From Xylona heveae TC161 (Eukaryota > Ascomycota > Xylonomycetes > Xylonales > Xylonaceae), in the NCBI RefSeq assembly GCF_001619985.1, contig NW_017264195.1, forward strand, positions 1,860,001 through 1,924,000: a stretch of 64,000 bases of DNA. Direction: 5' to 3'. The notes under the pieces were generated by a model that was not told the origin of the DNA, did no database searches, and was given only the letters and a program-made list of their open reading frames with translations. The translations under genes and the position numbers were made by a program. This document shows positions 1-64,000 of this stretch, in pieces. Position 1 is the first letter of the stretch; each line of letters starts with the position of its first letter.

Positions 1-514
1 CACCGACATTGTCCCTTGCTTTGTAGACGTTGCTGAAAGCACCATCGCCCATCTTCTCGAGCAGAGTCCACCGCTCAAGACCGGGGTATTTGGGTAGTTT
101 CCCTTGCGCTGCTCTCTCCTCTGCCACTATCCGTGCCACGAGAGAAGGATCATATTCCTTGTCGCGTCTGACGGCACCACCTGCTGCCAAGTGTTGATGA
201 TCACCCGCGGCTTTGGCGGCGACTTCACCAGCCTGGGCAGCAACGTTGCGGTTGTCGCCGGCGGCGACGGAGTAGTCTGCACCAGGGATGGCCGCAGTTC
301 CATGAGGGGGCTGTTTCTTTTCCTCAACGCCAGCTAGAGGATCACTAAAGGCACGGTGATCTGGCTGTTTGGGAGCCGGTGCGTAATTCTGATATCGATG
401 TTGCTGAGCATTGACAGGGCTCACATTCGTCGTCGGGTCGCCATGCGAAGGGTTTGCAACGCGCGCCTGTTTGCCGTGGCGGATGAAGTTTTTAAGATTC
501 TGTATGGTACTCAT
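1..514 (-). CDS. Srk1/Rck2-type (MAPKAP-like) Ser/Thr protein kinase, 5' end only
   Basis: This is the N-terminal 171 residues of a protein kinase; the rest lies beyond base 1. The start ATG at 514-512 gives MSTIQNLKNFIRHGKQARV, then a low-complexity Ala/Gly-rich leader. The catalytic domain begins near residue 147 with GLERWTLLEKMGDGAFSNVY, a glycine-rich ATP loop (G-D-G-A-F-S-N-V), followed by K-A-R-D. The frame is open from 514 to the edge with no intron. The long leader and the 'MGDGAFSNVYKA' loop fit the fungal Srk1/Cmk2/Rck2 group. In yeasts these kinases act downstream of the stress MAP kinase Hog1/Sty1 on translation and mitotic entry. The family is judged from the loop and leader only, so another CaMK-group kinase remains possible. 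The catalytic HRD and DFG motifs are outside the window. Confidence 0.75.
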   Translation of the reverse strand, partial: MSTIQNLKNFIRHGKQARVANPSHGDPTTNVSPVNAQQHRYQNYAPAPKQPDHRAFSDPLAGVEEKKQPPHGTAAIPGADYSVAAGDNRNVAAQAGEVAAKAAGDHQHLAAGGAVRRDKEYDPSLVARIVAEERAAQGKLPKYPGLERWTLLEKMGDGAFSNVYKARDNVG

Positions 515-2766
515 GATTAGATCCGACGCCACAAGGCGATAAAGTAAACGGTCTTCTGTCTCTGTGCGACAGTGGCAAAGACTAAGGAAAATAAGAGACG
601 ACGGTGAACAAAGACAATAATGTAACGGTAAAGAGAGAAAACGAAGTCCGCCTCGATCAGAGCGAAATTTTCTGAGAGGTCGGGGGGAGGGGCGGCGTGA
701 GCTAGCCGTAGGAGAATGGAAGAGAGGTGATGCGGGAAGGTGAATGAATAATCTGGCGAGACAGAAAATACAAAAAGGGTGCGGGAAAGGGTGGGAAAAG
801 TAACGAGACAGCTAAGGTTTCTTAGGTTCCGGAACGCTGACTGGATCGATGATGTATGTAGCTAAATTGGGGGGGCCGGAGGAGGGAAGAAGTGACGGAA
901 CCTAGGGTATGACGATGATAGAGTGGAAGGGAGGGGGGGGCGACGGGAAGAGAAAGCGTAGTAGAGGGGACGCAAGTACAAGCAAAAGTGAATGACAAGA
1001 GCGTGCCCCGTGTGAGAGAAGAGTGGGAATAATGATGTGTGGCTGCACCGTTGACAGAATGTCAATCAGTCAGTGCGAAGCAGGATCGATGGTTCGAACA
1101 AGCCGGGGAAGAAGTGGAAAGGGCGATGGGGGGGGTATGACGCTGTAACCCGCCCGGACAGCCAAGGGAGGTTAGACGATCAAGCGAGCGATGACGCTGC
1201 CCATACGACAGCCCAAGCCCAACTGGGGAACGGGAACACCTCGACCCAGCGGGAAAAGCAGCAAATGAAACGACGGCAAAAAAAATGCGAAAATCAGAAT
1301 AGGATGAGCAATCCCAACCCGTTTCAAGGAATGGGAGGGGAGAGAAGAAAAAAAGGCCCTGCCCGGGCAGGAACCCGCGCTAGGCCCGACAGACAGACAA
1401 GATTTAGGCGGGGTGAGTGCGACAAAAGGCCAGTTTCCAAGGAAAATGCGGGAACAGTCGAAACGCGATGCCGATGAGGGAAATTGGTTAGAGTGGAGAG
1501 TTGTATGTAAGCGGAACAGCCACTGGGGGACTTGGTAAAGTGGGAAGTTTTTCAGCGTCCTGGCTCGTCCGATAAAAGAGGGTCCGGGCCCAGATCCAGG
1601 TTGAGGGAGTTCTAGGTCGCTGTTCCAAGGCCAAAGCCCGAAAGAACGACGCCCCAGACTCGGAAAAGTCGAGGGGCAAAGCACACACGATGCGAGACAA
1701 GATGCGAAATCTTGTGTGTGTGCCTTGTAAATCAACCAGGTGAAGGCAAACCCCACCACATACACAAGCCCCCATCATGCTTTTTGCTTTTCCCTCTGCT
1801 TGCCCCTGCAAAGCCTCAATTGGTCTTCTTTTCAGGTACCGCAGTATGCGCGTCAACCACAAGCCCACTTGCACGGGTTTAGGCATGTACCCGCTCAAGG
1901 TTTTGCTGCTACCCGGGCTTTGAAAGTTGCTCAGAATCCCAACTCAGCTCACTAGTAGCACACCTCTTCTCCCTCTCCTACTCTTCATCCTCGCCCTCCC
2001 CGTCGTCGCGCCACAACAATTGGGCAAGAGACGAGATGAGACGGTTCGTCGTAGGTGATGATGGCATCGTCGCACTTATCGGGTTCCCATTGCGGCCCAG
2101 ATCGTCCTGACACGGCTGCATAGTGACGCACATGCCCCTCCATTCCGTCCCCGGCCCCCGACGAATGAAACATAGGTAAAGGTAAAACGAAATGATGAAA
2201 CAGCAAGCAAGTCAAGTACACATGAAAAAAAAAGGACGTGATCTCCGGGCAAAAGGAAAAAAAGTAAATAAAAGGGTAACGATTGCGATAGCAATAATAA
2301 AACAAGGGGAAAAAAAAAATCAATTGAGAAAATCAAATCCAATAAAACCAATAAAACTGAGAAATCTGGTACTTGCCTTGATGAAAGGCATGATTTCAAT
2401 CTTTGCCCGATTTTTTAAGGTGAGCTCCGTGCTCTCGCTTTCTCACTCACTTGATTCCAAGAAGACGAGGAAACGCAGCCCGCGCACTGACGCAGAAGTC
2501 GCTCAGGAAAATTCGGCCTTCAGTGCAAAGCCTTTTCACCTGATAGAAAAGGTTCAAAAGGTGTCTGACGGCGTGCGCTGGTTCAAACCCGACTTTACAC
2601 CGAGCAACACGACGAGCAAGCCCCCAAAAAGGTTGAGTTGCAAGGAATAAACCTGTACGTCGAGGGACCTGCGCCAAGCCGTTGCTAAACGTGGCGTATA
2701 ATGCCGTGTGCCTCCCCGACAGGGCAGCACAGGATGCAGTGACCGAGCTGTCTGTGTAGCAGATGT

Positions 2767-2811
2767 AGCAACAGCAGCAACAGCAGCAACAGCAGCAACA
2801 GCAGCAGCAGA
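2767..2811. repeat. CAGCAA/CAG microsatellite
   Basis: About four hexamer units (agcaac-agc) followed by pure CAG lie in the gene-poor region upstream of the kinase. Both frames that cross the tract give low-complexity runs (Ala/Thr on +, Ala/Val on -). It is more likely an untranslated trinucleotide repeat than a coding tract. Confidence 0.8.
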
Positions 2812-4516
2812 AACGCTGGAGAGGTTTGAAAAGAGAGAAATGTCCCCCCGGAAGCAGCGGGTGATGGAGAAGACGCAGCCCAATAGAAGGTGAGAAGAGG
2901 ACCGGTAAAAGTATGATGATTGTCTCCTCCGCCGAAGGTGAATTAGAAAGGGGGGCGCAGAGCGCAGACGGGCTGTGCTATCTACAAATTTCTACGGCTA
3001 ATTACTGTGCTGGCTCTCATGAGGCCTTTGTCGAACCAATATCTATGTGTCCGGGGTTTCCAGGCGGAATGCGGCGGGCTCTGATTAGGGTCAGACGGTC
3101 GGTCGCTCCAGGGGTCTAATGGCTCATCAATCCAGAGCGAATGAACGAATGGATTCCACCATCTCAGGCTGGACCCTTTTTTTCTCTCTCTTTCTTTTCC
3201 CTCTTTTCCTTTTTCTTTCCCCCCCCAATCAGTATGGAGCAATTAGGCCAAAATCCCATGTCTCATTCAGAGCCCGTGTTGCCGTATAATGTTAGCTTGG
3301 GGCCGCCGGAAAATAAGAAGAACGAACCGAAGTCCCAGTTGCCTCTGACAGGGTGAGGAAACATACACTGTAGTTAACATGGTGGCAAGTCTGACTAACT
3401 GAAAGGGCTACGCGTTGGATTAAAATCCCGCTTGTAGCCCTGGACGTGTACAAATTAGATCAGTTAAGCAAAACCCTGCCAGTCTAACTCCACTGTACGA
3501 GTGCCTGTACCGTACCCGTACGATGGCGAGGAGGTTTCAGCCACCCGATGATGATGAAAAGCCACACTCTGCAAAAGCTCCCCTATCAAGGTCAACATGA
3601 TCAGCGTCATCTTTATCATCATTGTTGTAATTCCAATACTGTTATCAACGGTTGTTGGGCTGGGCACGCGCCAAGTGCGTTGCTCATCCCTCATCCATAT
3701 TACGCGGCCCGGCAAGCTGTCAAAGCAGGATGATCTGCACTCAGCCCAAAAAGTAGCTTGTGCGTTCTCGGTCGTTGGTGGATGCGCTGATGCGAGGTCG
3801 GGGGAGCATAGTGGACAAGTGGGCGATCCTACCGAGCACCGTCAAAAGTATATGAGTACTCCATACGGCATGTAATTATGATATTATCAAGCTCCGAGTT
3901 GCGAGCGTTTTCGCCATTCCAATTGGTTATTCATTCAGTAATGGACCTTGATCTCGTTTCTTGTTAGCTATCCAGTTGGTGTCTTGCTTTGACACGCCTT
4001 GAACGTCTACCTGATCAAGCCCAAAGGCTATGAGACCCTACTACTAGTGCTCTGGATGCTACCTAAGGTACTCGTAGGCAATTGACAAGGCTCAATCAAG
4101 CCGGCTTGCCTTGCCGACTCCGCGCCGAGGATTTGCTCGCCATTCGCCTCGTTCGTTCCTCCAAAGGAATTCGGCCAGTCCGAGATGCTTGGTCCGAACC
4201 TCTGGACCCTGGAGACCCACAATAAGTAGTACCTGTAGATTGCCTTTGTAGAGATGTGCTAAACTAACCTCTCACGCCAAAGAAAATGTCCAAGGGTCAT
4301 CATCACAGTAACCTAGTCGTAAGAGAGCACTCCATGCTGTACAAACTCCCACACTCCATACATTTTGTAATCTTGTCCCAATATTGTGCGACATCAAAAG
4401 AGAAAATATCAATCATTGGCAATGGACAAGTCCCACAATCTCAATCCCAGGTATCCAGTGCGTCTTTCGTAGAGGCAGACAACACATGACTAATTAACAG
4501 CTGCGTCCTGTAACTT

Positions 4517-4541
4517 AGCGGTACTGTAATACTGTAATACT
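4517..4541. repeat. Short tandem repeat of TACTGTAA units
   Basis: Three head-to-tail copies of the octamer TACTGTAA (the last one incomplete) stand in non-coding sequence. No function is apparent. Confidence 0.6.
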
Positions 4542-5718
4542 GTAGAAAGTGACTCGATGGGTCCTCAGTGACGACTTTCATTTCCCAGGGTCCCCCGTCC
4601 GAGGCGTCGGCCCGTTGTGCTTACAGTGATTGTGTGGTTAGTGCGTGTATTACTGTACGGTCATTATGGAGTAGGTAGACCCCAATGCAGTTCACCTGAA
4701 TTAGTCCAAGTCATCTTCATACTCGTCACACTACAATACAGTAGAGCCTACGAGTACAGAGCGCAAAACAGCGGCCCGATTGTCAGTTTCAGAGAAGTTT
4801 GACGTGATAAGATTGGCAGCGCATGTGTGATCGACGGACTTCAATAGCGTTTATCGATCTCCAAATTCCATTTACTTTTTAAGGATGAGTGAAGCAAGAA
4901 CAAAAATATTACTTATTTTAGGATGCATTGATCCAGTGTTTTATCTGCAACAACAAAACGCCTCGGTTCTTCCATTTGGTGAAGAGTAAAAAATCGGGGC
5001 AGGATAATGAAGGGAAAATTTTTTTCTTTAAATTTTAAAAATTACCGACCAAATTGATCTTGAAAATTCGTGACGATGACGATGACGATGAAATGTCAAA
5101 TGGTAGTATTTACTACTGCACCTATAGAATAAAATGATATCACGTAATAAATAGGTAGCGATTCATAGAGCGCCTATTGAAAGTTTATTTACGTATGCTC
5201 ACGGAGGAGAATGTAAAATCTCAAAAGGAAGAAAATAATAAGACGAAAATAAAAGAAGAATATCCCCAGTTCAAACCAAACACCCGGAGATTTCTCGTCG
5301 CTAAACTCCCCAGCGTCAATGGTCCGCTGTCTTGAGGAAGAAACAGTGGACGAACAGGAAAAGATGATGCTCGCAGAAAAAATGTGAGCAGGAAAAGTAA
5401 ATAAACGAAACCTGAGAAGTAAAACCCCGAACCATCACGCTCAGCTTTTCCCTTTTCCAACCAGTAACAATCATGTAAGATAATGAGGACCCTATCCCAA
5501 ACCCTTGGCCTCAATGCATGATATAAAAACAATAACGACGACAACAATCATGATAACAGCAGCAGCAGCTTTATCAGACGGTCTTTTCAGACAAAGTATG
5601 CAAAACGAATTTGCAATCGGTAAAAGGTAAACAAACGAGAAACGCAAACCACTTGCAGGGCCCGCGATGGCAGCTGCTTTTGTACATATTGTGTAAAAAA
5701 ATGATTGAAGACAGACAA

Positions 5719-7977
5719 TCAGTCTCCGTCCCACTCATCGCCGTCATCATCATCGACTTCGGTGCTGGTGACACCTGTCTCTCCGCCTTCTACATCAGAC
5801 TCCGCACCACGACTGGTAGCTCGACTCAGATCTCCAAGCCCTGCTCCTTCTTCGAATGCCATCTTTTGCTTTTTGACAGCAAGTTCGTAGGTAGGATTCA
5901 AGTTGGTTGTGGACTTTCGCTTCCTCTTGCCTAGATCGCTGTCCTGTCCCGGGGTTGAAAGCTTTTGATATTGTTCGTATTCGGTCAAGCCACGAGGGCT
6001 TGAAGAGCGTCTAATTTCCGGCCCAGTCGTGACAGGTGCAGCGGCTGTGCGTGAGTTTTCAGAAGAAGATGAAGAAGAAAGCTTTGTGCTTCGACCAAGC
6101 AAGCTCTTCGGCTTAGCTACGGGACGCCTACCTTTCATAGAAGGCACGATGCTGATTTCGGAGCTTTGACCGCTCTCCTCTTGAAGTAGTGGAGCAGCCT
6201 GGCTGATAGGAGAGACTGAAGTTTCAGTGGAGCTGGCGGCAGTCAGGTTGAGCCCACTGGTATGTATGGAAGGTGGAGCGTCACTGGCCCCTCCGGTGCC
6301 GTTGGTATCTCCTGCCTCAGCCTCCTTTGCTTTAGCTAATGCCGCAGCCTTTCTGGCATCCCACCACTTCTTCATCGAGCGACTTCGTTTCGACGCTTTT
6401 GCTGCTCGTTTCTTCTCTACCCCTTCGGATTGCGGGGCAAGTGCACCCTTTGGAGGACGTCCTCGCCGCTTCACAATCGGCGGTTGTGGTGGCGGGGTGG
6501 GAGTCGCGGCCGTGGAAGCCAGCGTGTCCCTATCGGTTTCTGCCTCCATTTCGCCTTCGGTGCTGGTCGTAGATGGAAACAAACTTTCTTCTCGAACAGC
6601 TCGAACTCGCGCCGGAATTGGCTCCTTCTTGGGACGACCCCGTTTCCGTGGCAGCGCGGACTCTTCCACCATCTCGGTAGAAAACTTGAGTCCTTCCTCA
6701 GCCGCGTACCTCGGTCGAGTTCCGGCCGTGACAAGACCATCAAAGGCTTGTCGCTGACGACGAGCTCGCTTTCCTTCGACAATGGCATTTGGATCACCTG
6801 CTCCTTCAAGGCCTTTGCCAGCGAGACTCGCTTTGAGCTTGCGGAGTTCACGTCCGCCAACCACTCTTCCATGTCGCTGTTTCTCCGGATCCTGTTTTCC
6901 TTCTTTCTTTGGATCCGGGTCATACTTGTAACCGTAGAGGTCTGCCTCCTTTCTGTCCTCAAAGCGGACTGGCGCCTCGACTGCACGAGGATCTGCAGGC
7001 TTTCTTGGTGGTTGAGCGAATCGAGCGGTACGCTTGTCCAAAATTATCCATTCGTCCTGCCATATTTTTAATGCGCGTTGTGCATTCTCCGCAATAGCAA
7101 ATAATGCTTTCGTTGAACGCTTCTCTGGATTTTCAAGAGCTGCGAGAAAAAGCTCCGGATCAGTTATGGGATCCCATTGCTCAGCAACAAGTCTGTGCGC
7201 CTCCGAGCGGTCCTCGGAGCTTTCAGACTGCTCCTGGCTTGCAGGTTCAGTGTAGAGGGTTGCGGTGGCGGGTCTAGAGGAGAAAGGTGGGGGCAGGTCT
7301 GAATCAGATAGATCATCTACGTCGGACGTGTCATCAGGATCTTCAAAATTTTTATTTTGCTTTGGCTGATCCGTCATCGACGTAGAGTGTGAGTTATTGC
7401 TTCCCAGACAAGCTTCGGTAGAATTGCCGAGATTTCTAGGAGCTCCGTCTCCCAAGTTTGGATGGGAGAAAGAGGAGGAGAATGAATGAAGCTGTTCTTG
7501 CAGGACCGACTCTGCATCTGGAGCACGGCCGATTTCTTCCGGGATTAGATTCTCCGGGTCTCCTGCTTTGAGCTCGGGCCGTTGAGCCTCGGACCCAGCT
7601 GGCTGGTCTTTGACCTCTGCATTGATAGATGGATCTGCCAGTTCTGAAGCGACCGGAGAAAGCTTTGGTGGGGATGGTTGATGTTGGACCGGAAGACCGT
7701 AAACACTGAAAATGCCGTTTTGGTAGGATGTTCTAAGTGACAAGACTTTTGGAACATCAACAATAATTTGGTCTTCAGCGGCCTCGCTCTCACCATTTTG
7801 TGCTTGAGAGACAGCGGTTGACCGCTTACCACCTGGTGCCGAAGCCCGGCGGTTGCGGATTTGCTTGAGTCCAGGTCCCGGCAGGATTCGAGCAGGTTTT
7901 GGCGCCGGCGCAATGGTTGCACTCGCACTTTTGCGAGGTCTTCCACGCGGACGCTTGACAGCTAGATTCTGATCCAT
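5719..7977 (-). CDS. AT-hook DNA-binding protein, 752 aa
   Basis: A single open frame begins MDQNLAVKRPRGRPRKSA and ends in an acidic tail (DDDDGDEWDGD). The first ATG is at 7977-7975; the frame extends nine codons upstream but offers no ATG there. Three AT-hook cores are visible: RGRPRK near residue 11, RGRPKKEP near 446 and RGRPPKGA near 504. AT-hooks bind the minor groove of AT-rich DNA, so a nuclear chromatin role is likely. A central block at about residues 240-400 is less biased in composition (LFLAALENPEKRSTKALFAI, then a basic stretch containing RHGRVVGGRELRKLK) and looks conserved, but I do not recognise its domain. The rest is Ser/Pro/Glu-rich and probably disordered. It is divergent from the Mtc1-like gene across a 740-bp intergenic region. 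I assign no specific complex. Confidence 0.8.
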   Translation of the reverse strand: MDQNLAVKRPRGRPRKSASATIAPAPKPARILPGPGLKQIRNRRASAPGGKRSTAVSQAQNGESEAAEDQIIVDVPKVLSLRTSYQNGIFSVYGLPVQHQPSPPKLSPVASELADPSINAEVKDQPAGSEAQRPELKAGDPENLIPEEIGRAPDAESVLQEQLHSFSSSFSHPNLGDGAPRNLGNSTEACLGSNNSHSTSMTDQPKQNKNFEDPDDTSDVDDLSDSDLPPPFSSRPATATLYTEPASQEQSESSEDRSEAHRLVAEQWDPITDPELFLAALENPEKRSTKALFAIAENAQRALKIWQDEWIILDKRTARFAQPPRKPADPRAVEAPVRFEDRKEADLYGYKYDPDPKKEGKQDPEKQRHGRVVGGRELRKLKASLAGKGLEGAGDPNAIVEGKRARRQRQAFDGLVTAGTRPRYAAEEGLKFSTEMVEESALPRKRGRPKKEPIPARVRAVREESLFPSTTSTEGEMEAETDRDTLASTAATPTPPPQPPIVKRRGRPPKGALAPQSEGVEKKRAAKASKRSRSMKKWWDARKAAALAKAKEAEAGDTNGTGGASDAPPSIHTSGLNLTAASSTETSVSPISQAAPLLQEESGQSSEISIVPSMKGRRPVAKPKSLLGRSTKLSSSSSSENSRTAAAPVTTGPEIRRSSSPRGLTEYEQYQKLSTPGQDSDLGKRKRKSTTNLNPTYELAVKKQKMAFEEGAGLGDLSRATSRGAESDVEGGETGVTSTEVDDDDGDEWDGD

Positions 7978-8717
7978 GTCGTCAAAAGACAGAGATTGGA
8001 TCAAATGTAGAGGAGAAAAAATCTATTTTGATGATTAGTTCGTGGAATGGTCATGTGTTTAGGAGCGTAGATTTGACTAGTCAGACTTCAAGATAAACAT
8101 CACATCGAAGAGAAGCGAATAGAAGAAAATTGACGACGCCACACAAATGTACGAACCTTTGTAATTAGGAGCGAGATGCTGATTCTAAAGTCAGAAATTA
8201 AGTCTGGGAGGAAAGAGTCTGATGCCTATGAGCACAAAATCGGTGTTTAGTTGCCGAAAAAAGGTGATGATGGTCCTCTCGGAGTGAGCAAAGAGAGCGT
8301 AAAAAGAAAGGGACAAGGACCGGGAACGCCAATAAAAACGAGCATCTACAATAGCAAGAAACAATTGATGAGAGGTAAAAGAGGAGGTCGGTATTGTTCC
8401 ATTGAGTCGACGGAGTGATTGATTTGATTTGATTGATGATGGGGTGAAATTGATTTTATTTATTGCTCGTTGCTTTCTGTCTGTCTCTCAGTCTCTCACT
8501 CTTCTACTCTGGACACACCCAAGACGGAAACAATTGTCTCGCTTAAATTCCCTCCGCCTCGCGCTTACCCAATTAGATCACATACTCCAGTCCAGATCGC
8601 GACTTCCCCAATTTATACGAAGCACCCTGACCTCATTCATATTATTGTTGTTGCTCCTTCTATATTCCACTTTATTCCTCTGTCCCAGCATAAGGTACTT
8701 TAGTATCTTTGACGACC
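7978..8717. promoter_or_regulatory. Divergent intergenic region, AT-hook gene / Mtc1-like gene
   Basis: These 740 bp separate two start codons pointing away from each other, so both promoters and 5' UTRs must lie here. CT-rich tracts precede the + strand start (8470-8700), as is usual for fungal promoters. No binding site can be named with confidence and no coding sequence is seen. Confidence 0.6.
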
Positions 8718-10387
8718 ATGGCTGAAAAGAAGAATACCGAAGATGAAATCTCCAAGCTCTTTGAGGGCATTGAGAATAATGAGTCCACCCCTGGCAAAGA
8801 TCCCAAATCAACCAAAACAACAGCAACAATGCCCGACCCGCAAGCAGAAAATGATCTGCTTGCTGAGCTTGGTAATCTAGCTGCGGAGAGGCCAGCCAGT
8901 CGATCACACACTCCGAGAGCTGTATCATCAAGCAACAGAAAATCACCCATGCCAGCTGCCAACGACAACAACGGCACGCCTCCTCCTCCAGCTGCATCAG
9001 AAAGAACGAGTGAGGACAAGCTTGCTGCCTCTACTTCTACGTTGCCAAGGAAATCTGGGGAAAGCACTAGACCTCTTCACAGGGCTGCTACCCCCAATGA
9101 ATTTTTAGAGAAATCCTCATCGGACTCAAGCATAACAGCAAGTCAACAGCCCTCGGCCCCATCGGTACCGCCAACAGCACAGCAGCAGCAGCAGCAGTCA
9201 AACGGAGGTGGATGGTGGGGTGGCATCTTTGCTACCGCCAGCGCCACAGCGAGCGCGGCAGTAAAGCAAGCCGAGGCTGCAGTGAAAGAGATTCAGAAGA
9301 ATGAAGAAGCTCAACGATGGGCTGAACAAGTCAAGGGCAATGTAGGATTGCTCAAGGGCATAGGTACGTCCTAATGGAAACAGCTTCATTCTTGCCCAAC
9401 GGCAGCTCTCCTAGTAGCTACCTTGCTTACTTGCTCTTTTCTCCTGCAGGCGGCGAATTACGCTCCCGTGCGCTTCCAACATTTACTAATATTCTCCACC
9501 ACATTGCTCCGCCAATCTCCACCCACGAGCGTCTCCAGATTCACATAACCCACGACCTCGTGGGCTACCCTTCCCTTGACCCGCTCATTTACCAAACATT
9601 CTCTCGCGTCATGGCACAAGTCGAAGGCGGTGACCTCATGGTCATCCAGCGAGGCCGAGAATCAGCCCCACGTCGCGGATCAGACGTTGGTTTCACCGGC
9701 GGCAGCAGCAGCGGATGGAATGACGGTCCTTGGTGGCGAAGCTCTTCTGAAGCGCGAGACATTGGGTCAGTCAAGGGCATCGTCGAGGGCACCAAGCTGG
9801 CAAGAGCCAGCGCAGAGTCATATGCAAACCAGTATTTTGGATCTCGCGGCGGTGTCGAAGCGGCGGCAAAGCAAGCCACTGAAGTCCTCAGTGAAACAAA
9901 CCCCGTACGCTCGAGCGACATCTTTCTCGCAATTCAAGCCATTGGCTACACTCTTCCAGAGGACCTCTTTGACGGTCCCAAACCAACAGACAAGCCCGAG
10001 GCCGTTGAGGATCCGGACGACAAACCCGACGAGCTTGTCACTTTTGCAATCTATTTGCATGACCCCATTCATGGCATCGACTTCAAAACTGTTACCCAGG
10101 CTTTTCCTCAGCAGTGGATCAACTGGCTGGACGCCCGTTCTGGTCCAGTCGACGAAGAAGGCTATCCTGGCTTTCCCGAAGAGATTGCAGAGATTATTGA
10201 GACTGGAGGCGTCGATCCGCGCGAGTGGGTGTCCGAGTGGGTCGAAGAAGTCCTGGCCCTCGGCGTCGGCACGGTTGCCCAGAGATATGTTGCCAAGCGC
10301 ATGGGTGTTGGCCAAGGAGGCATAGGACGAGGAAAGGCCAAGCAAGCTATTGAGTCGGGTGCGGGAGAAGCAGCTAGAGCCATATGA
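8718..10387 (+). CDS. mtc1: Mtc1-like protein (DUF5427), 527 aa
   Basis: Two exons, 8718-9363 and 9450-10387, are joined through an 86-nt intron (GTACGT...TGCAG), so that GGC ATA G joins GC GGC GAA. The ATG at 8718 follows GACGACC; the frame just upstream has only a TTG. The N-terminal third is Ser/Pro-rich and disordered, with a short poly-Gln run coded at 9179-9198. From the Gly-Trp motif (GGGWWGGIF) onward the protein is the conserved DUF5427 body: an Ala-rich helix, LRSRALPTFTNILHHIAPPI, ITHDLVGYPSLDPLIY and a C-terminal WVEEVLALGVGTVAQRYVAK. The family includes yeast Mtc1 (maintenance of telomere capping 1), a cytoplasmic protein linked to COPI vesicles whose biochemical role is unknown. 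It converges on the UPF0390 gene. Confidence 0.85.
9179..9198 (+). repeat. CAG tract coding poly-Gln in the Mtc1-like protein
   Basis: Six consecutive CAG codons lie in the disordered N-terminal part of the protein, just before the conserved GGGWWGG motif. Confidence 0.8.
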
Positions 10388-11212
10388 TTCTTGATTTTCC
10401 CCTTTTCTTTCTTTTCTTCCCGCACCTCTTCTGTCTTCTCTTGTTCCCTTCCTAACAATAATTCGAAAGGCCCTCGGCACTAGTATCAAGATATATGGCG
10501 TTTCTTTTCCTTTTCCCTTTTCTTTTCACGAAAGCGGCGGAGCAGCCCTCTTTCTTCTCTATACCTCACTCGTTCGTTAATATCGTAACCCTTTTTTTCA
10601 AATTAAATGCCTTTACAAATATCCTTGCAGTCTACTACTATCAAATAAATAATTACTTTATCAAATGAAGAATGGTTACCGTACAGTGTCTTTCCAGTCT
10701 CGAACTCTTCTTTCTTCTTGGATGGGGTATATCAATGTGTATTTAAATATTTGCCTAAATTTCCCCCATCTTTCATGGCAATGACCAGTCATGAGACGAA
10801 AGAAAGCTCATTTCTTTATCAATCCCGGAATTATAGCGCCTAGATAACTCCAAATCATGCAAAGAACTATATTCTTCTCCACCGCAGAAACCCGCGCATC
10901 GAAAGCGAAAAGATATCCGCCAATGGTGGAAAATTGCCCCTATTCGAAAATCGACGCAGGCAAATGCCCGGAGATATATCATTCCCTTTCATTCCATAAA
11001 CCTCTCGTTCGATGCCCCAGACTTTTTCTCGCAATGTGTTTCAACACGAGCATCTCATTGCAGATAGACATCTCGAATTTACTCGACAGTCGAATGCGAC
11101 ATTGACGTTACGTGGCATGATACCGACCGATTGATTGGGCGAGAGACCACCGTATGCTTGTAAATGGGTTATTCCGATCATATCAATTGTCAAGGGAGAA
11201 ATTTGGAACGAT
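10388..11212. other. Convergent 3' intergenic region
   Basis: These 825 bp lie between the 3' ends of the Mtc1-like and UPF0390 genes. CT-rich sequence follows the Mtc1 stop, then AT-rich sequence at 10560-10760 that fits 3' UTRs and poly(A) regions. No gene or structured element is supported. Confidence 0.6.
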
Positions 11213-11870
11213 TCAGTTCTTCCCATTCTTGCCCTTTCCATTCCCGGCAGCTCCCTCTTTCTCTCGTCGTTTCGCGCTCGCGAGTAATTCAAGATGGCCC
11301 GCTTTCTCAGCAAGATTGCGTTCCGTCTTCGCCGTGAGACCACCTGAGAATTTCTGTATTTTGGATTTATGAGTTAGCGTTTGCTTTTCTTATTTGTTGT
11401 TTTTGGTATCCTCTTCATTCCATCAAGAAAGGGTGTCTTTTCTTGTCTTCGAGGAACGGTCACATCCTCTTCTCTTGTGAGACGCACCTTTGCCAGCTTT
11501 TGCTTCTTTACCAAATCTGCCTTTTTCGGAGCGATTTGCCGCTGGCCCTTTTTCGGGCCGGGACCGAGAACGCTGGGCCTGTGATGTTGATGACTGGTTA
11601 GCGATTTGTTTCTTTGTTTTCTTTTCATTTCGATTGCTGTTTCGTGCAATGGAGGTTGTAATTGTCCCGTTGGTGGGTATGCCGTGCGGTCTGAGGTTGA
11701 GAGATATTGACGCTGTACACCGTAGACCAGGCATTGGACTCCAAGACGCGAAGATCCAGACGATCCGCCGATGCACAAAGCGGAGGCAAGAAAAGAGGTG
11801 CGACTCACTTTTTACCGCCCTTTGTGTTACCTCCTTTGGGGTTCTTCAATTTGATCGTTCCTTGCGCCAT
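11213..11870 (-). CDS. UPF0390/DUF2462 family small basic protein, 97 aa
   Basis: The gene has three exons on the minus strand: 11809-11870, 11488-11578 and 11213-11353. Introns are 230 nt (GTGAGT...CACAG, branch GCTAAC) and 134 nt (GTGCGT...TACAG). The product starts MAQGTIKLKNPKGGNTKGGK, continues with GPGPKKGQRQIAPKKADLV, and ends with FSGGLTAKTERNLAEKAGHL followed by a Lys/Gly-rich tail. This matches the UPF0390 family (human Leydig cell tumour 10-kDa protein homologue). It is a very basic, probably nucleolar or RNA-associated protein of unknown function. No long open frame covers it, so it is easily missed by ORF-based annotation. The MAQG start, the 'APKKA' block and the 'LTAKTERNLAEKAGHLE' end are the diagnostic parts. 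Confidence 0.88.
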
Positions 11871-12824
11871 TACTCCTTTTCTATGTTCTAGATCGACGGT
11901 TTTATTTTCTCTTTGGTATCCTCGCTGCGATATTCAAAGCACAGTTATTTACTTGCGTGCGTGCAGGGGAGATGGCGGATTTTGTAAAGCGGTAGAGGGT
12001 GGAGTGTAGATGTCGAGACGTCCAGCCAAATAATCAGCCGTAACTTTTGAAGAAAAATACCCCAGACAAGGGAGAAACGCATAACAGAATCTTAGCGGGC
12101 ATGTGGTTTAGTGGCGACCTGGTTAGATAAGGCGAAGGCGGTGAGCAGAAACGAGCTGAGCGAGAGGGAGGGTCAACGGGGGTCTACCGACTGCTGGTGT
12201 GTTGGTGTGGCAATTCGCTTCGCTTCCACTCCACACCAAAGGCAACGGATTTATACGTAAAACTGGAGAAACGGGCATCAAGACATCGAATACATCCTGA
12301 TATCAAGTCTAAGAATTGCTGTATGATTACTTTAGGAAGATTCGTTAAAAGACGATGAACGAAAGATATATTTGTGTTTCATGTATTGTAAAGGATACAA
12401 GGATAAGACTGCTATCCCTCCATGTGCGTCTGCGTCAGATATGTATGTATATATGTACAGAAAAGTCATCAGAGAAAATAAAAAAACCAATGAACGGTGA
12501 TAATATGAGATGAAATACGCCAAGGAAAATATAGACCAAAGCCCGAGAGATGACAATAACATGAATACGTAAGAGCAATCGAATCTCCTCTCCAGAAAGT
12601 GATACTTTTCGACTTGTTCGTCGTGCGGATGTGCCCCCCATAAGATATCAATCCAAGATGGCAGTCGGGTATCTGGTCCCTTTCCAAACCAGTTCCTCCA
12701 CAATCACAAGCCAAAGGCGTTGACCTCAGACATAAAAGACTTTAGAGACAAGATGATTTCGAAGAATTTCAAGAAAGACGGACTTCGAGCAGGTATATGG
12801 AAGTAGAGAAAAGAAACTGACCGG
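11871..12824. other. Intergenic region upstream of the UPF0390 gene
   Basis: These 954 bp hold the promoter of the UPF0390 gene (right of 11870) and the 3' UTR of the CorA-type transporter (left of 12825). Several short minus-strand ORFs at 12332-12714 overlap in different frames and show no family features. I see no gene. Confidence 0.6.
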
Positions 12825-15800
12825 CTAAACAATTCCATAGACCCGCTTTGCAATGAAATAACAGGAAATACCAAACACGAGCAACGCTGCGGTGATGCTC
12901 CAGAACCAGTACAAATTCTCTATCTCCTGTCCAGGGACCATGACGTTCATGCCCCACATACCTGTAACAATGTTCATGGGGAGGACAATCGTTCCGAGGA
13001 CAGTGAGTTTGCCAAGAATGTCCGACGTTTGTTCTTGACGCTCATTCATGCGAATATTGATTTGAGCGAGGTAATTGGAGTGGGCACGGGAGAGGAGCCT
13101 AGATGAACGCAAATGTCGAGGTCAGCAGATGTCGTTGTGGGCTGAGAGTTGCCAAAGACAAAAGGTGACATGCATCATGGTAGATATGGAGAGCAAAAAG
13201 GGAACACTTACATTTCATAGTGCGTCAAATTTCCCGTCATGGTCACAATATGATCCTGTATATCGCCGAGATAGAGCCCAATCTCACTCCGGGGAGCCAC
13301 CTCCCATTGCTCATTACATCGTTTGGCAAACCCCTTGATAACATCTGCTTTATTACCCAAAAGACGATAAAGTCCCATGACCTTCTTTCGACAGTCGCCT
13401 ACTTGGCGAAGCATGTCTCCGCCCGAGACGCCCGAGGTGCTGTCCCCTGCTTCGGAGCGTTTTTCACTCGCCGCGACGTCTTTGAACTTTGAGACTGGCA
13501 GCTTACTCGAAGGAGTCATTTTTGCGGAGAGCTTTTCGTCGGGAGTATCGGGATTGTGCAATTGCAGGATGGCGTCGTCGATTTCGTCGACTTCTCGCTC
13601 AATGGATTGGATCAATGGAGCGAAAACGTCGGTAATATCGTCAATGATGGCGTACGAGATCCAATCCGAGCTGAGAATGAGGTAATCTTTGAGCTGACGG
13701 ATTCGCCGACGGACATTGGCCGGATGTGGGGTCATGGAGAAGTGAAACTGCAACTGTCAATTCCGATACTGATGAAATGAAGATTTTCGGTGGGTATGAA
13801 AGACTGTGGAAAGATTTTCGACAGACAGTAAAAGGGCAATAGATGGAAGACTGCACTTACGCTGATAACACCTTCTCTGAACACAATGACGTACATATTG
13901 ACGGGATTAAGGTAGTCATCGCTGCTCATGTCCTGCTCAAATGTGCGGTAATTGACAAAGTAGTAATGCCGAAACAACTCGACTTTTTCTCGGGCTTCCT
14001 GCATCATGATATCCTCTGCTGTCAAGGGATGGATGCCAAAGGTTTTGGAAATGACGCGCATCTCTGCGTCAGTCGGAGACAGAACGTCGAGCCAGAATGT
14101 CGGCCGCGCACCATATCGCTTAGGTTTGGTTTCCGGCGCTGGCGTGGGCTGCCCAGAAGAGTCACGGCCTTCTGGCTTCTGTTCCCCAAGAATGGACGAT
14201 TGTCGCGTAGTCGGTTTAGACAAGCTCGGCATCCGAGAGAGGTGGTCTTGATGGGAAGTTAGATCGTCATCTTCTTCATCTGACGAGGAGTCACTGAGCA
14301 GAGGCGGGTCCGGGATGAAGAGGTCCCTAAATGTCTGCCCAGGCTGGAGCAATTCAGAAATCGTCTGGCTGTGGACCGTGCTCTGAAACTCTTCGTTAAA
14401 GTAGGTAAATCGATACGGCTCGTCCTCTTGCTGTCGATGCCATGCGGACATTTGCGGGCGTAGTCGACCATCGACAAGCACCGGTTCGCTGATCTTCTTG
14501 GCGCGAATACCCTCACTGCGCTCTTCCTTTTCTTCCCGGCTCCACTCCTCGAGGACAGACAGATCGGGCCATTTTCGGCCGCGTCGTCTGCGCGTTGTTG
14601 GCGCGTACGGGAACCCCGGTTCTGGCGGAGTGTAGTCTTCCTCTGCAATCTCTGACATGCCCTCCATGGGGAAGCACACGTCGACTTCGCCTGGAACAGC
14701 GACCGTATGTCGACGTCTCTCAGGCGACTCGCCTCGGGGAGACGATGGATTTGACGGATGTGAGCCTGGGTAGCTATGGACAAGACTCTCATTTTCCATG
14801 TCTACGATAGCGTCCCGCGACAGCGGTCCAATACCGCGCTTGGACTCGGGAGATCGTGAATTGAAGTCGCCCGTCACCATGACATCGCCGTAGCCCATAT
14901 CCGTGCCCAGCTTGGGGCTGCTCGGTACCGAAGGAGGGTTGTTCACATCGTAATCCAAACCTGTAGAGGACGGGTGCTGTGGCAGTGTGCCGAGCCGTTT
15001 CCGCCGTCGACTTGAAGTTGATGTCGCAGCTGAGCCAGGCCGGTCCCGTGAAGCGGTTCTCGAGCGGGTAAAGAATCCGCCGTATCCATCCTTGGACGAC
15101 GGCCGGTCTTGCCCTGAAGCTATCAAGGGAGTTCGGTCGTCGACTGCAACGTCCTCGTCATCACTGCCCGAATATTGCTGCGATTGCCTCATGCGAGATG
15201 GCCGCTGACGAAAGGCCGAGCTGGAGGCACCATCCAGAGGACTTTGTATGGAAGGGCGAGGCATAGCGAAGCTTGAGAGAAGCGTACTTTGTCGTCGCGG
15301 GCGCATTGGCAGTTGGTCCCTAAAGCGACAGTCAGCATCTTCCCCACATCAGACCGTGTATCATCTCAAATGAGACCAAATTCCATATTGCTCCACGCTG
15401 CCTATATGGCTGAGGGCCCATTGGCGCAAAAGAAGCACTTACCTGTGATCCAAAAGCGCCTCGCTCTCCAAGCTTGTGCTGCTGGTATTCCCTGGTCCGC
15501 CCGACGATTGCCCCAATTTGTAAAACGATGGCCTCGCTGCAGTGGTATCGCGTGAAGTGAGCCGTTCCACTGTCGATGGTCTCGACGCTGAATTATCTTC
15601 GGGGCCAGTTTCATCTGGAGCGGGAGCAAACGACTGTCGCCGATTGCGTCTCTTCTTATGACCGCGTTGCCGGCGTTTCTTCTTTTGCGATGAGTGTCCT
15701 GACGGGTGATCGGATTGTTCTCCTATGGTTGGAAATGAAAGTTGCCCGCTGCCTTCTGCTACTTGCCGTTGTTGCTGCGCATTGGGGTTTCTGGACGAAT

Positions 15801-15876
15801 CTTGCGGCAGAGTTCTTGGGCTGGGCTCGCCCGGTGTGTCATATGGCGTCGAGAGTTTCCCCTGCCTTGAAGCCAT
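12825..15876 (-). CDS. mnr2: CorA-superfamily Mg2+ transporter, Mnr2/Alr1 type, 902 aa
   Basis: Exons 15443-15876, 13861-15319, 13212-13753 and 12825-13098 join in frame. The protein starts MASRQGKLSTPYDTPGEPSP. A disordered N-terminus of about 450 residues includes a basic block (KKRRQRGHKKRRNRRQSFA) typical of fungal Mnr2/Alr1 proteins. The cytoplasmic CorA domain follows (ARPTFWLDVLSPTDAEMRVI ... FRHYYFVNYRTFEQDM). Two C-terminal membrane helices surround the signature GMN in TGMWGMNVMVPGQ, the selectivity filter of the pentameric Mg2+ channel. Yeast Mnr2 moves Mg2+ out of vacuolar stores and Alr1 imports it at the plasma membrane. The short tail and N-terminal architecture favour Mnr2, but the subtype is an inference. 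Introns of 123, 107 and 113 nt have canonical ends. Confidence 0.9.
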
Positions 15877-16265
15877 TGTGACGATTTCAAATTCAAGTTT
15901 TGCTGAGAGCAACGATTCTTTCCCTCCTCACAATAGAATTTCGTCGCGAAAACCAATTCCTCAAGTTTTATCTTCGCCAGGTAATCCCTGCTGACTTTAT
16001 TATTGTTTAACGGTGTCGCAGGCGCAGGTGCAGCAAGAGACGTGGTACAACGGCCTCGGCTAGTTTTTGGTGGAGGAAGGATTGACGTAAGATGCGTCGA
16101 TCCTCGCCTCTAGCTGTCAAGTGTCTTGGCTTTCAGAAAATGACCGTTTTGCAGCAGACTCTTCGATTGAGAGAGTCGCATCCGGGGTAGGCTGTGAGCA
16201 CAATGGCTTCAGACAACAGGACAGTGTTGTTTGGCGATAGGTAGGCGAAGAGCTATCGACAGAGG

Positions 16266-16283
16266 TAGGTAGGTAGGTGTGGG
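16266..16283. repeat. (TAGG)n simple repeat
   Basis: About four copies of GGTA/TAGG in tandem lie in the promoter side of the Mnr2-like gene. It is a low-copy simple repeat with no evident role. Confidence 0.6.
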
Positions 16284-16643
16284 TGCGCAGGTGTCAAAAG
16301 TCAAGCGTGGAACATGTGGAGTAATTTGCCTTAAGCAAGGTAGGAAAGGCTAAAGGGTTGAAGGCAACTGGTCGTGTGAGATGATCCGGATTTCTCCTCC
16401 AAAGACCCGCTTTTGGGGGGCGTTTGACCGGTCTTTAGTGCTGCGGCTAGGACTCCGCCTAACTGCAAGTCCCATGGCAAATCACCTATTTCGCAATGGT
16501 AATTTGTCCAGCGGTTATAGATGTCCCGGTCCTTATCTCCTTTGACCTATCTACCGCAGTAGTAGACTGACGCTTGTCAACAGTAGCAGGACGAACGAAG
16601 GAGGTCAAGTAGAACAAGACAGACAAGATAGTAAATGGTAGAT

Positions 16644-16682
16644 GATAATCATACATGATGACGATTACGAAGTATGATTATC
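16644..16682. repeat. Perfect 11-bp inverted repeat
   Basis: GATAATCATAC at 16644-16654 is the exact reverse complement of GTATGATTATC at 16672-16682, with a 17-nt spacer. It could form a hairpin in RNA or serve as a dimeric protein site; the GATAAT arms resemble GATA-factor sites. It lies between the Mnr2-like and leashin genes. Confidence 0.65.
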
Positions 16683-17080
16683 GTGATTGTGCTACCTGCC
16701 CCCATCTCGGGTACCTGCTTGGTATTTGAAATGCGATAAGACTTCCCTCGTTCGGTTTCACAAGATCTTCGCAATACACGCCTTAGTCGACCACTGTCAA
16801 ACCCATCACGACCTGTAAATTCACCTTGAGATTCAAATCACGAATGATCATAAAGTCAAATGGAAAAAAGAAATGACAATCTGTATTATCTGCTTGCATG
16901 CTCGCTAAATCTCAGAGAAGGGGTATTCCAACCTATGAAACCAGATGAAAATAAAAAAGACAAAGAGAGAAGAAGGAAAACAAAACATTAAGATCAATAA
17001 AACTTCCCATATCTCGTGATAACGCCCCATGTCAAGGCAATCAATTGCCCAAAAATTACGCAAACCCTAATGTATTCGCC

Positions 17081-20000
17081 CTAAATCATGTTTCCGGAAT
17101 CAAAATTGATCGTTGGTGTGATGCTCTGCATGGACCGATTCGAGTGTTCAATCGACATACCATCGCCGCTCAGCATCCGAACAACCTTTTTCGCCTTGTT
17201 CGGCTTTGCAACCAGAACTTGAGCGCGGCATACCACAATCTCGTCCTCCCCAGATCCTGAATCATCCCCTTTCTTCACCACCAACGGAAACAGAACCATT
17301 CGCACAACCGCTCCCTCCGCCTCTAATGCTTCGTTGGAAAGCGTGTCGCCGCTGCGCTCATTCATCAAAGCAGCATTGAAATGCACCTTGCGTGCAAGGT
17401 CGCCGTTTGTGTCGTACTCGGGCTGCAATGGCGGCAACATAATGTATTCGGCCCGCTGAGTGCGCATTTCGATCGAGAGCTCAACAGCTGATCGCATCAC
17501 GTTGCGCAGCGACTCGATCACTTGTCGCTCAAGGTGTGCTGGAGGGGGGAGGAAAACTGATAGCGTGCTGTATATTTCCTGTACCACTGCCTCGGTATCT
17601 TGAGCACGCTGAGCGACAAAAGTCGGGCGTTTGGAAAGCAACGTCAATGTTGTTGCCCGCCACCGATGGACAGCTTTCGTTGGGCCTGGAGTGGATCCTT
17701 AGCAAATTTGATGTTCAATTAGAAATAAAAAAGAAGGGACTAAAACATACCGACTTCGGCTAGTGTCTTCTCCAGTGACTTCAACTTTTGTCGCTGCTCG
17801 CGGTCCATGCCGAAGAGGTAGCGTGTGAAGACGTACTCCCACACCATTGTCATCACAAGCGACATGAAAACATCTCGGCGCCGAACGCGATCAGAAAGAT
17901 AGATATCTACATCTGACCCATCCAGGATACAGTTGTCTAATCTGTCTGCAATCTTCTCGTCCATAACGTCCGCGGCAAGGCGTGACGGCCGCATGTCGGA
18001 GAACTTGGAGAACCTCAGAACCCATTGTTGAACATGCTGGCAGAGTTTCTGACATGCATTCTCAAAATAATCTTCATCTCGAGCTTCCAAGAATGTTTCG
18101 CTTGGCTTGGATGCCAGAATCTCCTTTTGTAGCGCCCTAACCTGCTCCCGAGCCTGATCGAGCTCCTGGTGAAGTTCTCGTAGCTGCGCATCTTTTTCTC
18201 CAAGGACGGCATTGAATTCCTGCTGCAATGCCTTCTCCCGTTCTTGAAATGCATGTTCATGTTGCTGCTTAAGTTCCTCAAGCTCCTTTGCTGAGTGAAG
18301 CCATTGCACATACGTTTTGTGGTGCTCGGTCTCCAGGTCACGGTAACGTCCCTCATGACCGGCCAGCAGGTCGCGGTTGGTCGAATTTAGATTGCCATTG
18401 ACCTCATTTAGTCGAATCACTTCCTGCTGGGCCTTGGCTAGAATTTCCTTGAGTTTGTTGATCTCCAGATCCTTGTCACGAAGTTGAAAGTCACGTGCCT
18501 GGACTGTTTCAGTCAAAGAGCGTGCATCTCGAGCTTGGCGGGCATTGACGTCTTCAAGCTCCTTGCGAGCGCGCGAGCGGGCATCTTCTAGCAAGCGATT
18601 TTCAGATGCAAGTTGATCGAGGCGGGTTTCCAAGTCCATGATTTGCATACTTTGTCGCCGACGCACAATGCTTGGTGGTCGCGACGGGGAGAGCGGGGAG
18701 CCTTGAATATGAGGATCGCCCCATCCCTCCTACAAATTCTCATCGGTTAGGATTCTCAATCTTCTGGATGACTCTGTCGCAGAAATCATCAAATTGCCAA
18801 AAATGGGGACTTACATAAACATCAGCCATGTCTCCGGCCCGACCTTTGCCTTTGTCCTTGACGGGATCGTAGCTGGATGACGATTCCAGCGGGTCGAGGT
18901 TCGCTTGTTGTGATTGCTGAGCCTCGGTTCCCACAAACAGTTTGGCTTCGTCTCGTTTGCTTGCGGCTCTTAAGTCTCCGCTTCGGCTACGATCGACGTG
19001 CCGCAGTGACGGCGTCGATGTACCCGATCGGTTGCTGAGTCCACTAACCGACCGGGCCACCCCCAATACTCCCCCTGACCCAATGCTGCGTATGCTCTGC
19101 GCACTTGTTGACCGTTGCTGCTGTCCCTCTGCCGCTCGTGCGCGTAGACCTTCATTGGAGAAACTTGACAAATTGCTCTGACGGCTAGAGGGCCGACTTC
19201 TTGCTCGACTCAGGCTTAGTGGGGCCTTCTGTTCCGCCTCTAGGCGCAAAAGTCGAGAAGTAAAATCGTCTGAAGAAATGCGGCCTTGGCCATCACCTAA
19301 TGTTCGGCGCGAGCCCGATCTTGAATCGCTCCTTTGAGAACCTGTAGGAGAGCCTAATGGGCTGGCTAGGCTTCGTTGATCTCCAATAAGTTCATCCCCA
19401 ATAGTACCTCCAAGCGTGGTTGTGGATTTGCTTCGTTTGCTCAGGGGCGATTCTTCAGGACTGGCCTCTCGGATCGTATTAAGCCGCGTCGCGCTCAAAG
19501 GTTTGGGGGGCGGGGTCTCCTTAGGAGACATCACCTGCGAACTCAAGTCGCTGTTGATGCCAATTGGTCCACCAAATAGAGATGGCCGTTGAATTTGCTG
19601 TATGTTCTTCTGACCATTAAGTGCAGCCAGGGCCATGGCGTGCTCGTGCGGAGTACTGTTATCATTGGGAACAACTTTGAAAGGATCGTCGACTCCTTGT
19701 CCAGATATTATCGGAAACAAATCTTGCCTTTCATGAGGATGGACTTCTCTCATCTCCGGTATTTGAGATGCATCATGGACCTCCGCTTCTGGGGCTTGCT
19801 GAGCTGGCTCGTTTGGAGGTGGGACAGGTGAAGCTTGAAATAGACCAGAGTCACGGTCTTTTGTCGTAGATTCCACCGGAGAAGGCTGAGAGAGATCCGC
19901 AGCTCCACTTTCCTGCGCGCTCGATGTCGTGGAACGGATAGGTCGAGTGTCAAGATAGTCACTAGTTTCAATGGAAATTTCTTGAGGGTTCAACTGTGAC

Positions 20001-23000
20001 TCCATTGATTGTGACGCGTCATCTTGTGCTGTCTGGGAATGCATTTTATCTCGCTGAGAGATATCAACGACGTAATCCGGACCAACATCTATAGAGGCCT
20101 TCAGGTGCTCGGGAGATGTATGTTCTGTTCGACCCATATCGAATGCCCCTGAGGCTGACGGAGGATCTTCATGCTCGTCAAATCTGCCTTCTGCCTGGTC
20201 TATCATGCGCGCCTCCGTTGTTGTATCTTCAGAGGGAATCTGTGGTTGGAGTTGTTCAAGAGTGTTTACTCCTTCGGCCAAGCAGCGGTCCTCAATTTTG
20301 GCCTCATTTGCTGCTTCCGAGTCTAACTGACCGAGGTTGGTAACTGAGTTTTCGGGAGCTTGCTCTTGAAGGCCATCGCCCGGAGACTGTTCACGGCTCG
20401 ACTTTGTCTCTATATCCTCTCCTTCTCTATTCGGGGCCGTTTCCGACTTGTTGGATCTTGAGAGGCCTTCGGTTGATGACGTTGTGGGCTCTTTCATCGG
20501 TAGCTGCTGAGGTTCGGAAGCATTGTCTAAAGTAGAGATGGTTTGCACGTCTGTAGCTGGAACCCTTTCTTGTCCGTGCTCGGCTTCCGTTTCTTCGAGA
20601 GAGGAGCGTTGCATAGCCGTCACATCCAGGTCTCTAGCTTGCTGGTCTGGAACCGCTGCAGTGGCGCCCCTCCACCGCGGCTGATTCGGGCTTAAGGGTC
20701 TTTGCGCTGCAACTATTTCCGGCTCATCGTGCAGCTCCTCTTTCTCAAGCGGAGATTCGTTTATTTTCTCGACAAGAGGCTTGCCTTCATTCCCAACTGG
20801 AGGGTTTGCACATTCATCCACTTCTTGATTAAGATCTTCGGGTAATGCGGAGTAGGTCTTATCGTGTGATAAACGCCCGTCTTCTTGAATTGGTCCTTCC
20901 AGTGATTCCTTCTGGCCCGAGGGCTGCTCGGCTTGGATTTGGGCACCACTCGTTTCTTGTCCAAGGCTAGTGCTCATCACGTGTGGTCCGCCAGTAACAA
21001 GATCCTGTTTTGCCTCTGTAACTAAAGCCTGCCTTTCTTCTGTCGCAAGACCTAGTTCATGTGGCGTTGGAACAGAGGCGTTGGCCTCTGACGGTGCCTC
21101 AGCAGCGTTTTCTGTCGTCGGCAAATGCTCAATACTCCTTGGCAGGCGCGGCTCGTTTTCATCAGGTATTGTTGGAGTAGCAGCGCCTGAATATTTTCCC
21201 TTCTTTTTCCTTTTGTTCTTCTTCTTTTTGCCTGACAATGGTTCTTCAACGGCTTCCTCTTCAACATCATTTGCAGGCCTCACGGTCTCGACGCCGGAAG
21301 AAGCTCCCTCATTTATTGTCTCTTTTCCGCCTTGAACGTTCCCCGCCCGCTCGGCCCCTTGTTCAACTTGCTGCAGTTCTAGAAGTATTTGATCATCACT
21401 GGAGATTGCCGGTCCTGACCCCAACTCGATTTGTTGCACATCTTCAGCAGGTATTTCCTTGTCCGATTGCCCTGCTTTAGAGACGATTTCGGCCAAGGTT
21501 TCTTGAGATATAGATGGCTCAGTATCGACTTCTACTGTATGGCTGTCGGACGAAACTTGTGGCACCTCAACGGCAAGTGCTTCCCTTCCAAATTCTGCGG
21601 ACTCGGGCTTTCCTTCAAATTCTGTTGGAGAGGGATGCTCCGAGCTCAGCAGGCGTTGCTCCGTCGCTGTCTCTCCCTCCAATTCAACCGCAAATTTATC
21701 CTCAATTTGGGATTCTCTCTCGGCAAATTCCTCCTGATTCGCGCGCTCCGATTCAATCCGGCGAGCGTCCTTTCTCCTCTGCTTCTTGCTCCTCTTTTTT
21801 TCAGAAATGGTTCGAGGTTCATCTTCAGAGAGCATAACAGGCGCAGGGAGAGTTTCCTCATTGAGTGCCTCGCTTTCAGGTTGCTGTATAGTAGGTGATT
21901 CGCGCGGTAAGAGCTCTTCGATGGTCCTCTGTCTTGGGTTATCATCTTTTTCAGGCTGAGGAATGATTGACTCCGGTCCCAGCACTGGTTCCTCTCGGAC
22001 CTCTTCCGTCGAAGCCTCTGCTTCAGCTGGCATGTCTTGCAAGGACTTCTCATCAGATTGTGGCTCATCAGAATAGTGCTGCTGCATTGAAGTTGCATTG
22101 GCTTCCGCCTGGAGCTTAATCTCTTCGTCAAGCTGACTTTGGATTCCTCCTTTCTGCTGCTCTTCTACCTGTGACCCATCTTGTCTGGGCTCTTCCTGCA
22201 TCTCAAGACCGTCCCCCACGTGACCCTCCTGGCCCTCAGCTGATAATTTGGCAATGCGAGCAGCCTCCCTCTTCTTTTGTTTTTTGTTCTTCTTTTTGGA
22301 ACCAGCCCTGGATAGACTAGGTGAGTCCTCTCTCAGAAGGGAGCTGGGGGTGCCAGGACTGTCGACTAGCTCTTGGGGTTCCTGAATTTCCATCACTTGG
22401 GTCATTTTTCTGTCAGCATCTGGTTCGCCAGTAAACTGCTCAGGAAGTGGTGGCTGTTCAGTTGGATGCTCATTAGAGGAACGATCTTCTTCGCCTAAAA
22501 AATCATTTCCGGCGTCTTCCTCGTGCTTGAGAAGGAGGTTCTCTTTGGCCGGAGTCTCAGCTAAATTGTCTTTGTCGGCGCTTGCTTCTGCAGGCGCAGT
22601 CTCTCCAACTGGCTGTGCTTTCTTTTCTTGTTCTTCCCCCTTGAATTCTTGAATTTCAATATCTTCCCGCTGAGGTGGTGCCTCTTGAGGCGGAAGGTCT
22701 CCGACAGTTAATCCTGCGAGACTAGCAGCTTCCTTCTCCTTCTTCTTCTGCTTCTTGCTTTTCTTTTTCGTCTTGCTGCTAAAGACGCCGATTGGCCCAT
22801 CGTCAGTTAGCACGGGAGGTACTTCGGGAACCGCTTCCGGGCTGATTTCGGAGCGAATTGCCTTGTCTCGTGCCGTTTCTTCTTCCGATCGCTGTGCAGC
22901 AGTTGTCGAGTCATCAGGAATCTCTTCCGCGACAAATTCCTCTGCGGGAAGGGGTACATTTTCAGGCGCAGCGGCTGGCGCATTTTCTTCGTAAGTTTCT

Positions 23001-26000
23001 TCGTGTTCCTGCAAAGGCGTTGCCTCTTCTGAGAAGTTCTTTTCCAAGGGGTCGGAGTTTTCGACGGAAGCTTGCTCGACGGAAATCTCCAGTGGGCCTT
23101 GTCGTTCACCTGAAGTAAAAGGAGGGTCGATGCTCGAGCCTGGTCCGGCATTGGCTGCTTCCGGAGAAGTTTGTTCCTGAGGCTCCTCTGTCATGGGCCT
23201 AGCAGCGGGTTCTGCCTCGTATGTCTCAACTTGATTTGCATCTGCTACAAACCCAGATTCGATATGCCCTGTAGCTGGCTCGAATTGGCCTTTTTCCTTC
23301 TCTTCCTGCTGCTCATCGACTTGAGCTCGACCACGCGTGAGAGTATTGGAAGCATCCCCGATCTCTTCAGTTGGGACGACGTCAGTATGCTCCACTTCTC
23401 GCGCCGAAAGTTCTTGGAGCGGTGCACCTGCTGTAGTATCTTCGTTCTCATCGGTAAAATCTTGCGCAATTTCAGGCTTATTAACATCTTTGGGATTTTG
23501 TTGTGCCGTTTCTCTCATCGATTCAGAATCAACATGTGTTGTCTCTGCATTTTCAGAGACCCCCATTTGCTCTACGGGTGTAGTAAATCCTGAATTTCCC
23601 GTTGAGATTTGTTCAGACTCAACCTCTGCTGCTGCTGCTGCTGCTGCTGCCCGTTGCTTCTTAGCTTTCTTTTTCTTATTCTTCTTCCCCTTCCCGGCAG
23701 AAACGGTCTCCATCTCTTGCTCAGTTTCTTGCGTAGCATCCCCTTCGGCGTTTTCATCCGTTGGCTGTCCTTGCCTTGGCTCTTCCCTGGTTTCTTGTGA
23801 AGCTGGCTTGACCGGCTCTTGTTCGGCTTGACTTTGCGGCTCGTTTACTTCCAAAGGGCTGCCAGACGGTTCAGTTGGTTCCATTGGAGGTGTACCCTGC
23901 CCTGATCCTTGTAATATCGGCGATTCGACAACTCCAGTTCCTCCCTCAACCAAAGCATCTTCCCCTTTCGTTGTTTCTTCTGGAGGCCTCGGGAAGCCTT
24001 CCTCGGGTACAGGTTCCGATGCCCGGGTCTCAGATTGTTCGACTGGGAAGAGCTTTACGAGAGTTTCTTCCAAATTGGCAGGTTCTGGTGCAATTGCAAT
24101 GGGCAGGGAACGCTCAACTTCTTCAGTAGGTGTGGCTAGTGCCGACGAATCATGCGAGAGAGAGACACGCTCGGCATCGGTAGCCTGGGCTTGCTTCTTT
24201 TTCGCCTTTTTGGCCTTCTTTTTATTCTTCTTCTTGGTCGAAGCCGTAAGATCACCTTCCTCTGAATTGACTTCCTCACTCTTTACGTTGAAAGAAGGTT
24301 CCTCAATTGAGATCCTTGCAGCAGGATCGGTGACTGCAACGGGCTCTTCGGAATGAGAGTCTCCGCCAATTCGCGCTTCCTCTTCGAAGACTGCCCGCTT
24401 GTCTTCAGATTCATTCTGTGTGAGAATAGGCAATTGTAGAACCGGACTCCGATTGAGATCTTCCGCGCCTTCTAAGTTACTAACATCAAATCCATCATCC
24501 TCAGAGGGCAGTGGGATCGAAGCAGCTTCAATAAAAGAATCATGCTCCGATATGGCCATCGGATCATCATGAATCGTCCCATCTCCTTCTCCTTTGGGGG
24601 TTGTAGGTAGAAGTGAAGCACCAGCAGGAGATGAGCTCCTTGAAATCTCTTCCGCTCGATCGATAAGAGGGATTTCTTGTAGTTCTTTCTCATGCTTCAA
24701 ATCTAGACCATTCGGCTTCTCCGCAGGTGGTGGTAATGCGAGGTCTTCATTAAGATCATTTTCACTGGGCAGAGAAAGTGGCACTAGTCCAGGAAAGGGT
24801 ACTTGAAGCGCCTCTACGCTTAATCTCTCTGCAGTCTCCGGGCCCGTGCTCTCTTCTACAGGTATTGTACTAGACTCGAGTTTTCCCAAGGTCTGTTTGT
24901 CTTCTGGTTTCTCAGTTTTCCGCTGGAGCTCCACGGCATCACCCTCCAGGAAAGGCGTGCTTTCGGCTGCAGGTAGCGGCTGGTCTTCCTTTGAAGCAGT
25001 ATCCTCGAGCAATAATAAATCCTTGTCAGCAGTCGTTGGTAAAGGGATGTTTTCTGGCCGCTCATCCGGGAGCGCGTTGGTAGATTTGTCATATAAAGGA
25101 TGGTCAGCATTAATATCCTCCGTTTCGTTAGGCGAAGACACTTCTGCCGTAGCCGAATTTGTTGGAGAGTGGGCGATAGAAGATGCTGCAGGTGAAGCCA
25201 CACGGGGCACGTCTTCGGCCCTTTCTCCTTCTTTAATCTCAGCAAAGTTTTTCTCAGGAGGGCTTGTTATTTTGCCGTATTCAACAATTGGAGATTCAAG
25301 AGGATATTCCGCATTCCTTTCCGGCGGGAGAACTTGTTCACGAGTGACACTGGTATCCCATGTGACATGATCCGACGGCAGATTTTTTTCGTTCAATGAC
25401 TCCTTAGCTTGGGAATATTCGACATGTTCGGGGTCTGCCAGGGGCTCGCCAGTCGAATGCAACTTCTCGTGTTCTTGTATAATTGAACTTGGATCGTTTG
25501 TCAATTCCGCTATGTGCATTTGTGCAGGGGTTAGCTCAGAAGCACTCGGATCTTGTGAATTTTCAAGGTCGAAGTGGTCAGTAAATTCGTGGGACACTGG
25601 AATAGGACTTTCGTTTCGCTCTCCTGGCATTTCTGACAGCGGCTCGTTCGAAGCATCCTTATGAGGATCGTCCTTATGAGGGGTCACAGGGCCCTCTCTA
25701 GGGGTTGCCTCTGACGTTTCTGTTACTGCAGAGCGTTCGATGTCAAATTTTGAATCGTCTCTTTCAAGGAAAGGCATTGGCACGGTGGCAACTGATGTTG
25801 GAGCTTCTCCTTGGCCCAAGCTTTCAATCATTTCGGCTGGTTGGGGCAATGGATCTCGGTCAAGCCGCGTCTCTTCAACATCTTCTGGAAGCGGAATGGA
25901 TTCAGGAGCAGGAGATTTCGTCTTTTCCACCGTTTGATCTGTAGTGAGCACAACCTCAGGGCGTTGGTCAACATGGGATTCATCGAAACTGTCGTTGGGT

Positions 26001-29000
26001 ATTGACACTACTGACTCCGGAAATACAGGTTCGCTCTCGAGAACGGGCTTAGTAGATGTAGCTACTGGTGATTGCTCCTCTGTGGGAATTGCGTATAGCA
26101 TCTCTTTCTCTGGATGTTGAGATGCTGAATGGGGGAGACTAGTATCCACCGTTGCGGGTGGAACTTCCGAGTGGCCAGTGAGCTTCTCACGCTCGTCTTC
26201 AACTTGTGCAGGCTCAAGCTCTAGGTCTTCGTTTTGTGTTGCAGGGAGGGGAACATTTTCCGGACGAACTTCTTCTCCAAGCATCCGATTTTGATCGGCA
26301 TACTCATCGTTTGGCACATCAGATACTGCAACATGCTCTTCTGCATGGGCAATCTCTGCGGGCTCGACTTCAGTCTTCGGTTTGGGTACGTCGTGCTTAT
26401 GCTCTTCTTCCAGGGCCCCCTCGTCCACGGTATCTGCGATTTCCTTTTCTATTATAGGAGTACTCGGGGCGCTTGGGCTCGCAGATGCTTCAGAAACCTC
26501 TTGAAGATCCTTCTTCGCCTTCTTCTTCTTTTTCTTGTTCTTTTTCGATGAAGAGGTGGCAGACATATTGGCTTCAGAAAACGGCACCTCATCTGAAACA
26601 GTCGGCTGTTCCAATTTCAAAGTTTCGGATTTTGGCTCTGCGGGTCCTTTTGTCGGTGTCTCAGACCTTGCTTCCAGACCTTCTGGTTGGAGCGACTTGG
26701 TAAGCTCGGTGGTAAATTTTTGTTCTTGCGACGTCCCAACGGCTGTCTCAACTTCCGCTTCTTTCTTATCAAGGTCTTCTTGAGCTTTTTCTGAGAGCTC
26801 CTCAGATTTCGCTTGAGATTTCTTCTTCTTTTGACGATCTTTCTTCTTCTTCTTACGTGATGAAGAAGAGTCTATCTCTTCTTCGTTCACTACTTCGACC
26901 CTTTCTGGAGCTTCTTGGGGTGCTTCGGGAGATCCGGCCGAACCTGCTGGCCTTTTGACATCGCTATCAGCTTCCAAATTTACAGTCTGCTCTTCACTCG
27001 ATAGGATCTGTTCAGCTTCGCCGCCAGAGATCGGCCCTTCAAGTTGACTTAGTTCCGCAATCGATGGCGATGTGCTTGGGACAGAAGGGCCTGGTCTCTG
27101 AGGAAAATCAACATCAACGGCATCCGGGTCTTCTATCCCATCCTTAGGTAAATCCGCGTCGACTCCCTCAGAAAGCTCTTGAATAGCTTGAGGCGTGAAC
27201 TTTTCTTCCTGAGACTCGGCAACTTGATCTTCATGGGGAGCTTCTTCGATCGGCTCCCTTACGCTTTCCGCCCCCTCAACTGAAGTCAGTAGCTTGTGGG
27301 TGGTCGCATTAGCGGCTTCTTCCTCGAGTAATGGCTGTTGTTCTTCACCCTGAAGTTCCTTAGGTTGTCCTTGTCCAGAGAGCTCTGCTGTCGAATCTTC
27401 AATACCAACTTCTGCGCCTCTCTGATACCCTTTATAATCCGGCATGTCACTGGGTTCGCCTTCGACCAGTTCTGCAACATCAACTTTGTCTTCAGCAGGA
27501 GCATCAGCAACCGTGGCAGTAAGGGCGCGTTCCTCGGCCTGAGCCTTCATTTTCTGCTTCTTTTTGGCCTTCTTAGATTTGGATCTGTTAAGCTTGGCAT
27601 CGGAAGCCGGTTCAGCCGGCGCTTCGAAAGGCTGCTCTTGGATCTCATTGGCATCTACCTCCGACTTTCCCGATTGCAGTGAATTGAGTTCCACTTCTTT
27701 CATTGCAGCGGCTTCTGGGACGCTTTTCGGATCTAGAACTGACGGATCTCCAACAATGCCAACCGTCGCTTCTTTTGGTTGCTCGGCCGTCTCAGGCTCA
27801 GTGAATGTCGCAATCTCATCAAGCGCAGGACCAGTTTCTTGACCAAGATCTTCCACTTGGGGCTGTTCTACAACAGCCCCACCCTCCGGCTCATGCGCCG
27901 ACCCTATCTTTTGTACTTCGCGTTCCTGAAACTCAATATTCCCTGCGGAATCAGTGACCTGCACACGCTCATCGGGGCTTTGTCCATCCTCTTCAGTAAA
28001 TCTTTTAATATCCAGAGGTCGATCATCCTTTAGCTCTAATGCGTCGACATGCTCTCCCGGGTCGGGTATGGGACTTTGCAGTTCGGGTGTCTGTGCTTGC
28101 GTTGAACTAGTGGAAGCTCCCTTCTTCTTCTTTTTGTTCTTGCTCTTTTTGGATTTCTTTGAAGTTGAAGAAGGTTGTTGCTCGGTTTGATCCACCACAT
28201 TCACAATTTTAGGATCGTCTTCAGGAGTTTCTGCTTCTAATTCTCGAGCAGTTTCCGAATCGTGTGGTGGGGATGAGGTGCTTTCCTCAGATAAGCCTTC
28301 CCTAGCTGAGACTCTGTCTTCAGGAGTACTTTCCCGGAGATTAAGGGGAACGTTGCCTTCTTTATCCTCGGCCAAATAAGTCTGTGCTGTCTCTTCTCTC
28401 GAATCTGCACTGGTGTGATCGAAGGGCACCTCAGGTAAATTTGGCTGAAAATTCTGCCGGGGCTCACCAGTCGAAACAGGTGGAGTGGTTTCCGCCGGCG
28501 ACAGACCATCCGAACCTCCGGGCAGAGCCTGAGGTTCGGGGTTGGATTCCCAGTCATGGTCCGGAAATATTTCTCTAGCGCTGTGGACAAGCCGATCTGG
28601 TGCAACGTCAGGCGGGGCCTGCAGTGATGAGTCTTGATCTGGCCGCGCTTCAACTTGACTGGCCTGTGCCGTTGTAAGTTCATGTCCTTGCGTGGCAATT
28701 TCTGGCTGCACAATGGGCGTCTGGGCTCTGGGCGTAGATGCTTCAGAATTTGCTATATCTCGATCTTCAGGAGCCTGTTCCAGAGGAGTCGCGACATCCT
28801 TTTCACTTGAATCCTCGACAGTTTGGTGGTGTGGTTCTTCCCAGCTATGTTCATATCTCCTAAGGGCATCGTGGATAGAGGTGCTTCGAGAGGAGGTTCG
28901 ACTCGATGGGAGGGATGGGTAGGTTTCTGTCGGTTCGTCTTCAGCTCTATAACTATTGCGCTCGACCAAATAGAGCGGGCGAAACTCGTCAGTAGAGGTC

Positions 29001-32000
29001 TTGAATTCTGTTGAACCCGGCCGAGTGTGTCGAGACCGTGTAGGTGATAACTGTTCAGTCTGTGAAGGTGTAGGGGATGTCGGAGCTAGATTGGTTCTTG
29101 TCAAACCAGGTGACGGTGGCCCTTTTCTAAAGGAAAAATGAAGTGGGATTGCAGTGGGCGATGCCGCGCTTCTCGTCGAGCCTGGTACTTGAATACGTTC
29201 TGGCGTTTTCGCTGGGAGCTTCAACCGATCGTTCGAATTGGGAGACGTGGGCCGATGCTCGGTGGTGGGAGATAGATCAGCAGCTTGTTGCATTTCAATG
29301 GGCGTAGTAGGACGGCTTTCAGACGAGAATGGCAGCTCTTTTGCCTGATCTATTTCAGTTGGCGAGTATGACTGGGTTGTTAACAGCTGTGGAAGATCCT
29401 TCGTGTGCTCAGCTTCAATGGGAGAAGCTGATCGAGTATCCGGCAGATCTGGCAGGTCGGCAGTATGTCCGACTTCGATGGGAGAAGTAGGGCTACTGTT
29501 AGGTAAGGAAGGTAGGTCCTCTGGATGCCCGACCTCTATGGGTGAAGTTGGTCTAGTACCTGGCAGTGACGGCAGATCGCTCCGGTGTCCAACTTCAATT
29601 GGAGAAGTGGGGACAGTTGGAGGAAGACTTGGCAGATCTGTAGCAGATCCCACAGCTATAGGAGAGTTTGGTCTGCTTTGTGGCAAAGCGGGAAGGTCAC
29701 TCGCACGTCCAACCTCGACGGGAGACGTTGAACGGGTGGCAGGCAAAGATGGCAGATCGCACGTATGTCCTACCTCAATTGGAGAGGTGGGGTTGCTCTC
29801 AGGCAAATATGGAAGGTCCTTGACGCTTCCAACGTCGATTGGGGATGTCGGACGACTAGCAGGAAGTGAAGGGAGGTCCTTCACACTGCCAACCGCTATG
29901 GGAGATGTGCTCCTGCTCGCAGGTAAAGAAGGGAAGATTTGTTCCTCTTCACGTTGCGCGTCCGCAACTAATGCGGTTTGGATTTCTCTGCTAGGAGAGG
30001 ATGCGGGTGGAGGCTGTCCTCCTTCAGCGACTTGGTGTGGCAATGTTTCAGGGAGGGCTTCATGGTCTACTGGGGTAGAGGTCGGCTGTGGTACAGGCTC
30101 ATCTTCAGAATAGAGGGCAAGAGATTGATCTACGACAGGGGCAGGTGACGACGCAAGGCTACCTGGCAAGGAAGGAAGTTCGTTGACATCAATGTCTGAA
30201 AATTTTCCTTTATTCATCCCTCCTAGCGGCAATTCAGCGCCTAGAGGATTTTGTTCCTGGAATAATGTTAGCGATGTGCCTATGCGATAACGGAAGATCC
30301 GAGGAAAAGGAGGCTGTCTAAATACCTTGGAAGCCTGCTTTTGGGAGGTGGTCGTACCTGTACCTATGTCGCTACTATGGCGGTGCTTTTTCTTCTTCTT
30401 CTTTTTCCCACTGGCACTGCTTGACTCCCGGCTTTCCTCTTCAAGGGAGGGCTTCTGGCTCAACTCGGGAAGACTGGTCGCGGAGCGGGCGGCATCATCA
30501 CCAATATCGTAGGGATCACGGCCAATTTCTTCTTCTTTTGATCCCCGCTTGCTCTTTGGCTTCAACTCCTCGCTACGGATTTCTCGTGATCGTTCGAGAG
30601 CGGGCAGCGAGTCCACTGAGCGCCTTCCAGTGAGGAAAGAGAAAAGCCCCCCCCTCTTCTCCCGTTTACTGCCCTTGTCATCATCTAGTCTTGCCGGTAA
30701 CGATGTGACAGAAGCGAGATCATTGTAATCTAAACTTGAGCGCTTCGATTTTCGCTTGGACCCGTGAGAGTCATCATGACCCCTGTGTTCCGTTTCAGAC
30801 ATTGACATTGACCGAGTAAGTGGTTTCGGTGAGCCGAAGACGTCGCTTGATCGTCGTGAGCGTCTCTTTCTATGTGTCCGTTCGCTGCTCTCTTCAAGAT
30901 TTGAGCCACGCGACCTGGAGCGATGTACGGATGCTGAGGAATCCGGCCTCTCACTAGCTCTGGAAGATCTACTTCCGTCCAGTCTTGATTCATCCTCCAT
31001 CTTGCCACGAGAGCGGCTACGATGGGAACTCCGCTTCCGTGGTTTCGAAAGCTCCTCATCACTCCACCCATAAAACTTGTCCTCTTCCGGAGCCTCGAAA
31101 GGTTGGTCTTGCGCTTCTCCCCACGACGAAAAAGATCCTCGTCTCTTAAATACTGCACTAGCAACGTCCGCCTCGGGCTCTCTTACAGTGGAGCCTGAGA
31201 GCTCTTCAGCGTCCTCGTCGAGTTCGTGAGGCAACGGCACTTGCGCTGTAAACTCGGTATCATCAACAACAGCGTCTCGCACCAGGTCATTAGGCTCCCC
31301 GGCGTCTTGCTCGCTGCCAGACGAATCATCTCGAAATGCAAGTTCCGATCTTAGCGGAGAGCCAGGAACTCTATGCCCGAAACGGCTACTAGCTCTCTTG
31401 GTCTTCCTGGGCCGCTTCACGTCCGCCAATTCTTCCACATCGTCAAATGCATTGCTAGGAATGGAGACGATAGATTGCGAACCGCTGCTCCGAGGGTTGA
31501 CACCAATGTCAGAGCTACTAGATCTCCGAGTCCCTATTTGCATGTCAAAGCCTGGGGTATCATCGAACCTTTCGTTCGAGCGTCCCAACTCTCTAGGGCT
31601 CGAATCTTGTGATCTTGAGCGCTGCGATTTAGCTGTTTGAGTTTCAGGGCCCCAGCTACGGCGTCTTAGGCTTGTCGAGCCTTTCGAATTTGATGGCGGC
31701 TTTCCAACTTCTGAACGAGTTTCGTAAACAGGGGAATCACTAATTTGTGCCTCGAATTCTTGAGCGTTTCTATTTCGATGTCTTTGAGCTTTCTCGTTCT
31801 CAAAGATTTGAGACTCGATACCGGGTTCGAAAGCGCCTTTGTCCGATGAAGTGGACACGTCCGGCCTTATTTCGCGAACTTTACGCTCAGGATCCGAAGA
31901 ATCACGATCCGAGTCACGATCAAATTCATCCCCCTCCCTCTCAGCTCCAAGCTGCCGCGCAGATGAGCCGGCTCTTTCTTCCTCGGTTGGAGAGGGGGAT

Positions 32001-35000
32001 CGCGAAATTTCTTTGGGATGCATCTTGGTTTCTACAGGGGTGACGGTGCCAGGTGTTTCCACCTCTCCCTCAACATAACCGACTCTTGGCGGAGCTCCTT
32101 CAGTACCTGGAGAGTCAAGGCCAAGGTCTGTCACAGTCTCCGCGTAAGGAGCATGGTAGAACCGAAAGTCATGCGATGCTGGGGGGGATTTGCGGTGTCT
32201 AAAATTATTGTCATCAATGACGATAGCAGGATCGAACCCGCTATCTTCTAGTCCAGCAGCAACAGTTGCAGCAAATTCAACATCTTCGCCGAAAGCTCCG
32301 GGGACGTGTTGAGGAAGGTCGCCAGAAGAAGACGATTCTGGTACTGGATGGCTTTCATACTCGTGTGCATGAATTTCAGGGCTCTCGTCCGTAGACTGGT
32401 TAGATGAATGTCCATGGTAATCGCCATCATCCTTCTGCGGTTCCTCCTCCGAGGATTCTACAATGTATTCTTTCGTCTGTAGATCTCCCCAGCTGACCCT
32501 GGATTCCGATGACTTCTCAGGACCAGTTGAACTGTTTGGTTTCGTCTCTACTGGAGAGATAGGCGCTGATCTGTCATCCCTCGTTGAACCGATGGTGCTC
32601 GGAGGAGGAGAAGGTTCGATCAAATTCAACCTAGGGACAATCCAAGGCAAAGCGCCGTAGGGATAGCTTCCAGCAAATTGGGCATGTTGTAACGCATCGT
32701 TGTCATTTTCATGATCGACAGGGGGAGCTATGGTTACAATCTGCGGCACCCGAGATGAAGTAACATTGGAGTCGCCGTTTGGATCAGGGGATTGAGGAGA
32801 GTCTGACTTCCTAGACAGCAGCTCCGGCGGTGCGAAATATGCTGCCACTGGTTGTGGCTCCTCATTGTACTTATCCATGACTGAATCTACGTAAGCTTGC
32901 GCTTCGCGATCCGAGAGTGGGTGATAATCCGGAACGTAATCCCCTGGATGACGGCTTGAACGAGCGTATTCGCTCCTAGGCGATTCGCCTTCAGGGGATG
33001 CTTCGGGTCTGAATTGTTCAAGTTCCACCTGCGGTTGCCCATGGCTCCTGGAGTCGGATGAGGACTCGTTTTCTTTTGATGAAACGAATGGGCCAGGGTT
33101 TGAAGGAGCTGCATTCACTGAAACAGGAGTATCAGAGCTCGAGTGCCGTGGTTCATTCTGCCTGCCGGGACGAATCTCCACAATCTGAGGGTTTCCATCA
33201 TCCAAAGGGGCTGCAAATACCTCATTTGTCCTTGTCGTTGCACTGCTCTGCCTCCGTCCCTGCGATTTCTCATTATTTTGGAAGCGTTGCAGAGAAGGCT
33301 TTCTGCTTTCCGGTTTTACCCTTCTTGGCTGAAAGTCGCTATAAGAAGCGACTCCTGCCCGTTGTCCGGAGGCCAGATCTCTGTCTGTGGATCCAAACGT
33401 AGGCGACGAAGCTCGTCTACGTCGAGTTGTTGGAACTTTGACTTCCTGATCGTTTTCAACAGGAACAGAGTCTTGTACCAGGTATTGAAATGGGTCAACC
33501 GGCGTTCTTCGCTCTCGATTTTCTGTGCCGGTCGCTCGATATTCGACGTATGGTTTCCTGTGAATAGTTGGCGCAGTCGTTGCAGACTCTGGTGCTTCAT
33601 ATGTAGAGCCCTGCAAAGTGGATTCAACGAAATTGGACAGCTTTTCTGGTGCGACAGCTACAATTGGCTGAGTATGCTGGATTGGTACAGGCTCGGGGCG
33701 CGCGCTTCGGTTCACTGTTTGAGAAGAGATAACTGAGTCGCTCCGCCTAACATCGAATCTCGATGGATCCGAAGTTGGAACAGGTACCACATATTGCATA
33801 TCTGGCACTCTTGCATTATAACTGGGTACAGCACCCTGACGATAATTGAGAGGTGGAGCCGTTGGCGAATTTGCACTGTCCCGAAGTTCGATCGGACCCG
33901 CTTTTGGAGGACGTTGGGCAGGACGGTCAACAGATGCAGAAGAAGGCGTCCGTCTTTTACCACCAAACATCCACTTCCAATTTGAAATTCCAGACCGCTC
34001 TGAATCAGAAGACTTCCGATGGCGACGAGGCCCGTTACTACCGGAATCCGAGGCCCCACCGAATGCAAGAGCCGAGCTGACGCTGGAGGATTCCGCCTCG
34101 GACACGGATTCCCATGCGTCATCCGACGAAGACAATTGACTGCCTTTCCGAGGAACGTCACCGCGAGTATCTGCTTTGTTCTTCTTTCCTCGCTTAGAGA
34201 GCACTGAAGCTGCAGCTACGCCGAGCCCAATCATTGCAGCATCATCATTAAACGCTTTGTTAGCATGACGTGGGCCTTGTCTCGAACTTTTTGAAAGTCC
34301 GCCACCATATGCCAGACCCATGTCTGCTGAGGAAGAAGACGCCGAGGACGATGATGATGAATTTCCAAAATTGAAGAAACTTTTTGATTTTCTGGAGCGC
34401 CCTGGGCGCGAGAAGGGTTTAGTGACCGATCCTTCAACGATTCCTGCAGCTTGGGACTTCTTAAGATACTTTGAATCCGGCGTGGGAGATCGATGACGCC
34501 TGTTTCGAGAGGCTTTGGAGCTTGCAAGGCCAAACAAAGACGCAAGACCAGACATACGGGAAGGGCTTTGGCGGTTTGATCGCACGTACTCTCGGCGCGA
34601 TGTGGGATAAGAGGAATCATTGCTGTCGAAGGCTCCGGGAACCGAGGGAGGAAAGTCTGCAGCAACGCCGGACTGCAAAACTCTATTTCTCCGATCTGGG
34701 GACCTGCTCCGTGAGCGATGTCTCTGAGGGGAGTTACTACCGATAGGGGCATAAAAACCATAGGATTGGGATGAATCCCGCCTTGGCTGAGACCCATAGC
34801 GGCTGTCACTGGAGGGAAATGCTGCAGACTCTGTTCTCTTTCCTGATCTCACACTATAAGTATCCTCAAAACCCCGCTTTTGCTTTGCAAAAGTCTGACT
34901 CGCTTGGCCGAGCCCATAACCAGCAAGTCCAGCGGCCAGAGAAGATTTTTTCCCCCTCCGTGATTGTTCGCTATCGGATAATCCGTAACGCCTCTCTTTG

Positions 35001-36778
35001 TCCACCTTTCCGCGGCTCCCAGGCCGATCATTGGATTTCCGTCTGCGGTAGTGATGCTTGCGTGGAGCATCTCTGGCAGTTGTTCCAGGCTCAAAACAAT
35101 CTTTGCATACACCGATGTATTCGGTATATTCCTCATACTGCGCAACTCCCTCCCTGTCCTTCCAGAACTCTACAAACTTTTCCAACGGCCCCTTTCGCCG
35201 AGTCTGCAATGCCATTGCGCCATGGCTATAGCCGTTCAATGCGACATTTCCAGAACCGGCAGACCCTGCCATTCCAAGAGCGGTACTGCCATAAATCGGC
35301 GTAGTAGCCGCGTATGAAAGCTGTCCCGGCCGCGGAGGTTTTGAAGGACGTTGAGCGTCCGGGACGGAATAGACAGGTTGTGATTGCGATGGCTGCGAGG
35401 TCGAGGTATAGCCGGCGGCGTTCATCCCAGACTGAGAGTTACCGTGACTGTGTGATGAATGATGGCCCAGATAGTACCCTGTGGCCGCTCCAGCCGCCGC
35501 GGCGCCTAGGGTGGGGATCGCGGGTGCGGATGACGAATGATGGACAGTAGGACTGGCACCAGGTGGGGCAGAGGAGACTGTGGAATACATATTTGGCGGC
35601 GCTGGCCCTTGAGAATAGGAAACTTCGTCGTTGAATGAACTGCTCCCAGCGTGATGGCTAGCAGAATGCGCAAGGTTGGATGCGGCATATCCGGCGCTCC
35701 CTGTCAGAGCGGCTGCTGCGCTGCCAGACATACTCGGAGGGGTCGGTTTGGATGGCCTTGTCGGCCTGTTGCTTGACGATACTGGCGTTGAAGACGTTGG
35801 CCGCAAGCTTTGAAGATTGGCGCCGTCATTGAAAAAATCTGCTGCAGCACCGACCCCTCCCAGAGCGGATGGTTCTATAGGCGGCGCACTCAACGGGGAT
35901 GCCGCCTGAAGGTGAGGCTGGGCGCCAACAATGAGTGAGGGCGGCTGTGGTCTCACACCAGGCTGCTCAGCAACAGATTCTCCATGATCACCATAGTAAT
36001 CAGCCGCAAGACCTGGTCCACCTTCGGCGAAACTGAGCGGCGGTCGATAGGGCGCGGCATATTGAGCGGGGTCTTGTCCAGGAAATTGGTCGGTTATATG
36101 CGATGATAATTGTGAATACGTATGTGTACTTGGAGCTGGAATGCTCTGTTGAGCAGGCGACGAGGTCACCGCTGGTTCCTCGTACGCAGTCATGTATTCG
36201 TAGCCCGCTGCATTAGGTGCGCGGCTCTCGGCATAGTCAATGCTGCTCATACCGCGTTCCCTGTCATCCTCTCCTAGCCCTCTTTTAAGTCTATCTCGGC
36301 TCTGCCACTGCAACTCCTGTATTCGAGCCGGACTTCTTGAACGTTCACGTCGATGCTGTCTCCGCTCGCGGCTTGGAGAACGCTCCGAGCGCCGTCCGCT
36401 CTTGGCACTTCTTACTGCATAATAAGATCCACCGCGAGACTCAATTCGCGACGTATTCTTCGAGAGGCCAGAAGAGGACCTGTCGCGTCGGGTCTCTCGG
36501 TCAACACGATTGCTCGGAGCGGTTGCGTAAGAGGCAATTGATGGAGATTCTGGCGAATAATAGCTAGATCGCGATCGTGGGACAGTGGCAGAGGCTGATC
36601 GACTATGGCCGCGATCATCACTGCGAGATGGTTTATATGCAGAGGGCGAGGAGACAACGGATCCGGAGCGATGTCTCGAGGATGAATGTGTCGAACGCTT
36701 GCCGACTTGCGAGATCTCTTCGTCCCGGTCGCGCAATGACCTACTTGAGGGAGACCTTCCTAGCAATCGACTCCACAT
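17081..36778 (-). CDS. lah: Leashin (Woronin body tether; 'involucrin repeat protein'), predicted 6492 aa
   Basis: Four exons on the minus strand: 30326-36778, 18815-30256, 17751-18729 and 17081-17685. The introns (69, 85 and 65 nt) are all canonical; the first keeps the frame open. Leashin links Woronin bodies, the peroxisome-derived plugs of septal pores, to the cell cortex and septum. Order of parts: a Ser/Arg-rich N-terminus from MWSRLLGRSPSS; a conserved segment near residues 530-660 with C-K-D-C-F-E and GTTARDAPRKHHYRRRK; a long disordered Ser/Pro/Glu region; a 12 x 20-residue repeat array at about 2258-2497; an acidic linker with eleven lysine-rich blocks at about 2120-5160; then SPSRPPSIVRRRQSMQIMD, a coiled coil at about 5995-6175, and a globular C-terminal domain (QKLCQHVQQWVLRFSKFSD ... 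AVHRWRATTLTLLSKRP). From family knowledge, the N-terminal part binds the Woronin body side and the C-terminal part anchors at the septal pore or cortex. The length is above what I recall for Aspergillus leashins (5000-5700 residues). Confidence 0.9.
23626..23649 (-). repeat. In-frame CAG/CTG tract coding poly-Ala in leashin
   Basis: A run of eight GCA codons (CTG on the + strand) codes the alanine run after a lysine block (KKQRAAAAAAAAEVES). It is a trinucleotide repeat likely to vary in length between strains. Confidence 0.8.
29219..29938 (-). repeat. Leashin 20-residue repeat array (12 units of 60 bp)
   Basis: Twelve tandem 60-bp units code for the consensus DLPSLPxxRPTSPIEVGxxx. The first reads IFPSLPASRSTSPIAVGSVK. 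The central eight are well kept; the last three drift (ELPFSSESRPTTPIEMQQAA, then DLSPTTEHRPTSPNSNDRLK). The S/T-P pairs are possible proline-directed phosphorylation sites. Period and frame are exact with no indels. Confidence 0.9.
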
Positions 36779-38134
36779 ACTTGCAGATAAATAAAATTAT
36801 GAATTAAAGTGATGAGTAGACATGAAAAGGCATAAGCGTGTATCGTGACGGAAATCTCTGAGCGCTAATGATCATGTCTATTGCAAATCATGAGCGAGCT
36901 GCGACATGATACACAAAAAGGGTAAACAACATCAAGTCATGTATGCGCGAATGGAGATTCGTCAATCGTCATGCTCAAATACAGTGAGGGTATATGCAAA
37001 GCCAAATCATAAAATCGTCAAAGATTTTGGAAACTTTAGAAAAGTTCATGCAAAAATGAAAGGAAGAGTGGTTGGCGATGAAGAGATCGATCGAAGGCAA
37101 AAGGGAAAAGAAAGCGGCAAGAAGTGCATGGGGGGCGTGGTAGTGAGGTTTCCCCCATGCTGTGTTGTGGTTGGGTGAAGGGTGAGTCGGTGAAGGCGAT
37201 CGGGTCACTAGCCGGGGAGGGAGCAGGTGGAGGCTGGGACGCCAACGGAGATTGACTCGAATGTAGCCAACCACGGTCCGAGCCGCCTCTCGGATCCTGA
37301 GTTGTACGCAGCTGAAATGCTGCTGCTGGTCACGGCTCGACGCAAATTTAGTCGAATGGATGCTCATCATCATTTCACCAGCTTCGTGAAAGGTCGTCTC
37401 GCCTGCATCGTCCTTCAATGGTGTTTTCATTGGAGGATGACTTGCATCGGTAAGTGAACAGACCACGCGTACCAAATGACTTACCCTTCAGGTAACCCCT
37501 CCAATCACAACGATAATGACTTTATCCCTTGCCGGCATTGCGGACATTCTGCAACGTTGATATCGACTCGTTTGAAAAATCATCGCAAAGAGAAAACGAA
37601 ATGACACTTTTGCAAGAAATAAGATGGCGTCTCAAGACGGGGTTTTTTTCTAAGTGATGAGGGAAGCTTGTTTTATAATATGATAAACATAGTGTTTGAG
37701 CTTTGTAAGAAGCTTCAAAATGGCGCATCTGATATAAAAATACCGCAAGCAAAAAGTTTCTCAAACATTGAAAAAATAAATAAAAATAAAAATAAAAATT
37801 GGTTTAAAGCAACTCTTAAAGAGGGCGACAAATGCCCAAACCATTTTAAAACTGATATAGCTCAATGGCGTGACCTCATAGGAGATCTATTCACATTTAT
37901 GTGCCCGAACTTCAAAAATTCCGGAATTCACCCTTTTCGAATGCATGCTGAATGTACCACGACCGATTAAATGAATCCAGCGCCCCGTTACAACGCCTAA
38001 TTAAAGTAATGCTGATGTCCGGATAAGAAAATGGAAGGAAGGCGCGGATAATCGAGAATCCCTGGAGAGCCCCATTGGTAGAATAAAGCGAGAAAGGAAA
38101 TGACTATGACCGTTATGCTCTCAGAAAACCCAGT
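36779..38134. other. Intergenic region between leashin start and CstF-64 3' end
   Basis: These 1.36 kb should carry the leashin promoter (adjacent to 36778) and the CstF-64 3' UTR (adjacent to 38135). The part at about 37560-37980 is clearly more AT-rich than its surroundings and holds a 96-codon ORF from an ATG at 37680. That ORF is lysine/asparagine-rich with no recognised domain and is not annotated as a gene. The remaining short ORFs overlap each other in several frames. Confidence 0.55.
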
Positions 38135-39153
38135 TCAACTGGGCACGCCCATCAGTTGTTGTCGTAGCTGCATGATCTGAGCACGTTCAAGAGGAGGCAA
38201 TGCCTGGAGTTGATCTGGCGTCATTGACAAAACCTGCTGTATCAAAGCCTTCTGCTCAGGTGGAAATGCGGCTAGAGCAGGTGGGGGTGGCGGAAACGCC
38301 TGATTTTGCAAGGGCGGAGTAGCGACCTGTGCTGGACCAGACACCGGCGGGAAAGGCGAATAGCTTTGGGGAAAAGGCTGAAACTGCTGGGCTCCAGGAA
38401 ACTGAGGCACAGGCGGTGGGGGCGGGAACTGAGCAGCTTGAACAGGTTGGGGGGTAGACTGCTGCGCTGGAGGCTGCTCCACAACTGATGCAAGTGCTTG
38501 CGTATCCACAAGGCCCATGAGAAGTAGAGCTTGGAAAATGGCGTAGCTCAACTGGGGTGCCTGTTTAAGTAGCTCCGTCGCCTTGGTAGGATCGGCCATG
38601 ACAAGTGACTTCATCTGAGTGAGAATGTCCAGTAGCTGAGTCGGCGGAAGCGTTGAAAGAGTTCTCGAAATAGCATCAGGGCAAGTGAGGTTCGGTGCGA
38701 GATCTACTCCAGGCGGTAGTGGGGGAAGGATGGCGGTCTGTGGAGGAGGCGGGGGAGGTCCGGATAGACTCGCACCGTTGGGGATTGGTGGGAATTGAGG
38801 AGTATATCCTGCGGGAGCCGCATCGTCATCCTGTCCATCCGGCCGTGAAAAGTCCACCCTCAACTTGCGACCCATTATTTCGTAGTCATTGAGGTTGCGA
38901 ACGGCCGAAGCGGCGGCATCCGCGTCGGAGAACTCGGCGAATCCAAAGCCTTTTGGCTGGCCGGTGTCTTTGTCATGAATCAATCTGAATCCCAAGACCT
39001 GACCGACAGTGCTGAATGTATGAATGATTTGTTCCTCGCTCAACCCTTTCAAAGTTAGTGCTCAGTGTAGAGAAGACATTCAAATGTCGAATTACCATAT
39101 GGTATGTTGCCAATAAAGATGACCCTTCCGGCCTTTTCTTTATCAAGAGGCAT
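38135..39153 (-). CDS. Cleavage stimulation factor subunit CstF-64 / Rna15 homologue, 322 aa
   Basis: Two exons, 39096-39153 and 38135-39045, flank a 50-nt intron whose branch motif (CACTAAC) sits very close to its AAAG acceptor. The protein starts MPLDKEKAGRVIFIGNIPYG. An N-terminal RRM at residues 11-90 has RNP2 (VIFIGNIPY) and RNP1 (KGFGFAEF). A hinge at about 135-200 (CPDAISRTLSTLPPTQLLDI) is the region that binds CstF-77/Rna14 in this family. A Pro/Gln-rich linker follows, and the C-terminal three-helix domain closes the protein (MTPDQLQALPPLERAQIMQL). In fungi this is Rna15 of cleavage factor IA, which recognises U/GU-rich or A-rich elements near poly(A) sites in the nucleus. It is shorter than animal CstF-64 and lacks the MEARA repeats. 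It is divergent from prohibitin-2. Confidence 0.92.
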
Positions 39154-39539
39154 GATGCCTACAAAGGGTTCTTGAGAGACTCAGAAGCCTTCGAAATGAA
39201 GGCCTGTACAGCGTTTAAGCGGGATGTATAAGGTTCTAAAAGGAGCTGGCGCCCTATAAAACAATCCTCAAAGGCTGAATCGACGCATTGATGCCAATTG
39301 TAAAGCAACCCCAGAGCTTCGCGGGAGCGATACGCTGTGATTGGTGACTTAGCCGACCGGGGCAAAATAGACTAGTGATACCATTCGCAGTAATGATGCC
39401 TTCTCCATCGCCCGCAAGCACCTCACAAGTCATCAAACTCGATACTTCCTCCTCGATCAACGGCGCGGTCATAAGACGACAGTCGAATAAACCAAGAAGT
39501 TTGGTACCTGTGGCTGTTGAGCCTCCACTGTGAAAAACG
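39154..39539. promoter_or_regulatory. 386-bp divergent promoter, CstF-64 / prohibitin-2
   Basis: The start codons of the two flanking genes face away from each other across this interval, so it must serve both. Short ORFs inside run in several frames without family features. No specific binding site can be named. Confidence 0.65.
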
Positions 39540-40687
39540 ATGGCGAGAGATCCTCGTGAGACTTGGGCGAAGCTCCAGCAGACCTTGCAGACTGCTCAAC
39601 AGCAAGGCAAGCGTGGATTTGGAGGCGGTCCTCCCAAGAGCTTTTTCGCTGGAATTGGTGGATTGGTTCTCCTTGGTGGTGCCGTGGTTGTTGCAAACAA
39701 TGCCTTGTTCAACGGTATGTACGATCTCGAGGGAACTAGGAGCTCTCATGAGCTATCCCTCCCGTGGCGGCGCGTGGGTCTTCCAAAGTTGAATAGCAAT
39801 GCTGACAACAGTTTGACACAGTCGATGGTGGTCACCGTGCTATTAAGTACACAAGAGCAGGGGGTGTCAAGAAGGAGATTTACAATGAGGGTAGGTCCTT
39901 TTCTTTTCATGCTTACAAAAGTCCTCCAACTGATGCAATTTAGGAACGCATTTCCGCATCCCATGGTTCGAAACCCCCATTACCTATGATGTTCGTGCAA
40001 AGCCTCGCAATGTTGCCTCCCTTACTGGCACGAAAGATCTGCAGATGGTCAACATTACCTGCCGTGTGTTGTCAAGGCCGCGAGTCGATGCTCTGCCTCA
40101 GATTTACCGGACCCTAGGCACAGACTACGATGAAAGAGTGCTTCCTTCTATCGTCAACGAAGTGCTGAAGAGCGTCGTGGCGCAATTCAATGCTAGCCAA
40201 TTGATTACGCAGCGAGAAAGTGTTAGTCGGCTCGTGAGGGACAACCTCGTCCGAAGAGCTGCCCGGTTCAACATCATGTTGGACGACGTTTCGCTCACTG
40301 TATGTTGAGGACCTAATTCCCATGCTGTTATAAATTGCTAACTAGATCGTAAAGCACCTCGCTTTCTCCCCTGAGTTCACTGCTGCCGTCGAGGCAAAGC
40401 AGGTGGCACAACAAGAAGCTCAGCGTGCTGCCTTCCTGGTTGACAAGGCACGGCAAGAGAAGCAAGCCATGGTTGTCCGTGCCCAGGGTGAGGCTCGTTC
40501 AGCACAACTCATTGGAGATGCGATTAAGCACTCCACGACATACGTCGACCTTAAGCGGATCGAGAACGCTCGCGCCATTGCCAGCATTCTCCAGGAGGCT
40601 GGTGGCCGGAACAAGCTCTACCTTGATTCGGATGTGTTGGGCCTCAACGTCAATGATGTGTCAAAGGCTACAAATGCGAAGAAATAA
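39540..40687 (+). CDS. phb2: Prohibitin-2, 313 aa
   Basis: Four exons: 39540-39714, 39822-39890, 39944-40299 and 40346-40687. The introns are 107, 53 and 46 nt; the last has CTAAC directly against its TAG acceptor. The start [20 protein letters not shown] is followed by a membrane segment at about 35-54 ([20 protein letters not shown]). Then come the SPFH/PHB domain ([20 protein letters not shown] ... [19 protein letters not shown]) and a C-terminal coiled coil ([20 protein letters not shown]). Prohibitins Phb1 and Phb2 form alternating ring assemblies in the mitochondrial inner membrane that act in protein stability and cristae organisation. The length agrees with yeast Phb2 (310). The [22 protein letters not shown] and YNEG-THFRIP junctions confirm the splices. 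Confidence 0.96.
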
Positions 40688-41197
40688 ATCAATCGTGGGG
40701 TTTAAAAAAATATGTTCTTCTTGCACCTTCTTCACGGTGTTGAAATTTCAGCGTTGCGCAGAATCTCCAATCTTTAGCAAAAGGATTTCTCCTCCATGTA
40801 TTAAATTAGGTCTCAGGTATTTTATCACGCATAGTTCTTACAGGGGGATATTTGGAATATTTATTTAGTATACTACATCAGCTGTTGACCTGCTACAATG
40901 GCACGTAATATGGTGTATATCAAACTTAGAGGAGCTGAATGAGAGCTGGATGGTCTCTGCATTGAGCAGCTTTTACAATCACAAGGGTTGACCAGCTATC
41001 TAATAAAACTCGAGTCATTGAAAGATGTACTGGCCATTAGCGCCCACATTCACTCGAGATCAGCCGCTTTGATCTCCTTTTTGCATTATGGCAAGCTTCC
41101 TCAACTCTGTGCCAGATCTTCGCCTCCAACGAACTGCGTACTTGGCTTGATTGACCCTGCCGCATCAACATCACTGAACCTCGGCTAATCTATCAAG
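40688..41197. other. Intergenic region, prohibitin-2 to NEDD8
   Basis: This 510-bp interval should hold the prohibitin 3' UTR and the NEDD8 promoter. The first 250 bp are AT-rich. No gene or repeat is supported. Confidence 0.6.
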
Positions 41198-42209
41198 ATG
41201 GGCAGTCGTGTTTCGGTGCACCGCAGGAGCCACCTCCGCCGTCGCCAAGGGTCTCAGCGTATTCGCTCAGAGTCCGCCGTCAATCTAGTCACGAATAACT
41301 TGACCGTGCCAGCAGCCGAAGAGCCCGGAATACAACCCGAGACCTCTAAGCTTCCAGTTCCTCCTTCCCCCGAGCCTGTCAAGATGCGCCTTAAGTAAGT
41401 TCATTCCAAAACCCATTTTCTTTCCATTTGTCATATTCCAAGCTTTATCCAGGCATCGGATTGCTCTAGGAGCTTCTCATGGCGGGGTACGTGGGGTCGA
41501 GCTCTGATGAGCTCGTGGAGCATCTGTGAGGGATTGCTCCAAGCTCCTTATGCCAATGAGAATGTTTACTAGTAGCCCGGAAGTTTACAAAGGCAACTAG
41601 CATGGGTTAGGCTAACATTATACGTTTACAATTCACAGCGTTCGCACCCTCACCGGCAAAGAGATTGCCATTGACGACATCGAAAAGACTCACAAGGTAC
41701 GAATGAATCCCACTCTTCCAAACCTTCGGTTTCAGATCCGTTTCTCGCATGTCAAGCTCGAGAATAAATCATATTCGCATTCTGGCTTATCTGGTTTCAT
41801 CTCCCATTTTGCTGTACGACCAGCGAAACTGCCAGACGGCGCTTTATAATTGATAACAGCAGGCTGACCTAGCATCTGTCACGTCAATAGGTCTCATACG
41901 TCAAGGAGAAGGTCGAGGAGCAAGAGGGCATTCCCCCAGTCCAACAGCGACTTATCTATGGCGGAAAACAAATGTGCGTTTATCAGCCTCTTCAGATTTT
42001 TATGTTCTTAACCTACTCCGGGCCGTTTGGCGGCTGCGTCAGAGCTCATTATCCCCTTGCGTACCGCAAATACTTTACGAACGTTTACATGTTCAAAAAC
42101 TGACTTTGTCCTCGTGCATTTCAGGATGGATGATAAAACTGTAGAGGAGTATGGTCTTGAGGGTGGCGCTACGCTGCACTTGGTGCTCGCTCTCCGTGGC
42201 GGCCAGTAA
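41198..42209 (+). CDS. NEDD8/Rub1 ubiquitin-like modifier, with in-frame N-terminal extension (140 aa; conserved core 78 aa)
   Basis: Exons 41198-41394, 41639-41696, 41891-41973 and 42125-42209 join in frame (introns 244, 194 and 151 nt). The ubiquitin fold starts at [20 protein letters not shown] and contains [17 protein letters not shown], a NEDD8-type sequence, and ends in LALRGGQ. Removal of one residue after Gly-Gly by a Yuh1/UCHL3-type protease would give the mature modifier that activates cullin ligases. The conserved start is the ATG at 41384, yet the frame stays open upstream to an ATG at 41198 in good context (AAG before ATG). That adds 62 residues rich in Arg, Ser and Pro ([20 protein letters not shown]). 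Whether the extension is translated cannot be decided from sequence; if only the core is made, the CDS starts at 41384. Confidence 0.9.
41468..41548 (+). repeat. Nested inverted repeats inside NEDD8 intron 1
   Basis: Outer arms AGGAGCTT (41468-41475) and AAGCTCCT (41541-41548) enclose an inner perfect 7-bp stem, CGAGCTC (41498-41504) and GAGCTCG (41509-41515), with a 4-nt TGAT loop. GGATTGCTC also occurs on both sides as a direct repeat. The 244-nt intron is the longest in the window, so the fold may bring its ends together or be regulatory. Confidence 0.6.
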
Positions 42210-42730
42210 AGCTTCATGATATCCATTTTGTTCTCATGGCTTAGCATCCACATGTGCTGTTTCGGCTATTCTAGCATGACCGCTCAACTGACGCCATAAG
42301 TTAGCTATGGCTCTGGGTCTTCCAAGGCGTTTGGGTTGATGAGACCACGAATATCATTATTTCATTTCTGTGGCAGCGAGCAACTGGCGATGGAGCCTAT
42401 GCTACAGCGAGTTGTTGAGATTGCATCATTACGTTCTCGGCTACATATGGTTGACCACGCGGTCTCTTCAATACATATTTCGAATTAGTTTCCGTGAAAA
42501 TCTATGAAAAGAACTGATGCTCTTCGGAAATCAATGGGTTTTCCACACGTTGTCTGCAAATTATACGCTTAAGAGATATGTTCATGGGGTGTTTGACAAC
42601 TCCTAGAAGCCGAACCAACAGCATTGTATTCCCTTTCAACTCTAAATCCATAAACGCCATGGTATAGGCAGAATAAATGCAACATCTGACTCTTATCCTA
42701 AAACCTATGCAATATGAATCGCCAAATCAT
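42210..42730. other. Convergent intergenic region, NEDD8 / elongin A
   Basis: These 521 bp lie between two 3' ends and should contain both terminators and 3' UTRs. No gene or structured element is evident. Confidence 0.6.
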
Positions 42731-44018
42731 TTACGCAGGCCTACGCTTTTTGGCTGGCATAAAGGGGTTCACGGAGGGTCTCTTCCTCTCGATGGGCTCT
42801 CCTTGCGGACGAGGTGGTGGTCTAATAGGTGGTGCCTTGTATGCAGAGCTCGGAAAGGTAGGCCGTGAGTCAGATGGACGCGTAGTGTTTCCTAGAGCGC
42901 TGGAAGGCTTCACGTTGCTTGCAGATATCACAGAGCCGGAAGGCGGGCCAGAACTCTCGATGGGCTTTCCCTGCGCCACAGCCCTTAATCTCCGCTCCCG
43001 CTCTTCACTTGTCATGCCCGTGCCGCCAGCAGACGCCCCCGATCGAGCAACGCTGCCTCTACGTGGGGCATAGATCATAGCAGGTTTAGCATCGGATGCA
43101 GTTGAAGGGTCATTGTATCTAGGCGTCGTTGGCCGGCGATGCTCGTCCAACATCCCACGCGGCACGTGCCTCACTTGCGTCGCTTTATCCGATAGTCTGT
43201 GGGTCGGAGTCGCGAGGACACTTTTGCGGACACTGAATAGCGACATTTCGCGCGCTTCTCGACGAGCCTTTTCCATAACGCTCTTTCCAGTGTTTGTTTT
43301 TGTGCGTGATCCTGTGCCGAAGCTCAAAAGTGATTGATTCCCAGTTCGAACAGTACCCGGGCCTTTTGCCCTGCCACCTTCGACACGCATGCCCCTGTCG
43401 CGCGGTAGCCTGGGGACCGACGAAGGATCGACCACGCGTGATGTATGCTTGGCCTTTTCGGACTTGAGGCCGTCGAAAGCTGCTTTGAGCATTTCCGCAT
43501 CTTTTTCGACTTCAGCCTGGCTTTCGTCTCGTAATTTCTACATATTCGTTAGTAATCTTGCTAGCGATGAGAGAAAAGGAATGCTCCACAATTATTTGAG
43601 GACGCAAAACTTACTTTGTAGACTTTATACCAGTTCTTTGGATTCTTGGGCTCATGGAGTTTCGATTCCCATTGCGGAACGTCCCGCTTGATGAATTCCA
43701 TCCATATCTCCGCGTCGTGTCCACAGATTTGTGGAGAGTTTTCTTCAATGGAGCGCTGAGAAATAAATTATAAGCCAGGAATCGTTCTTTCGGAGGATAT
43801 GCTCGGGAGATTCGTAATGCCCATACCAGTTGCGCGGGGTTCTCTAGCTTGATGAGAACCGGTCTAATCAATTCGTATGGAATGTCCCCGATATCTTGTA
43901 TAGCTGTATAGTTTATTCTGTTAGCACGTGCAATCTTCCTGTATGGGAACAACATCTTACAATTAATGTTTCTTACGCAGGCCTTTCGGGCGAGCTGGTA
44001 TAAGCTTACCGCAGGCAT
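42731..44018 (-). CDS. Elongin A (RNA polymerase II elongation factor SIII subunit A), 360 aa
   Basis: Four exons: 43961-44018, 43827-43903, 43615-43755 and 42731-43537, with introns of 57, 71 and 77 nt. The protein starts MPAVSLYQLARKACVRNIN, then SIQDIGDIPYELIRPVLIKL ENPAQL and SIEENSPQICGHDAEIWMEF, then FIKRDVPQWESK and NWYKVYKKLRDE. This is the elongin A N-terminal domain with its F-box-like helix and BC-box region. The rest is basic and Pro/Arg-rich and ends in MPAKKRRPA, a likely nuclear localisation signal. Elongin A with elongin C stimulates transcript elongation and can form a ubiquitin ligase for stalled RNA polymerase II. It is divergent from THOC7 over 571 bp. Confidence 0.92.
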
Positions 44019-44589
44019 TGCGATACGTAGTGAAGTGCTGGATAAGAATAGGGTATTCTAGGTGGAATTCACGCTGACATAGCCATCTACCCAAATAACT
44101 GAAGAAAACGACAGTATATGTCAAGGGGTAATGCAATGGTGAAGTCGAGTCTTGAGATCAACTAGTAGTCGCCCAGCTGGTCTTTATGTATGCTCGACTG
44201 TGATCGGCGCCCACGTGAAAGGGATATGATGAAAGAAGCGGTTAAGCCAATGACTTGAAATGAAGAGACAAAGAACCCGCGCAAAATCTATATGTGCTGA
44301 TCAAATACTTTTCATAACAAAAATTCGGTGCGAACGAGTTTGAAAGGTAAACAGGATGCTCAAGACTTGATAGCTCATTCACATTCAATTACGTACCGTA
44401 CGGTTACTGATTGTTGCTATGCACGCATGACCCGGAGATTCGATACGGCCGACTTGGGCGACCTTGATGGCAACCTTTGGCAATAATGTCCGTCTTCTAG
44501 GCATTTGGACCGAGGGACACTTCTTCCATTGGTTTGCTATTATTTTTCTTGATACAGTTCAGGGAAGACCCCTCCTTCGCAAGTCAATA
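44019..44589. promoter_or_regulatory. 571-bp divergent promoter, elongin A / THOC7
   Basis: Both neighbouring genes start outward from this interval. An ORF upstream of, and in frame with, the THOC7 start (from about 44464) is open but its residues do not resemble the family, so it is treated as 5' UTR. No named motif is claimed. Confidence 0.6.
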
Positions 44590-45771
44590 ATGTCTGACTA
44601 TTCCCTGCTTGATCAGGCTGATGAAGGTATGCCGATGCTTGGACCTCATTTTTTGATCTCAATTTTGCTGACAACCCGGTGCCCAACTTAAACAGATGGC
44701 CTCCATAAATCGCGTCTTCTCAACGTCGAAGAGAAGCCATACAAACGAATAACCAAACGTCTCCTAACACCCAATTCTCTAATTTACAATCCGCCAAAAT
44801 TTCCACTCACTCCGCCACCAGACGCCTCAGCAGCCGATGAGGCTGCGGCGTCGCAGGAACGGGAAAAACAGAATCAACTTGAAGAGCGCCGTCAATGGCG
44901 AGAAGATGTCCTATTAGACTTTACCGCATTCGAAAGCAGCATAATTCGGACCCAATTTCTTCTTACGAGTAATGCGCAAGAGCGCGAGCGCTATGCAAAG
45001 GAGAAGCTGAAGATTCTGGCCACTGCGCAAGCCGTGAAAGAGAATACGGCCGAGCTACGCCAACAGCTGGAAGAAGCGCAGAAAACGCTTGCGCTGCGGA
45101 AAACCTACGACGATCTCACTGAGAAAATAACGAGTAACCGCATGCTACGGCCCAGAGAAGATCAGCATGCGAACATTGCGAAACTTAATGCCGAGATTGC
45201 TGAGCTGGAGCGAGAGTCTCGCGAGTATGCGCAGACGTGGGCGGAGCGAAGAGAGCAATTTGGTCGTATCATTGAGGAGGGTATGCAGCTGAGACGCATG
45301 ATTAGGGACGAGAAAGAAGAAGCAGAGAGAAGAGAAGGCATGGAAGACCAAGAAGAAGGAGAGGAAGGGGAGGTGGGCGCCCAAAAAGGTGAAGGAAGCA
45401 GTGCGGTGGGCACGCCCAAGCCCGACGCCGAAGGGCTTACTCCGCTGCCGCAAGATGGAGAAGGCTTGACGCCCGCTGCATTGATTATGGATAAACATAG
45501 CCCACCTGGTCAGGCGCCGCTGAGGGGAAGTAGTCGTGCCCCTTCAACTGATCGGGATCGGGACGCTCAGATGCAAGAGTCTCAGGAGACAGAGGATGTC
45601 AGTATGGCGGATCAGGGGCAGACTACGGGAGGAACAGCGACGCCGCAGATCCAAATCACAGAAAATGGAGCACCTGCTACGCCTGCTCCTTCTGGGACAC
45701 TTCCAAACGGAGCGCCGGACAAGCAAACCAATGTCCAGGGAAATTCGGGGGATAGGATGGATATGACGTGA
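44590..45771 (+). CDS. THO complex subunit 7 (THOC7/Mft1-like), 370 aa
   Basis: Two exons, 44590-44626 and 44696-45771, flank a 69-nt intron (GTATGC...AACAG) that splits GAA G | AT GGC. The product starts MSDYSLLDQADEDGLHKSRL, continues LLNVEEKPYKRITKRLLTP, and has a long coiled coil at about residues 60-205 (RRQWREDVLLDFTAFESSII; ENTAELRQQLEEAQKTLAL; NIAKLNAEIAELERESREYA). This is the Tho7 domain. The C-terminal 160 residues are acidic and Pro/Thr-rich and probably disordered. THO couples transcription elongation to mRNA packaging and export in the nucleus. Convergent with tubulin cofactor A; only 193 bp separate the stop codons. Confidence 0.9.
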
Positions 45772-45964
45772 TGAGAAGGGGGAAAGCAGAGAGGAAAGGA
45801 GAATCTGAAGATAAAGATTCATCGGCGTATCAAAGATTGGTGGCGTAAGGCGTATATCATAGCGACGCGAGGGATTGGAAAACATATATCTGCTCTGTAA
45901 TATCATTTCATTTGCTTTCTTTCTTTTATTTTGGTTTGAAATCATAAATTAGAGCCGACATCAT

Positions 45965-46469
45965 TTAAGCAACTTCCCGGATGCTCACGCGAGCTTCTGC
46001 AATGGCTTCCTTTGCTTTGTTGATATCCTCGACGGGGCTCGACTCGCCAGATTCTTTCTCAGACTCCTGTAAAACGGCCGCGATATCAGCTTGTGTCCGA
46101 TGAAAATATTCATGTTGATTCGCCTTTTCAAGCTTCACTCGTAAGTCGACATACCAGCTGCTTGTCTAATTGATCAACTGCCTCTGCAATGCGCTTCTTC
46201 AACGAAGGGAATACGGCCTTTGTCTCCTCGATCGCTTTGAGCTGTGCGGCATCAGCACTTCCCTCCTTGACAGATTGGGGGAATAAGCATAAAAAGAAAT
46301 TTACCTCCTGCTTGATCTGATACTCTGCATTCTCGTCATTGCTGGATTGAGACTTGAGCTTCTCTACTCTCGACTGCTGCTGCTCGAGCTCTTTGTGGTA
46401 GCTTGCTTCTTCCTTAACGAGGCGGAGGACAGCAGAGGTCTTGATGGAAAGCTGAGAGGGAGGCGCCAT
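45965..46469 (-). CDS. Tubulin-binding cofactor A, 117 aa
   Basis: Exons 46305-46469, 46155-46241 and 45965-46066 join in frame. The first intron (46242-46304, 63 nt) has no stop and keeps the frame, so an unspliced reading looks like continuous protein. Splicing at GAG|GTAAAT...CACAG|CTC restores the family alignment NAEYQIKQE-LKAIEETKAVFP. The second intron is 88 nt. The protein starts MAPPSQLSIKTSAVLRLVKE, is almost wholly alpha-helical and ends EARVSIREVA. Cofactor A holds quasi-native beta-tubulin during tubulin folding in the cytosol. The length agrees with the family (105-120 residues). It is divergent from the dienelactone-hydrolase-like gene. Confidence 0.92.
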
Positions 46470-46789
46470 GATATTTGTATTATATGTAATATAGCTTAAA
46501 CTGTTCAACCCAATTTCAAGAAGTAAATATTAATTTTTGTATATATTAGTTTCAAAATAGTCTGCTCGATGTAGTGGATTCAAGGCGACAATTACTCGAT
46601 ATTACTATACCGCGTCGAGCGTACTCGCAAATTTGGCAGCGGGGAAATTGAAATGTCCGGGTAACCATTTGTTGAAAGCTTATCGATAAACAACAAGATT
46701 TGGGCCAATCAATTGTCCCGCCTCTCCCAACTCCACATGCTCCAACCTCCACTTCCCAGTCTCCAGCCCGGGCGAATCAAACAGGTTCT
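46470..46789. promoter_or_regulatory. Divergent promoter, tubulin cofactor A / hydrolase-like gene
   Basis: These 320 bp are AT-rich on the cofactor A side and become CT-rich before the + strand gene. Both start codons point outward, so the interval is a shared promoter. No specific motif is claimed. Confidence 0.6.
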
Positions 46790-48534
46790 ATGGCGCAGTC
46801 CACAACTCTTCCTGTCCGACCAGCTGCCATTTCAGGATTCCTCAGTTTCAACAAGATGCCCCCGAAGCTTGTAATTGCCGCCGATGCTACCGAGGAGGAC
46901 TTTGACCAGACGTTGATGGACCACCTCGAGGAAGAGGGCTATGACGTCATATATCTACCGTACGAGGGCGGAGGGAAAGAGTATGCCAATGAGTTGAAGG
47001 CTCTGGGAGACGATTTGGAGTTGGGAGAGACCTATTCATTAGTCGGTAATGCTCCTTCTTGACTCTGACAATTCTTTTCTCCTTTTTTGCTTTTTTTTTA
47101 CTTCCATCCATTTTTACGTTGTTTTGCTGCGGTTGCTAAATAATGTGCTGGACCGTCATACAAATCGCAAAATAAAGAACAAAAAGATGCACGCTGCTAA
47201 CAGCGAAAATGTATACGATGGCTACAATTAGTATTTGGAGTAGCCGCTGCAGATGCATTACAAGTACACCTCAAGCCCATGCCAAAGCTAAACTCCCTGA
47301 TTGCGTATTATCCGCCGGTTCTCCCGCCCAAAAATGCCAACTATCCGCCCAGTCTCCCTGTGCTCATCCATCTTACCAATCCGCACCCGCCTGTGACCAA
47401 TTGCAAATCCTACACGTATTATCATGTGCAGAATGGGTTTGCAGAACATAACAAGCCTCAATTCGACGCTGTTTCGGCAAGTCTGGCATGGAGTAGGACT
47501 CTGGGTCAAATCCGGAAAGGATTCAAGATTGAGGTTGATCTCGAGCGTGTCTGGGAAGGCCACCTAAACAGTAAGTTTCCCTCTTGCCCTTGAATATTTG
47601 GATTTGACTCCCTTTGTTATCTTTGATCTCTTGAGGGGCCCTTCTTTCTTTGGAGTTTCTTTTGCCTTCATGAAGTCTTGTTCCTTGAACATGTCCAATT
47701 TACTCAGCTCTGCAATTCATATTTCTCTAATTTTCCGGGCACATTGTAGATGAATTCCGCCAAAAGGATGCCTCATCTACCGTAGCTGCTATGGTTCCTG
47801 ACGCATACGTTAACCACGTTCCCACCATGACCGGCGGGATCGGGACCGACGACTTATTGCGCTTTTACCGGGATTTCTTCGTGCAGGATAATCCACCATC
47901 GCTCAAGTTCCGTCTCGTCTCGCGCACCACGGGCGTCGATAGAATAGTCGACGAAATGGTCCTCTTATTCGATCATACAGAAGAAATGCCCTGGATGCTG
48001 CCCGAAGTACCGCCCACGAATAAACATGTTGAGATTGCGATCGTCAGTATTGTGTGTATTCGTGGCGGGAAGCTATATCATGAGCATGTATATTGGGATC
48101 AAGCCAGTGTGTTATTACAGATTGGATTGCTGGATCCGAATCTAGGAAAGGGCGGAGTAGAGCGCCTGCCTGTCACGGGAGCGGAGTCGGCTAAAAAGGT
48201 TCTGGATGCGCACAGTTACGAGAGCAACGATTTGCTGGAAGACTGGTGGACCGACGAAGAGGATGAAAGTGAAGATGAAAGTGAAGAAGAAGAGGATGAG
48301 GAGGACGAGGATGAGGATGAGAAAGAGGATGGGGAAGAGGACGAGGATGAGGATGATAAAGACGAAGAGGATGAGGAAGAAAAGGAGGAAGATGAGGAAG
48401 ATGAAAATGGAGATGAAGGGAGAAAAGAGGAGGGCAAGCAGTTGCAGGATAAGGGTAAGGTGAAGGCGCAGGCGCAAGACCAGGACCAGGCGCGGCCAAA
48501 CAAGGAACAGCAAAAGCAGAAGGCAAATCAATAA
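46790..48534 (+). CDS. Dienelactone-hydrolase-like / SnoaL-like two-part protein with acidic tail, 459 aa
   Basis: Three exons: 46790-47045, 47232-47570 and 47750-48534, with introns of 186 and 179 nt. The first half (MPPKLVIAADATEEDFDQTL ... LNSLIAYYPPVLP ... YYHVQNGFAEHNKPQFD) resembles the fungal dienelactone hydrolase family, but the catalytic nucleophile region looks short, so activity is doubtful. The second half (AYVNHVPTMTGGIGTDDLLR ... LVSRTTGVDRIVDEMVLLF ... GKLYHEHVYWDQASVLLQIG) is a SnoaL/NTF2-like fold. The last 100 residues are an extreme Asp/Glu run, then Gln/Lys-rich. The start is uncertain: the ATG at 46856 (MPPKLV) has the better context (A at -3), whereas the one at 46790 adds 22 residues that could be a mitochondrial leader. 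The substrate is unknown. Confidence 0.8.
48253..48420 (+). repeat. GA-rich tract coding an Asp/Glu tail
   Basis: GAG/GAT/GAA/GAC codons fill about 56 positions at the C-terminus of the hydrolase-like protein. On the opposite strand the same tract gives long Ser/Leu/Phe shadow frames. Confidence 0.8.
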
Positions 48535-48742
48535 CCCAAAATATATAGAAAGCGTTTTATATTTTTCCTGCTCGTTTCCTTGCGCTGGATATCCCCATTC
48601 GGTTTTGCAGACGTACTTTAAATAGTTTTTTATCTGAGCCAAAATTTCCCCAAGTTTGCTTCTTCGAATATAGCTTTTCTCTGTCCCCCTCATCTTTCTG
48701 GGGGTTGCTAATATCGCAGTTAAAAAAGAGACAAATGAATGT

Positions 48743-50164
48743 CTATCCCATAAATTTACAAATAGGCAGCCGGTATGTCTTCAGCGCCCAATACCGTCTC
48801 CGAACACCATCCCACTCGCCAGCTTGGTCAAGATCCGGCACAGCCAGATCTTCCCATTCCGTATCGAAGCCTGCTTCGAAAATGTCCATCTCAACGACCT
48901 AGAGAATGAACCTTATATTAATGTCAAACCACCCAAATCATGTAGCTCAAGGAAGGGAAAAAAAAGGTGGGTGAGAAAGGAAAGACAAAGAATGACGTAC
49001 CTTTGTATAAACATCATAGCAAACCTGCCTATCCGCACCAAGGCCATTGAAAAAGCTCCAGCGGCCACCACTTCCATCCACGCCGCCTTGTGGGTCCAGG
49101 ACACCAATAACATATTCCGTAAAGAATTCCCTGAGCGCCTTGTAATCCTCGGCAAATGTGTCAAAGTAAATTGCATCCAGCATGACGCCCTCCTCAATCA
49201 TTTTCGGGAGTATATCCTGCCATTTGCCTTCGTGTATCGTGACTCCTGGCTTCTCGTACCATCCCTCCTTGCGCAATTTTTCGAGCACAGCCGGGTGCGC
49301 CTCAATAATGTGATGCTCTGATGGTTTGTGGGATTGGAAGAGTTCGTCAATGATACCCATTCCGTGGCCGACGTTGAGCACGCGCAGGCCAGGACCGGGG
49401 AGTAAGAGTTCGGCAGATCGTTTCATAATGTCCGTTTCCCAGGACATCATGACGCCATTCTTGTCCTCGTCCAGGATCCGGTCGGAGGTGAATGAGAGGT
49501 TGGATTGCAGATATGCTTCGCTGTTGAGGTCTACTGTAGCCTCGGATGATTCAGCTGCAGGAGCAGCTTGTGTAGTTTCTTGCTCCGGAGTTTTGGACTC
49601 TGTAGCGTCGTTCTCGCCCTTGGTCTCGTCATCCTGGTGCTCTACATCTTCCTCCTCCTCCTCCTCTTCTTCTTCCTCGTCTTCATCGCCAAGTTCTTCG
49701 TAATCGTCCAGCCTGTTGAGCAGTAACTCTGCTCGTACACCGGCATCAACAATCATCTCGTACATGTCTTTGAGCCCTAGTCGAAGCGCAAGACATCCCG
49801 GTGTCTCATTGTTATTGTCAAGGTCATTCCAGATAGCACCATTTTGTAACAACAAGCGAATGGTCTTTTGGGCTTTTTCCAATTCAGTTTCTTCCTCTCC
49901 TTGTGGCTCTGGCTCGTTCTTCTTCGGCTCGGTTTTTGACTCTTCTTCGCCTGCTGCCAAATTTTCCGGCGCGCATGCTGCAATCGCGCAGTGCAGAGGC
50001 GTAGCGCCTGTCTCGGGATCCTGGACGTTTGCTGAACCGTGTCGGAGAAGAGTTCGTAATGTCTCGCGATCGTGATGCGCTGCTGCCAATAGAATCATTT
50101 GCACCGCCATTTCGGGGTCGGGCTGCTCCGTTGTCATGGGAGGGTTTGCAGTGGCTGGCGCCAT
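48743..50164 (-). CDS. rmt2: Protein arginine N-methyltransferase 2 (Rmt2), 439 aa
   Basis: Exons 49001-50164 and 48743-48898 flank a 102-nt intron (GTACGT...TCTAG) that joins VYTK to VVEMDIFEAGFDTEWEDL. The protein starts MAPATANPPMTTEQPDPEMA. An ankyrin-like N-terminal region (MILLAAAHHDRETLRTLLRH ... ATPLHCAIAACAPENL) is followed by an acidic run of Glu residues near 190 and then the methyltransferase domain. The S-adenosylmethionine loop is LRVLNVGHGMGIIDELF near residue 262, and the acidic motif is YFDTFAEDYKALREFF near 335. Rmt2 methylates the delta nitrogen of arginine; ribosomal protein L12 is the yeast substrate. The C-terminal TYRLPICKFMG is family-typical. It is divergent from the Ras-like gene. 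Confidence 0.95.
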
Positions 50165-50730
50165 GGTGAGGGATAAGCTGCGATAAATTAAATGGTCTAT
50201 CAATAAGATTCTCAAGCACTGTATGATTGTGGGACAAGAGACCGTAATGTGGTTTTTTCTGTTGCCAAAATAATTAAATTTGGTGTTTCTACGGCCCAAA
50301 GGCGGAAGATTGTGGCAGAAAAAGTTCCGATCAACTCCGCCCCGGGGACAAACCAATCAACATCCCGTGTCATTCATTACAATCAGTGCAGAAAACTTAT
50401 CGTTGCGTTCTGAATTTCTTTGTTCTTGTATATTCTTGTCTTATTTTTTTGCATATATCTAGCAGAATTCATTCTTTGCATATAATGTTCTATTAAAGAA
50501 CCGCGGGAGCGGGTACATAATGCCAGATGATATTCACCCTCCTTTTGCGTGTTTATATCGCGTTCTAGATTGAGCCTCAGATCATTCACTGCTCTCATTT
50601 TTAGCGTCAAAACAAACAAGTCCTGATCTCATCCTGAATTTTTCTTCACTCTTTCATCTACAATCTCTTGTGTCTCTCTCTTATTCTCTCAAGTGTCACT
50701 CCTTTGACCACCTTCACGCTCTTTACCCAA
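50165..50730. promoter_or_regulatory. Divergent promoter, Rmt2 / Ras-like GTPase
   Basis: This 566-bp interval separates two outward start codons. AT-rich sequence at 50380-50520 gives way to CT-rich sequence at 50630-50730 just before the Ras-like start, as expected for a fungal 5' leader. No coding feature is seen. Confidence 0.6.
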
Positions 50731-52406
50731 ATGGATGCTGCTGAGAGCATCTCCATCACTGTCTGTGGTGACGGTGGATGCGGTATGATTTTTCTACGTT
50801 CCTGACCTCTCACGTTAATTGTTTCTCAAGTGCCCTGTCTGTGTGGTTTGATGGAGTTTCTCTGACTTTGCAAACTTGTCCCATTCAATTCCGCCCCGTC
50901 ATTGTTTGTTGAGCAACATCATGCAATCTGACACATGCTAATGCTGCAAAAGGAAAATCCTCCATCACGCTCCGCCTTGTCCGCCGGGCTTGGACTCAAG
51001 AGTAGGCATTCACAGTTTTCTTCTCATTGATCTCACTCAAGCTAATCATCTCACAGATATGACCCCACTATTGGTAGGTTGCATGGCCTTCCAGCTACTC
51101 GTAGTCTTGCTTCATTCACCCTGGAACCAAAGAAATCCCTCCTTGTTCAATACTTCTCTTACAAGCAAAGGATTGACCCTCGTTCCGTCTTTGTTTTTCC
51201 TTTTGTCCATGCTGTCTGCTTTATTCACTTGACTGATTCTTCGCTTCCAATCAAGAGGACTCATACTCAGTGACTCGCACCATTGACAACCGTACCATTT
51301 TGCTGTCTATTACCGACACCGCCGGACAGGAAGAATACCGTGGGCTCTGGACCTCTTCCAGTCTTCAGTCCTCTGACGCCTTTCTTCTTGTATACGACAT
51401 TACCAACGAACAATCTCTTGAAGCTCTTGATGAGTTTATTCCCCTCGTCGATATTGAGGCGGATCACCGGGACTCTACCGGCGGGGTTCCCCCAGTCAAG
51501 CTTATTGTTGGAAATAAGTGCGACCTCGAAACGCAACGCCGTGTCGGCGCGGAGTCTGCTCAGCATTGGGCCCGTGAGCACGGATGCGACTTTATGGAAA
51601 CCAGTGCGCGAGACATGATTAACATCGAAGAGGCTTTTGCCCGTACGTTGTCTAAAACCCTCCCTCCATTAGGCCTTCTCCCCTCTATTGCTTCACAATT
51701 GAAACTAACAAATACGGCAGATATTATCCGCGCGGTGATGCAAGCCCGCAGAGACCCTCAGGGCTATGCGCGCAATCACATCAATATTTACAGTCCAGTG
51801 CGGCCGGCAGACAGTGAACCTTTTGCCTCTTCCTCCTCGTCGCAGCCTGGACCCAGCACCAATAATGCCAATGCCTCGTCGCTCAGACAGAAGCTCAAGG
51901 CCAAAGCCAACACCGGCAAGAAACTCTTTCGGTCACCTCGGGTTCCTCCCTCCCAGGAATACTTGCAAGAGCGATATATGGCCGATCAACAGGCTCAGCA
52001 AGATGCACATGACCAGGAGCAAGTCTACGGTCGTTCCCAGGATGATCATGCTTCTCAGCAGCATTTGCAAGATCGCTATCCTGAGCAGTACGCCCGGGAG
52101 CATAATCAGCACCCTCAACATTCTCAGCATGACGATGAAGGTCAAGCAGGTATGCAATATCAATCCCTCTCGCAATACCTTCATTCGCAACAACAATCGT
52201 ACCAACACTCTGCAGGCACTGAAACCGGCACCGGCCCTCCCGGCCCTAGAAATGCCGCTGGCAGCACCTCTTCCGCCGGCTATGGCAGCGGCTATGGTAC
52301 CGGCTCGGGCACTGGCTACCTCTCGCGGGATTATTTCGAGCGCAGGGAAGCCGAAGAGGCCAAACGCGCCAAACGCTCCTTTTGGAAGCGGCTCAAGTGC
52401 TGGTAG
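50731..52406 (+). CDS. Ras-like small GTPase with long Gln/His-rich C-terminal extension, 396 aa
   Basis: Five exons: 50731-50782, 50953-51001, 51057-51073, 51256-51642 and 51721-52406. The third is a 17-nt microexon coding only the end of EYDPTI. The protein starts MDAAESISITVCGDGGCGKS (P-loop at residues 13-20), then the effector region WTQEYDPTIEDSYS, DTAGQEEYRGLW (G3), VGNKCDLE (G4) and METSARDM (G5). The equivalents of Ras Gly12, Gly13 and Gln61 are all normal. The last intron (78 nt) has no stop and keeps the frame. After residue 200 comes a Ser/Gln/His-rich extension of about 180 residues, absent from classical Ras. The end is basic, KRSFWKRLKCW, with cysteine at position -2 and no CaaX box. 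Membrane attachment, if any, would rely on basic residues and possibly other lipidation. It belongs to a filamentous-fungal Ras subgroup; the exact orthologue is not assigned. Confidence 0.88.
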
Positions 52407-52419
52407 ATTGGCAACTTGT

Positions 52420-53110
52420 CTCGTGTCTTGTCTATTTGTCTCTTCATCTTTTCGTCTTCGTCCCTTTGTCCCTTGTCCGTTTGTCCGCTTGATCTCATTC
52501 CATTAATCAGTCCATTTCATTCAGTACTTTTCTTCTCTTCTTCTTCACCTTTCTTTTTCGTCTGTTGTCTTTTACTCCTCTTCTTTCCTTTTACTTGCCT
52601 TTCCCCACTTCCCTTCCCTTTCGTGTCTCTACTCTCTCTACCTTCTTTTCCTTTTCCTTTTCCTTTCCTCTAATCTCCACCTACTGTCCAAAGCTAATTT
52701 CCTATTCTCATCTCTGTTTCCTCCTTTTCTGCATTTCTTTAGTCGTCTCGTCTTCTCTACATAATCAAGCTGCGTCTTTTTTTCCCGTCTCTATCTTGCA
52801 GAGTTTCATCTCTTTTTTCTTTTCTTTTCTTGTCTTTTCTTTTCTGTTTTTTGGTCCCTCTCTAATATCCCCTCTTAACCTTTTCTCTTTTCCTCTTTTT
52901 CTTTTTTAACTCTTCGCACAGACTACAAACTAATCTTATACCCTTAATCATACGCTTAGCCTGACAACTATTCCTCCATCACAGCGTTTTTAGCCTTTTT
53001 CCCTTTTTCCTTTTCTTTCCTTTCCTTTCTTGATTTTTCCTTATTTTATCCTTTTTTTCTTTTTTCTTCTTTCCTTACCTCAACCTCTTTGTTTTACTCT
53101 TCAGTCATAT
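52420..53110 (+). repeat. Long polypyrimidine (CTTTTC-rich) tract
   Basis: Nearly unbroken C/T composition with many TTTTCC/CTTTTC units follows the Ras-like stop codon. It is probably part of a long 3' UTR. It reads in several frames as meaningless Phe/Ser/Leu/Pro strings. Confidence 0.75.
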
Positions 53111-53354
53111 ATTCTTTTATCATACATAACACCTACATAAAAAATGCCTCTCTTCCTAAATACTACTTTGTCCACTTTACACCTCCAGAAAAAATGTAAA
53201 AACGTTTCTCTTTGCAAAAACCTCTACCTTTTTTTATACTTCTTTCTGTACGTACGGGTTGATATTAAATACATACGCATCAGCGCGCGCTATTATTGTG
53301 CTTTATGCTCTATAGTCTGATACAATGAGTAAATAGTCTTGTTATTCCAGTGTT

Positions 53355-53394
53355 AATCCAATACAATCCAATGCAATCCAATACAATCTAGTAC
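53355..53394. repeat. Decamer tandem repeat AATCCAATAC x4
   Basis: Four tandem copies of AATCCAATAC, the second with G for A and the last degenerate (AATCTAGTAC), run into a short GTACA repeat. It is a non-coding minisatellite. Confidence 0.75.
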
Positions 53395-53504
53395 AGTACA
53401 GTATGGTACGCTATTTTGTTGTTCAGTCATTACACCGTGCTATGCATGCATGCATGAGTGTATTTCTTTGTGTATGTGAATATGTGAGGCAGAGCGAGGA
53501 ACAT

Positions 53505-53540
<36 letters not shown>
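53505..53540. repeat. (AC)7(AG)11 compound microsatellite
   Basis: Seven AC units directly abut eleven AG units in intergenic DNA downstream of the Ras-like gene. It is a candidate polymorphic marker. Confidence 0.9.
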
Positions 53541-53652
53541 GCCGGACCCAGCACTACCACGGTATCGTAAGAGTGTATTCAATCCAATATACTCTTTTGT
53601 CATTGTGTAAGACACTTCGTAACTTCCCTTATATTAATGCTCCGCCCCGAGG

Positions 53653-53664
53653 CCTTAGCTAAGG
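53653..53664. repeat. Perfect 12-bp palindrome CCTTAGCTAAGG
   Basis: The palindrome is followed by TAGGTAGG. Related copies occur at 16329-16344, 56889-56905 and 56911-56927, all intergenic, which suggests a dispersed short motif. Confidence 0.6.
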
Positions 53665-54566
53665 TAGGTAGGGATTATGTGCAGCCATGGCACGGCATAA
53701 CCCGCGTTGTATAGCATGAAGCAGGAAATAATCTAGCCTGGACAGACCACATTGCAAATATCATCCACCATTATTGAGTCACTCGGCTTTCACTTTGAAG
53801 ACAAAATGTACAGAGCACTAGCCAGGAACAAGAACATGTAAAAAGAAACAATCTATTATTTTATTTTCTTCACGCTTCTTTATCTTCTTCTTGCTCTTGT
53901 TTAAAAGGTTCTTCTCTTCATCACAGTATGCTCATCATCATCCGCCCATCCGCAACACCATCTCCTCAACTCCGACGCTTCACAGCCGACAACACCACCC
54001 CATAACATACCGCACACCATGCAAACCCAACCCCAATCTCTTTTTTAATCCCCTCTCTTCGTTCATCACCAAGAGGCCAGGGGAGCAAATCGATATAAAA
54101 AAAGGACACCTGATACGGCCACGTCTATCGGCAATCCGTTGATTCAAGCCCTCTATTCCAATCCAAATTCAAGATACCAAAAGCCCGTCTTTTCTTCTCC
54201 CAGGAATTGAGTCTGAGTCAAGTCCCAAGGATTCAAGGATTCGACAAAACAATATTCGCCTGATCCGATCTACTAGAGGACGACTGCAAGACTCTTCTTT
54301 GGAATAGAAAAAGAAAAAAGCAAATCCAAGCAAGGTACAATCTTTTTCTTGGAGAAACGAAGACGAATCAAAAACGTGTGCAAAAAAAGCACATGCCGCA
54401 AAATCGTCTAGCCATCAAGGTTTGAGGAGAGGAAGAGAAATAAGAATATACGAGAAGTGTAGAGTAACAAATGATCAGGTAGGGGGGGAAAAAAAGGGAA
54501 AAATTTCAATTCATATAGGTATCATCATCATCGTCATGACACAGGTTAGATGGAGAATCTAGTGGT

Positions 54567-56620
54567 CTAAGACTTGACCAGCAGGCTCTTGCCAGTCATC
54601 TCCTTGGGCTGCTCAAGACCCATGGCAGCAAGGAGAGTCGGAGCAACGTCACCAAGGACACCGTCGGACTTCTTCAGCGACCAGCCGGCGGGAGCGTTGG
54701 CCATGACCAAGGGAACCTTGTTGGTGGTGTGCGAGGTCTTGGGCTTGCCAATGTCGTTGATCATTTCCTCGGCGTTACTAAGAGTCTGTCAGAAACACCA
54801 TTCGAGAGTAAAAGGGGAGGGGAAAAAAAAAAAAAAAAGGAAGAACTCACCCATGGTCGGCAGTGATGAAGAGAACGTAGCCCTCCTTCTTGCACTGCTC
54901 GTAAATCTCGCCAATGGCCTTGTCGGTAGCGGTGACACCCTTGATGGCGGCCTCGTAGACACCAGTGTGGCCAACCATGTCGGGAGGAGCAAAGTTGTTC
55001 ATGATGAACTCCCACTTGTGCTCGGCCATGCGCTCGCAGACCTTCTCGCCGACACCGGCAGCGCTCATCTTGGGGTCGAGATCGTAGGTGGCAACCCTGG
55101 GCGAGGGGATCATGTCACGGTCCTCACCAGGGAACTGCTTCTCAACACCACCGTTGAAGAAGAAGGTAACGTGAGCGTACTTCTCCGTCTCGGCAACGTG
55201 GCACTGCTTGACGTCCTGCTTGCCGAGCCACTCAGCGAGCACGTTGCCCATGGCCTGCGGCTCAAAAGCAACGGGGTAGGGGTAGTCGCCCTTGTAGCGG
55301 GTCATGGTGGTGAGCTGGACATTCTTGGGGTAGGGGAAGTCAGGCTTGGGGGAGGTGTCGAAACCACCAAGGAGCTGAGTGACCTCACGGACACGGTCAG
55401 AACGGTAGTTGAAGAAGAAGAGTGTGTCGTCGTCTGTTGGGAAATGCCTTTAGTACACTCATTCGGCGCAAATGGAAGCAATCAAACATACCCTGAACGC
55501 GGCGCTCCTTGCCGCCGACAATGATGGGCTTCAAGAACTCGTCGTTCTCGCCCTTGGCGTAGCGCTCCTCGATGGTGGCAACGGGGTCGGAGCTCTCCTC
55601 ACCCTCGCCGGAGACGATACCCTTCAGACCGAACTCAACACGGTCCCAGCGCTTGTCACGGTCCATAATGTAGTAACGGCCAACAACAGTAGCAATCTCT
55701 CCAATGCCGATCTCCTTGGTCGCGTCCAAGAGCTGCTGCATGTAGCCGGCGGCGGACTTGGGGTCGGTGTCACGGCCATCACCGAAGAAGTGGATGAAGA
55801 CCTTGGGGACGCCAATCTCCTTGGCGACCTTGAGGAGACCGATGAGGTGCTTAATGTGGGCGTGCTGTAATTTCATAAAGGTCAGTCACCCAAATTAATT
55901 CATCATGATATGCCCAATCCAAGGGACAAGGAAAAAAACTTACGACACCACCGTCGGACACGAGACCGAGCAGGTGCAGACGGCCGTTGCCGTTCTTGGC
56001 GCGAGTAAAGGACTCAACGATCTTGTCGACCTTGTTGAGCTCACCCTTCTTGAGGGTCTGGTCGATTCTGACAACCTGTAGGGAAACAGCCTCGTCAATT
56101 CCTGCGTACCTCGTGGGAGCTGATTTTGTTGCGACTTACATCCTGCCAGACGACACGGCCAGCACCGATGTTCAAGTGACCGACCTCACTGTTGCCCATC
56201 AGACCCTCCGGGAGACCGACAGCGAGCGACGAAGCCTCGAGCTCGGTGTAGCCCTGGGCAGTCTTGGAATCGGCAGCCTTGAAGCCATCCATGTAGGGGG
56301 TCTCAGCCGCGGCAATGGCATCGCCCTCCTTGGGGGACTTCTCGCTGGGAAGACCCCAACCGTCAATGACGACTTAATGGTGAAAACACGTTAGCTGGTG
56401 TATTCTTCGAGCTCAAACGCAATTCAATTGACGCAAAATTATTATCAATTCATTCCAAGTGCCATTCAGATACATCTACAGTCGATTGACTGAGTCATTG
56501 CTGGCATCTAAGCTGGAAATGAAGCTTGGCGGGGTAGCCCGGTCGTCGCCGGAGATCGCAAATAACGAGGGAAATGAGTAGGGACCTACTGAGAACGGCC
56601 TTTTGATCAACCTGAACCAT
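54567..56620 (-). CDS. 2,3-bisphosphoglycerate-independent phosphoglycerate mutase, 520 aa
   Basis: Six exons: 56590-56620, 56140-56372, 55944-56075, 55492-55864, 54851-55433 and 54567-54777, all joining in frame. The protein starts [20 protein letters not shown]. This belongs to the alkaline-phosphatase-like metalloenzyme family: catalytic Ser near residue 72 in [13 protein letters not shown], then [38 protein letters not shown], the metal ligands of [13 protein letters not shown] and ITADHGNAE, and a C-terminus ending GKSLLVKS. It interconverts 3- and 2-phosphoglycerate in cytosolic glycolysis using Mn2+ or similar, without bisphosphoglycerate. The length matches the family. Codon use is strongly biased, as expected for a highly expressed gene, and this creates a long spurious antisense ORF. 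Confidence 0.97.
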
Positions 56621-57650
56621 CTTGAGGAACAAGCAATCTCAGGAAATCTAGAAATGAGTAAAGATTGAACAATGGGTATGATGTTGAGGAAAGAAGAAGA
56701 AGAAGAAGAAGAAAGGCAGAAGGGGAGGAGGGGTGATGAGATATTTGTTGGAGGCTAGAAATGATAGTGGTCAGTGCCCGTATAGTATAGAGGTAAGTGG
56801 GGTGGTTTCGCAGTTTGGCTGATTTATTATTGTTGGTGGGGTCATTTTTCTCTCTTTCGGCGACAAGAAACACCGCATAACTCCAGGTACCTTAGCTTGC
56901 CTACCGTCAGGCACCTTAGCTAAAGTAGATACCGAAAGTCACTGCTGAGCTCACTCCTCCCAAAAGGAAAAAAAGTGGGAGAAAAAGTCTCTCTCTTTCT
57001 CTCTCCAACCGACGTCACCAACGGATGATCTGACCTTTCGTTCGTCCTGATAAAAAAAAAAGTCTCTTGATCTGTCCACCACTTGCCCCCGGAAACTAAT
57101 TTGTCCAATGACAATCCTTCCCCTGACCGTATGATTGTCTAAACATGAGATCCGCCTTTGTTTCCACGGCTTCTGGCCATCCTCCATCCCCTGTCCCCTG
57201 TTCCTTCAGGCACCAGTCTGCGCCAGAGCAGTTACGCCTCGCGTCTATCGGACCCCAATCGACGGTTTGTTGCCTTTGACCGTGCCTCGGTGCTAGGCCA
57301 GTAATAACCTAACTCTTCTCGACATCAACGTCTTTTGTAGACCAAGCAATACCTTCAAATTCTCGTAGCTATCTCTGATCTAAATTGCAGAGCATCTCTG
57401 TAATTCTGTAGTTTCTTGTTCCGCTTGCCTTTGCATGTGTCGTGACTTCCCACCATAATCACTATTACATTCATCGCGGTTCGCCTACCGGAGTAGTTAG
57501 AGCTTTAAACGAAGCTGTGTCTATACACACAATACAGGCTTGCTCCTACGCACCCTCGCACGACAACAGTCCTCTCACCAGGCATATCAACAACTATCCT
57601 CATCCACCCTCTTCAATCTCTCACACTCCTATATCCTAATCCAATAAAAA
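56621..57650. promoter_or_regulatory. Divergent promoter, phosphoglycerate mutase / Med9
   Basis: This 1.03-kb interval holds both start regions. It contains an (AAG)n tract at 56691-56713 in the phosphoglycerate mutase leader, two copies of a CCTTAGCT motif at about 56889-56927 and long pyrimidine-rich stretches. No protein-coding sequence is evident. Confidence 0.6.
56691..56713. repeat. (AAG)n microsatellite in the phosphoglycerate mutase 5' leader
   Basis: About seven AAG units (CTT on the gene's strand) lie 70-95 bp upstream of the start codon, within the pyrimidine-rich leader typical of strongly expressed fungal genes. Confidence 0.8.
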
Positions 57651-58025
57651 ATGGCAGCCCCTCCATCCTCATCCGCACCAACCTCCCCTTCCACTGCGCC
57701 ATCCTCTCGTCTTCCTCCTCCGCAAACATTCGACATCCTCCCGCCTCTGCACGCACTTTTATCGCGTCTCGCTCCGCCTACCACCACTACCGCCGCCGCC
57801 GCGGCCGGCGAGTATGCAGACCAGCCGCCCCTCGAACCGCATCAGTTAGCGGCCGAAGCCTCAGCCATCAAGATCCGTATCCAAAAGGCGCGTGCTGCTG
57901 TGCAGTCGTTGCCTGATATGTCACGGTCCGTGGAGGAGCAGGAAGCGGAGATTAGACAGCTGGAGGAGCGAGTACGAAAGCAGAGAGAAGTACTTACTGG
58001 CCTGAAGGAAAAGGCAGCTTCTTGA
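57651..58025 (+). CDS. med9: Mediator complex subunit 9 (Med9/Cse2), 124 aa
   Basis: A single exon begins MAAPPSSSAPTSPSTAPSSR after an AAAA stretch. The first 65 residues are Pro/Ser/Thr/Ala-rich, but TFDILPPLHALLSRLAPP near residue 26 is the short conserved Med9 helix. The C-terminal half (AAEASAIKIRIQKARAAVQS ... EEQEAEIRQLEERVRKQREV) is a coiled coil as in the Med9 family, which lies in the middle module of Mediator, the nuclear bridge between activators and RNA polymerase II. Length and helix order agree with fungal Med9. Intergenic distance to the convergent serine hydroxymethyltransferase is 849 bp. Confidence 0.82.
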   Translation: MAAPPSSSAPTSPSTAPSSRLPPPQTFDILPPLHALLSRLAPPTTTTAAAAAGEYADQPPLEPHQLAAEASAIKIRIQKARAAVQSLPDMSRSVEEQEAEIRQLEERVRKQREVLTGLKEKAAS

Positions 58026-58874
58026 GCAATGCCGGCCTGCTACTCGGAAGATTGGAGAAGGGGGCAGGCTATTTGACCGATTGGACAAAAAAAATAAGCA
58101 TTGCGATACAGACGTGCGGGATTAATAGGTGGGCTATATCTGCGATTTCCCATGAAGCTCTCTGCTGAGACAACAGGCGCCCGTTGATGAGTAAGGTTGT
58201 CTCAAATTAGCTTAAAATCCATTTTACTAGCCTCGCTCTGAAGGCTGAGAGTGCGGGGAATTGAGAAAAGAGGGATAGACTCAGACCTTGTATTCCGGCC
58301 ACGGCTCAAAGAGTCGCCTGCAGTCCAGGAGGTTATCAAAGGACGTGTTCAACATGGCGGTTCCGTCTGACGAGACGCCGGTATTCTCAGAATCGTGGGT
58401 CTCGGAAACAGACAACACATCCACGGTCTTACACCACCAGCACCGCGTTTCGCGCAGAATAAACTTGTGGTTGATTTTAGTCATGATTATCGTAAGGGAA
58501 AACCGGGAAGAGTGGAGTTAATTCTACATTCTACCCATCACAGATATGGGGTTTTCCCCAATCTTGAAGGGCACAGCATGGACATGGAAATTGCAAGAGT
58601 TAGATGCATGTAGATACCCCAGAGGGTTCCTCGTGCTTGTTGAATCTATATTCATACGTCTCCTAGAGACCAATCATCTATACAATATGCATGAAACCCA
58701 TTAACGAAGAGAGGTATACAATCCCGATAAGACTTTTGTTGAACCAGTCCTTGGGTGCTCGTTGAGCCAACACCAGAATAAACAAAACCATTTGAAAAAA
58801 AAAAAAAGTTCAAAGAAAATAAGTTCGTGGATTCAAAGGAAACATCATCAAGATCCGTCGCTCATATAGTGCAT
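58026..58874. other. Convergent intergenic region, Med9 / serine hydroxymethyltransferase
   Basis: This 849-bp region should contain both 3' UTRs. At 58281-58484 a GC-richer patch has open frames on both strands; the minus-strand one contains CWWCKTVDVLSVSETHDSEN and ends LFEPWPEYKV. Neither matches a family I know, so no gene is called. Confidence 0.5.
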
Positions 58875-60514
58875 TTAGCAGGCGGGGCCAATGGGCAGAG
58901 GGAAGGTGGAGGCCCATTGGGAGATCTCCTTGCGGAGAGCAAGGATCTCGGGAACCTGCTCGCTGGCGACCTTGGCCTTGAAGTCCTTGAGCTTGTTGGC
59001 CTCCTTGGGAAGCTTGCTCTGGACATCCTTGCAAATGGCAATGCACTGGTCAATGTACTGAGCGACCTTCTTGAAGTGCTCCTCGCCAAAGCCACGCGAA
59101 GTCATGGCGGGGGCACCGACACGGATACCGCAGGGGGTAAGGGCAGACTTGTCGCCAGGGATCGAGTTCTTGTTGCAGGCAATGTTGACCTGCTCAAGGA
59201 CAGCCTCGACACGAGCACCGTCCAGGGCCTTGGAGCGGAGGTCGACAAGGACCATGTGGCAGTCGGTGCCATCGGCAACAAGCTTGTAGCCAAGGTTCTT
59301 GAACTCGCCCTCGAGGGCCTTGGCGTTCTTGATGACCTGCTGCTGGTACTCCTTGAACTCGGGGGTGTCAGCCTGCTTCAAGGCAACAGCAAGAGCAGTG
59401 ATGGTGTGGTTGTGGGGACCACCCTGGTGACCAGGGAAGACGGAGAAGTTGATGGGACCCTCGAGGTCGTAGAGGACCTCCTTGCCAGTCTTGGCGTCAA
59501 CGCTGCGGATACCCTTGCGGAAGAAGATCATGGCACCACGGGGACCACGGAGAGACTTGTGGGTGGTGGTGGTGACAATGTCGGCGTACTCGAAGGGGGA
59601 GGGGATGACACCGGCGGCAATGAGACCGGAGATGTGGGCCATGTCGACCATGAGGTAAGCGCCGCAGGCGTCAGCAATCTTGCGCATGCGGGCGTAGTCA
59701 ATGTTGCGGCAGTAGGCGGAGGTACCGGCAACGAGGACCTTGGGTCTGTAGAGCAGGGCGTTGGACTCGAGGGCATCGTAGTCAATGATGCCAGTCTCGA
59801 GGTTGACGCGGTAGGGGAGGGTCTCGAAGTAGGTCGAGATGGCAGAGATCCTAGCGGACATTGTTAACTCAAGCTGCTCGACATGACTCAATTGGAGAAG
59901 AATAGGTGGGAAAACGCACTTCTTGGCAGGGGTCTGGTAGCCGTGGGACAAGTGACCACCGTGGGGAAGGTCAAGACCCATGAGACGCTCGTGGGGTCTC
60001 ATGATGGCCTGGTAGACCTGAAGGTTGGCAGGGCTACCACTCAAGCACTGAACGTTGACGCCCCACTTCTGGGGGTCGCAACCGAAAACCTTGAGGGCAC
60101 GAGCCTGGCAGGTCAACTCAATCTGGTCGATGAACTGGTTGCCACCGTAGTATCTGGCACCGGGGTAACCCTCAGAGTACTTGTTGGACATGGGAGTTCC
60201 CAAGGCATCGAAAACGGCACGAGAGGTGATGTTCTCGGAAGCAATGAGGAGAATAGACTCGCGCTGACGCTGGATCTCTTTTTGCTGTTGACATGAACGG
60301 GTCAGAATTGATTCATCTTCGTTTCATTCGTCAATTAGAAAGGTTCATTTATTTACCATGATGTCGGAGATCTCAGGGTCGAGCTCCTTCATGGTCTCCT
60401 CCATGAGCTGTTAATTGTGAGTCAGCCAAGCTTTCAAGCAAATGTTTTTGAGAGGGAGGGGCAATTCCATACCTTCTGGTGGCCCTGGGAGAGAGCATAG
60501 TCGTTGACGGACAT
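58875..60514 (-). CDS. Serine hydroxymethyltransferase, cytosolic type, 477 aa
   Basis: Four exons: 60473-60514, 60357-60407, 59920-60284 and 58875-59850. The introns are 65, 72 and 69 nt; the last keeps an open frame. The start [14 protein letters not shown] has no mitochondrial leader, so the cytosolic form is likely. Family motifs in order: [94 protein letters not shown] and the PLP-binding lysine (about residue 251) in [17 protein letters not shown]. Later come [20 protein letters not shown] and a C-terminal [17 protein letters not shown]. It converts serine and tetrahydrofolate to glycine and methylene-tetrahydrofolate, feeding one-carbon metabolism. Strong codon bias and a long antisense shadow ORF suggest high expression. 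Confidence 0.97.
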
Positions 60515-61420
60515 TGTGAATAGAGTGATTATGAGGAAAACTCAAAAAAACTTCAAGTACAGAAAAGCTAGGGAAAAAGACAATGAGATGAGGAAGGGAG
60601 AAAGGAGTTGAAGAAGAGAAGCAGCAAGAGGAGGGGGTGGGTATGCAATTAGTATCTCCGGGCGAGAAAAACTTTCGAAGAGACAGCAGGCAGAGGGGCA
60701 CCGAGTTCGGGTCTGTCCCACACAAATTACTGCGGCCGCTTTACTCCAATCGGTCTCGCCTCTCGCTCCATCCCCGCGCTACAACTTCTTTTTAAACCCT
60801 TTTAGGGACCCGAGTGATGGTCATTTGCTCTTCCGAAGCTTCCTGCAAATTATACCGAACTATGAGATTCCATCTGATATCCTCATTTGTCACTTGAACA
60901 GAATATCTTGACGTTAGGGCCTGCCAATGATACTTGCAAAATGTTCAATGCAAGATAAAATGACATGGTAGGGAAATCCATTGTGGGCACGGAGTGAAGT
61001 CGACATGCGCTTAGGTAAACGAGTTTCCCACCACCAAGGTTCCTCGCGGGTTGAAGATATAAGATTTGAATTTTAAAACAATTACAGTCACGCCTTTTAC
61101 TTTGCTTGATCGAATATCCATTTTGCGGACTATCAAAATTAAAGGATCGAGTTGTAATGTTGCTTCATTTTACACGCGGCAACGGATGAGAAACCGCGCC
61201 GAAATCCTGTGTCCGGAAGACGAAATATATACAGCAAGGGAAAAGACATGCCCCACCTGACATGATTTCCAACTTCAATCTATTTCCCTAGTGAGATCCT
61301 TTTGAAATGCAAAACTGCAAGACCAAACGCTTGAACGCCATATGAGACGAGAAAAAGGCACGGAAGAAGAAAAACTTTTGCCCAACACGCCGTTCAATGG
61401 CGCAATATCTTTCAAGCCTT
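60515..61420. other. Intergenic region between Rpa34 3' end and serine hydroxymethyltransferase start
   Basis: Both flanking genes are on the minus strand. The right part (61000-61420) should be Rpa34 3' UTR and is AT-rich. The left part (60515-60780) is the serine hydroxymethyltransferase leader, pyrimidine-rich on the coding strand. No further gene is supported. Confidence 0.6.
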
Positions 61421-62698
61421 TCAATGCTTGGAACTCTTCTTCTCCTTTGATTTCGACTTTTCTTCACGCTTCTTCTCCTTGCGTTTCCGCTTGGCCCGCT
61501 CTTCGCTAGTTTCACGTCGTCGCTCATGCTCGTCGGCCTCAGTGTGCTCCTTTCGACCCCGTTCTTCCTTGCTCTCGCCCTCTGCTGAAGGTCGAATTTC
61601 TTTGTCTGACTTGTGCTTGTGCTTGTGTTTTTTTCTCCGCGCCTCCTCGTCCTGGTTGGATGCCGGAAGAACCTGCTCTTCTGACTCTTGAGTGCCATTG
61701 ACCTCGTGGAGTTTTCGCTTTTCTTTCCGCGAGCTGTGATCGGCGCCGGTCGGCATTCTAAACTTTTGCACGGTTACGTCGTCCGCGTCGGCCATTTCAG
61801 TGTCCGAATCTGCGTTGGCTCTAGAGCCGATAGGGAAAAAGCGCATCTTCAGGTCTTCTGGTTGCTGGCGAACGGGCTTCTTCGCGGGCGCCGGGGGGAT
61901 CTCGCTGGCCTTCTCGGGAGAATCCTCAACGGCATGAGGAAGGTTTGGTATCCGGACAAGTTGGTGGAGATGTAATGACTGCGCAACACCATCGCGGACT
62001 AGAAAAAAAAATCAATACATGCGATTTCCATATTGTAGACTATGATCAAACGAAGAAGACACCATACCTAACTGGTAACCGTTCCCGCTGCCGCTGGGTA
62101 CAAGGAGTTTGGTGTTCGACTCCGCTGGGGTTTCATTTATTGAAAAGCCATATTCAGCGCCCTTGTGAGAGAGAACAGACTCTCCCTTCTGCACATTCTC
62201 TAGTGCGACTTCTTTGATAGAATCGATAGGTACGGAGGCGGGTGCAGTGATGTGCCAGATCTGCTTTCCAGCAAGATTGGAAGAAGAGAAAAGACGTGCA
62301 GCCTTTGAAGAAGGGATAGATGCAGTAGGAACAGCTTTGAACCCCTCAGGCGCAGTGAAAACCCTTGGTGGTTGTGCAGGTTTTCTAATAGTAATTGTGA
62401 GCGCATTGAAAATCATGCAGCACAACAAGCATATCACTCACACTACAGATGGGTGATTCTGGCCCTGGCTCCTCTGATTAGGACTCTCATCGCTGCTCTC
62501 AGATTCTGAGGCACTGCTTTCCGAGCCAGAAGAGGAGGCAGATTCGCTTTCACTGGCGCTCTCGCTCGTGGCATCGCTCTCTCCCTCACTCACGTCGACG
62601 ACTTCTTTTTCGCTCCGTGTTGGCTTTTCCTGGGCCTTGACAGCCTCAGAAGCTTTTTGCTCCTTCTTTGAAGGCTTTGATGCTTTGCTCTGAGCCAT
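61421..62698 (-). CDS. rpa34: DNA-directed RNA polymerase I subunit Rpa34 (A34.5) homologue, 383 aa
   Basis: Exons 62442-62698, 62068-62384 and 61421-61998 join in frame, with introns of 57 and 69 nt. The N-terminus MAQSKASKPSKKEQKASEAV is followed by a Ser/Glu-rich acidic stretch. The conserved dimerisation region PPRVFTAPEGFKAVPTASI ... SSNLAGKQIWHITAPASVPI is the A34.5/PAF49 fold that pairs with A49 (TFIIF-like). The last 130 residues are lysine- and glutamate-rich (KKHKHKHKSDKE), as in Rpa34 tails. The dimer with A49 stimulates RNA polymerase I initiation and elongation on rDNA in the nucleolus. The gene shares a 209-bp divergent promoter with Grc3. Confidence 0.88.
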
Positions 62699-62907
62699 TG
62701 CGATTTGAGAGCGCACAATAATAACAAAATGGACAACCGACGACACCAAAGTTTCTGAACTTTTGCACATCGGTTATTCTTTTCTCCGACATCCCTGCCG
62801 AACCAGGAGAAACACCGACCAACTGCGCATATGCGGCCAAACCCGGCAGAATCTGTGATTTTTCCTCACCGCGTTTCATGAGGATGACAACATTCGAGTA
62901 AATCAAG
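62699..62907. promoter_or_regulatory. 209-bp divergent promoter, Rpa34 / Grc3
   Basis: It is the shortest shared promoter in the window and joins two genes of rRNA production, which suggests coordinated expression. No binding site can be named with certainty. Confidence 0.65.
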
Positions 62908-63016
62908 ATGCGTAAGTTTACACTCTCTTCAGATTGCTCTTTTTGAATTTTCTAATACATTCATAGCTCCTCTTAGTGCTGCGGCGGCCATAAAGGCCCG
63001 CCAACAACAAAAGTTA

Positions 63017-63052
<36 letters not shown>

Positions 63053-64000
63053 CAACAACAAAAGCAGGATCCAGCCCCTTCCAATCCGACAACAAATCTG
63101 GACAATGTAGCAAACACTTCCGGCGGTTCCAGAAAGAAGAGAAAGAGAGACACGGCCTCGAAAGCGGAAAAGCAGCCAAAATCCACGATGCGGCAAGCTC
63201 TACGAAATTTCGAATATCCGCCAGCAGAGCCGTCCGACTGGAAACCGATCCTCGCACAACAATCGCAAGTCGTCGAAACACTTGCGCAGTTAAATGGCGG
63301 AAGTGGTACACTCGACGGGCACGTGAACATGTCTGCAAATGCAAATGCAATTGCAGCCAACCCACGACAGGGTTCGTCCGACTCTGACGACGTCGAAGAC
63401 GGCGCGATCCGGCTCTGGGGGGATTCGGAAGATGAGAGTGTCATTGAATCGAGCTCTGAGAGCGAGGAGGACCGGAGGGACCAGATACCCATGTCGCGGG
63501 CGAAACTGCGCAACACTCCACTATCGACCGTGCAGCGCAAGAAAGAAAAGCTTCTTTCTGGAGAACAAACGGGCATCTTGGTTCAACTGCGCCCAGGAGA
63601 CTTTTATACAGCAATTGGGCAATACGATCTGCGAGTGCGAAAAGGCTCAGTGCGGATCCTTGGAGCGGTGCTTACTCAGGGACCGGCTACATATCGAATC
63701 TATGCACCTTCGACACATTCTCTACCGCAGATTGAGTGCATGCGCACCGCGACCATAGCCGCTGAAGTCGAGCTATACCATTGCAAACATACAATGCGGT
63801 CCCTTGGAAAGTTATCGCCCAGATTCGGTCGAATATGGACAGATCAATCTACCACGCTGGCAGGGGCAACGATCGCAGCCTGCTCCTTTACACCCGTATG
63901 TGTCTGAGCGAGCCAATATCCATATCTCGAACATCACCCACGCACACACATAAAGCTAACTAATCTCCATGTAGCTCTACACCTCCGCAGATGATCCTCT
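62908..64000 (+). CDS. grc3: Polynucleotide 5'-hydroxyl kinase Grc3, N-terminal part (runs off the right edge)
   Basis: Exons 62908-62911 (only ATG C), 62967-63895 and 63975 onward; the first 319 residues are in the window. The first intron (GTAAGT...CATAG, 55 nt) interrupts the second codon, giving MPPLSAAAAIKARQQQK. A poly-Gln tract follows (coded at 63008-63070), then a basic nuclear segment (SRKKRKRD) and an acidic region (SDSDDVEDGAIRLWGDSEDE). The Grc3 N-terminal domain follows: LLSGEQTGILVQLRPGDFYT, AIGQYDLRVRKGSVRILGAV, and LYTSADDPL after the next intron. The P-loop kinase domain lies outside. Grc3 with Las1 processes the ITS2 spacer of pre-rRNA by phosphorylating the cut 5' end, and in yeast it also aids RNA polymerase I termination. 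Identity rests on the N-terminal domain only. Confidence 0.85.
63008..63070 (+). repeat. CAG/CAA tract coding poly-Gln in Grc3
   Basis: A run of mainly CAG codons gives about twelve consecutive Gln, flanked by further Gln-rich codons. It is a length-variable coding microsatellite. Confidence 0.85.

Follow-up and report, generated by a model that had tools for sequence, protein, structure and literature searches.

The minus-strand gene at positions 17081 to 36778 of the window (the whole 64,000-nucleotide stretch of Xylona heveae TC161 DNA that was analysed) is, on well-supported sequence grounds, an ortholog of leashin (Lah), the giant protein leash by which the organelles that plug wounds are kept at the intercellular pores. 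This kind of gene is already known, and the anatomy of its linker is the new part. Taken jointly, the observations are very probably best explained by a single-polypeptide, ancestral-type Pezizomycotina leashin in which the linker would act as a lysine-cluster spring and a tandem repeat array would be an enlarged kinase target.

Gene model and coding frame

The span and the protein length of 6,492 residues given by the first-pass annotation are both borne out: the start ATG lies at 36778, the stop codon is at 17083 to 17081, and splicing of three introns joins four exons, all on the minus strand. Exon 1 (30326 to 36778, 6453 nt) encodes residues 1 to 2151 and starts MWSRLLGR, similar starts in relatives being MWNRILGK and MWSRLTGK. 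Exon 2 (18815 to 30256, 11442 nt) encodes residues 2152 to 5965. These are the 6.5- and 11.4-kb exons noticed earlier; they are real, but they hold 91.9% of the coding sequence and not 94%. They are parted by predicted intron 1 (30257 to 30325), which is 69 nt long, in frame and stop-free (GTATTT...CTAAC...CAG). After intron 2 (18814 to 18730, 85 nt), exon 3 (17751 to 18729, 979 nt) encodes a coiled coil and the first half of the C-terminal domain. Intron 3 (17750 to 17686, 65 nt) falls inside that domain, and exon 4 (17081 to 17685, 605 nt) supplies its second half and the stop codon.

As claimed, the frame is kept open: there are 6,012 stop-free codons over 36778 to 18743, whereas 100 shuffles of this DNA gave runs of no more than 220. 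The predicted 69-nt intron is the sole in-frame candidate in this 18-kb run with a donor, branch-point and acceptor pattern, in a search that was not blind because the donor pattern had been widened beforehand to admit its GTATTT donor. Its translation is 23 residues, 10 of which are FYWILVM, a level that 0.05% of linker windows reach; by plain hydropathy, 4% of linker windows are more hydrophobic. Without splicing of this intron the protein would have 6,515 residues.

Both ends of the protein match leashins

A search with the N-terminal region gave 165 proteins at E ≤ 0.001 among 913 scored candidates; 120 of these are listed and are the listed relatives referred to below, many of them lichen or metagenome gene models. 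The first 900 residues are matched by 116 of the 120, which is not an independent result because the relatives were gathered by that same region. Conservation is strongest in residues ~150 to 400 (35579 to 36331), where tiles 151-300, 201-350 and 251-400 match all 120, and in residues ~450 to 700 (34679 to 35431), a block with a CxxC stretch (GPLEKFVEFW...VCKDCFEP) whose three tiles match 119 to 120. Further conserved blocks lie at residues ~900 to 1100 and ~1250 to 1650 (31829 to 34081; best tiles 104/120 and 117/120).

The last 760 residues are matched by 112 of the 120 listed N-terminal relatives. The last-domain stretch is found in 55, many models ending at an exon end, and in 54 of the 120 a single predicted protein contains both this stretch and the first 300 residues. 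An independent search with the C-terminal exon returned 914 proteins among 1,246 candidates, with a single match in the Xylona genome; the 120 listed of these 914 are 70 to 80% identical across the query stretch. The same genome encodes HEX, the Woronin-body core protein, which ends in SRL and matches the solved Woronin body major protein at E 5.7e-94. Because both ends match leashins and HEX is encoded in the genome, we conclude that the earlier identification of the gene as a leashin is well supported. The Aspergillus matches are named "involucrin repeat protein," as is AFUA_2G08060 of A. fumigatus, which is described as the Woronin-body tether (PMC8227032), and the order of parts in Aspergillus Lah is the same as in the Xylona protein.

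The C-terminal anchor

The coiled coil (approximately 18112 to 18624) was mapped from helix 45-213 in the model of relative P0130, which is 67% identical to the Xylona protein over 527 columns. It lies just before the C-terminal pore-rim domain (approximately 17195 to 18078). Structure alignments used 50 and 66 proteins chosen from the 120 listed C-terminal matches. The segment reported as transmembrane for A. fumigatus Lah, which marks LahC (VFMSLVMTMVWEYVFTRYLF here, 17809 to 17874), is conserved in relatives and lies 243 residues from the C-terminal end; the distance is 242 (three Aspergillus models), 247 (a fourth) or 231 (Paecilomyces).

The chances seem even that this anchor is a soluble folded domain docking on pore-rim proteins and not a membrane-spanning segment followed by an outside domain. 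The helix said to span the membrane and the part said to lie outside are predicted confidently as one domain (pLDDT 94 to 96 over the helix, pTM 0.78), although AlphaFold does not decide topology. The segment is matched in 105 of 120 relatives, with an acidic residue after Trp in 105/105, Arg in 104/105 and a longest uncharged run of 11 residues in 103/105. It is weakly hydrophobic, with a best 19-residue hydropathy here of 1.16, a value exceeded by two other windows of the protein, and 85 of 108 relatives have no more than one Cys in the outside part. In contrast, the outside part carries a glycosylation sequon both in Xylona and in 90 of 108 relatives, the helix lacks amphipathic character (moment 0.05), and A. 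fumigatus LahCTM is reported to pellet with membranes and to have an ER-like look (PMC5345055). Two V-to-E changes abolish septal targeting (PMC5345055), but a buried helix fits this result too.

Length and conserved elements of the linker

The view that the middle of the protein is almost entirely lineage-specific repeats holds for one 12-copy, 20-residue array. It fails for the blocks conserved to residue ~1650, for a mid-linker island and for lysine-rich clusters of the same kind, which are present in the linkers of all 120 listed relatives; the specificity of the array is itself limited, since its core motif also occurs in relatives. The protein is longer than the four Aspergillus models (5556, 5634, 5845 and 6123 residues), as had been suspected, but among 52 start-to-end relatives 15 exceed it, and its total length is within the range of the leashin family. 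Expansion is seen in one part: residues 1401 to 2501, the segment that holds the array and the extra length, span 1,100 residues versus a median of 576 (range 457 to 931; none of 111 relatives longer). Residues 2501 to 5861 are ordinary (3,360 versus 3,311 in relatives, 49 of 105 of which are longer). The proposed change in the reach of the tether would be a small effect, because a 14% longer linker yields only ~8% more random-coil reach (71 to 77 nm, textbook estimates).

The linker is acidic, with a net charge of -360 over residues 2641 to 5640, and none of the tiles between residues 2601 and 5500 matches five or more of the 120 listed relatives. The island precedes this stretch, at residues ~2501 to 2640 (STEFKTSTDEFRPLYLVER...YPSLPSS; 28790 to 29209, with a wider estimate of residues ~2450 to 2700). 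It is matched by 113 of the 120 listed relatives and is 45 to 52% identical in Aspergillus; FRPL[WYF]LVE occurs in 41 of the 120. A database search with the island as lone query returned no protein.

The 20-residue Ser/Thr-Pro array

Adjoining the island are 12 tandem 20-residue repeats (residues 2258 to 2497, 29219 to 29938) with the consensus DLPSLPASRPTSPIEVGHAK (DLPSLPxSRPTSPIEVGxxx) and an S/T-P site in every copy. Autocorrelation is 0.57 at 20 residues and does not exceed 0.21 at lags other than multiples of 20. Array units differ at 0.176, 0.171 and 0.689 of codon positions 1, 2 and 3, respectively, a pattern by which the repeats are constrained at positions 1 and 2. The array was not found in any of the 120 listed relatives, and A. 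fischeri and A. thermomutatus have no match to the repeat profile. The strict core motif is missing from 91 of the 120; however, (D/E)LPPLPxSRxxSP occurs four to six times in leashins P0005, P0006 (Hypocenomyce scalaris), P0010 and P0018, over ~320 to 520 residues, partly with 33-residue spacing behind the island. Because these four carry multiple copies without the 20-residue array, multiplication of the motif seems to have occurred separately in more than one leashin lineage.

RPx(S/T)P, the DYRK consensus (PMC3325943), occurs six times in the protein, five of them in the array, compared with a mean of 0.7 and a maximum of 5 over 300 local shuffles; the number of such sites in relatives ranges from 0 to 6 (median 1), some equalling Xylona. 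The DYRK kinase YakA has been linked to altered Lah phosphorylation in A. fumigatus (PMC11166925). The predicted phosphorylation sites of the array, together with the lysine patches, could explain regulation of the leash.

Lysine-rich clusters

Eleven lysine-rich clusters lie between 21194 and 30406 (30406-30380, 28159-28121, 27586-27545, 26857-26819, 26545-26510, 24235-24194, 23692-23651, 22774-22733, 22297-22268, 21799-21758 and 21229-21194, converted from residue numbers). At most one appears in 200 shuffles of residues 1901 to 5700, which preserve composition but not evolution, and 88 of the 184 lysines of residues 2641 to 5640 are packed into 130 residues. Relatives have 5 to 39 clusters per whole protein (median 18, 108 relatives; 14 in the A. 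fischeri linker). W is 12-fold enriched in their cluster flanks (116 of 120 listed proteins), whereas the Xylona clusters lack the aromatic flanks usual in most relatives, their 143 flank residues including no W and a single F. Pycnora praestabilis leashin (P0001), the nearest named relative (68% identity over 536 C-terminal columns), has the same island, two matches to the 20-residue repeat profile and 21 clusters that, unlike those of Xylona, have aromatic flanks. None of the 10 papers listed out of 1,728 matched in a literature search mentions leashin, which is only weak evidence that the lysine clusters are unreported; Han 2014, the title of which reportedly calls the linker nonconserved, could describe them.

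One possible explanation for the clusters and repeats is that they are functionless, neutral low-complexity sequence. Slippage can produce lysine or Ser-Pro runs, and both the fast drift of residues 2601 to 5500 and the confinement of the array to the Xylona protein are consistent with this. We consider it rather doubtful, given the excess of third-position differences among array units and the separate multiplication of the core motif in at least four relatives. Also against neutrality, AAG and AAA codons are mixed within the clusters (69/29), where no perfect run exceeds 4 codons, and the clusters of relatives are concentrated in linkers (4.83 per 1000 residues versus 0.76 and 1.02 at the ends) and flanked by enriched W.

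Comparison with Neurospora and the number of products

Neurospora LAH-1/LAH-2 has a similar acidic linker with LP-rich repeats and several in-frame introns (PMC2690989, PMC5345055). Its 18 R1 repeats have the core LPVDEDLDLLPALPES, which resembles DLPSLPAS of Xylona by eye only. In Neurospora the locus is divided between two transcription units and has gained a new end that binds the cortex, while the Xylona locus reads as one gene. LAH-1 is stated to be without homology to Lah of most other Ascomycetes (PMC5345055). The comparison comes from papers only, because no named relative is a Sordariomycete.

LAH-2 and Lah have a conserved C terminus in common (PMC5345055). For the Spitzenkoerper, LAH-2 requires SPZ-1 and MYO-5, and COT-1 and GPI-1 in turn need LAH-2 there (PMC7275032). 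The Xylona protein might likewise serve mainly as a hyphal-tip scaffold, instead of or besides tethering Woronin bodies, but the leashin N-terminal half in the same gene and the presence of HEX make this improbable. Two proteins from one locus, made by an internal promoter and alternative splicing as known in Neurospora, are very unlikely here, since the split is assigned to the Neurospora/Sordaria group (PMC2690989), the frame is open across the whole linker and is kept whether the sole candidate intron is spliced or retained, and the 54 relatives noted above are predicted as single proteins with both ends.

Proposed mechanism

One polypeptide appears to be the best reading; one gene holds the leashin N terminus, the long acidic linker, the coiled coil and the pore-rim domain. 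By analogy with published work in other species, the N terminus would hold on to the Woronin body, leashin molecules may pair through the coiled coil, and the C-terminal domain would fix them at the septal pore rim. The linker may be a disordered acidic chain whose spaced lysine clusters can attach to acidic membrane or to acidic parts of their own or adjacent chains; it would then work as a soft spring sensitive to salt and phosphorylation and not as an inert string. The 12-copy array would be a multi-site kinase target enlarged in the Xylona lineage. The titin PEVK region is likewise a long, charged, proline-rich, disordered chain proposed to be elastic (a comparison drawn in PMC2690989); no homology is claimed, and the charge in Xylona is segregated into an acidic background and short basic clusters.

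According to the literature, the mechanism that brings Woronin bodies into the pore is unknown; ATP loss triggers closure, and contraction of Lah is a matter of speculation only (PMC5656841, PMC5745230). A more speculative extension, which we regard as a long shot, is that the linker works as an electrostatic spring and carries a kinase dial that lineages raised separately by motif multiplication. Phosphorylation of the array, as a DYRK/Yak1-type target, would set chain compaction; high ATP and phosphorylation would keep the linker loose, and wounding would, through ATP loss, make it collapse and pull the Woronin body into the pore. The Xylona lineage would stand at 12 copies in a 20-residue register and others at 4 to 6 copies with looser spacing.

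The leashin linker has been called poorly conserved (PMC2690989) or nonconserved; nevertheless, it holds ordered elements that are common to relatives. The island, the lysine clusters and the multiplied motif are precise, deletable pieces, with which the question of whether the leash is an active spring becomes testable.

Identity of the gene product

The first-pass annotation correctly recognized the type of this gene: that its product is a leashin is not in doubt, given the matches at both termini, the conserved position of a C-terminal segment, and a HEX gene in the same genome. The N-terminal 700 residues match 165 proteins among 913 scored; of the 120 relatives listed from these matches, 116 match the first 900 residues and 112 the last 760. 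The C-terminal exon, used in an independent search, matched 914 proteins out of 1,246 candidates, and the C-terminal domain has a single match within the Xylona heveae genome. Counted from the C-terminal end, the segment that Leonhardt and colleagues mapped as transmembrane (PMC5345055) is 243 residues away here; the distance is 242 residues in each of three Aspergillus relatives, 247 in another Aspergillus, and 231 in Paecilomyces. The gene for HEX, the major Woronin body protein (G000 C5:1843292-1843492, locus L005, ORF 721-1725 on the plus strand, in the genome under study), ends in the peroxisomal signal SRL, which supports the presence of Woronin bodies in X. heveae. The gene adds one more leashin to an already known type, and we infer its function from other species. 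Some Aspergillus N-terminal matches bear the name involucrin repeat protein, as does AFUA_2G08060, the Aspergillus fumigatus Lah, which is described as a Woronin body tether and whose SNPs feature in genome-wide association work on triazole resistance (PMC8227032).

Malic-enzyme domains occur on the lichen leashin models P0006 (Hypocenomyce scalaris), P0060, and P0104 (PF00390 and PF03949) and P0107 (PF03949), probably through fusion of a neighboring gene by gene prediction; none of ten ORFs scanned in the window matches malic enzyme. Mytilinidion resinicola has two C-terminal-domain proteins, P0181 and P0202 (499 and 366 residues), possibly reflecting duplication of the leashin C-domain.

The C-terminal segment

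The mapped segment may be a buried helix of a folded domain or may span the membrane with a part outside, and we hold the two readings to be equally probable. In a model of the C-terminal domain of relative P0173 with 65 others, most of the coil being left out (pLDDT 87.5, pTM 0.78), the supposed transmembrane helix continues without a break into the supposed outside part, forming one confident stretch, which favors a buried helix. So does the charge of the segment, which is matched in 105 of the 120 relatives listed: an acidic residue follows Trp in 105/105, 104 contain an Arg, and 103 have a longest uncharged run of 11 residues. Against a buried helix, the segment helix is not amphipathic, 90 of 108 tails carry sequons, and membrane pelleting, an ER-like pattern, and loss of targeting by V-to-E changes have been published (PMC5345055). 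These published data stand, yet remain compatible with a buried helix. No solved folds matching the domain were found.

Gene structure

The gene is read from the minus strand, and its annotated span of 17081-36778 is exact. The annotated protein of 6,492 residues was reproduced with three introns and exons of 6453, 11442, 979, and 605 nt, although the two largest exons hold 91.9% of the coding sequence, not 94%. From 36778 to 18743 the frame runs for 6,012 codons without a stop, ahead of two short exons; the longest such run in 100 shuffles of the same DNA is 220 codons. The two giant exons are separated by an intron of 69 nt that is in frame and stop-free, so that the sequence also permits a 6,515-residue protein if the intron is unspliced. 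We favor splicing, because this is the sole in-frame candidate in 18 kb with a donor, branch point, and acceptor (the donor pattern having been broadened so as to admit it), and because its translation is FYWILVM-rich relative to the linker. In Neurospora lah, 6 of 7 newly found introns are in frame (PMC2690989).

The Neurospora locus is split in two (PMC2690989), and an internal promoter giving two such units is possible though improbable here, but the predicted frame is open throughout whether the intron is spliced or retained, and 54 of the 120 relatives listed carry both ends (first 300 residues, last-domain stretch) on one predicted protein. Of the scanned ORFs, one upstream (38135-39061, minus strand) is a CSTF2 (cleavage stimulation factor) gene and one downstream (13732-15348, minus strand) a CorA-like transporter gene.

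Organization of the linker

Start-to-end models of relatives (n = 52) have a median of 5,865 residues (range, 4,663 to 6,862), 15 of them exceeding 6,492, and published lengths run from 5,936 (A. nidulans) to 7,480 (G. zeae) (PMC2690989); the predicted length here is therefore not exceptional. The linker expansion proposed in the first-pass annotation holds only locally. Residues 1401-2501 span 1,100 residues compared with a median of 576 (457 to 931) in 111 relatives, none longer, while residues 2501-5861 are ordinary (3,360 versus 3,311; 49/105 longer), so the extra predicted length is confined to the former segment.

The middle had also been called almost entirely lineage-specific repeats. 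This fits a 12-copy chain of 20-residue units absent from the relatives listed, but conserved blocks, an island, and lysine clusters are common to relatives, and the linker is more ordered than the annotation or the published accounts examined describe. When the protein was tiled against the 120 relatives listed, conserved blocks extended to residue ~1650 and an island appeared at ~2450-2700; residues 2501-2650 are matched by 113, while no tile in 2601-5500 matches ≥5. The island is 45 to 52% identical in four Aspergillus models, and FRPL[WYF]LVE words occur in 41 of the 120. As a query against a large database the island alone gave no match, so its conservation is established only among leashins already collected.

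The array (residues 2258-2497, minus strand) comprises 12 repeats in exact 20-residue register, with consensus DLPSLPASRPTSPIEVGHAK. Ser/Thr-Pro at positions 12-13 is kept in 12/12 copies and Arg three residues ahead of the Ser/Thr in 8/12; 5/12 match RPx(S/T)P, the DYRK consensus (PMC3325943). Differences among units 2-8 by codon position are 0.176, 0.171, and 0.689; with silent sites near saturation and the protein sequence held, the array looks old and under selection. An antisense open frame of 254 residues (29349-30113, plus strand) overlies it, most likely generated by the 60-nt periodicity. Among the 120 relatives listed, a unit profile finds 1 to 2 copies in 22 at 8 bits, where shuffled controls give no matches, and 1 to 5 copies in 24 at 5 bits. 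P0001 (Pycnora praestabilis) and two other relatives, P0003 and P0011, have at least one copy ~90 to 110 residues before the FRPL island. Under a strict pattern, none of the 120 has a chain of >2 copies at 18- to 22-residue spacing, compared with a nine-copy chain here.

The core (D/E)LPxLPxSRxxSP is present in 29 of the 120 (strict pattern). It occurs four to six times in relatives P0005, P0006, P0010, and P0018, over ~320 to 520 residues with several copies spaced 33 residues apart; in P0005, P0006, and P0010, whose FRPL position is known, most copies lie behind the island, whereas here they precede it at 20-residue spacing. The simplest reading is that one short motif multiplied separately in different leashins, which would be a stronger argument for function than a single array. 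The 18 R1 repeats of Neurospora, with core LPVDEDLDLLPALPES (PMC2690989), resemble the unit in a comparison by eye. In A. fumigatus, the DYRK kinase YakA alters Lah phosphorylation and in low iron is required for LahC at the pore (PMC11166925); YakA may act through the core motif.

Lysine clusters

Eleven lysine-rich clusters, such as KKKNKKKAKKAKKK, lie within a mostly acidic chain. Residues 2641-5640 carry a net charge of -360, and ten clusters there hold 88 of 184 lysines within 130 residues; when residues 1901-5700 were shuffled, no more than one cluster arose, compared with eleven in the whole observed set. Lysine codons in the clusters are mixed, and long perfect runs are absent. Each of the 120 relatives listed has at least three linker clusters, and their density per 1000 residues is 4.83 in the linker, 0.76 in the first 1500 residues, and 1.02 in the last 700. 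Clusters in relatives are flanked by acidic residues, and W is enriched beside them in 116 of the 120 (12-fold overall); the gene here retains clusters without these aromatic flanks. The clusters might alternatively bind acidic membrane instead of acidic chain stretches. We read them as probable stickers for acidic stretches, acting in cis or in trans.

Proposed mechanism

Published experiments in other species would place the N terminus of this demonstrated architecture, with its conservation, repeats, and lysine clusters, on the Woronin body and the C terminus at the pore rim. Woronin bodies of Zymoseptoria enter pores when ATP is depleted, and Lah contraction during closure is speculated but unproven (PMC5656841, PMC5745230). 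An acidic chain with basic stickers could form a soft spring whose tightness would be set by salt, ATP, and phosphorylation, and the 12-copy Ser/Thr-Pro array may be a dial on that spring.
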